NCBI GenBank assembly: GCA_030634545.1 | Contig: DAOWAN010000007.1 | Location: 1 to 42,751 of the forward strand | Length of the DNA: 42,751 nucleotides | Reading direction: 5' to 3' | Source: Candidatus Nanohalarchaeota archaeon | Lineage (GTDB): Archaea; EX4484-52; B79-G9 | Shown here: positions 1 through 42,751 of the stretch, piece by piece | Position numbering within the stretch: position 1 is the first letter of the stretch | Layout: every line of letters starts with the position of its first letter | The notes under the pieces: model-generated | Seen by the model: the letters and a program-made list of their open reading frames with translations, nothing else | Told to the model about the DNA's origin: nothing | Database searches by the model: none | Program-made: the position numbers and the translations under genes

Positions 1-1
1 A

Positions 2-244
2 ACTTTTACAGATGATTCTGATCTGGATATTTTAGAGGTATATAATGGCAGGACAGATACAGTGGATGCAGTTAAGATGGCAGAGGCACTTACAGGGATA
101 AAGATACAGGTTTTCCAGTTGAGTGAAAAACAGTTTTACAGGGAAATCATTGAAAAAAAGGAGCATGTTGTTCAATCTGCGCTTAATACTGGTTTTCCTG
201 TGTTTAATCAGAAGTATTATTATGAGGTTGTTTATGGTGAATGA
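2..244 (+). CDS. Nucleotidyltransferase (MNT-like) C-terminal part, 5' truncated by window edge
   Basis: Frame 2 is open from the window start: TFTDDSDLDILEVYNGRTDTVDAVKMAEALTG...; SDLDILEV resembles the catalytic SDxDhxh motif of minimal nucleotidyltransferases. Confidence 0.6.
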   Translation, partial: TFTDDSDLDILEVYNGRTDTVDAVKMAEALTGIKIQVFQLSEKQFYREIIEKKEHVVQSALNTGFPVFNQKYYYEVVYGE

Positions 245-371
245 GTTTCAGCTAAAGAAATTATTGGAATCGCCGGAAGAATTGAATAGAAAAATTGAGG
301 ACTATATCTCAAAATACATATTGGTGAAACAGGAAGTTGATACAGAAGAAATTCTATTTGTCCTTTCATAA
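234..371 (+). CDS. Small hypothetical protein overlapping the upstream MNT-like ORF
   Basis: ATG at 234 overlaps the end of the upstream ORF (stop at 244); 45 aa MVNEFQLKKLLESPEELNRKIEDYISKY.... Confidence 0.4.
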   Translation: MVNEFQLKKLLESPEELNRKIEDYISKYILVKQEVDTEEILFVLS

Positions 372-374
372 GTT

Positions 375-468
375 CTGCTCTGCCAGTATCCCCATAGCCA
401 TACCGGTATTTAGAATGCCGACATTCGTGTGTTTTTCGGTATTTGAAATACCGATGGTTTTAGAGCAG
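375..468. repeat. Nested inverted-repeat element (paired palindromes inside an outer inverted repeat)
   Basis: Outer arms CTGCTCT (375-381) and AGAGCAG (462-468) enclose CGGTATT-TAG-AATGCCG (404-420) and the perfect palindrome CGGTATTTGAAATACCG (437-453). Confidence 0.6.
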
Positions 469-557
469 GCGCAACGCTAACTGTTATTGGCGCAATAATA
501 TCAAAAATGATAATTGTGTTCAAATAAAAGTTTTATTTTGGATTTTAATCGGGTTTT

Positions 558-609
558 ACTCCGGTTATTTTCCGAAAATAAGCTGGTTTGAGTCCTGTTG
601 TTTTCACTT
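558..609. repeat. 52-bp direct repeat copy 1 flanking the AAA ATPase ORF
   Basis: actccggttattttccgaaaataagctggtttgagt...ttttcactt matches 1993-2044 with about 6 differences in 52; contains inverted repeat TTATTTTC-C-GAAAATAA. Confidence 0.8.
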
Positions 610-649
610 CTTCATCCTCTTTAAGCGGAAGGCGTTTTCGCGCCCAATC
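604..649 (-). pseudogene. Duplicated 3'-terminal remnant of atpD
   Basis: 46 bp matching 2818-2863 (end of atpD) with about 5 differences; minus-strand translation GRENAFRLKRMKK* versus atpD EMERENVFRLKRMKK*. Confidence 0.8.
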
Positions 650-656
650 AGGCTCA

Positions 657-1952
657 TTATTCATGAATCAGGCAAGATAACCATGCCGGAACAAACTGAA
701 GTTCTACATTATCAACAACTTCAATTTTAAATAAATCCCTGGTAATTACAATCCCTCGTTTACATGCAAATTTATCTGAGAATTTCAACAGACCCTTCAA
801 ATCCTTTTTACAAATCTGGTTCCTGTATTTGACTTCCACAGGCAGTAGTTTTCCATTATCAATAATCGCATCAACTTCATGTTTTTCCTTGCTTCTCCAG
901 AAAAAGTTTTCAGCAAAGAGGGTCTCTACATATTGTCCTGCCAACTGTTCGACATCCAGAAGGTCTTTAGAATAATTTAAGACCGCAAAAGCAATAGATG
1001 GATGAATTACATATATCTTTTTGCTCTTTCTGATTTTTGTTGCAATACTTTTGGAATATGTTTCTGAAATTTTTATTAAAAATGATAGTTTCAGGTAGAG
1101 CAGGTAATTTGAAATCGTGGCTGTATCTACATTAAGCATACCTGACAGATTCGTGATTTCAAAAAGGTTTGAGCTTTCCTTGCATGCAAACCTGAATAAA
1201 TCATAGAGCGCATCCTTTTTTTTAATATCAAATATCTCAGGTATATCTTCAAGAATTATTTTTCTTAGAACCATCTCCTTGATATAATCCCTGATATATT
1301 CTTCATCATCCTCACCTGCAATTTCAGGAAACGCTCCTTTGTATATATATTCATTAAACATATTTTCGAAATATTCTTTTCGTGGAAGCATAGACTCATA
1401 ATTCTCTTTTAGAGTACCCTTTAGCACAACAGTATTCCCTCTTAATGCCAAAAATTCCCTGAAGTTCAATGGCGGTAAATAATATGTCATTAATCTTCCT
1501 GCAAGGCTCTCGTGACCCTTTCTTATTTGCAGCGACGCAGAGCCTGAGATTATAAACTTCATGCTGCCGGTGTCATAATATCTCTTTAATACCCCCTGCC
1601 AGTCAGGGATGTAATGTATCTCATCAAAAAAAAGGTATTTTCCCTTGAAGTTATTCAGAAAATAATCTATAACAAAAATCAGGACCTCTTTGTTTTGCAG
1701 GTCTTTTTCATCAAAAGAGAAATAGATACATGATTTTTGAGGCAGCTCTGAAATCAACTGTTTCATCAAGGTTGTCTTTCCGACCCTGCGCATACCTGTT
1801 AACGCAATGATCTGCTTTTTTCCAATATTTTTTTCGAGTTTTGTGTAGATATCTCTTTTGAAATCAGGAATATCTGCTTTTTTCCTATCCTTAGTCTCAT
1901 CCCATTGCGGGTTAAATGTCCGTATCAACCGAATTATATAGTCTTTGTCCAT
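657..1952 (-). CDS. ATP-binding protein, archaeal AAA_14/DUF4143-type ATPase
   Basis: Walker A ALTGMRRVGKTTLMKQLI, Walker B KYLFFDEIHYIPDW, C-terminal EVDAIIDNGKLLPVEVKYRN nuclease-fold-like motif typical of DUF4143 proteins. Confidence 0.85.
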   Translation of the reverse strand: MDKDYIIRLIRTFNPQWDETKDRKKADIPDFKRDIYTKLEKNIGKKQIIALTGMRRVGKTTLMKQLISELPQKSCIYFSFDEKDLQNKEVLIFVIDYFLNNFKGKYLFFDEIHYIPDWQGVLKRYYDTGSMKFIISGSASLQIRKGHESLAGRLMTYYLPPLNFREFLALRGNTVVLKGTLKENYESMLPRKEYFENMFNEYIYKGAFPEIAGEDDEEYIRDYIKEMVLRKIILEDIPEIFDIKKKDALYDLFRFACKESSNLFEITNLSGMLNVDTATISNYLLYLKLSFLIKISETYSKSIATKIRKSKKIYVIHPSIAFAVLNYSKDLLDVEQLAGQYVETLFAENFFWRSKEKHEVDAIIDNGKLLPVEVKYRNQICKKDLKGLLKFSDKFACKRGIVITRDLFKIEVVDNVELQFVPAWLSCLIHE

Positions 1953-1992
1953 AGTATTGTATTTATGGTGCTTTGGAATTTAAAAAGGTTTC

Positions 1993-2044
1993 ACTCCAGT
2001 TATTTTCCGAAAATAAGCGGGTTTGAGTCGCCTTATTTTCACTT
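1993..2044. repeat. 52-bp direct repeat copy 2 flanking the AAA ATPase ORF
   Basis: Matches 558-609 including the ttattttccgaaaataa core. Confidence 0.8.
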
Positions 2045-2191
2045 TTTTTATTGTTTTGAGCAAAAACACCAAATATCCGCCATATACTTTACGATTTTTC
2101 CATTATTTACCGAAAGAGATATAACTACTAACCCATCATAAATAACAACAATAAAATTAACTCCTAAGCCAAAAATGAGTGGCTTTTTAAG

Positions 2192-2788
2192 GTGACAAAT
2201 ATGACTATCAGAACAGGTGATGAACTCGAATATGACAGAACAGGAATAGACTTACTCTATTGTCTTTCGAAAAATTATTACGGACTTGGGTTTGGATTAG
2301 CAGCAGGACTTATAAAAGACATAAAAAAGCAGAAACATCTAAATTATGCTCTTGGTGAAGTAGAGATAAAGCTTGCTGAAGGACTAGAAATTGTAGTCTA
2401 TAATGATTGTCATGTTGATATTGAGAGGACATTTGAGGATGGCAATTATAGTACAGGAGAGTTAAATCCATTTTCATGGATAGACTATGAGAGAGAAAAT
2501 ATAAACAATAGACTGCCACCTGTTTTCTTTAAGGAGCATCTTCCAGATACAATATATACACTTGCACTAAAATGCCCTTCTCAGGTTAAAGAAATGGTAT
2601 CGCTTATGAAACCAAATGAGGTTGGAGATGTTCTCAGAGCAGCACAAACAAAATTAACAGAAAAGAAGGATACTCTCACAGCATATAATGAGAATAGTAC
2701 TGTCGCAAACCCCGAAGGTATAGGAGATGACGAAGTAAGGAGAGCGGTTTTAGCTGTTAATAGCGCACTAAATGAGAGAGAGAGTTAG
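2192..2788 (+). CDS. Hypothetical protein (198 aa; ATG alternative at 2201)
   Basis: Long ORF with ribosome-binding-like aaggtg upstream; family not recognised. Confidence 0.6.
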   Translation: MTNMTIRTGDELEYDRTGIDLLYCLSKNYYGLGFGLAAGLIKDIKKQKHLNYALGEVEIKLAEGLEIVVYNDCHVDIERTFEDGNYSTGELNPFSWIDYERENINNRLPPVFFKEHLPDTIYTLALKCPSQVKEMVSLMKPNEVGDVLRAAQTKLTEKKDTLTAYNENSTVANPEGIGDDEVRRAVLAVNSALNERES

Positions 2789-2817
2789 TGTTTTACTGAG
2801 TTTAGAAATCGACTCAT

Positions 2818-3432
2818 TCACTTTTTCATCCTCTTTAGGCGGAAGACGTTTTCGCGCTCCATCTCCTCTAAGCGCAGTCTTATAAAGGATGCCTGTGCTT
2901 TCATGCGCGGGATTACTGAGAACTCCAGGGCGTTTACCCGTCTTTTTGTCTTCTCAATCTCGTCTAGAAGTTTTAGTATTGTGGTCTCTACTTCTGCTGC
3001 AAGAACTACTTTGTCAACTACGTGCTCGTATGCATATGCTGCTTCATCTATTCTTGAGCTTGAGCCAATCAAGCCGTAGCCGCGCTCATGCATGTGTTTG
3101 ACAACATTTGTGGATGATATTTTCGGGACTACTACACCCATAACGTTTTTGCTTGCGACATCAATGCCGGGACACTCTTTCAAAGCCATAGCATAAGACT
3201 GCACACTAAGGGCGCCGTCAATGGACTCTGCGACATTGACGCAGCGGTCTGCTTTCACATACTCTGCTGTCAACTCTGAGCGTACACTTTTTGCTTTTTT
3301 GAGAGTATCAAAAAACTCCAGAATCAGCCCGTCTCTTTTCTTTTTTAGCAGGTTGTATCCTGCATCAGCTAATTTTATGCTCTTCTTGAGTTTCATCAAC
3401 TCTGACCGGGTTGGCTTAACATCCTGTGCCAT
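2818..3432 (-). CDS. atpD: A/V-type ATP synthase subunit D
   Basis: N-terminus PTRSELMKLKKSIKLADAGYNLLKKKRDGLILEF is diagnostic; operon position after atpB. Confidence 0.95.
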   Translation of the reverse strand: MAQDVKPTRSELMKLKKSIKLADAGYNLLKKKRDGLILEFFDTLKKAKSVRSELTAEYVKADRCVNVAESIDGALSVQSYAMALKECPGIDVASKNVMGVVVPKISSTNVVKHMHERGYGLIGSSSRIDEAAYAYEHVVDKVVLAAEVETTILKLLDEIEKTKRRVNALEFSVIPRMKAQASFIRLRLEEMERENVFRLKRMKK

Positions 3433-3512
3433 TTAAATCACCATAACTATCTATTTTCTTTCACATTTTAATCATGCGCGCGGCACTTACGCCGCATAAA
3501 GCGCGGGCAGGT

Positions 3513-4886
3513 TTAGCTGCTTTTGTAGTATTTCTTCTTTATCTTTGGACTGACTCTTGTAAGTTCGTCTTCTGGTATTGAGGAGAGCAGATCCCATGAG
3601 ATATCAAGTGTCTTCTCGATGCTTCGGTCTTCTTTTTTGCCCTGCCTTACGAATCTGTCTTCGAATGCAGCAGCGAACTTCAAAAGCCTCTTATCGCGTG
3701 CTGAGAGAGCTTCTTCACCTACTATCGCTACAAGTCCTCTCAGATCTCTTCCTTCTGCATATCCTGCATACTGCTGGTCTGATACATTTTTGTGGTCTTC
3801 GCGTGTCTTGCCTTCGCCTATCCCGGAGTTCATCAGCCTTGAAAGCGATGGCAGTACATCTACTGGCGGGTAAACGTTGTTCCTGTGCAGTTCTCTTGAA
3901 AGCACAATCTGACCTTCTGTGATGTATCCTGTCAGATCAGGGATTGGGTGTGTAATGTCATCTCCTACCATTGTAAGAATCGGAATCTGGGTAATTGAGC
4001 CTTTTCTTCCCTGTATCATGCCTGCCCGCTCATAAATTGTGGCAAGGTCTGTATACATGTACCCAGGGTACCCACGTCTTCCGGGTACTTCTTCTCGCGC
4101 AGCACCTATTTCACGAAGGGATTCGCAGTAGTTGGTCATGTCTGTCAGGATAACTAGTACGTGCATGTTTTTCTCATATGCAAGATATTCTGCTGCTGTC
4201 AGCGCCATTTTCGGGGTAATCAATCTCTCTACAGCAGGGTCATCTGCAAGGTTCAGGAATACTACTGCTCTTTCAAGTGCGCCTGTCTGTTCAAAGTCTG
4301 AGATGAAATACTGAGCCTCTTCATTTGTGATTCCCATGGCTGCAAACACAACTGCAAAATCGCCTTTTTGTCCGACTACTTTTGCCTGCCTTGCAATCTG
4401 CAGGGCGATTTCATTGTGCGGAAGACCGGAACCTGAAAATATCGGCAGTTTCTGACCTCTTACAAGGGTATTCATAAGATCGATTGTGGATATGCCTGTC
4501 TGGATGAAATCAGCAGGGGGGCTGCGCGCATAGGGATTAATTGCTGCACCCATGATGTTCATCTTCATCTCAGGGACAATTTCAGGACCATCATCTATGG
4601 GTTTTCCTGCACCGGAAAGAATTCTTCCGAGCATGTCTGATGAAACCGGGAGTTCTATTGTCTTTCCAAGGAACTTTACTCTTGAATTTCTGTCAATGCC
4701 GCTTGTGCCTTCAAATATCTGGATAACTACAATGTCTTTAGAAGTATCAAGTACCTGCCCGCTTTTTGTGTCGCCGTTTGGCATTGTCACTTTTACGATT
4801 TCACCATAGCCTATGTCCTCTGTCTTTTCAACAAAGACAAGGGGTCCTGCAATTTTTGTTATTGTCTTGTATTCTTTAGCTGTCAT
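3513..4886 (-). CDS. atpB: A/V-type ATP synthase subunit B
   Basis: [10 protein letters not shown]...[19 protein letters not shown]... [25 protein letters not shown]; canonical subunit B. Confidence 0.97.
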
Positions 4887-4941
4887 TTAAATCACCATCA
4901 TTCACATATTATCTATATCATTAATTTATCATAAATATAAT

Positions 4942-5262
4942 CTATTCTGCTATTCCTGTAGCATAGACTGCTTCCTCTTTTACATGCTGAATATCGGGTT
5001 TCAGATTATTTTCAATTACCAAATCTACTTTTTTGTTAAATATTTTCTCCAGCAGGAATTTTAAATCCATGTAATCATCAAATGTAGATTTCTCAAACAC
5101 AACAAGGAAATCCATGTCGCTTTTCTTATGATGCGTTCCTTTTAGAAAAGAACCGAACAATCCCAGCTTTTTTACTTTATATCTTTTGATTTCACTCTTG
5201 TGCTTCTCAAGTGTATTTATAACACTATTCGGGGTCAATTCATGTTTATGTATTTCTCTCAT
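4942..5262 (-). CDS. Nucleotidyltransferase family protein (MNT domain)
   Basis: KVKKLGLFGSFLKGTHHKKSDMDFLVVFEKSTFDDYMDLKFLLEKIFNKKVDLV. Confidence 0.9.
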   Translation of the reverse strand: MREIHKHELTPNSVINTLEKHKSEIKRYKVKKLGLFGSFLKGTHHKKSDMDFLVVFEKSTFDDYMDLKFLLEKIFNKKVDLVIENNLKPDIQHVKEEAVYATGIAE

Positions 5263-5277
5263 TTATGCCACCAATAT

Positions 5278-5352
5278 CTATTTCACAGTGTACCTGTCCT
5301 CAAGCAGTTTCCATGCTTGCCGACAAAATACATATCTCTTCAAATTATTCAT
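5278..5352 (-). pseudogene. Remnant of an MNT nucleotidyltransferase N-terminus (24 codons)
   Basis: MNNLKRYVFCRQAWKLLEDRYTVK*; KLLEDRYTVK matches KLLEDKYKVK of the MNT at 8809-9120, with DNA-level similarity 5281-5310 versus 9034-9063. Confidence 0.6.
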
Positions 5353-5354
5353 CG

Positions 5355-6950
5355 TTATTCTATAATTTTCCAGTAACCGCCTTTGTCCGGACCAACTCTT
5401 TTAATAATGCCTTCTTCTTTTAGCTTCTTAATATTCCACTCAATTCCTCTTCTGCTTAAACCAGTTAATTCTTCTAATTCTTTTTGCGTAATATGAGGAT
5501 TTTCTTTCATTGCAGACAATGTTTTCTCCACAGTTTTCTCCACAGTTTTCTCCACAGTTTTCCGGGTAGTTCCAGTGCCCTTGTCATCCAATCCATTTTC
5601 TCCAATAATCTTCCAGTAACCGCCCCTGTCCGGACCTACTCTCTTAACTGCGCCCTTCTCTTTCAGGTTTTTAATATTCCACTCAATTCCTCTTCTGCTT
5701 AAACCAGTTAATTCTTCTAATTCTTTTTGCGTAATACGGGGATTTTCTTTCATTGCAGACAATGTTTTCTCCACAGTTTTCTCCACAGTTTCAGTGACTT
5801 TACCCTCTGAACCCTTCTCTGCAAGCTTCAGGTACTCCCTGCTCTGCTTAAAAGTTACATAAAAATAATTTTCATCATACTCAACTTCAGGAAAAGGCGC
5901 ATTTTCCTTTTTACACATCTCTTTTATCCTTTCAAATCCGGTTCCCATCCTTTCCCCGAAATGGATTCTTGAAAACAAATCAGCAATATGCTGGTTTCTT
6001 CGAAATACTGTTTTTCCAAGAACAAAATTCGCAGGCTCAAGCCAGTAATTATCAATTCTTATCCTGTCAGGAAGAAATTTCAGGATATTGTTGTGTCCGT
6101 GCTCAAAATAATATTTATGCATCACTGAATTAATTACAGCTTCTCTTATAGCATCAAATGGATACTCATAGATATTATCCCTACGCGGTTTTCCTGTAAA
6201 GCGATAAGCAACCTTAGAGTACAGTCTTACGAATTTCATCACTTCCTCAACAATTTCGAACAAACTGCCTTTAACTTCTTTCCTGTCTATGATTTCAACG
6301 CCGGCATCATCCTTAAACAAAGCTACAGTAAAAACAGACCATGGAACAAATCTCTGCGGCTCTTTGGAAAAGAACAACACTCCCGCATTATTAAAAACAA
6401 GTTTATTTTCGTGTTTTTCAACTACTCCTAAACTAATAAGTTGTTTTTCTGTATCTTCGCTTTCTGAAATTTCTGCAAGCTGCAGGAACCTCTTAAATCT
6501 GCTTTCATCAAAATCTTCAGGATAATTAAATCTTGTTTCTATGAATTCATCAAATCTTGCCTTTCCTTCTGATTTGAATAGTTCCATAATTTCATCTCTT
6601 GTTAACTTCTGGCTGTTCGCCCCGATGCGCTTGTAAAATCCGCCGGAGCATTCATAAGGCTTATCTTCACCCTCATGCACAGTTATTATGATCACATTTT
6701 GGAATTCTTCAAGAGAGATTTTAATCTTTGGCTCACAATTATTTGCTATATCCTGTATCTGTGACCTCAACCGATTTGTCATTTTAATTCCTTTTATCTT
6801 TCCATGGTCATCCAGACCCAGAAAAACTCTGCCGCCAGAGGAATTAGCAAGTGCAACTATCTCTTTATCCAGACCATTCATATTCTCCTTGAACTCTGTT
6901 TTGTAGCTCTCGCCTTCTTTCATGATGAGTTCCAGTTCTTTATTGTCCAT
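5355..6950 (-). CDS. AlbA_2 (Schlafen-like) ATP-binding domain protein with tandem C-terminal winged-helix repeats
   Basis: ESYKTEFKENMNGLDKEIVALANSSGGRVFLGLDDHGKIKG (AlbA_2), RecG-like ATP-binding C-terminal segment, then two copies of a ~60-aa HTH (ITQKELEELTGLSRRGIEWNIKNLKE). Confidence 0.88.
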   Translation of the reverse strand: MDNKELELIMKEGESYKTEFKENMNGLDKEIVALANSSGGRVFLGLDDHGKIKGIKMTNRLRSQIQDIANNCEPKIKISLEEFQNVIIITVHEGEDKPYECSGGFYKRIGANSQKLTRDEIMELFKSEGKARFDEFIETRFNYPEDFDESRFKRFLQLAEISESEDTEKQLISLGVVEKHENKLVFNNAGVLFFSKEPQRFVPWSVFTVALFKDDAGVEIIDRKEVKGSLFEIVEEVMKFVRLYSKVAYRFTGKPRRDNIYEYPFDAIREAVINSVMHKYYFEHGHNNILKFLPDRIRIDNYWLEPANFVLGKTVFRRNQHIADLFSRIHFGERMGTGFERIKEMCKKENAPFPEVEYDENYFYVTFKQSREYLKLAEKGSEGKVTETVEKTVEKTLSAMKENPRITQKELEELTGLSRRGIEWNIKNLKEKGAVKRVGPDRGGYWKIIGENGLDDKGTGTTRKTVEKTVEKTVEKTLSAMKENPHITQKELEELTGLSRRGIEWNIKKLKEEGIIKRVGPDKGGYWKIIE

Positions 6951-6997
6951 TTCATTACACCGTTAGTATTATTCTAATTCAAATTAGACATTATTTT

Positions 6998-7819
6998 CTA
7001 TTTTTCAATATTTACAGGATAACATTTCTTAAATAGTTCTTCTAGTGTCTTTGTAGTTTCATCATAGTACTTATTTAAATCTTTTTCATCAAAAACAATA
7101 TCCATATTATGCGCACCTATCCCGCCACGCTCTCGTATTTTTGATAATTTCGATAAGTAATCCGTAACATTACGAGACAAATGAAACGTATCGGGATTCT
7201 TTCCGTTGTATGTTATGAGATTTTTAATAAGTGTATCAATCGAAAAATACATATTACTTTTAGGGTCTCTTATCTCGTTATCAATTTTCCTTCTTCTGAA
7301 TAAATCAATGATTATGTTTTCAAGCATTTTACGACAAAGAACAAGACAGCCGTTAAATGCCCCATTAACGTAGCAGATATTTATTTCATTGCACAATGTG
7401 GAATATCTAGGTTCTGTATCAAATATTTCTTGTTTCAAAAATGTATCTTTCACATCATAATTATTTTTTACAACGCCCTCTTCAATCTTATAATTCTGAC
7501 TTCTCAAATTACAAATTAGGTGATGAATGCGATCTTTCCACAGTATGTTATGTTTATCATATCCATATTTACCCTCATCTACTTTCTTTTTAATATCTGG
7601 ATTGGTTAAAAAATAATTAATTAGTTTTAAAAAAATAGAGTTCTCTGGATTTAGATTATGAATTTTCTCAAAAATCTCTGTGAGGTATTTTTCTTCATTA
7701 GATTCATTTGAACTTTCTGTTATGCCTAATTTATTGAGTTCTTCTTTCAAGTTATTTATACTATAGTTACACTTCGACAACATTATGTCCATTAAAACTG
7801 AAATAATTATTTTATCCAT
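6998..7819 (-). CDS. Hypothetical protein with DUF4145-like segment
   Basis: CYVNGAFNGCLVLCRKMLENIIIDLFRRRKID resembles the DUF4145/HEPN-like conserved core; weak by eye. Confidence 0.5.
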   Translation of the reverse strand: MDKIIISVLMDIMLSKCNYSINNLKEELNKLGITESSNESNEEKYLTEIFEKIHNLNPENSIFLKLINYFLTNPDIKKKVDEGKYGYDKHNILWKDRIHHLICNLRSQNYKIEEGVVKNNYDVKDTFLKQEIFDTEPRYSTLCNEINICYVNGAFNGCLVLCRKMLENIIIDLFRRRKIDNEIRDPKSNMYFSIDTLIKNLITYNGKNPDTFHLSRNVTDYLSKLSKIRERGGIGAHNMDIVFDEKDLNKYYDETTKTLEELFKKCYPVNIEK

Positions 7820-7825
7820 ATATCT

Positions 7826-8752
7826 TCACGCCCACAATTTATAACACGAATCTATTCCACATATATATCCTGCTTTACAATCTAAATCAGATTTACACTC
7901 AATACATTTCTGATTATCAAAGTATCCATCACTTCTATCACAATATGGTTTAGAATTAGGACAATCTTTATCTTCCCAACATTCTATAGCATCGCCATCT
8001 TTACTACATACGTACGTATGCTGTTCCAAACTGTAAATGCATCGTGGTTTATCTGAAGGACAATCTGAACTAATTCTGCACTGCATACATTCGAAACCAG
8101 AGCATATGGGTTTATTTGAAGGGCAATGAGAATCTTCGAAACATTCAAAACAAATATGAGATAAAGTGGACTCACAGTGTGGTTTTTGTGAATCCTTACA
8201 ATCTGAGTTACTTATACATTCTACACATTCAAAATTCTTATTACATCTTAGTCTGTTAGATTCGTACTCAGAATTACTTAATTCTCCCGATACAACTCCA
8301 GTCGGCACTGCAACAATCTCTTGTCTGTTAGATTCGCAATCATAATCACTTAAACAACCTTCTGTGAAATAAGAAACAAAACCATCAATACGCCACCCTT
8401 CTGATGTGAAAACCAAAGGTATGGGTGGCATCTTTGATTCTAAAATACCGCCAGATAGAGTATAATATGCATATGCTTCATTGTCTCCTTGCATCACAAC
8501 CTTATCAAATATAAAATAGCTGTTCTCTAATGGAGAACCTTTACCACTAATATATCTTACAAAATTCTCCTTGCTTCTCTGTTTCTTTAACTCTGGTGTA
8601 AATAATTCATAAAGTGTTTCATAGTTTGAATTTTGTAAATCAATAGCAAATCCCTGTGCTACTGCCTCTGCATTTCCTTTTGTATTCTGAGCGCAACCAC
8701 TAACTAAAACAATTCCAACTATTACAAAAAATATTATTCTATTCTTTATCAT
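7826..8752 (-). CDS. Cysteine-rich repeat lipoprotein
   Basis: Signal peptide with lipobox (IIFFVIVGIVLVSGCAQN) then repeated CxxCxxDxDCPxxKPxC units; start chosen at MIKNRIIFF. Confidence 0.7.
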   Translation of the reverse strand: MIKNRIIFFVIVGIVLVSGCAQNTKGNAEAVAQGFAIDLQNSNYETLYELFTPELKKQRSKENFVRYISGKGSPLENSYFIFDKVVMQGDNEAYAYYTLSGGILESKMPPIPLVFTSEGWRIDGFVSYFTEGCLSDYDCESNRQEIVAVPTGVVSGELSNSEYESNRLRCNKNFECVECISNSDCKDSQKPHCESTLSHICFECFEDSHCPSNKPICSGFECMQCRISSDCPSDKPRCIYSLEQHTYVCSKDGDAIECWEDKDCPNSKPYCDRSDGYFDNQKCIECKSDLDCKAGYICGIDSCYKLWA

Positions 8753-8808
8753 TTTATCATTCCATTTTATTACATTCATGTCTCAAGCATCTTTTTAATC
8801 TGCTTCTT

Positions 8809-9120
8809 TCAATGTTGGCAGTTCACTACCTCATGTGATATTTGTTTTTTGAGTTCCTTTCTGATGACTGCTTTTCTGACCAGATCTACTTTTTTCCCTA
8901 GAATCTTTTCCATATAGCGCTCAAGATTCAAAAACTCAAAAAGGTCAGGCACGTTATGAAATTCCACAAGGATGTCTATATCACTACCTGTTTTCTGATC
9001 GCCTCTTGCAAAAGACCCGAATACACCGAGAGTTTTTACTTTGTACTTGTCCTCGAGCAGTTTTCTATGCTCACGGATTACATGCAGGGCATCTTTAACA
9101 TTTTCTACCATTTGCACCAC
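8809..9120 (-). CDS. Nucleotidyltransferase family protein (MNT domain)
   Basis: KYKVKTLGVFGSFARGDQKTGSDIDILVEFHNVPDLFEFLNLERYMEKILGKKVDLVRKAVI. Confidence 0.93.
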   Translation of the reverse strand: MVQMVENVKDALHVIREHRKLLEDKYKVKTLGVFGSFARGDQKTGSDIDILVEFHNVPDLFEFLNLERYMEKILGKKVDLVRKAVIRKELKKQISHEVVNCQH

Positions 9121-9141
9121 AATTTATCTCTCAAACCTATC

Positions 9142-10890
9142 TCACTCCAACTTGTCAAATTCATTCTCCATTTCCTTTGTGGCAGATGCAAGTACTTTTT
9201 CATAATCTTTGTCGAACTTTGCATCTCCTATCTTGTTCTTTGATTTCACTTCAAGTATTGTTGCTGCTCTTATACCGTTGTCAAGCGCAGCATATGAAAG
9301 GTCTGCATAATGCAAAATCGTCTTCAAAAGCAAATCTGTCTTTTTCAGTTCGCAATACATATCAACGTCATGGAACGCATTCTGCTGAAGGAAAAACTCG
9401 CGTATAAGCCGTGCAACCTCTAATGTTATCTGCTCTTTTTCAGGAAGTGCGTCACTTCCCACAAGCTGAACTATCTCCTGGAGTTTCTCTTCTTCCTGCA
9501 ATATCTTCATGCAGCGCTCAACCTGCGATCTCCAGTCTGAGGTAACATTTGCTGCAAACCAACTGTCAAGGGTATCAAGATAAAGGCTGTATGATGTCAG
9601 CCAGTTGATTGACGGGAAATGCCTTCTTTGCGCAAGCTTTGCATCCAGCGCCCAGAAGCATTTGGTGACACGCAGGGTGTTTTGTGTTACCGGCTCTGAG
9701 AAGTCTCCGCCGGGAGGGGATACTGCACCGATTATTGTGATTGAGCCTTCCTTGTCTGTCCCGAATGGGATTACACAGCCTGCTCTTTCATAAAATTCTG
9801 CAAGCTTTGTTGAAAGATAAGCAGGATAACCTTCTTCGCCTGGCATTTCCTCAAGTCTTGATGAAATCTCCCGCATAGCCTCAGCCCATCTTGAGGTACT
9901 GTCAGCCATCAACGCAACAGCATAACCCATATCCCTGTAATATTCTGCAATCGTGGCGCCAGTATAGATAGATGCTTCCCTTGCAGCCACAGGCATGTTG
10001 GATGTGTTTGCTATGAGTACGGTTCTCTCCATCAGTGTCCTTCCGGTCTTTGGATCTTTCAGGTGCGGGAATTCTGTAAGTACTTCTGTCATCTCATTGC
10101 CGCGCTCACCGCATCCGATATAAACTACAATATCTGCATCAGACCATTTTGCAAGACTCTGCTGGGTAACTGTCTTTCCTGCGCCAAACGGTCCGGGAAT
10201 AGCAGCGACACCGCCTTTTGCAAGCGGGAACAGGGCATCAAAAATCCTCTGTCCTGTTGTCAGCGGAACTGTAGGTATAAGTTTCCTTCTTGATTTTCTT
10301 GAATATCTTACTGGCCACTTGTGCGCAAGCTTAAGTACGGTACCATCGTCAAGCTTTCCTATTTCATCTGTGACAGTATAACTTCCGCTCTTTATCTCGG
10401 CAATTTTGCCTGATACATTCGGCGGTACTAGAATTGTATGCAAAACACTTGATGTTTCCTGTACAGTTCCGACAATTGTGCCTCCTATGACCTTATCGCC
10501 TTTTTTTATTGTGGCTTTAAAATCCCATTTCTTTTTCTGGTCTAGACCGGGGGCGTCAACGCCTCTTTCAATGAAATCACCCATCTTGTCTTTTAAGACC
10601 GGGAGCGGTCTCTGTATCCCGTCATAGATTGACTTGATAAGACCGGGTCCAAGCTCAACAGATAGCGGCATACCTGTGTTGATGACAGGCTCACCTGGCT
10701 TGATACTTGTAGTATCTTCATAAACCTGGATAACTGTCTTCTCACCATCAATCTGGATGACCTCACCCATAAGCTTTTCATTGCCCACGCGCACGACATC
10801 ATACATGCGCGCAGTTATATCTTTCGCAACAACTACAGGACCTGCAATCCTGTAGATAAAACCTTTCTCTGTATTTTTAGCAACTGCCAT
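9142..10890 (-). CDS. atpA: A/V-type ATP synthase subunit A
   Basis: P-loop [39 protein letters not shown]; canonical catalytic subunit. Start taken at [10 protein letters not shown]. Confidence 0.97.
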
Positions 10891-10917
10891 ATCTATCACC
10901 TTGTAAATCATCTGTTT

Positions 10918-11232
10918 TTATTTGTCCCATACATCAAGCCCGATTGACTTCTTAACCTTTCTTCTAAGATCATCCTCGCCTGCGCTGTCCTTTGAAAGAA
11001 CCACACAGACCGGCTGAACTGAATTCTCTAGTTTATCGCGCACCCTTACTGGAAGCTTATTAACATCATCACGCAAAAGCACAAGAATTCCAATAGAATC
11101 ATTGTCAAGCGCCTCCTGCGTTTTTGAAACCAACTCGCTTGAAGACACATCAACATTGATTATCCTCCTGACACCTGCAAGCCTGAATCCTATTGTAAAC
11201 TCTTCATCTCCGATCACTGCAATTTCACTCAT
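10918..11232 (-). CDS. atpF: A/V-type ATP synthase subunit F
   Basis: MSEIAVIGDEEFTIGFRLAGVRRI; operon position. Confidence 0.92.
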   Translation of the reverse strand: MSEIAVIGDEEFTIGFRLAGVRRIINVDVSSSELVSKTQEALDNDSIGILVLLRDDVNKLPVRVRDKLENSVQPVCVVLSKDSAGEDDLRRKVKKSIGLDVWDK

Positions 11233-11236
11233 AATT

Positions 11237-12310
11237 TTACACCACAATACTTTCAGTCATAAATTTCTCATCAAGCCCTGTAACTTTTGCACGGACAAGC
11301 ATGCGCAGGTTCCTGATTTCAATATCTTTCCCGACCATGTACCCCAATATTGGTCCTATTGAGAGAGGATGCTGATGCAGCATAAGATCTACCTGTCTTA
11401 GCCAGTGCTTTTCAAGAGCAATCTCTGATGTTCCAAGCTCGTTTTTATGGCGCAGATCATCCATGGATTTTTCAAGCACAGTATCATATCCTGTGCCTGA
11501 AAGTGCAGAATATAACTCTTCGCAATCCTTTGAACCAGCAAGCTCCATTAATTTCTTTCGGGTCAGCTTCTCACCTGAAAATACAAGCTTATCGATAATG
11601 TCTTTTTTAGGCAGTTTCTCCCGGACAAGCCGGAAGAGCACTTTAAGGTTCAATAAATCAATCTCTGTCTTTAGAAATGCCCTCACATACCTGCCCTGTT
11701 TTGGCATTGTATGTGAAAGTTCCATCAGCATATTATAGTAGTTTTTATCGAGTGCATCCTCAATACTGCACAGGCATTTTCCTTTTTCGCATACATTTAT
11801 TGCTGCTAAAAAATCTTTATCTGTCCTGACAACTTTCGATGCAATCAATATTTCTGCACTGGTCTCTTTTTTTAGCAGTATGTCAAGTGCTGCCATATCA
11901 AGCCTGCCTGCTGGTATCAGCAGTTTCCGTATCTTTTTTTCATCCATACTGACATTTTTACCTCTTAATATTGTCTTCAGGTTATAGATATCATATCTTA
12001 CGAGGTATGCCTGGATGAGTGTCTCTGCGCGACCGCTTGATATCCTTATAAGCTTGTTAAAAGACCTTGCAGCATTAAGGTTAAGTGCTGCCTCTATCAG
12101 GTCTACTCCATGATACTTCATCGCAAGCTCATCAATCTCTTTTTTATAAGCGGTCTCGCCCATGAACTTTGTGATTCCAGCCGGGCTCATCTTAATCAGC
12201 CGGTTATACTCATCTTTATCAATCATGGTACTCTTCATGACGCGCACTCTCGCGTTCATATAAGGGTACGTTCCAAGCCCGATTTTTGAATATATTCCCA
12301 TTTTCATCAC
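11237..12310 (-). CDS. atpC: A/V-type ATP synthase subunit C
   Basis: YPYMNARVRVMKSTMIDKDEYNRLI; HPLSIGPILGYMVGKDIEIRNLRMLVRAK. Confidence 0.93.
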   Translation of the reverse strand: MMKMGIYSKIGLGTYPYMNARVRVMKSTMIDKDEYNRLIKMSPAGITKFMGETAYKKEIDELAMKYHGVDLIEAALNLNAARSFNKLIRISSGRAETLIQAYLVRYDIYNLKTILRGKNVSMDEKKIRKLLIPAGRLDMAALDILLKKETSAEILIASKVVRTDKDFLAAINVCEKGKCLCSIEDALDKNYYNMLMELSHTMPKQGRYVRAFLKTEIDLLNLKVLFRLVREKLPKKDIIDKLVFSGEKLTRKKLMELAGSKDCEELYSALSGTGYDTVLEKSMDDLRHKNELGTSEIALEKHWLRQVDLMLHQHPLSIGPILGYMVGKDIEIRNLRMLVRAKVTGLDEKFMTESIVV

Positions 12311-12315
12311 TTTAT

Positions 12316-12873
12316 CTATTCAAACAAAACCTTTGAGACATCTTTTAGGGATTCGTTCCTGACTTCTTCAAGCACACTCTCGAAGGTACAATCAATACGT
12401 ACGTTCTGGTCCTTGTCCTCAACAATCACTCCGCCAAGGATAGGCGCTTCTTTTACTTCCAGCCCGGATGCAACAGATTTCACAAGAGTTTTGTCTTTTG
12501 CATTTGCATAAACATACCGGGCAGGCATCTCATTGGCTGCTTTTTTAATCATTTTCTCATAAATATTCTTTTTGGTCTTATCATCAAGCATCATCACTTT
12601 CTGGCGCAGTTTATCGAATACCTTGTCAATTATTTCTTTTTTGGAGTCAAGCTCAATTCTTTTGCACTGGAGCTTTGCTGATGCAAGTTCCTTTTTCTCC
12701 ATTGCCTCAATTACGCCTTTAGCGTAATCTATGGCATCAGCCTCTATTTCAGAGGCATTTGATTTTGCTTTTTTTAATATAGATGTTGCTTCGCTGTTGC
12801 CTTCTTTTTTAAGTGCTTTAGCGTCTTCTTTTGCCTTATTGATTATTTCATCCACTACTTTGTCCAACGTCAT
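12316..12873 (-). CDS. atpE: A/V-type ATP synthase subunit E
   Basis: Coiled-coil N-terminus plus GGVIVEDKDQNVRIDCTFESVLEEVR. Confidence 0.92.
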   Translation of the reverse strand: MTLDKVVDEIINKAKEDAKALKKEGNSEATSILKKAKSNASEIEADAIDYAKGVIEAMEKKELASAKLQCKRIELDSKKEIIDKVFDKLRQKVMMLDDKTKKNIYEKMIKKAANEMPARYVYANAKDKTLVKSVASGLEVKEAPILGGVIVEDKDQNVRIDCTFESVLEEVRNESLKDVSKVLFE

Positions 12874-12965
12874 TCATGACACCTCTTTTTGCCTGTCCAG
12901 GCATTACCATAAGATACTCAGAAAAGATAAAAGGTACTATAAGCACCTTCTATCTAAATATTAAT

Positions 12966-13190
12966 CTATCCAAGTATCAGATATGCAATTACGAATCCGA
13001 AGAGCACAATTGTCTCAGGCAGTACTGTCATTATCAGCCCTTTAACGAATAGCTCTTCTTTTTCAGCCATAGCACCAACTGCAGCAGCACCAATGTCCTT
13101 TTCTGCAATAGCAGCAGCCATTGCGGACATACCGATGGCAAGTGCAGCGCCGATTGCTTTCATACCTACATCGCTTATCAATACTTCCAT
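12966..13190 (-). CDS. atpK: A/V-type ATP synthase subunit K (membrane rotor subunit c)
   Basis: Two-helix hairpin GAALAIGMSAMAAAIAEKDIGAAAVGAMAE...LPETIVLFGFVIAYLIL with the carboxylate in LPETIV. Confidence 0.93.
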   Translation of the reverse strand: MEVLISDVGMKAIGAALAIGMSAMAAAIAEKDIGAAAVGAMAEKEELFVKGLIMTVLPETIVLFGFVIAYLILG

Positions 13191-13219
13191 ATTAATTACC
13201 TCCAAATCATTCATTTTAA

Positions 13220-15082
13220 TTAACTTTCCCTATTACCGAAAGGCAGGTATTTTTTCCCGCCCCCGTGATAAAATTTAAGGAAAAATTCAACATAATGCAA
13301 TCGCATTGAGTGGATAAAAGGCGACATCAATCCAAGACCGATGTTTACAGTATGCCCTCCAACAAGCACTATCATGCCCATGATGGAACCTGCTACGCCT
13401 GCGTGGAACATCGGATGCGCCATCTCATTTACAACTTCTGCGAGTATGACTGATGCCATACCTACTGCCATCAATCGCGCATAACTTAATACGTTTGTTA
13501 GCGGGGATATCAGTTCAAGAGCACCTTTGATGCCCTCGCCCCATAGAATCATGATAATTCCTGCGACAAGTAATATGTAGCAGCAGGATGGAACTGACGG
13601 AATCATCCCGAAAAAGCCGAGAAGTGCAGGGAAAAAACCTGCCATGTAAATAACCCAGCTAAGTTTTTCAAGGATAGCAGCTTTCAGACCATGTTCTTTT
13701 AGTTCATTGACGAAGCCGACCAGATAGCCTGCAACAATATGGAGCAGACCCAGTCCGAGTGCATAAACTATCAGCATGCTGGCACCGGCAGTGTTAGATC
13801 TTGTCAAAAGATGCGGAAAATGGATGCCCATCTCATGGAATAGTTCTATACCAAAAAATTCATCGTATAACAGACCGAAAATAATTGTTGAGATAGATGA
13901 AAGAATCAGTACATTCAAAATAGCTTTTGCTTTTGGTATCTTTATTTTAAGCAGTGTGAACAGGGTCAGCGTGAGTACACCATACCCCCAGTCGCCGAGC
14001 ATGAACCCAAAGAAAATCGGGAACATTAAAAACATGAAAAAAGTAGGGTCTATTTCCTTGTAAGATGGCAGTGAATAAAGGTCCATGAAGAAACCGAATG
14101 ATTTTGCAGGTCCCTTGTTCTCAAGTTCGATTGGCGCAGTTCCTATATCATCGTATTTCCTTATGTATAATTTACCTTCACTAATCTCTTTTAGTCTCTT
14201 ATCTACCAGATTGAACTTTTCTTCTGGTATCCAGCCGTTGATGATAAACGCATTTTCACTTACAGAAAATCTCATGGGTACTTGCGCTTTCTCTGCTTTT
14301 GAAGAATAAGCTTCTTCGCTGGATTTTATGTAGGCGCCCCACTTCTTACTTATTTTTGCGAGGTCATGATTGAGCTTCTCTTTTGTATCATCTAGTTTTT
14401 TTATTCCTGATTCTGTCTTATCAATCATTGCATCAAAACTGCCTGAAAGCTCAAGGAAGCTGGAAGTATTAATCTCACTGAACCCGGAGTCATTGAGTAA
14501 TGCCTGAATTTCATCTGCTTTATCCTTATCGATGAAAACTCCGGCAACTAACTTTTTTTCGTGCATTCCTGTATATACATTGCATTTTTTTGTAATCTTC
14601 TTGATTTTTGATTTGAAGGCTGTATCGCGGACATAACCTACAAAATATTTCAGGGTGTCATATTCTGAAAATACATCCAGTGAAAGAGAGAGGCACGAAA
14701 CTGCGTTAAGGTCTGATAATTGACTGTCAAGTTTGCTTCGCTCAATATCAATATCCTTCATATTATCTATTTTTTCAATGACATCTGCTTCAATTTTTGA
14801 AATAGTCTCATCCACTTCAGAAATATCTTCTTGTCTTGAGTCCTGCATTTTCATTTTTGGCAGATGGGATTCAAGGGATCTCAGTTTAACAAGAGTTTCG
14901 GATATAGCTCCTGACTCTTCTAATGGCGAGCCGATATCAAACCCGTCTGCTTCAGTATCATCCTTTTTAATGCAGTCATCAATATGGAGAAGCCTCTGAT
15001 TATAGAGTTCTGAAATGACATCTTTCATGACGGTTTTTGGTCCGACGATTGAGATACGGCTCATCCTTTTTGTTTTAAGCAT
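13220..15082 (-). CDS. atpI: A/V-type ATP synthase subunit I (a)
   Basis: 620 aa; LPSYKEIDPTFFMFLMFPIFFGFMLGDWGYG and multiple C-terminal TM helices. Confidence 0.95.
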   Translation of the reverse strand: MLKTKRMSRISIVGPKTVMKDVISELYNQRLLHIDDCIKKDDTEADGFDIGSPLEESGAISETLVKLRSLESHLPKMKMQDSRQEDISEVDETISKIEADVIEKIDNMKDIDIERSKLDSQLSDLNAVSCLSLSLDVFSEYDTLKYFVGYVRDTAFKSKIKKITKKCNVYTGMHEKKLVAGVFIDKDKADEIQALLNDSGFSEINTSSFLELSGSFDAMIDKTESGIKKLDDTKEKLNHDLAKISKKWGAYIKSSEEAYSSKAEKAQVPMRFSVSENAFIINGWIPEEKFNLVDKRLKEISEGKLYIRKYDDIGTAPIELENKGPAKSFGFFMDLYSLPSYKEIDPTFFMFLMFPIFFGFMLGDWGYGVLTLTLFTLLKIKIPKAKAILNVLILSSISTIIFGLLYDEFFGIELFHEMGIHFPHLLTRSNTAGASMLIVYALGLGLLHIVAGYLVGFVNELKEHGLKAAILEKLSWVIYMAGFFPALLGFFGMIPSVPSCCYILLVAGIIMILWGEGIKGALELISPLTNVLSYARLMAVGMASVILAEVVNEMAHPMFHAGVAGSIMGMIVLVGGHTVNIGLGLMSPFIHSMRLHYVEFFLKFYHGGGKKYLPFGNRES

Positions 15083-15103
15083 AAATATTCACATTAATAG
15101 ATA

Positions 15104-15427
15104 CTATCCGGACATACTGAGGAATCTCTTATATACAATGTCCACAGCAGAGGTGATGTTTTTATCTGCTTTTTTCTTTGATTCTGAAAATCCTGTTTCA
15201 CATTTTTCAATTATCTTTTCTTTTTTTTCTTTTAGTTTTTTTTCGGAATCATTAATCATCTTATCTGCTTTTTTCTTTGCAGTGAATTTAGCATCGCCGG
15301 CTATTTTTACAGCAGCGCGCTTCGCTTCTGTTACCAGGTCATCTTTATCTTCTGATGCTTTTTTTCTTATTTCGCATGCTTTTTTCTCAGCTTTCCTGAT
15401 TTCAATTAAAATCCTGTCATCATCCAT
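15104..15427 (-). CDS. atpH: A/V-type ATP synthase subunit H (peripheral stalk)
   Basis: Charged coiled coil MDDDRILIEIRKAEKKACEIRKKASED at the head of the operon. Confidence 0.85.
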   Translation of the reverse strand: MDDDRILIEIRKAEKKACEIRKKASEDKDDLVTEAKRAAVKIAGDAKFTAKKKADKMINDSEKKLKEKKEKIIEKCETGFSESKKKADKNITSAVDIVYKRFLSMSG

Positions 15428-15540
15428 GTAATACCACATCCTGAATCTAAAACACTTCCCTGTGAATCGCTTTGCGCTCAACCAAAAGAAAGAACACTTA
15501 TACTGACCAATAGTAGCGCCGTTAATAATATAAATGTTTT

Positions 15541-15567
15541 CTATATAATTTATATATATCTATATAG
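15541..15567. promoter_or_regulatory. AT-rich inverted repeat in the divergent atpH / phoU-like intergenic region
   Basis: CTATATA (15541-15547) ... TATATAG (15561-15567) with TATA-like core between divergent genes. Confidence 0.4.
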
Positions 15568-15599
15568 ATTAAGTCTGTTAATGTCGAAAAAGTGATGTC

Positions 15600-16619
15600 A
15601 TGGAATTGCGCAAAATTCAGTCTACTGCTGGCGGTGCTACATATATTGTGTCTCTGCCGCGCGCATGGATAAAGAGGAATAATATCGCACCAGGGGAGAG
15701 GATAGGTATTATCGAGCGCAGTGACGAGATATTATTTCTTCTTCCAAAGCCACATAAAAAAGAGAAAAATGTTGCTATTATTGATGCTGCTTCAAAAGAT
15801 ATGAATTTTATTTTGCGTATGATAATATCTGAATATATTCGCGGCGCAGAGATCATAAGATTCGAGCATGGCGCTTTTTCATGGAAGGATAAGAAGGAGA
15901 TTCGGGAATTCATCCAGAACGCGATGATAGGCATTGATTTGAATGAGCACGGCGATAATTTTGAAATACAGTCTATCATTGATGTCTATGAACTTGATAT
16001 TGAAGAGATTGTGATGCGGGTGTATGATCTGGTCTACTGGATGTTCAAAAATTCGTTTACTGCAATAGAAAATAAGGATGCGGATTTGTTTATAGATATT
16101 GTAGGGCGCGATATTGAAGTGGATCGTCTCACACTGCTTGTGTCAAGGCAGATGCATCTCGCATCAAAAAACCCGGCATTCGCGAAAAAAACAGGGGTCT
16201 TTGCATATGATGCGCTTCATTACAACAGGATCATAGGGGATCTTGAATCTGCGGGCGACTGCGCGGTCGGGATATCTGAAGCATATCTTAAGCTTGTTGA
16301 GTATGATATTCCAGAGGATCTGGTAAAGAGTCTTAAGGGATTGTTTGATGAGCTTGCGCAGAATCTTGAGAAGGTCATAGTGTCTTTTAATTATGAAAAT
16401 CTGGATCTGGCGAATGAAGTGATTGAGGATTGCATGCGATTGTCGAAATATGATCTGTCTGCTTCGGGTAAGAGCTTGTTTATCACAGATAAGAGGATTA
16501 CGCATGATTCGCTTATTGTTGGCGCGTTTGCGATTGTTTTGGAAAACCTTGCGAGGATAAATAGTATTGCAAGGAGTATTGCGGAGACTGTGATGGATCG
16601 GGGGAGGACTAAAAAATGA
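15600..16619 (+). CDS. PhoU-domain protein with N-terminal AbrB/SpoVT-like DNA-binding domain
   Basis: MELRKIQSTAGGATYIVSLPRAWIKRNNIAPGERI (swapped-hairpin AbrB type) followed by helical PhoU-like region. Confidence 0.85.
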   Translation: MELRKIQSTAGGATYIVSLPRAWIKRNNIAPGERIGIIERSDEILFLLPKPHKKEKNVAIIDAASKDMNFILRMIISEYIRGAEIIRFEHGAFSWKDKKEIREFIQNAMIGIDLNEHGDNFEIQSIIDVYELDIEEIVMRVYDLVYWMFKNSFTAIENKDADLFIDIVGRDIEVDRLTLLVSRQMHLASKNPAFAKKTGVFAYDALHYNRIIGDLESAGDCAVGISEAYLKLVEYDIPEDLVKSLKGLFDELAQNLEKVIVSFNYENLDLANEVIEDCMRLSKYDLSASGKSLFITDKRITHDSLIVGAFAIVLENLARINSIARSIAETVMDRGRTKK

Positions 16620-16692
16620 GAAGACATGATAGGGTAACATGCGCACAGGTTAATTTTTAATAAGTGTCTTGTGGATTCCAGAATGCAGATAA

Positions 16693-17043
16693 CTAACAAG
16701 AAATCGCAGTTACAGGCGCTGTTGCGGTAAAGACCTGATTTTTTAAAAAATTATTTATAAGAGGAATATTCATTATGATTTTTATTAATGCAAATTCCTT
16801 ATATTGTATAATACTAAATGATGCTTTATCTACTTTTGCTAACTCTGATTTGTCGATTTCTGCATCAAAGATATTCCTGAAATATTTTGATGCGTTCATT
16901 ATTGAAAAACCAACGATCTTATCATCAATAGAAAAATCAATTATAAAGGGGTCAAACTCAAGGCTATCATTGACCTTTGCACCTGTTGCGATATATAATA
17001 TATCAAATTCTTCATCGTAATGTACTTTAGATTCTTTTGGCAT
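16693..17043 (-). CDS. DUF2283 domain protein (putative antitoxin partner)
   Basis: VHYDEEFDILYIATGAKVNDSLEFDPFIIDFSIDDKIVGFSIMNASKYF matches DUF2283 pattern; 13 bp after DUF4258-like gene. Confidence 0.75.
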   Translation of the reverse strand: MPKESKVHYDEEFDILYIATGAKVNDSLEFDPFIIDFSIDDKIVGFSIMNASKYFRNIFDAEIDKSELAKVDKASFSIIQYKEFALIKIIMNIPLINNFLKNQVFTATAPVTAISC

Positions 17044-17056
17044 CCAATCACTTATT

Positions 17057-17407
17057 TCACTGTCGTACCACTCGCTTATTCCACTGATCTACTAGTCGTA
17101 ATCTTTTCTTATTCTGTATACGTGATGTAATTACCTTTAAATGATTATTGTTAAATAAAACTACAATAACAAAATCATATTTTCCCGAACGATGAAAAAT
17201 AAGTTTATATTTTTCACCCATTTCATCTGGTTGTTGTTCAACATAGAGTAATTTTTTTGGATTCCAAATAACGTCTTTAATTTGTTCTTCTGTAATTGTT
17301 TGCTCTTTAAAATGTTCCACGGTATGAGATGATAATATTATATCAACAGTATTACTTAATCTGTCTTTCATTGATTCTATTAATTCCCGATCATATACAG
17401 CTTCCAT
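17057..17407 (-). CDS. DUF4258-like putative toxin
   Basis: SSHTVEHFKEQTITEEQIKDVIWNPKKLLYVEQQPDEMGEKYKLIFHRSGKYDFVIVVLFNNNHLKVITSRI; RelE-fold-like organisation, paired with DUF2283. Confidence 0.7.
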   Translation of the reverse strand: MEAVYDRELIESMKDRLSNTVDIILSSHTVEHFKEQTITEEQIKDVIWNPKKLLYVEQQPDEMGEKYKLIFHRSGKYDFVIVVLFNNNHLKVITSRIQNKKRLRLVDQWNKRVVRQ

Positions 17408-17411
17408 TTAG

Positions 17412-17425
17412 GTACAAATATGTAC
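17412..17425. promoter_or_regulatory. Perfect inverted repeat upstream of the DUF4258/DUF2283 pair
   Basis: GTACA-AATA-TGTAC directly upstream of the toxin-like start codon (17407). Confidence 0.4.
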
Positions 17426-17546
17426 GTATAATTATATAAGAACCCATATTTAAAAGTTATGCAAAATAAATGTAAATAAATCACACGATAAATCGTTTAA
17501 TAAATGTATTTTAAGTTGACATTGACGCTGTTAATTCGGTAGTGTG

Positions 17547-17658
17547 GTTTCAATCATTGTTGTAGCGGATAGTGGTTTTCAATGTGGGAAGTACGTGGAC
17601 TGCTTCGCAGTCGGCGGGAAAGTTTCAATCTTTGTTATAGTGGATAGTGGTTTTCAAT
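17547..17658. CRISPR. Two-repeat CRISPR remnant: 37-bp repeat, 38-bp spacer, 37-bp repeat
   Basis: Repeat 1 gtttcaatcattgttgtagcggatagtggttttcaat (17547-17583), spacer 17584-17621, repeat 2 gtttcaatctttgttatagtggatagtggttttcaat (17622-17658), 3 differences. Resembles euryarchaeal 37-nt GTTTCAATCCTTGTTTTAGTGGAT repeats from memory. Confidence 0.7.
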
Positions 17659-17681
17659 ATCAAGACTGCGCGCGTTTAGAA

Positions 17682-18041
17682 CTAAGCGATAGCAGCCTCA
17701 AGTAATGTTTCTGTTGCAATCGGGATGGATATTTCTCTCTCTGTATTTTTGAGAAAGATACGGATTCTTACAAGCACCATATTGGGCTTGTAAAAAACAT
17801 GCATCTCAGCGCGTATAATACTCTCAAGATTCTCGCAGGAAACCCCTAGAATATTGGATGCATCAAGCATTTCTATGCCGACAAGCATATCATCCTTTGA
17901 AACATCTAAAATCATATCACCAAACATAACACTGGACTTTACATTGCTATCTTTCCTGATAATATATAAATCATCATTTTCCTTATCATAATCAAATTTC
18001 ATTTCTGATATTTTTTGGGTCATTGGCAACGCCGTTATCAA
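17682..18041 (-). CDS. DUF2283 domain protein (orphan)
   Basis: MKFDYDKENDDLYIIRKDSNVKSSVMFGDMILDVSKDDMLVGIEMLDAS. Confidence 0.7.
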   Translation of the reverse strand: MITALPMTQKISEMKFDYDKENDDLYIIRKDSNVKSSVMFGDMILDVSKDDMLVGIEMLDASNILGVSCENLESIIRAEMHVFYKPNMVLVRIRIFLKNTEREISIPIATETLLEAAIA

Positions 18042-18044
18042 ACC

Positions 18045-18326
18045 TTATTTGCTCTTTGTTTCTGTAACAGCAACAATTTCTCCTGTTCTATTTACCCTGA
18101 CCAGATAATATGATCTTTTGGAGCTGCCGATGCTTGGGTAAAAGCTGCATGATACATTCCATATGTCTTTCGCACTATTTTGTTCTACTTTTTCTATCTT
18201 AAATGCTAGCAGTCCTAAATTATCATGTATTGCGCTAAAGTATTTTTTTACTGTCATTGTCGCTTTTTGAGCATCCAGCGCATCAGATTTATTTACATGC
18301 ATAACCATCACCCACATCCACTGCAA
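18045..18326 (-). CDS. Hypothetical protein
   Basis: Short ORF, 3 bp upstream of the DUF2283 gene on the same strand; C-terminus YYLVRVNRTGEIVAVTETKSK is PepSY/ligand-domain-like. Confidence 0.5.
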   Translation of the reverse strand: MQWMWVMVMHVNKSDALDAQKATMTVKKYFSAIHDNLGLLAFKIEKVEQNSAKDIWNVSCSFYPSIGSSKRSYYLVRVNRTGEIVAVTETKSK

Positions 18327-18496
18327 TTTCTATTATGCAGTTACTGATTGGATAATGACGCTTTTAAATGTATTATGTGCGCTTTGTCGATAGAATGCGC
18401 TCAATTATTGCCAGTTGCATCAAACTCATGCACAGCGCGACAGCACAAGAATGATGCGCGCCATTTTCAATCTATTTGTGGCTGCGGAGGAGGTGA

Positions 18497-19246
18497 TTAT
18501 TTTGGAGGGTATTTGTTATGGTCTTTTTTCTGTGTCTTTTTGATTTTAAACATGTCGAGTTCTTCTTTTTCTTCTTCAAACAGTTCTTTTTCGGAGGTGT
18601 ATTTCAGGTTCATGTAGAAGTATGCCAGTGAGAATAGCAGGATACATATTCCTATGAATGGGAGAAAATATGTTGGAGGAGATATGTTTAGAACAGTGAA
18701 TGCATTTACCATGTCTCCTTCTTTTGAGAAAAAATAGATTACGGGTGAGAATAGAAAGCCCATCGCTATGAAACTTGTAAATATTGAGTATTCGAGATAG
18801 TCTTTTTTTGTGAGGTGCCAGTCAAGTATGAGCAGTAAGAATCCGATTGCCATGGTGCCTGCGATGCCTGCCAGATATAGTATGGCTAGTTGGAGGTTAT
18901 CCAGAGTACAGTTGAGATATACTGTGGCAGATAGACCGCCCCGGAGAGAGGAGTGAAAATCAGCCCAGTACGGGCAGTTGTAGTATTTCAGGACCAGCAT
19001 GTGGAATATTTCATGCAGATAGGGAGATATTATGAAAGCAATTATTGGAAATGAAAGCAGTCCTGCAAGCATACAGGCATTGTAATGGCGATGGGGGGTT
19101 ATGCGCTGTTTTCGAATTGAGTTTTTTTGTCTATGCTTAGTTTTGATAGAAGAATTGGTTGTATTTAAAGTAGAAGATGAATTCATTGAAAGTGCTGAAA
19201 CTGAATAAACTGAATTGAATTTTTCATGATTTTGCCACATTGTCAC
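18497..19246 (-). CDS. Multi-pass membrane protein with HExxH motif, putative M50-type metallopeptidase
   Basis: IISPYLHEIFHMLVLKYYNCPYWADF; several hydrophobic segments. Confidence 0.55.
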   Translation of the reverse strand: MTMWQNHEKFNSVYSVSALSMNSSSTLNTTNSSIKTKHRQKNSIRKQRITPHRHYNACMLAGLLSFPIIAFIISPYLHEIFHMLVLKYYNCPYWADFHSSLRGGLSATVYLNCTLDNLQLAILYLAGIAGTMAIGFLLLILDWHLTKKDYLEYSIFTSFIAMGFLFSPVIYFFSKEGDMVNAFTVLNISPPTYFLPFIGICILLFSLAYFYMNLKYTSEKELFEEEKEELDMFKIKKTQKKDHNKYPPK

Positions 19247-19526
19247 ATACCACAGATATGATTTTTTATTTTTTTGTCCTGAACAACACTTTGTCTTTCA
19301 GGATACCATTTTCTAATTCAAATGATTTTTTTTTCATGTCGGTTTTAATTTTCTGTCTGAGACTTAGTGCAGATAATAATATGAAAATGATGATCATGAG
19401 CGCGGAATAAGTATCCATGTCGTACACCAGATAAATCGTTTATTTTTTTATATGCGGGTTTTTATTGTCTATTGCATCTAATCGAACAATAAAAACGATT
19501 AGGAGTCTAAAAGCCACTCCAATATC

Positions 19527-20957
19527 CTAGGATTTTTCATTCTCTTCAGTGGGGATTATGTTTTTTCTTATTTCAGATAGTACAGGATTGTGAGAGTTGC
19601 CTGTATTTTTAGAGGTGATTCCAAGGGCAGATTTGATTTTTTTGATTATGGTTGGCGACTCCTGTTTGGGTGAAACTGAATTCTGGGTTGCCGGATCTTC
19701 ATGGGTTTGCGGATTGGAGGATAGCTGCACTTCTTTGCTGAAGATTGTGTCTCTTTCGAAACTGGATTCGTTTTCTGCTATTTTTGCGATGAGTTCTTTT
19801 TTGTATTCTTCGAAGACTGAGCTAATTCCTAAGAGGATCGTATCGGTCTTGTTCAACATAGTATTTAGTTTTTCTTTTTTTTGGAGATATTCGTCATTAG
19901 ATATCAAACCAATGTTATATATTTTTGTTAGTGCATCTATGTCTTCGCGATGTTTTTTGTGCTCAATTCTGAAATGACCTGAGGAGAAAGTTGTTTCTAT
20001 TTCGTTTTCTATTCTTTTTTCCAGATTGTCAATCTCTTCTTTTTCATGTGTTTTTAGGATTGTATCTTTGATATCTGCTATTTTTTTTTCTATCTGTTTC
20101 TTATTTTGTTCATGGGATTCCAGGCTGATAACATCATCTTTGTATAGCTTGTCTATAGATTTTATGTCATCTGAAAATGCATGTTCTTTTTTTCTTAGTT
20201 CTTTTATTTTTTTTGAGTCACATGCTGTTGCATCCATCTTATCTACGTGTGCTTTCAATGCATGTAATTTTCTTATCTGCTTGCGTGATTTTTTTTGTGT
20301 TTTTGCGGATCTTAGTGTCTTACTCATACCATGGACGTCTGATTCTATTTTTTTCAGATGACGATGAAAATGTTCTTTGTTTCTATGGTGGATAGGTACT
20401 TTTTCTTTTGGTTCTTCTTTGGAAATGACGGGTTGTTCTATCGGCAGCGGTCCTGTTTTTGTTTCCTGCGGCTCTGATAGATGTGCCTTGCCTATTAGTT
20501 TGGTTTTTATTTTCTCATAGAGTGATTTTGATTTAACGCGTGGTTTTAATGTCTCTTTTATTGGTTCTTGTATTTGTTTTGTTTGGGGGTTGTTGTCTTT
20601 TTGGAATGCTGCGGTTTTAGGTTCTGGCGGGGGGAAATGTTTTGGTTTTGTCTCTTCTGTTATGGATGTTGCCGGTATTTCATTCATGGATGACTCCAGT
20701 TTTTCTTTTGTTTTTATGTAGACTTCTTTTGATATAAGATTGCCTTTGAATGCGTTTTCTATGTCGTGCAATAATTTTTGTTTGTCTTTTGGCACGGGTG
20801 TGTTTTCCTGGTTCTGGTGTACCGATAGAGGATGCAGGTTATTTTCAGAGATATGACTATTATTTCTGATATCTCTATCGCTGATTGAGTGTTGTTTTGC
20901 TTGTGCTGTTTTCATCATAATCACTACAGATACATTCAGGGAGAAGCCACGGATCAT
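19527..20957 (-). CDS. Charged coiled-coil protein with repeated SHOCT-like helical motifs
   Basis: LLHDIENAFKGNLISKEVYIKTKEKLESSM; SIDKLYKDDVISLESHEQNKKQIEKKI; ALTKIYNIGLISNDEYLQKKEKLNTML. Confidence 0.6.
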   Translation of the reverse strand: MIRGFSLNVSVVIMMKTAQAKQHSISDRDIRNNSHISENNLHPLSVHQNQENTPVPKDKQKLLHDIENAFKGNLISKEVYIKTKEKLESSMNEIPATSITEETKPKHFPPPEPKTAAFQKDNNPQTKQIQEPIKETLKPRVKSKSLYEKIKTKLIGKAHLSEPQETKTGPLPIEQPVISKEEPKEKVPIHHRNKEHFHRHLKKIESDVHGMSKTLRSAKTQKKSRKQIRKLHALKAHVDKMDATACDSKKIKELRKKEHAFSDDIKSIDKLYKDDVISLESHEQNKKQIEKKIADIKDTILKTHEKEEIDNLEKRIENEIETTFSSGHFRIEHKKHREDIDALTKIYNIGLISNDEYLQKKEKLNTMLNKTDTILLGISSVFEEYKKELIAKIAENESSFERDTIFSKEVQLSSNPQTHEDPATQNSVSPKQESPTIIKKIKSALGITSKNTGNSHNPVLSEIRKNIIPTEENEKS

Positions 20958-21090
20958 AAAGTTATGGCTTTTACTCTATGCTTGTGTTGAATCATATTTG
21001 TTTAAGCCAGATTAAGTTTGCATTGGTTTATATTATATTATCATTTAAGCAAGTTTAAATATTTCCTTTGTCTGAGTGGAAGTATAAAAC

Positions 21091-21134
21091 TAAAAAATCA
21101 GGAAAATAGGGGTAGAAGGGGACTATTTTCAAGC
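21091..21134. repeat. Dispersed G-rich-loop hairpin repeat, site 1
   Basis: taaaaaatcagGAAAATAggggtagaaggggacTATTTTCaagc; 7-bp perfect stem. Confidence 0.6.
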
Positions 21135-21256
21135 TTCCATTCGTAATAATTGCATAGAAGAATGGTACAGGAAATGTACAAACTACACGGAATTTCCGCA
21201 GATTTGATTGTAGGGTCATAATTTATAGACAATCAAAAATGATTAAAAAGAGAAAA

Positions 21257-21280
21257 TGACCCTGTGGGAAGACAGGGTCA
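21257..21280. terminator. Strong hairpin 3' of wHTH gene
   Basis: TGACCCTGT-gggaag-ACAGGGTCA, 9-bp perfect stem, 31 bp past the stop codon of the minus-strand gene. Confidence 0.5.
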
Positions 21281-21310
21281 AGAGGGAAGAGAGTCATCTT
21301 GAACAGAGGA

Positions 21311-21535
21311 TTATCTTTTCATGAACCATAGCATTTTTTTGCCGGAGCCAACTTCAGCTACTTTTAATTTGCAGTCGAGGGTTCCATTATCTTTTAGTTT
21401 GTAGCAATGGATGTTTACTGTTGACCATGAAAGATTTGTTTTTTTGGCAATTTCGTACGTCGAGAGAGGTTCTTTTGATTCTTTTAGAAGGTTTTGTATT
21501 ATTATACTGATTGGTATGTTTTCTTTTCTTGGCAT
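21311..21535 (-). CDS. Small winged-helix transcriptional regulator
   Basis: IQNLLKESKEPLSTYEIAKKTNLSWSTVNIHCYKLKDNGTLDCKLK; start at MPRKENIP. Confidence 0.75.
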   Translation of the reverse strand: MPRKENIPISIIIQNLLKESKEPLSTYEIAKKTNLSWSTVNIHCYKLKDNGTLDCKLKVAEVGSGKKMLWFMKR

Positions 21536-21662
21536 CTTATCTCCTCTTTGTATGAAATGAATCCTGTTTTGACGTTCCATAGTACTATATCGATATATTC
21601 ACATGACGGGGTTTATATAGTTGCTGGTACTATCACTAAATAGTCCCGGTGTTGGAATAAGG

Positions 21663-23651
21663 TTACCATGTGGCATTTGCCATGAAGGTTATTGTGCCTG
21701 TGTATGGACCTGCATAAATGCCGTAGGGAACGTTTATCCAGTAATATGTTGTTTCATAATCGCCGGCATAGATTGTATGATAGTCCTTATTTACTCTTTC
21801 ATAGGTGCCTGTGAGGTTGTATTTATTGGCAGGTGCAGGATTGCTTTCGAGGCTCCACATAATATTCCCAACATCAATCATGCACGGATGGTTTGTGGTG
21901 TTGCCTTCATACTGGTTGTACTGATCATGTATGGTGCAGTCGAGGGTGTCAGAATTGTCGTTTGTCAGATTTGTTCCACGCACCCACAGGTTCTCAACAT
22001 CATCTGAATTTATATCAACACTGACATTGTAGCCGTTTGCATTATTGTCAGCAGGCTGGTTCACTGAACCTGGATCAAGTATTCCAAAGTTAATTTCTGT
22101 GAATTCAAGACCGATGATGAGTGCAAGGTCTATTTTCAGTGTTGAATCATCGGTATTGTTTGATGAGGTTGCGTTGGATTCTAGAAAAACATCCAGTTCA
22201 TAACGCTCTGACAGGGCGCCTGTGGCGTTCAGTGTCCATGAAAGGTTGCAGTACTCGTCTTCTGTGAGTGGGTTTGATGTGCAGTTTATTGTGTTGATGT
22301 TGGAGATTATGTAAAATGGTGTATCTCCGGTAATATCTGATACTGGTTCATCGGGGGTTTGGGATGTTTTGTTGTATCTTACTGTGCCATTCACATTACC
22401 GCAGTCTGCGGCACGGCAGTAGATGGTGGCATTTACTACGAAGGTCTTGTTCTGGCTGACTATTGTGTTGTCAAAGGGGGTTATGAGGTTTACTTCAAGG
22501 TAGGGGGTGGAGTCTTCTGTATATGTCTCTTCGTCTGTGTGGGTGTAGAATGTTGATGGACTGTATTGGTTGTTGTAGGATGTTTTTATCCAGCCGGCTG
22601 AGCGGGTTGTGTTTGAGATGCGGATTTCGTCTATTGTTCCATTTAGATAATATCCATAAATTGTGAAATCTGCAATTCGCAATACTCCATTTTCTGTTGG
22701 ATTTCCCACCCCCAATTCAGAACCGAGAGAAACCGATGTCCCATCGACATATAATTGTGCTTCTGTGCCATTATAAATTCCAACTACATAGTGCCATGCA
22801 TTATCATCAATATCGCCTGATGTGGATGTTTTATATTTCTGAGACCCATATACAACGCAAGGAGACCCAGCCGTGTCAAATCCAATACCCCGTCTAAATC
22901 CTACACTTGTCGAAAAATCAACAATACCTTTATAGTTTGTAATCGTGCTAGGTTTTACCCACGCACATAGGGTAAAATTAGTTATATCATAGCCAGTAGC
23001 AGCAATATACTCATTACCTCCATCAAAATCAAAACTTCCGTCAACCTGCCCTGCCACTTGGTCAGTAGTATCCATTCCAGAAGTTGTTCCATCATTATTA
23101 TTAGAAGTACTATCTTTAATATCCCCAGATCCACTATCTATATCTGTCTCTTGTAGATGCTGGACCATTACATAATCATCATCCCAGACAGCTTGGGGGT
23201 TTTGCTGGTTGCTTGCGGCACTGTAATTGTAATACATCCCAAGGGTCGTGTTTGTTGTGTTTGATAGTGTCGGTATCCTTACCCAGGCTACTAGCCAGCC
23301 TGTTGTGCTGTTGAAGTGTTCTATCTCGTGGTCTAGTTTGATGTTGTCAGTTGAGTTTATGAAAACTATATCGTTGCCGTTGGTCTGTGCTTTTGTCAGG
23401 TTGGAGTCAGAGATATTAATCAGCACAGGGAAGTTTGTCTGGGTACTGTTTACTTTTGTGTAATCGATTGTAATATTTATCCTTTGGTTCCATGATGAAT
23501 TCCACCAGCCTGCGGTTGCAGAGACATCCTGCGGCATGGCTGTGAAGAAGATGAGCAAAGAGAGTAGTGTAAGTAGGAGCAGCTTTACATCATGGATTGT
23601 ATTATTACTCATGTTTCCACGATTCCTGCCACATAAATTTTTTCTGCGCAT
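21663..23651 (-). CDS. Secreted/surface protein with DUF2341 and LamG-like (concanavalin A-like) domains
   Basis: Signal peptide; WWNSSWNQRINITIDYTKVNSTQTNFPVLINIS (DUF2341); FDFDGGNEYIAATGYDITNFTLCAWVKPS...ALYVDGTSV...IDEIRISNTTRS (LamGL). Confidence 0.85.
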   Translation of the reverse strand: MRRKNLCGRNRGNMSNNTIHDVKLLLLTLLSLLIFFTAMPQDVSATAGWWNSSWNQRINITIDYTKVNSTQTNFPVLINISDSNLTKAQTNGNDIVFINSTDNIKLDHEIEHFNSTTGWLVAWVRIPTLSNTTNTTLGMYYNYSAASNQQNPQAVWDDDYVMVQHLQETDIDSGSGDIKDSTSNNNDGTTSGMDTTDQVAGQVDGSFDFDGGNEYIAATGYDITNFTLCAWVKPSTITNYKGIVDFSTSVGFRRGIGFDTAGSPCVVYGSQKYKTSTSGDIDDNAWHYVVGIYNGTEAQLYVDGTSVSLGSELGVGNPTENGVLRIADFTIYGYYLNGTIDEIRISNTTRSAGWIKTSYNNQYSPSTFYTHTDEETYTEDSTPYLEVNLITPFDNTIVSQNKTFVVNATIYCRAADCGNVNGTVRYNKTSQTPDEPVSDITGDTPFYIISNINTINCTSNPLTEDEYCNLSWTLNATGALSERYELDVFLESNATSSNNTDDSTLKIDLALIIGLEFTEINFGILDPGSVNQPADNNANGYNVSVDINSDDVENLWVRGTNLTNDNSDTLDCTIHDQYNQYEGNTTNHPCMIDVGNIMWSLESNPAPANKYNLTGTYERVNKDYHTIYAGDYETTYYWINVPYGIYAGPYTGTITFMANATW

Positions 23652-23700
23652 ATATACACCATTTAATTAATTCATAATCTTTTTGTATTGTTCTTTTGCA

Positions 23701-24537
23701 CTATATCCTGATTGAGATTAGCAATGCTGTCAGGCACAGGAGCATGATGATTATTGTGGCGGTGCTATCTTCCGCGCTGTTGTCATCGGTATTGACTGCG
23801 CCAGCATGATCTGAGATACGGTTAATGTCTATCATCTGTGGTTTTACTGTGTCCATCTGCGTACTGTTCACATAGATTACTGTGTCATCATCCTCTTTGT
23901 CATGCGCCTTTGATTTTCCTGCATAGGTCATAGGATTTATGCTTTTTCGAAAATCCAGATTAATGGATTCATCAAGGGATTTAATATGACTTATAAAGCT
24001 GTCAGACAGGTGGATCTTCAGCTGGTATTCGTGTACCTGCATTATGGTTTCCCTTATGCTGCTGCGGTATTCTTTATCATCTACACCTGCACTAACGTGT
24101 ACATTCAGCACATAATCATGGATCTCTGAGGAATAGAGGGTATAGGGCGCCTGCACATAAACCAGTGATTTATAGACGGGGACATGTGTTATCCCGTCAT
24201 CCAGCAGATACCACTCATCCGGCAGAATGCGAGGTATCCCTGTTTTTGCAGCAGGCATCTCGATAATACCGGGTACAATATTCACATCCAGAGGAGATAT
24301 ACTGTCTGCATCAATCTTTACTGTCACCGGGACATCCCCTGCATTAAGAAACGAGAACATGAATGCTCTTGTCTCACCGGGTGATAATACGATGGTCTTT
24401 CTGTCAACGTCTGAACCCACTCTAAGGTTAAGTGCTACAACATCAGATACAGTATACAGCATGAAAAAACCGATAAAAACAGGAACAATTATCGCAATGC
24501 GATATGTTTTCATATCCATCCCTGCATTTTCGGACAT
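23701..24537 (-). CDS. Exported membrane-anchored protein of unknown function
   Basis: N-terminal TM/signal, extracytoplasmic beta-like domain, C-terminal TM (ATIIIMLLCLTALLISIRI). Confidence 0.6.
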   Translation of the reverse strand: MSENAGMDMKTYRIAIIVPVFIGFFMLYTVSDVVALNLRVGSDVDRKTIVLSPGETRAFMFSFLNAGDVPVTVKIDADSISPLDVNIVPGIIEMPAAKTGIPRILPDEWYLLDDGITHVPVYKSLVYVQAPYTLYSSEIHDYVLNVHVSAGVDDKEYRSSIRETIMQVHEYQLKIHLSDSFISHIKSLDESINLDFRKSINPMTYAGKSKAHDKEDDDTVIYVNSTQMDTVKPQMIDINRISDHAGAVNTDDNSAEDSTATIIIMLLCLTALLISIRI

Positions 24538-24593
24538 ATTTATGAATATGGCAGATTAAATTTATATTTGCGTAAATCCAACAGATTATTAAT

Positions 24594-25766
24594 ATGTATA
24601 AACTGCGTGATATATGGAAAACAAACATCATCACCATTAGAGTCAGTGTTCTTATGGCTGTGTTTTTCATAGCCTGTCTTGCGGTACTGCCTGGCGCTGA
24701 TGCTGAGGCAAATGTGATGCTTGTGGATATGAAAGCAGAGCATGTTTCAGGGAATATTGCGCTGATTATTGATGCAGATAATATGCATAACAGTTATGTC
24801 AAGGCTACTCCTGTCATCACTGTCTACAGCCAGAACGATGTTGTCATAAACAAAGCACTGGGTCAGTATATTCTTCTGCCTAACCGGACTAGCAGGATAA
24901 CTGTCCACTATAGCAGGTCATTGTTCAGTGAAGGAAATTATACAATAGAATCAAAACTGGAGTATGATAAAACTGAATCCAATATTCTTCTGAAGACACT
25001 TGGGGTGTCCGGGAACAAACTTACTATGGGTAATGCAAAGGAAATTGTTGCGCCTGCACCTGAGCAATTGAATGCATGGGGAGAGTATGGAGAGCATTTG
25101 CCTTATTTTATTATCATGCTTTTGTCTGTGATAATCATATCCTTGTCTTTGAGCTGGTTCAGACGCGTGAAAACTAATTCTGATGGTATTCCTGCGAATG
25201 GAGATACTGGTACGGTCAAAGAGAGTGAGGAAAATACTATTTTGGATGATGGCAGTGAGGAGATGCAGCAGGATATGGAGCGCGAGATCAGAATCAGTGA
25301 AACGGTTTCTGACGGGGTGGAAGAAGAGAAGAAGGATGAGGATGCATATCCAGACAAAGAATGCGCTAATGTAGATGCAGATTCATGCAGGGTGCTTGGG
25401 AAAGATGTAATACATGCAATCTGCGAGGAGAAGGAAAGGCTTAAGGATGAGATAGATGATCTTGACAGGCTGTATAAAAAGAATATCCTGGATACAGATA
25501 TTTTTGAAAAAAGTAAAAAGGGTGTTGAGGATAAACTTGAGCAGGTCAGTGTTGAGTCATTGCTGACTTGTGAGAGGTGCTCACCGGAACTGAAGGAAGA
25601 TATTGCTGGAAAACTAAAGTACAGGGAGGGAAGAATTGTAAGTTCAATAGCTATGCTGGATAAACTTTATTCTGATAAACTGATTGATGAGGATATGTAT
25701 GAGAAGAATAAGAAGGATCTTAATAATGCTCTTGATAAGATTAAAAATATTAATAGTAGAATGTAA
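24594..25766 (+). CDS. Membrane protein: extracytoplasmic domain, TM, cytoplasmic coiled coil with SHOCT-like repeats
   Basis: Signal/TM at N-terminus, TM LPYFIIMLLSVIIISLSLSWF, C-terminal DLDRLYKKNILDTDIFEKSKKGVEDKL and MLDKLYSDKLIDEDMYEKNKKDLNNAL. Confidence 0.6.
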   Translation: MYKLRDIWKTNIITIRVSVLMAVFFIACLAVLPGADAEANVMLVDMKAEHVSGNIALIIDADNMHNSYVKATPVITVYSQNDVVINKALGQYILLPNRTSRITVHYSRSLFSEGNYTIESKLEYDKTESNILLKTLGVSGNKLTMGNAKEIVAPAPEQLNAWGEYGEHLPYFIIMLLSVIIISLSLSWFRRVKTNSDGIPANGDTGTVKESEENTILDDGSEEMQQDMEREIRISETVSDGVEEEKKDEDAYPDKECANVDADSCRVLGKDVIHAICEEKERLKDEIDDLDRLYKKNILDTDIFEKSKKGVEDKLEQVSVESLLTCERCSPELKEDIAGKLKYREGRIVSSIAMLDKLYSDKLIDEDMYEKNKKDLNNALDKIKNINSRM

Positions 25767-25823
25767 AATGATGATATGAATCGAATAAAATTATGATGAT
25801 GAGTTTATGGTAATGCAGAGGGG

Positions 25824-26546
25824 ATGAATATGGCATATGGAATTGATACTGAGAGAGTTCCATCGGGTATTCCGGGGCTTGATAAAGTTCTTGAAGGAGG
25901 TTTTGCGAGGGGTTCTTCTGTTCTTGTGTCCGGTACACCCGGAACCGGTAAAACGCTTTTCGGACTCCAGTATATTGTTAATGGTGCTCTTGACTACGGC
26001 GAGGCAGGAATATTTGTATCTGTTGAAGATTCACCGGAGATACTGAACAAGTGGTTCGGCAGATTTGGATGGGATTTTGAGGACCTCCAGGAAAGAGGGC
26101 TGGTCAATGTACACACCCCAGAGATAAAGACTGAAGAAGGAGAGGATTTTGTCCAGTATATAAAAAATGAGAATTTTATAAACATGATAAAATCATTTAA
26201 GGCAAAAAGGATTGTTTTTGATTCACTGACGACAATTCTTGAATTCAGTGAAGGTTTTGGGGGCTATCGGCGCGGTACACAGATGCTTGTGAAGATGTTT
26301 CGGGAGCTTGGATTGACTACTCTTTTTACGCACGAGAGAAAAGTGCCTGTTGAGAGGCTTGATTTTGGTATGGAGCAGTTCGTGATTGACGGCACAATAT
26401 TTCTTGATATGATTAAAGCAACTGACCATTATGAGAAATGCTTAAGTATCCTTAAGATGAGGGGAACGAATCACGGGAAGGGCATATATCCGTTTCAGAT
26501 AAGAAAAAGAGGCATCACAGTTTTCCCGGAACAGCACGTCATATGA
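25824..26546 (+). CDS. KaiC-like RecA-superfamily ATPase
   Basis: RVPSGIPGLDKVLEGGFARGSSVLVSGTPGTGKTLFGLQYIVNGA; RIVFDSLTTILEF. Confidence 0.9.
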   Translation: MNMAYGIDTERVPSGIPGLDKVLEGGFARGSSVLVSGTPGTGKTLFGLQYIVNGALDYGEAGIFVSVEDSPEILNKWFGRFGWDFEDLQERGLVNVHTPEIKTEEGEDFVQYIKNENFINMIKSFKAKRIVFDSLTTILEFSEGFGGYRRGTQMLVKMFRELGLTTLFTHERKVPVERLDFGMEQFVIDGTIFLDMIKATDHYEKCLSILKMRGTNHGKGIYPFQIRKRGITVFPEQHVI

Positions 26547-26553
26547 TGACGGG

Positions 26554-27258
26554 TTACAGATGGCCTTTTTTCGAAGCGAATTGGCAGGGCATCCAGTCTG
26601 TTGTCGGAGTATCTTTTCCACTGATTTTGATCATTGTCTTTTTGTCTTCTTCTTTGAAGTCCAGGATAACATCAACAGAATGGCGCACTCGCGTGAGTAT
26701 TTTATCATCCTGCATATTTTCTTCCATTGTAATGATAAAGATTGCACTGGTTTCTTTTATCTTATTCATGAGCGCTAAAAGATAATTGACTAATGTCACA
26801 CTGTCTCTTTGCATCAGGGATGTGGAGCCGGAGTCAAATACATTGATCACGTCAGGATTTACATTCCATAGTGCTTCATTGAGTTCTGTTACAGCGATGC
26901 TGATCTCATTCAATGACTGCGGATTTTCAGCATATTCTATTATGTCACTGTCTATAGCAGCACTGCCTATGCTTTTCGTGTACGCATCCACGTATTTCAT
27001 GTAACCTGATGTTTCAAAGGTATTGAAGTCCCAGCCAAAGTCATTCCAATTGCTTTTCAGGGATTGTGGTGTGTTTTCTGTGGAGATGAATAGACCTGTG
27101 TCGCCTGCCTTGAGGCGCTCGAATAATATCTGCGCTCCAATCAGACCTTTTTGTATGTTTGTAGGTCCGCATAGCAGTATTGTTGAGCTGCGCGGCAGTC
27201 CGCCCTCTAAGGCATCATCTATTGATTTTATGTTTGTTCTGGCTCTCTGGACCTGCAT
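26554..27258 (-). CDS. KaiC-like protein with degenerate Walker A
   Basis: RTNIKSIDDALEGGLPRSSTILLCGPTNIQKGLIGAQILFERLKAG; fold-like organisation retained but GKT replaced. Confidence 0.75.
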   Translation of the reverse strand: MQVQRARTNIKSIDDALEGGLPRSSTILLCGPTNIQKGLIGAQILFERLKAGDTGLFISTENTPQSLKSNWNDFGWDFNTFETSGYMKYVDAYTKSIGSAAIDSDIIEYAENPQSLNEISIAVTELNEALWNVNPDVINVFDSGSTSLMQRDSVTLVNYLLALMNKIKETSAIFIITMEENMQDDKILTRVRHSVDVILDFKEEDKKTMIKISGKDTPTTDWMPCQFASKKGHL

Positions 27259-27309
27259 TTGGCATTACCTGTATAAAATACTAAATGATTCACTGTGAAT
27301 GGAGCAGAA

Positions 27310-27711
27310 TCAGCAGATTTTCAGGAGATCTTCTTTCATGACTCTTATGGCGCGCATGATATCTGTTGAGGTGATTATACCGACTAGTTTGCCGCCTTTG
27401 AGAACCGGCAGCTGCTTGATTTTTCCGAGGGCCATAAGATTGCTTGCCTGCGCTGTGCTTTCATCTGAATTGATTGTGACTACTTTCATGGTTGCGATGT
27501 CTTTTACTTTTACTTTTGCAGGGTCACGGTCTTGTGCGACTATTTTTTTGATTATGTCCCTTTCGGTAATTATGCCTAGGGGCTTTTTGCTTTCAACCAC
27601 AACTAAGCTGCTGATGTCGTTCTTTGCCATGAGTTTGGCAGCTGAATTCACATACTGATTTTTTGTGGCAGTCATAACTTTTTTTGACATCCATACTTCT
27701 ATTTTTTCCAT
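27310..27711 (-). CDS. CBS-domain pair protein
   Basis: VWMSKKVMTATKNQYVNSAAKLMAKNDISSLVVVESKKPLGIITERDIIKK and second CBS copy. Confidence 0.92.
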   Translation of the reverse strand: MEKIEVWMSKKVMTATKNQYVNSAAKLMAKNDISSLVVVESKKPLGIITERDIIKKIVAQDRDPAKVKVKDIATMKVVTINSDESTAQASNLMALGKIKQLPVLKGGKLVGIITSTDIMRAIRVMKEDLLKIC

Positions 27712-27966
27712 ATAAATCACCTTTGATATCATTGTGTGACATGCAATGTCTGAAAAGACGTTTTTTGCCAGAGTAAACTATCTGCCACTGAAATTGTGCT
27801 CATGTAAGAGTTCTAATACAGGAAATTATTTATTTAAGCAAGTATATATAATTTTATGGTTAAGGGGTATGGATATTTTTTCCGTGATGACATAGGAATT
27901 CACCATTCCCTGTTTCCTGTGCAGATATGATTTGATGTGTATGTTTTGGCTTATAAAATGCATATT

Positions 27967-28212
27967 TTAATGCATCACAAAAAGCTCATTTTCACGGAAA
28001 AATTCCTCTGACCCTTCTGATCTCGAAATGATATGACCTGTCTTATTTGAGCCATTATAACTGCAAATACCGTCACAATGCGGACACTGTTTACGTTCTG
28101 TATGCATAACGCCGTTTTTACTGATAACGAGTTTGATGTTATTTTGTGTAGCATAATCATGTAACAGCGTAACATGCTCAAAGTTTATTAATGTTGGTTG
28201 ATATAAATTCAT
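27967..28212 (-). pseudogene. Possible truncated transposase N-terminus (zinc-finger type)
   Basis: NIKLVISKNGVMHTERKQCPHCDGICSYNGSNKTGHIISRSEG; isolated 81-aa fragment resembling N-termini of archaeal IS transposases. Confidence 0.45.
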
Positions 28213-28311
28213 TGAAGTCCCCTCCAGCAGGTGATTTTTAGTCTTCCAAAGGGATTTATATCCGCAGCAAGCTTAAGTGGTATCGAACCCACTTGGGAAT
28301 AAAATGAATCT

Positions 28312-29259
28312 TCAGGCTGTTTTCAGTGCATCTTCAAGCTGCTTTTTGCTTATTGGTTTTTTGAGGTAATCTGCTGCGCCTAAATCAATGCACTGTTTCT
28401 TTGTTTCCTCTTCATAAACGGAGGTTTCCATGATAACAATAGTTTTCGGTTTTATTTCCTTTATCTTTTTCAGCGCACCTATCCCATCAAGATTCGGCAT
28501 CTTTATGTCCAAAAGAACAATTGCCGGTTCTTCACTTTTTACTTTTGCAACTGCCTGCTCACCATCAGCAGCCTCGAGAATATCATATTTACTGGTATCA
28601 ATATAGCTTTTGATTGTGCCTCGCATCATGGTTGAATCATCAACTATGAGTACTTTCTTTTTGGCACCAGCATATTTTGCGGTGTCTTTGGTCTTGCCTG
28701 CATCTCCTGTTTCAGCATTCCCGGACTGCTGTTCTGTGACATGAGTTATATGCTCTATGTCTTTTGATTCTATTACTTTTCCAAGGTCAACAAGTATCAA
28801 TAGGCGTTTGTCAAGTACGCCGACACCCTGTATGTAATCTGCGTTTATTTTCTGTGTGATTGTCGAGGGCGCAGGCTCGATTTTATCGCCTGTGATTCTC
28901 AATACTTCGTTACAGTTGTCAACTACCATACCTATAGTATTGCCTTCTATTTCAGTTACGAGTACGCGTGTGTTCTTGTCTTTTTCTTTTACTTCAAGAC
29001 CAACCTTCTTTGCAAGGTCAATCACTACTATAATCTTCCCACGCAAATTGATCACACCAAGAATATAGTCATCTGTTCCAGGTATTACTGTAACATCTTC
29101 CATCTTGATTATTTCGCGCACATCATTTATGTCTACGCCGAATTCTTCTGCGCCAATCATGAATACAACCAGCTGGCGCTCAAAAAACTGCTTTTCTGTG
29201 TCCATCTGTGCATCATTTTGTTTTTCTGACATTATCTTCACCTGTCTTGCTATTACCAT
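28312..29259 (-). CDS. CheV-like chemotaxis protein: CheW domain fused to receiver domain
   Basis: FMIGAEEFGVDINDVREIIKM...VINLRGKIIVVIDLAKK (CheW) then KVLIVDDSTMMRGTIKSYI...VLLDIKMPNLDG...YLKKPISKKQLE (REC). Confidence 0.92.
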   Translation of the reverse strand: MVIARQVKIMSEKQNDAQMDTEKQFFERQLVVFMIGAEEFGVDINDVREIIKMEDVTVIPGTDDYILGVINLRGKIIVVIDLAKKVGLEVKEKDKNTRVLVTEIEGNTIGMVVDNCNEVLRITGDKIEPAPSTITQKINADYIQGVGVLDKRLLILVDLGKVIESKDIEHITHVTEQQSGNAETGDAGKTKDTAKYAGAKKKVLIVDDSTMMRGTIKSYIDTSKYDILEAADGEQAVAKVKSEEPAIVLLDIKMPNLDGIGALKKIKEIKPKTIVIMETSVYEEETKKQCIDLGAADYLKKPISKKQLEDALKTA

Positions 29260-29343
29260 CTTTTTAAAATTCCTGTTTTTTTACATGCTGCTATGCTAAT
29301 GCTACGATGTGTGTTTATGGGTTCAAAAACATGAACTCTTGTT

Positions 29344-30012
29344 TTACTTATTGTGGATAATTCTTTTGCCGGTACTTTTTTGTTTTCTTTTTTTCTTTGC
29401 CTCTTTCTTCTCTACAATTGCCGGCTTTTTTTTCTTTATCTTGCTTTTTTGCGAAGGCGCCTGATTCTTTTGTATTTTTGGCGCCTCTTTATCTCCATCA
29501 CATAGGATGCTGGCGCTTTTCTTTTCCACGCTCTTTATGTGCCCGAGGTCTTTTTCATCTAAAACTTTTGAGATGTCAAGCAGTATCAGGAGGCGCTCGC
29601 CAATAATCCCTACACCGTCAATATATGCGCTTTTGAACTTTTGGGTTATTATTTCAGGTGCAGGCTCGATTTTATTACCTGTTATTCTCAATACCTCGCT
29701 GCAGCTGTCTACTACCATACCCAGGATATTGTTCTCTATATCCACTATGAGTACGCGGGTGTTCTTGTCTGTTTCCCGGGCTGCAATTCCCAGTTTCTTT
29801 GCAAGATCAATCACGACCACAATTTTTCCGCGCAGGTTGATTATGCCACGGATATAATCTTCGGTTCCAGGCATTGCTGTGACGTCCTCCATCCGGATTA
29901 TTTCGCGCACATCATTGATCTCTATGCCGAATTCTTCTTTCTCTATTTTGAATACAACCAGCTGACGCTCACATAACTGCTTTTCTGTGTTCTGTTTTAT
30001 TTGGTCATCCAT
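29344..30012 (-). CDS. cheW: Chemotaxis adaptor CheW with Lys-rich C-terminal tail
   Basis: VVFKIEKEEFGIEINDVREIIRMEDVTAMPGTEDYIRGIINLRGKIVVVIDLAKKLG. Confidence 0.92.
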   Translation of the reverse strand: MDDQIKQNTEKQLCERQLVVFKIEKEEFGIEINDVREIIRMEDVTAMPGTEDYIRGIINLRGKIVVVIDLAKKLGIAARETDKNTRVLIVDIENNILGMVVDSCSEVLRITGNKIEPAPEIITQKFKSAYIDGVGIIGERLLILLDISKVLDEKDLGHIKSVEKKSASILCDGDKEAPKIQKNQAPSQKSKIKKKKPAIVEKKEAKKKRKQKSTGKRIIHNK

Positions 30013-30183
30013 ATTTGTTACCTTTATTTGTTAAACGTTAACGCGCGAATTCCAGTTAAATTTGTGTTTTACAATACACACGCAGTTGACTGTATTGACG
30101 CGTCATGACAGTGTCTTTGAGGTTACCGGACCCATACCAGATTTTGCCGGGTGCTGCTCAAGCAGGGAAATCCAAAAGATTCA

Positions 30184-32574
30184 CTATTCTTTTTTATCTG
30201 TTTTTTCATCTTTTGGTTTAGCAGGTTCAGACCCATTCCCGGTGGAAGGAGCCGGTTTACTCTTTTGGGTTGTCTGGATATGTTTTTTATATTCTTTCTC
30301 CAGTTTCTCTTCATGCATATTTTTTTGGTTCTTTTGAGAAACTACTTTAGTCATATCACCTGTATCTGTTACGGAGGACGAGTCATCCAGCCTGAAAGTG
30401 GATACAATCTGCTTCAGTTCTTCAGCACCTTTGGCAAGTTCCTGTGCAGCACCGCTTACCTGTGTCATTGAGGCAGTTGTCTCTTCCATAGATGCTGAGA
30501 CTTCTTCAGATGATGCAGCGCTCTCCTCAGCAATTGAGCTTACTTCAGTAGCTGAACCTGAAACTTTTTCAACACCTGCCTCTGACTGCTGTGCCGCAGC
30601 ACTCAACTCCTGTGCCTGTCCGGCAATCTCTTTCACTATCTGCCCGATTTCTTCAAGAGATGTTACTGCTTCTGTGATTACAGATGAGCCGCTATCCACC
30701 GCTTTCTTAGTCTCATCCATCTGCGTGACAGAATTTTTGGTCTCATCCTGCACTGCTGTTATCAAATCAGCAATCTGTGTGGTTGCTTTTTGCGACTCTT
30801 CTGCAAGTTTTCTTACTTCATCTGCAACAACAGCGAAACCTCTTCCTGCCTCGCCTGCTCTTGCTGCCTCAATTGCTGCATTCAGCGCAAGGAGATTGGT
30901 CTGCTCTGAGATGTTATTGATTACATCTATAATCTTTCCTATCTCCTGGCTCTTTGAATCAAGGACTCCCACATTAGTTGCAGTCTTGTCTGCCGTATCT
31001 GATATCTGCTTCATCGCATCTCCTGCTCTCCTGCCCGCGTCAAGACCCTTGTCTGATGATTTTTGTGCAGTTGATGCGTTTTCCGCAGTCTTCTGCGAGT
31101 TGTCTGCCACAAGCTTTGTAGCCATGCCGACTTCTTCAATCGCTTTCTTAGTCTCCCCACTCAGTCTTGAAAGGTCCTGACCTCCTTTCGCAACTTCCTG
31201 TATTGTGGCACTTACCTGCTCAGTTGACGCGTTCACCTCTTGTGCTGATGCAGACAATTCCTCAGCAGAGGATGCTGCAACATTTGCGTTTTTTGCAATC
31301 TGGCTTACTGTTATTCTTAACCCGTCAATCATCTTCTGGATTGCATCTGCTGCCACTTTAAGGTCCCCTCTTGCTTCGACATTTACGTCTTCCCTTAAAT
31401 CGCCGTCTGCCACTTTTGCAGAAATGCCGACAATCGCTTTCATTGGTGTTGCAATATTCTCAAGCATGTTATTAACAGCTACAGCTGTTTGACCAACTTC
31501 ATCTTTTCCTGAAACAGTCATTCTCTTGTCAAGTTCTACTGTATCTGCCAGATCAGTGGTTTCTTTTACCATCCTGCTAAGCGGTTTTGTAATTAGTCCT
31601 GCAACAAACAATGCAATTATTACACTCAAAATCGCAGCCCCGAGCGTAAATGCAAGTATCATCATATTTGCCGATGCCTGAGCATCAAGCATCTCTTGCT
31701 TCTGGTCAGCGCGAAGCTCGTTTGCCACGTTTTCAAATTCCCTTGCAGCTGTAACCATCGCTTCCTCATCCATTAGCTGATCCTTGTAAAGAAAAACATA
31801 TTCATCAAATGCCTCTTTATAATCTTCTATAGCATCTTTAATAGCATCCATCTGGTCAAGGTTCTGCTGCTGTTTCATTTTTGTTCTTGTAGAAGCAACT
31901 TGTGCAAGCGTATCTTCAACAATCTCATCAATCTCATCAGCGTACTGGTCATCGTTCCTCAACATGTAGTTCTTTTCTGCTATTCTTAGATCAGAGATAT
32001 ATTTGATGATTCTGTTGGCATCATCTGCTTTACCCACTCTTTCATGAAGATTATCATGTTCTACCTTTGCTGCAAACTCATTTTCCATCTCTGCTTTCTG
32101 GTCTGCTCTCAGGGCATTGCACTCACTTTCTGCGTTATGTGCAGCTTCAACCATCAGGTTATTTTGCGCTTCCATTTCCTGGTGCATTTTTTCATACTCT
32201 GCAACCCCTGCTTCATATTTTTCAAGTTCTCCGGCAAGTTCGTCCATCATGGCAATATTGTCAACACTATTGAACTTCGCCTTTGTCTCTGTGATTTGTG
32301 AATGCACCCCTTCAACAATCGTATTTAACTTCTGGATGGCATGTTCTGTATCACTCCCATGCAGATTATATCCTCTAAGCATGAAATTCTTTTCCTGCTG
32401 CCTTGCTCCCAGCACCTCTTTCACAAGCCGGTTTGCATCATCTGCCTTGTCAACCCTGTCAACGACAGTATGCATGCTGCTGTAGCCGACATAACCGATA
32501 ATTGCTGCGATTAGAACAACAATTGTAAATCCTGCAATAATTTTTGTCTTTACTTTTACATCATTTAATTTCAT
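30184..32574 (-). CDS. Methyl-accepting chemotaxis protein with long helical extracytoplasmic sensor (HBM-like)
   Basis: [38 protein letters not shown] hairpin; HAMP; N-terminal repeated [25 protein letters not shown] / [25 protein letters not shown]. Confidence 0.95.
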
Positions 32575-32826
32575 TTTAAACCGCCTCGCAAATCATACAT
32601 CCCATTGTCACTTTTCAGTGCACATGATTGTTATATTAATATCACTTTGTAACTATTTTTTACAGCATATATACTTTATGGTTGAAATAGTACCCATTTC
32701 ATTGTCCTAAACGGAGAAAAATGAGCAAAATGCATACTCTATCAAAAAAACAGTTGATATTAAACCGGAGAAATCAGGGCGATGAATAATGTATTTCGCA
32801 TCAGAAAAAAGTGAGATGGTGAGAAT

Positions 32827-33414
32827 ATGGAGTCTTTGAATATACCTAAAAATAATGGCACTAATAAGAAATGCCAGATAAAATCAGATGACAGTATAAG
32901 GTTAAAAGTGTTAAGTGCACTGTTTGATAAAAACGGTCTGAAACCAAACATTGAATATATTTCAAAAAAGACCGGTCTGACGAGGCGGACAATATATAAT
33001 AGCCTTGAGTTTCTAAATGAAAATGGAGTGATCCGGGAGTATCATCCTTTTCTTGATGTGTCAAAGCTTGGTTTCCTGCTTTCTTCCATAAGCCTGCTGC
33101 AGGTTGATATGACACGGACCAAAGTGCTCAATGAATTTAAAAAGAGACTCGCTAATGACCCTAATGTGTATCAGGTATCTGATATTACAGGTCTGGATAC
33201 ATACAATGTTGTCATTATGGAAGTGTACGGGTCTGTTGAAGAATACACTTCATCAATGAAAAAGAAGTATTATACAAAAATCCCGGGGTTTTCTGAACTG
33301 GTTACAAAGCGCATTATTGTTTATAATTCTTTAGATGATGGAAGCGTATATAAACAGGCTCATATTCCAAAACAGGTAATAGATATCCTTAATGAGCGGC
33401 AGAGATCGTATTAG
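32827..33414 (+). CDS. Winged-helix / Lrp-like transcriptional regulator
   Basis: KVLSALFDKNGLKPNIEYISKKTGLTRRTIYNSLEFLNENGVIREYHPFLDVSKLGF. Confidence 0.75.
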   Translation: MESLNIPKNNGTNKKCQIKSDDSIRLKVLSALFDKNGLKPNIEYISKKTGLTRRTIYNSLEFLNENGVIREYHPFLDVSKLGFLLSSISLLQVDMTRTKVLNEFKKRLANDPNVYQVSDITGLDTYNVVIMEVYGSVEEYTSSMKKKYYTKIPGFSELVTKRIIVYNSLDDGSVYKQAHIPKQVIDILNERQRSY

Positions 33415-33685
33415 TAAGGTACTCCAAATCCTAGTTCTTAAGAGGATTAATACTGCAACAACAAAACCAAAGTCTTATGATTTTAAACAAATAGACAATT
33501 CACAATATTTGTATTTCACATCTTGTAACTTCTCTTGTTTTTTTTTGATATTGTGATATATTATGATCTAATAGCATGTCACTAAGGTGCGACAAAACTA
33601 GATAAGCCTAGTATTACAAGTATACTCAAGGCATGAAATAAATGAGCAAAAACCACCCAAAACCATGTTGCATTGATGTATATGG

Positions 33686-33717
33686 GAAGGCACTCTACTC
33701 AATTAATTAGTGCCTTC
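33686..33717. promoter_or_regulatory. 9-bp perfect inverted repeat just upstream of the HTH gene pair
   Basis: GAAGGCACT (33686-33694) - 14 nt - AGTGCCTTC (33709-33717), 8 nt before ATG 33726. Confidence 0.55.
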
Positions 33718-33725
33718 ACTATATA

Positions 33726-34493
33726 ATGATGATGAAACCAGACAATTGGTTACGATTTACTGAAAAGGAAAAACGGGTGTTTCGAAAGATTATAAAATAT
33801 CCGCACCAGAATGATACAGAGTTGTCTAAAAAGATCGGCATTAACAGGACAACAATTACTGCTATCAGAAACAAATTATATAAGAGGAATTTTTATTCCA
33901 AGATAAGAATCCCTAAATTATGCCTTGCTGAATGCGAGATATTCAATGTCAGAAACTTCAGACTAAATCCATTGGGCATTTCATATAAAGAAAAAAAAGA
34001 GATAAATGAGTTGTTTGAATCACCTGAGATGATATTCGGGATTTTGTCAGAAGACAAAATTACAGGTATATTCCTGTCAAAAAATTATACAGAACTTTAC
34101 AAAATAAATGCATTGAACAAGCTAAGCGCGCAGTCGGATATATCAGAGAAGATATGCAGTGCTTATTTTCCCATAAAATTAAGCAAAATACCTGTTTTTT
34201 TTAATTACACATCATTATTTGAGCCACCACCCAAATCAAGTGATGAACAGATCAGGGATGACATACAACTACAAAAAATTGAGTATCATCCCACTGGCGT
34301 TCAAAGCTTTCAAATATTGCATCTTCGAAATTACTATGCAATTTTAAGCATGCATCAAAGCCATATGATAATACCTGACTTTGACTGGATTCTAATCGGA
34401 TCCACGCTTATAGGAGTATTGGACACACTTGAGAAGATACATCACTGCGATGAGACAAAATATTTAAGTATACTCTACAAATACCAACCATGA
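33726..34493 (+). CDS. HTH regulator, paralogue A
   Basis: RFTEKEKRVFRKIIKYPHQNDTELSKKIGINRTTITAIRNKLYKRNFYSKIRIPKLCL. Confidence 0.7.
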   Translation: MMMKPDNWLRFTEKEKRVFRKIIKYPHQNDTELSKKIGINRTTITAIRNKLYKRNFYSKIRIPKLCLAECEIFNVRNFRLNPLGISYKEKKEINELFESPEMIFGILSEDKITGIFLSKNYTELYKINALNKLSAQSDISEKICSAYFPIKLSKIPVFFNYTSLFEPPPKSSDEQIRDDIQLQKIEYHPTGVQSFQILHLRNYYAILSMHQSHMIIPDFDWILIGSTLIGVLDTLEKIHHCDETKYLSILYKYQP

Positions 34494-35569
34494 CCACTGC
34501 GGAACCGGTCCAATTCACAGAAAAAGAACAAAAAGTATTTGAAGGTATCATAAAATACCCTCACATGAACGATACAGCACTATCAACAAAAATCAATGTC
34601 AACCGGACAACAATTACATCCATCAGAAATAAAATGCAATCTGCAAACCTTTATTCTCGTATAAAGATCCCGAGATTATGCCTTGAAAAAAGCGAGATAC
34701 TAACGATAATTTGTTTCAGGCTAAACCTTCTTGAAATCACAGATGCAAAAACAAAAGACATCAACTCGCTTTTTGAAACACCCCAGATGATATATGGCAT
34801 TGCATCAGAAAATATGATATTTGCAGTATTTTTAACAGAAAGCTACACTGAACTATACAATATCGAACAGATAAACACTCTGATTGACGCAAAATACATA
34901 TATGAAACAACACAATACAACTATCCGCTACATTCATGTACTATCCCGGTATTTTTCAACTATACTTCACTCTTTGAAAAAAACAATCCACTTACCAAAA
35001 ACATTCCATTCATTGAAAAAATCAAGCGTACTAATGAAAAAGAGAATCCTGTGCAAAGGCGACATGCACCATTAAAAGTCACACCAACAGAAAAAGTAAT
35101 ATTATATGCACTCACAAAATACCCTACGATGACTGACAATCAGGTATCAGAATTCATTAACGCGCACCGCTCAAGAATAACCCAGGTCCGCAATAAACTA
35201 TTAAAAACAGATGCAATCAGCAGTATCAACATCCCAGATGTAAATAAACTTGGCTGCACAGAAACAATGTTCACATATATCAAATTCACTCCTGAAAAAA
35301 AAACTGAAAAAATTAAAGCAATTATTGAGGCAGCGCAAAAGCATCTTAAAACAATTATCATAATATATACTCAAAAAGAAGCCGCAATCATCTCATTATC
35401 CAAAAACCAAAATGAATCTGAAAAAGAACACGCTCAATTCACAGGATACTTAAGGATTCATAAACTACCTGCGAAAACAATAACTCATTTTTCCTGTACA
35501 ACCGCGAATTCTAAGATAAAACAACTCAACTTTGTATCACTGTTAAGAAATATGCTGTGTTATGATTGA
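34490..35569 (+). CDS. HTH regulator, paralogue B with a second HTH
   Basis: QFTEKEQKVFEGIIKYPHMNDTALSTKINVNRTTITSIRNKMQ and second copy VTPTEKVILYALTKYPTMTDNQVSEFINAHRSRITQVRNKLLK; start overlaps the stop of paralogue A (ATGA). Confidence 0.7.
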   Translation: MTTAEPVQFTEKEQKVFEGIIKYPHMNDTALSTKINVNRTTITSIRNKMQSANLYSRIKIPRLCLEKSEILTIICFRLNLLEITDAKTKDINSLFETPQMIYGIASENMIFAVFLTESYTELYNIEQINTLIDAKYIYETTQYNYPLHSCTIPVFFNYTSLFEKNNPLTKNIPFIEKIKRTNEKENPVQRRHAPLKVTPTEKVILYALTKYPTMTDNQVSEFINAHRSRITQVRNKLLKTDAISSINIPDVNKLGCTETMFTYIKFTPEKKTEKIKAIIEAAQKHLKTIIIIYTQKEAAIISLSKNQNESEKEHAQFTGYLRIHKLPAKTITHFSCTTANSKIKQLNFVSLLRNMLCYD

Positions 35570-35755
35570 GTAATATCAAATAAATCTCTTTTCTACTGAT
35601 TTAATTTAAATGACATAGAAGTAATTGTATTCTTGTCTGTTTGTATGAATCCACAGTATAAACCTTAACAATACAATCATTCGAATATACAAAATATTAT
35701 ATATTACCGCATGACATAAAGTATATGTTGACAACACAGCATATGGATGCAGTAC

Positions 35756-35800
35756 TAAAAAAATCATGAAAATTGGGGTTCAATTGGAATATTTTCAAGC
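35756..35800. repeat. Dispersed G-rich-loop hairpin repeat, site 2
   Basis: taaaaaaatcatGAAAATtggggttcaattggaatATTTTCaagc. Confidence 0.6.
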
Positions 35801-35993
35801 TTTTTGAGATGATTTTAAGGATATTGCAAAGACGGAAGTACATAAGAGTTATGTCTTTGACTGCACTTAAAATTCAGATTTGGAACCATCAGAAAGATGC
35901 ATTTTTTACAGTGATTTTATGTGCATCCAAAAAGAAGAGATATATATACTGGAGTGTACCCAAATATTCATTATCAAAACAAAAGGTGGTATT

Positions 35994-36347
35994 ATGGTAA
36001 AAGTCCTGATAGTAGATGATTCGTCCCTGATGAGAACCGTATTGAGAAACTTCATAAAAAAAGCAGGTCATGAACCTGTCGGCGAAGTTGCTAATGGAAA
36101 AGAAGCAATAGAAAAATATAAATCATTAAAACCGGATGTCATATTTCTTGATATAATCATGCCTGAAATGGATGGCATTGAAGCATTAGAAGAAATCAGG
36201 AAAATCGATAAGTTCGCAAAAGTTATTATGTGCTCGTCTGTTCTTGACAACAAGACTGTTGAGAAAGCCAAAGGATTAGGTGCAATTGAATATATCATGA
36301 AACCATTTCATGAAAAGGATATTGAAGATGCACTTGGCAAAATATGA
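35994..36347 (+). CDS. cheY: Chemotaxis response regulator CheY
   Basis: MVKVLIVDDSSLMRTVLRNFI...VIFLDIIMPEMDGIEAL...YIMKPF. Confidence 0.93.
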   Translation: MVKVLIVDDSSLMRTVLRNFIKKAGHEPVGEVANGKEAIEKYKSLKPDVIFLDIIMPEMDGIEALEEIRKIDKFAKVIMCSSVLDNKTVEKAKGLGAIEYIMKPFHEKDIEDALGKI

Positions 36348-36409
36348 TGTGAGTCGTGATTATAAACTCAAATTTACTTAACCAATTGAAAATTATACGT
36401 GGTGATAGA

Positions 36410-36772
36410 ATGATAAAAAATGTAATGCTCGTGGATGATTCTGCATTCATGAGAACCATAATTAAAAATGTCCTGGTGAAAAACGGATACTCTATTGTAG
36501 GTGAGGCAGAAAACGGTAAAATAGCTGTGGACCTGTATTCTAAACTTAAGCCGGATGTTGTCTTCATGGATGTTGTCATGCCTGAAATGAATGGTATAGA
36601 AAGTGTAAAGAATATCAAAGCAAATGATCCAAATGCAAAAATCATCATGTGCAGTTCATCTGGTCAGCAGGCGGTTGTAATGGAAGCGATAAATGCAGGC
36701 GCACGCGGATTCATCACAAAGCCATTCCAGGAAGCGAAAATTCTTGACGAGTTATCCCGCGCAGAGACATAA
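36410..36772 (+). CDS. cheY: Second CheY-type response regulator
   Basis: MIKNVMLVDDSAFMRTIIKNVLV...VVFMDVVMPEMNG...FITKPFQEAK. Confidence 0.92.
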   Translation: MIKNVMLVDDSAFMRTIIKNVLVKNGYSIVGEAENGKIAVDLYSKLKPDVVFMDVVMPEMNGIESVKNIKANDPNAKIIMCSSSGQQAVVMEAINAGARGFITKPFQEAKILDELSRAET

Positions 36773-36805
36773 GCACTCAGTTTGTGTATGCAAAGAGGTG
36801 AAGAA

Positions 36806-37861
36806 ATGAATATCAAAGTGCTTGTGGTGGATGATTCAGCATTCATGAGAAAAGTAATATCTGAAATACTTACATCTGCATCAGGTATAGAGGTCATAGC
36901 AACTGCAAGAAACGGCAGAGAAGCAGTAGAAAAAACAAATACCTTAAAACCAGATGTCATAACCATGGACATAGACATGCCGGAAATGGATGGTCTTGCG
37001 GCCCTAAAAATCATCATGAAAGAGTGCCCTACCCCGGTTCTCATGGTCAGCGCGCACACACAGACCGGTGCTGAAGACACTTTGAAATCGTTTGAGTATG
37101 GTGCAATAGATTTTATTGCAAAACCCGGTGGGTCAATCTCACTAAATCTGAAAGACTCAAAAGACGAGATAATCACGAAAGTTAAAGCAGCAGCGCAGGT
37201 TGATGTTAAAAAAATGAAGAAGAACTCAAAAAAGCAGACATCATCAAAACCACTTATCCTGAAACCCCGATCAAAATTCGCATTGCGTAAGATAGTCACA
37301 ATCGGCTCATCTACTGGCGGTCCATCTGCACTTGAGGAAGTCATAACAAAACTACCTGGCGATCTTCCGGCGCCGGTACTCGTAGTCCAGCATATGCCTC
37401 CTGATTTCACAAAATCACTTGCTGAGCGACTTAACAGGATTTCAGCAATTGAGGTCAGGGAAGCAAAGGACGGCGACATGATACAGGAAGGGCTTGTACT
37501 CATTGCCCCGGGAGACTATCACATGGAACTCAAAAATGTAAAAATCGGTACAGAACAAATCGAAATGGTACGCCTCAACCAAAGACCCCGTGAACTTGGC
37601 GTAAGACCATGCGCCAATATCATGATAAAATCTGTTGCATCCCTTCATGGAAAGACATCTGTCAGTGTTATACTTACAGGTATGGGAAACGATGGCACAG
37701 AAGGTCTTAAAGCAATAAAATCCGCAGGCGGTCAAACTATAGTACAGGACAAAGAAACATCACTCATATACGGCATGCCTAAATCCGCAGTGGATGCAGG
37801 AGTTGCAGATTATGTTGTGCCTTTGGGCAGGATAGCGCAGAAAATAGTAGAATGCATATAA
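36806..37861 (+). CDS. cheB: Protein-glutamate methylesterase CheB
   Basis: Receiver domain plus IGSSTGGPSALEEVITKLP...VQHMPPDFTKSLAERL...LTGMGNDGTEGLKAIK. Confidence 0.96.
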   Translation: MNIKVLVVDDSAFMRKVISEILTSASGIEVIATARNGREAVEKTNTLKPDVITMDIDMPEMDGLAALKIIMKECPTPVLMVSAHTQTGAEDTLKSFEYGAIDFIAKPGGSISLNLKDSKDEIITKVKAAAQVDVKKMKKNSKKQTSSKPLILKPRSKFALRKIVTIGSSTGGPSALEEVITKLPGDLPAPVLVVQHMPPDFTKSLAERLNRISAIEVREAKDGDMIQEGLVLIAPGDYHMELKNVKIGTEQIEMVRLNQRPRELGVRPCANIMIKSVASLHGKTSVSVILTGMGNDGTEGLKAIKSAGGQTIVQDKETSLIYGMPKSAVDAGVADYVVPLGRIAQKIVECI

Positions 37862-37881
37862 GACAAACCAAGTGATTAAAA

Positions 37882-39891
37882 ATGGACAATTCAGAATACA
37901 AAGAAATATTCGTAAGTGAAGCAAAAGAGCATCTTCAAAATCTTAACAATGCACTGCTTGAACTTGAAAAAAAACCGAATGCAGAAGAGCCAATCACAAT
38001 CATATTTCGTGCAGCGCATACTATAAAAGGCAATGCTGCAACAATGGGTTTTGATGATATCCGTGATCTGACCCACAAACTTGAAGATGTTCTTGACAAA
38101 ATAAGAAAACACGAACTTAAAATGACATCAGATATCGTAGATGTACTTTTTGAGTGTCTGGATATAATCGAAAATATGATTGACTCTCTTGGAGGTGACT
38201 CTACAGACATAGACACAACACAAGTCATCCAAAAACTTGAATCAATCATGGGTCAGGCATCATCACAGCCTGTTGAAAAAAAACAACAGGAGAATACAAA
38301 AAAGCAGGGCATCACACTCACAGACAAAGACATATCAGCAATAGAAAAACTAAACAAAAAAACAAAACCTTATGCTATCTCTGTAAAGATTTCAGATGAC
38401 TGCCAGTTCAAGGCAGTGCGCGCACATCTTGTTCTTGACAATATCAAAACAGAAAAAATAATATCAATCACTCCCGCGTCAGATCTGCTTGAGAAAGGCG
38501 ATTTTGGACTTGACTTCACAATAATCCTTGCAACCTCAAAGAAAAAGAACATGATTGAGCAGGCAATTACGCGTGTGGCAGAGATAGATACAGTTGAAAT
38601 AAATGAACTCCCCCGGACAGAAGATAAACTTTCAAAATACAAAGAACATGAGACACCTGTATCGGTCACAGAGGTATCTGTTGCTACAGTACATACGGGG
38701 GGAAAATCGCAATCCTCTACAAAGGTAGTTGAATCTGTCCAGAGTGTCCGTGTCAGTATGGACAAACTCGATAAGCTCATGAACCTTGTCGGCGAACTTC
38801 TCATAAGCAAAATGCAGTTACAGGACATCAAAAGAAGGCACGGTCTAACTGAGTTAAATGAAATTGCCCAGTCAATAGACCGGCTGTCATTTGAGATACA
38901 AAATGAAATCATGGATGCAAGAATGGTGCCTGTAGATCATGTATTCGGGAGGTTTCCACGTCTTGTCCGCGATCTTGCGCATGAGCAGAACAAGAAAATT
39001 GAACTGGCAGTTGAAGGAAAAGAAATTGAACTTGACAGGACTGTGCTTGACCGCATGGGCGACCCTTTGGTACACTTATTAAGAAACTCAATAGATCATG
39101 GCATAGAGACTCCTGATGAGCGTACGCAGAATGGAAAGCAGGATACTGGGATAATAAAACTAATTGCGAAAAGAGAAAAAAACACAGTATCTATACAGGT
39201 AATAGATGACGGTAAAGGTCTTGATAAAGATGAACTAAAACAAGCTGCAATTAGAAAAGGACTGATATCAGAGGCGCAGGCATCGAAACTTACGGATACA
39301 GAAGCATATAATCTCATATTTTTACCGGGTTTCAGCACCAATAAGGCAATCACTGAGATTTCAGGTCGCGGCGTTGGAATGGATGTAGTAAAATCGGTAA
39401 TTGATTCACTTGGCGGTCAGCTAAAAATGGAATCTGAACCTGGGAGTGGCACAACGATAACTCTAAGCCTGCCACTGACTCTTGCAATACAGCAGGTCCT
39501 GCTCATAAAAATATCCAATGAAACATACGCAGTGCCTGTAAACATTGTGTCTGAAACTATCAAGATAAAATCTGCGGACATTAAAAAAATCAAAGGTCGT
39601 GAAGTCATAATATACCGCAGCCATGAGCTGCCAATTATTCGCATAGAACAAACATTTAATCTAAATTCCGGCGAAGAGACAGAGAAGGATAACCTGCTTG
39701 TGATGGTGGTAGAAAAAGATGAAGAATTTGTCGGTTTTGTAATAGATGATGTACTCGGCGAACAGCAGATTGTCATCAAGACACTTGGCGATATGCTAAA
39801 AAATGTGAAAGGATTCGCTGGCGGCGCAATACTTGGAAGCGGCAAAGTTGCACTCATACTTGACATAAACACACTGGTAGAAATAGCATAA
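37882..39891 (+). CDS. cheA: Chemotaxis histidine kinase CheA
   Basis: Hpt FRAAHTIKGNAATMGF; dimerisation; HATPase LRNSIDHGIETPDER...GRGVGMDVVKSVIDSLGG; C-terminal CheW-like domain. Confidence 0.97.
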   Translation: MDNSEYKEIFVSEAKEHLQNLNNALLELEKKPNAEEPITIIFRAAHTIKGNAATMGFDDIRDLTHKLEDVLDKIRKHELKMTSDIVDVLFECLDIIENMIDSLGGDSTDIDTTQVIQKLESIMGQASSQPVEKKQQENTKKQGITLTDKDISAIEKLNKKTKPYAISVKISDDCQFKAVRAHLVLDNIKTEKIISITPASDLLEKGDFGLDFTIILATSKKKNMIEQAITRVAEIDTVEINELPRTEDKLSKYKEHETPVSVTEVSVATVHTGGKSQSSTKVVESVQSVRVSMDKLDKLMNLVGELLISKMQLQDIKRRHGLTELNEIAQSIDRLSFEIQNEIMDARMVPVDHVFGRFPRLVRDLAHEQNKKIELAVEGKEIELDRTVLDRMGDPLVHLLRNSIDHGIETPDERTQNGKQDTGIIKLIAKREKNTVSIQVIDDGKGLDKDELKQAAIRKGLISEAQASKLTDTEAYNLIFLPGFSTNKAITEISGRGVGMDVVKSVIDSLGGQLKMESEPGSGTTITLSLPLTLAIQQVLLIKISNETYAVPVNIVSETIKIKSADIKKIKGREVIIYRSHELPIIRIEQTFNLNSGEETEKDNLLVMVVEKDEEFVGFVIDDVLGEQQIVIKTLGDMLKNVKGFAGGAILGSGKVALILDINTLVEIA

Positions 39892-39921
39892 TTCCGCTAC
39901 ATAATGAGAGAGGAGTTAAAA

Positions 39922-40500
39922 ATGAATAATCTGGATGAAATGCAGGAAGGTATCATTAAAGAAATCGGTAATATCGGTGCAGGTCACATAGTAATGTACC
40001 TTTCACAAATCACAAAAGCAAAAACTGAAATAGATGTTACCCGCGTATATGAATTCGAAACACAACAGGTCCAAAATATCTGCAAATACCTGACAAAGAA
40101 AGTATATGCTATAAAGTATCATACCGATCCTGCTCCGTCGGGCGGTTTTTTGTTGATATTACCAAAAGAAACACCTCAAAATGTGCTAATTCCATTGAGA
40201 AGCGCATCAACACCATCTCTCAATAATCTCACAACTGCATATTCTAAATCACTTGAAGATTACCTTAGCATAACATGTAAAATAAATCTTGACAAGAGAT
40301 ACGAAGACACTGAATCCAATGTACTTTCTGATGTGTTTTCAGAACCAACATCATACGAAGACAAACTGCTTATTGTGGACACGCGCTTTAGTGTTGAGTC
40401 CACACCCATGGATGGTCACATGTTTTTATATGTTAAACCCAAAGAGTATAGCAATATAATAACTACTATCAACACGAAAATTCGGGGGATGATCGGATGA
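39922..40500 (+). CDS. CheC-like protein with a single recognisable phosphatase motif
   Basis: MQEGIIKEIGNIGAGHIVMYLSQITKAKTEIDV; no second E..N motif seen. Confidence 0.75.
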   Translation: MNNLDEMQEGIIKEIGNIGAGHIVMYLSQITKAKTEIDVTRVYEFETQQVQNICKYLTKKVYAIKYHTDPAPSGGFLLILPKETPQNVLIPLRSASTPSLNNLTTAYSKSLEDYLSITCKINLDKRYEDTESNVLSDVFSEPTSYEDKLLIVDTRFSVESTPMDGHMFLYVKPKEYSNIITTINTKIRGMIG

Positions 40501-41120
40501 GTAAATTAGATATAAGTAAAATTACAAATATGGAACTGGATGCACTGAAAGAGGTTGCAAACATAGGTGCCGGCAATGCAGCAACAGCACTATCAAACAT
40601 GGTCAATAAGAAAATCGGCATAGAAGTACCTGATGTAAAATACATAAAAATTGAATCAGTACCTGACCTCATCGGAGGTATAGAAGAAATCGCAGTCGGT
40701 ACATATTTTGGTATTGAAGGCAGTCTGAAAGGAAACAACCTGATACTTTTTCGCGAACAGACAGCATACCGCCTGGTGGACATGCTCATGGGTTCAACTG
40801 GAACAACCAAACTTGATGAAATGGGTGAATCCGCAGTAAAAGAAGTAGGAAATATCCTGACTGGCGCATACCTCAACTCTATGGCAGACTTTCTTGAACT
40901 CAAACTCATACCTACAGTACCATATCTCTGCCATGATATGGCCGGGGCAATGCTCAACCAGATACTTTCCGTACAGTCGCAGCAGACTGATAATGTGCTT
41001 GTCACTGGCACAAACCTTAGTGTGGAAGGAGAGAAATTCCAAAGCCACTTCATAATACTATTTGATCCTGAATCAATGAAAAAGACAATACAAATCATAA
41101 GAAAAAAAATGGGTTTTTGA
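40497..41120 (+). CDS. cheC: Chemotaxis phosphatase CheC
   Basis: Two active-site helices: DALKEVANIGAGNAATALSNM and SAVKEVGNILTGAYLNSM. Confidence 0.93.
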   Translation: MSKLDISKITNMELDALKEVANIGAGNAATALSNMVNKKIGIEVPDVKYIKIESVPDLIGGIEEIAVGTYFGIEGSLKGNNLILFREQTAYRLVDMLMGSTGTTKLDEMGESAVKEVGNILTGAYLNSMADFLELKLIPTVPYLCHDMAGAMLNQILSVQSQQTDNVLVTGTNLSVEGEKFQSHFIILFDPESMKKTIQIIRKKMGF

Positions 41121-41190
41121 TGTAATAACGTATGCTTACACAACACACATACGGATTGGAATGCAGTAATAACTTAGGACAGAATAGAGA

Positions 41191-41706
41191 GTGAAATATA
41201 TGGATTCAGCAGAGAACAAAAGGATACTTGTAGGCATGGGGGAAATTGCAGTTTCACATAATCCTCATACACTTAGCTGTATTGGGCTTGGCTCATGCAT
41301 AGGTGTTGCACTGTATGATAAAATCAACCACATAGGCGGTCTTGCACATATCATGCTTCCTGATTCGGAAGATGCGGCGTATAAAACAGACAAGCCCCTG
41401 AAATATGCTAATCTTGGTATAGATGCAATGTTAAAGGAACTACAGAAGATTGATCGCGGTCTTAGACATGAGAATATTACTGCAAAAATTGCCGGCGGAG
41501 CTCACATGTTTCCATCCATAGATTCATCGTCATCAATGGATATTGGCAAAAGAAATGCAGAATGTGTCAGGAATAAGTTTAAAGAACTTGGCATAAGGCT
41601 GATTGCAGAAGATACAGGCGGCACCCATGGTCGTACTATTGACTTTGACCTGACAACAGGCATTGTCTATGTATACATCCACCAGCATGAAGTCATCAGA
41701 TTATGA
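41191..41706 (+). CDS. cheD: Chemoreceptor glutamine deamidase CheD
   Basis: LSCIGLGSCIGVALYDKINHIGGLAHIMLPDS; AKIAGGAHMF; DTGGTHGRTIDFDLTTG. Confidence 0.96.
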   Translation: MKYMDSAENKRILVGMGEIAVSHNPHTLSCIGLGSCIGVALYDKINHIGGLAHIMLPDSEDAAYKTDKPLKYANLGIDAMLKELQKIDRGLRHENITAKIAGGAHMFPSIDSSSSMDIGKRNAECVRNKFKELGIRLIAEDTGGTHGRTIDFDLTTGIVYVYIHQHEVIRL

Positions 41707-41718
41707 TAGATATTTGAG

Positions 41719-42552
41719 ATGATTAAGATGTTTGAAGTAAAAGATTCCGGGAGTTTTGATACAATGAAACGTACAGTTAGCAGACTCCTTGACTTTGATT
41801 GCGCGGAGTATACTGAGAGTTTTCTTAAAAGGAGATTTGAAGTGCGCCTCAGAAAAAATAACATAGATACATACAGAGCTTATCTCAAGTTTCTCGGTGG
41901 AAACACAGATGAGCAGACAGCTCTTAAAAAGGAACTTACAATCCATGTCACGCACTTTTTCAGGGATAAAGAATTCTGGCAGGAGTTCAAAGAAAAAATC
42001 ATCCCCGCAATAATAACCCATAAGCAGAACACTGGCAGAAGGGACATAAAAATATGGTCTGCCGGCTGCTCAAGCGGCGAAGAGCCATTAAGTATAGCAA
42101 TAGACTTTCATGAGAAACTGAAAGAGAAAATCAAAGATTTCAGGATATCAATAATCGGTACAGATCGCGACTGCGATACAATTGAGCATGCAAAAAAACA
42201 ATCGTATGATGAGCAGCAATTCCGCGAGACAGAAAATGCAATAAAACTGCGCTACTTCACAAAGACAGATGACAACAAATATACTCCAAATACCTCAATC
42301 AAATCCATGATAACATATCATCCGGGCGATATTCTCAAAGACCGTATGCCTGGAAATATTGACATAGTCTTTTGCAGGAATACAGTAATATACTTCAATC
42401 CTGAGGCGAAATCTGAACTATATGTGGAATTCTACAAAATACTGAACACGCCAGGGTATTTCATAATGGGTAAAACTGAATTCCTGAACGGTCCTGCACG
42501 CGAGAGGTTTAGTGTTGTAAGTTCACGCGAAAGAATATACTCGAAAAATTAG
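41719..42552 (+). CDS. cheR: Chemotaxis protein methyltransferase CheR
   Basis: LTIHVTHFFRDKEFWQEF; IWSAGCSSGEEPLSIAI; DIVFCRNTVIYFN. Confidence 0.96.
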   Translation: MIKMFEVKDSGSFDTMKRTVSRLLDFDCAEYTESFLKRRFEVRLRKNNIDTYRAYLKFLGGNTDEQTALKKELTIHVTHFFRDKEFWQEFKEKIIPAIITHKQNTGRRDIKIWSAGCSSGEEPLSIAIDFHEKLKEKIKDFRISIIGTDRDCDTIEHAKKQSYDEQQFRETENAIKLRYFTKTDDNKYTPNTSIKSMITYHPGDILKDRMPGNIDIVFCRNTVIYFNPEAKSELYVEFYKILNTPGYFIMGKTEFLNGPARERFSVVSSRERIYSKN

Positions 42553-42570
42553 ATCGACTATGCAGCATCT

Positions 42571-42751
42571 TAATAATCATGAAATGTTGGGGTGAATCGG
42601 GGGAGTTCCAAGCATTTTAATTAATTGAGTAGATTGGAGAGACAATTAAAAATCATGAAATGTTGGGGAAGTTGTGCAATTTCAAGCGTTTTAATTTTTT
42701 GGGAAGATTGGAGAGACAATTAAAAATCATGAAATGTTGGGGAAGTTGTGC
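42571..42751. repeat. Tandem array of the dispersed repeat (about 74-76 bp period, 2.4 copies, continues past window end)
   Basis: aatcatgaaatgttgggg recurs at 42575, 42651 and 42725; gattggagagacaattaaaaatcatgaaatgttgggg shared. Confidence 0.8.

Follow-up and report, generated by a model that had tools for sequence, protein, structure and literature searches.

How did the 3' end of atpD, a gene for a subunit of the A-type ATP synthase, come to stand twice in one archaeal contig, on either side of a candidate defence gene? The contig, from a Candidatus Nanohalarchaeota archaeon (DAOWAN010000007.1), is 42,751 nt long and is called the window below, this term meaning the whole stretch that was analysed. 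Its nearest named relative is another Candidatus Nanohalarchaeota MAG (G004, identical with L059; JAUVEK010000001). A preliminary description of the DNA had proposed that the segment between the two gene ends was integrated at atpD. Little is understood of how single defence genes spread and accumulate without integrases or transposases, above all in small archaea that depend on a host. A duplicated end of a core gene marks an acquisition event in the sequence, so that such events can be located, given an orientation and placed in a time order; empty sites make the process directly testable.

The explanation that we favour, and consider moderately probable, is that an accessory candidate defence gene was stacked behind atpD by integrase-free recombination for which the conserved 3' end of this core gene served as anchor. 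The pattern at other essential genes of related archaea suggests that single defence genes are stacked there on core-gene ends without a dedicated integrase.

The duplicated 3' end of atpD

The near-copy of the last ~46 bp of atpD, reported earlier at 604-649 with its stop codon, was recovered by a repeat search of the window as a 47-nt direct repeat of 89% identity (603-649 and 2817-2863). Comparison of the atpD 3' end with its own downstream region by blastn gave 46 nt at 89.1% (E 2.6e-13). The copy lies on the same strand as atpD, includes the stop codon and translates as IGRENAFRLKRMKK before the stop, against MERENVFRLKRMKK in atpD itself. Chance similarity is ruled out by the blastn E-value together with ORF-end controls: among 1091 ORF ends from the same archaeal loci, few had a downstream copy of themselves, and most of the longest and strongest copies belonged to atpD. 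The preliminary description had also suggested looking for further copies in the genome; a search of all 2.18 Mb with a 116-nt stretch gave no other significant match, which rules out a dispersed genomic repeat as the source. The same genome carries a second, distant atpD paralogue (32%; G000:C65:6894-7487), also present in several relatives.

Table 1. Features around the duplicated atpD 3' end, in window coordinates
Feature	Position	Strand	Evidence or remark
Nucleotidyltransferase-like fragment at the contig edge, beyond copy A	2..244	+	weak Polbeta match, E 0.066; position
Repeat copy A, putative orphan second AAA_14 promoter/operator with palindrome at 565-581, directly behind the remnant	537..612	-	84% to copy B
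Decayed second copy (remnant) of the atpD 3' end, 89%	603..649	-	repeat search, blastn, codon-position differences 1/2/2
AAA_14/DUF4143 ATPase, PADLOC candidate defence gene PDC-S01	657..1952	-	Pfam; PADLOC PDC-S01 E 2.6e-57
Repeat copy B, putative AAA_14 promoter/operator region with palindrome TTATTTTCCGAAAATAA at 2000-2016	1972..2047	-	conserved upstream of the G015 and G028 AAA_14 genes
TTCACTTTTT, left copy of the 10-bp repeat	2038..2047		sequence, spliced alignment
Gene without assigned function, convergent with atpD	2192..2788	+	no Pfam match; 30% identity to G004 neighbour
TTCACTTTTT, right copy, atpD stop codon region	2817..2826		sequence
Functional atpD 3' end	2817..2863	-	repeat comparison
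atpD, A-type ATP synthase subunit D, 204 aa, target/anchor gene	2818..3432	-	Pfam ATP-synt_D E 5e-56; 94% identical to G004

A composite repeat around the AAA_14 gene

A second direct repeat, absent from the preliminary description, flanks the AAA_14 gene: copies A (537-612) and B (1972-2047) are 84% identical over 76 nt, and copy A abuts the atpD-end copy. The stretch CTTATTTTCSGAAAATAA...TTTTTAAATT upstream of AAA_14 is common to copy B and to the related genes of G015 and G028. Since these two genes do not lie beside atpD, copy B is read as the AAA_14 promoter/operator and copy A as its orphan second copy. The idea that the repeat is a native tail or terminator of atpD was dropped, because AAA_14 genes that lie far from atpD have the same conserved region in front of them.

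The two repeats are connected. The 10-bp direct repeat TTCACTTTTT bounds the segment 2048-2826, and when this segment is spliced out both repeats align as one ungapped 113-nt repeat of 86% identity, with the caveat that the overlap linking them is only ~10-12 nt long and lies in A-rich sequence. The composite consists of the atpD end plus the AAA_14 promoter, and brackets the AAA_14 gene. A cargo unit of 650-2817, as delimited in the preliminary description, does not survive this comparison: the repeat on the AAA_14 side includes that gene's own promoter, and gene 2192-2788 has a relative in place in G004. As this distant relative (30%) is also convergent and at the same position, the gene may have stood there as a separate or older neighbour instead of having been inserted late. 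On the other side, the contig begins 536 bases beyond copy A, and the fragment at its edge is possibly further accessory cargo.

The AAA_14 promoter inside the repeat also fits another origin, and so counts against our explanation: the atpD end, the AAA_14 promoter and AAA_14 might have been duplicated in tandem once, locally, in this lineage, and the second AAA_14 body then lost, so that neither import nor integration would be needed for the duplicated end. We judge this quite unlikely on evidence from other loci given below, and one AAA_14 body would, in addition, have to be lost exactly. The exact match of the 113-nt repeat to atpD end plus AAA_14 promoter is nevertheless what it predicts, and at L248 in G002 the AAA_14 promoter is repeated together with N-terminal codons.

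The AAA_14/DUF4143 gene and its relatives

In the 431-aa product of 657-1952 the AAA_14 and DUF4143 domains both exceed their Pfam cut-offs, and a PD-(D/E)XK-type nuclease domain is probable. From its sequence, the gene is a candidate anti-virus gene. The PDC-S01 class, in which an ATPase is fused to a PD-(D/E)XK nuclease, is common in archaea and is reported to rank fourth by frequency among the defences of prokaryotes (PMC12988326). A search by sequence found no solved structure of a relative.

The G015 and G028 relatives, which belong to another family, are 72-73% identical to the window protein, whereas the atpD products of that family are only ~50-54% identical to that of the window; the AAA_14 gene has therefore probably moved horizontally. 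G015 and G028 share the AAA_14 unit at 90%; the similarity begins exactly at the promoter and ends exactly at the stop codon, and the surroundings differ. In G028 (L190, G028:C27, 4905-6565) AAA_14 adjoins an apparent cas2 gene. In G015 (L189, G015:C39, 1363-2714) the same unit is followed by only ~68 nt of the start of the cas2-like gene, in a leuA-like neighbourhood. Most AAA_14 genes examined have a palindrome of ~8-10 bp just upstream, each with a different sequence; this gene-specific inverted repeat, just 5' of most DUF4143 starts (L147-L188, L199-L207), looks like an autoregulatory operator.

Copies of atpD ends in other archaea

Among 101 archaeal atpD loci, downstream copies of the gene's own 3' end were found in the window, G015, G020, G021, a Thermoplasmata locus (L114) and a Methanosarcina locus (L131). 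The copy in G015 measures 140 nt (93.6% identity) and lies 1.5 kb away, with RelA/SpoT-like cargo. G020 has amidohydrolase cargo and an eroded copy, weak at the nucleotide level; the sequence on the far side of this copy is similar to the corresponding flank in G015. G021 contains two extra tandem copies, likewise weak at the nucleotide level; there, as in L114 and L131, no coding cargo separates the copies. In L131 (Methanosarcina sp. STD2_179) the new atpD end resembles M. spelaei-type sequences. Immediately behind it come an older 3' end with a frameshift and then the native tail known from other Methanosarcina. The joint carries short microhomology.

Repeats around accessory genes

Direct repeats were surveyed in the 600 nt on each side of genes (E<=1e-8). 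They flank 21/81 AAA_14 ORFs and 6/978 others, a few tandem paralogues included. Tandem paralogous AAA_14 arrays (L253, L209) yield false repeats and were left out of the main counts: within the taxonomic order of the window and with tandem cases removed, 16/74 AAA_14 genes, 4/24 Schlafen-like genes and 7/451 others are flanked, and several of these seven are accessory cargo themselves. AAA_14 is the most strongly enriched class (Fisher p 6e-10 against the others), in a sample that includes the window, whose genes are not phylogenetically independent and whose AAA_14 loci were gathered partly by similarity to the window.

For about half of the bracketed AAA_14 genes, the repeat includes the 3' end of the neighbouring gene on the outer side of the cargo, such as aspS (L243), leuS (L167), an acyltransferase-like gene (L261) and others, the names being read from translated ends. 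Several bracketing repeats have no clear gene end. The same bracketing surrounds Schlafen-like, RelA/SpoT-like, Zn-finger and ATPase_2 cargo, a result that weakens the idea of a mobility peculiar to AAA_14. Among the Thermococcus DUF4143 genes, 0/28 are bracketed by repeats, so that bracketing as a universal DUF4143 property is ruled out. This zero, and the low overall share of AAA_14 genes with bracketing repeats (about 22%), also weigh against our own explanation.

Enrichment of this class would be expected if the ATPase-nuclease drove its own insertion as a self-moving single gene, cutting near gene ends or at the operator-like palindrome, with repair duplicating the flank. The fusion of an ATPase to a nuclease (PMC12988326) and the exact promoter-to-stop unit of G015 and G028 would suit such a gene, but the other kinds of bracketed cargo, the Thermococcus loci and the widely variable repeat length speak against it, and we consider it very improbable.

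Empty sites and stacks

Queries of joined flanks, confirmed by alignment, revealed empty, contiguous single-copy sites at aspS in G031 and G032, and at the L222 gene in G029. The aspS site of G027 holds a different cargo gene and a 35-nt copy of the aspS end. Empty sites, for which the preliminary description had suggested looking at atpD, were thus found at sibling loci; for the junction at atpD in the window, no empty version was found among close relatives with the same atpD locus, all of which are fragmented MAGs.

Insertions can also accumulate. One gene in G016 is followed by three displaced copies of its own 3' end (224, 107 and 182 nt), with different cargo between them that includes AAA_14. 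This locus (L365, G016:C19, 2575-7110) is an insertion stack in time order. Local tandem duplication does not explain why the aspS and L222 sites are empty in some genomes and filled with new cargo in others, or why one site holds different cargo.

Recombinases and crossover points

Direct repeats are present at both ends of the cargo in the window (46-47 nt, 89%, or 113 nt, 86%, without 2048-2826). As stated in the preliminary description, no integrase is encoded between the copies, and no integrase or recombinase was found elsewhere on the contig or in the cargo intervals read at other loci. Tyrosine recombinases do occur elsewhere in these genomes, the PF00589 matches of the window's genome being on other contigs. 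Such an enzyme, since lost or acting in trans, might have inserted small non-autonomous elements at core-gene 3' ends, each element carrying a replacement end and the duplicated end being the att site. The order of replacement end, cargo and displaced end indeed matches that of integrase elements in thaumarchaeal protein-coding genes (PMC6563490), and the aspS remnants of G013 and G027 share a nearly identical crossover, 35-38 nt before the stop. This last agreement is an exception: remnants at atpD differ in length between events (46, 140 and ~80-90 nt; ~46-140 nt overall), as do those within the single stack of G016, and the targets are diverse. Moreover, exact-pattern searches of IMG/VR viral contigs returned neither the atpD-end pattern nor the AAA_14 operator pattern, the former result counting against such elements. 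We regard this alternative as rather unlikely.

Because an integrase is absent and crossover points vary within one gene, classical att-site integration, as had been proposed for atpD, is not supported. What stands of the proposal is that acquired genes are bounded by a duplicated end, that atpD is a recurrent place (window, G015, G020, G021) and that empty sites exist at comparable sibling places; atpD is one of several targets.

Origin of the gene ends and proposed course of events

The differences between gene-end copies, pooled over events hand-picked from cases with an identifiable reading frame (G021 giving two comparisons), number 22/12/56 at codon positions one to three, with 56 of 90 at third positions (p 2e-8). 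As these differences are mostly third-position, they point to ends that, in several events, had diverged in separate lineages while still part of functional genes, and were joined only afterwards. Local tandem duplication does not account for this bias at other loci. Neither the window (1/2/2) nor G015 (3/2/4) has it. In the window the atpD end and its remnant differ in a drift-like manner, as in a local duplication that decayed, which is a further point for that alternative and against our own.

Recombination anchored by homology, with a second, non-homologous joint, is favoured by the absence of an integrase, the variable crossovers and the pooled third-position bias. For the window, we infer that the ends were imported rather than duplicated locally, and that events took the following course. 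Incoming DNA, consisting of a gene end and a downstream accessory gene, would recombine with the resident gene end. The incoming end would then complete the resident gene, with the cargo after it. The second, distal joint would fall inside the resident 3' end and leave the old end beyond the cargo as a remnant, and repeated rounds would build stacks. As the unit of atpD end and promoter is repeated, AAA_14 with its own promoter would have come to lie directly behind an atpD end at least twice; the distal AAA_14 body would have been lost, and the 0.78-kb piece with the convergent gene now sits between atpD and the AAA_14 promoter. A bolder proposal is that single-gene defence candidates of DPANN-type archaea, PDC-S01 above all, spread as integrase-free 'gene-end cassettes' that carry a core-gene 3' fragment, re-complete the gene and stack, with the PDC-S01 ATPase-nuclease promoting the step. 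This we regard as a distant conjecture.

Other features of the window

The atp operon is split between atpB (3513-4886) and atpA (9142-10911) by accessory genes (4942-9120): two nucleotidyltransferases, a Schlafen AlbA_2 protein and two genes without assigned function. A nucleotidyltransferase stretch (8820-9098) also occurs in G004, with 87% nucleotide identity. The Schlafen-like gene contains a 194-nt in-frame duplication of its winged-helix 3' end (5355-5548 and 5598-5791, 90%). Further along, at 28312-42552, translations indicate a large chemotaxis-like cluster in which CheW-, CheB-, CheA-, CheC-, CheD- and CheR-like ORFs are accompanied by a methyl-accepting protein; the named relative of this genome, as given above, is a Nanohalarchaeota MAG.

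Comparison with known systems

Bracketing by gene ends is the new aspect with respect to PDC-S01, to which the AAA_14/DUF4143 gene of the window is a PADLOC match. The text of the archaeal survey mentions neither integration sites nor flanking sequences for PDC-S01 (PMC12988326), and no account of gene-end bracketing of this family was found in the literature covered, which excluded subscription papers.

Integrated elements of thaumarchaea (PMC6563490) resemble the loci described here in their insertion at gene 3' ends, their replacement end and displaced copy, and their tandem insertions. In contrast to those elements, the present loci have no integrase, only ~1-2 cargo genes and no constant att length. 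ATP synthase does not occur in the text of that study.

A close parallel in construction is found in the arrays of T6SS effector and orphan immunity genes of V. cholerae, for which homology-facilitated illegitimate recombination has been proposed (PMC5361080); orphan 3' ends of Rhs genes are cited there. These arrays combine a conserved anchor, an illegitimate second joint, a displaced 3' part downstream and growth by repetition, without an integrase. The window and its sibling loci likewise have one homologous anchor, cargo and a displaced old 3' end, with serial stacking in G016. Unlike in V. cholerae, it is ordinary core genes (atpD, aspS, leuS) that serve as anchors in these archaea; what is displaced is a short gene end without function (~30-220 nt), and single genes, either candidate defence genes or other accessory ones, make up the cargo.
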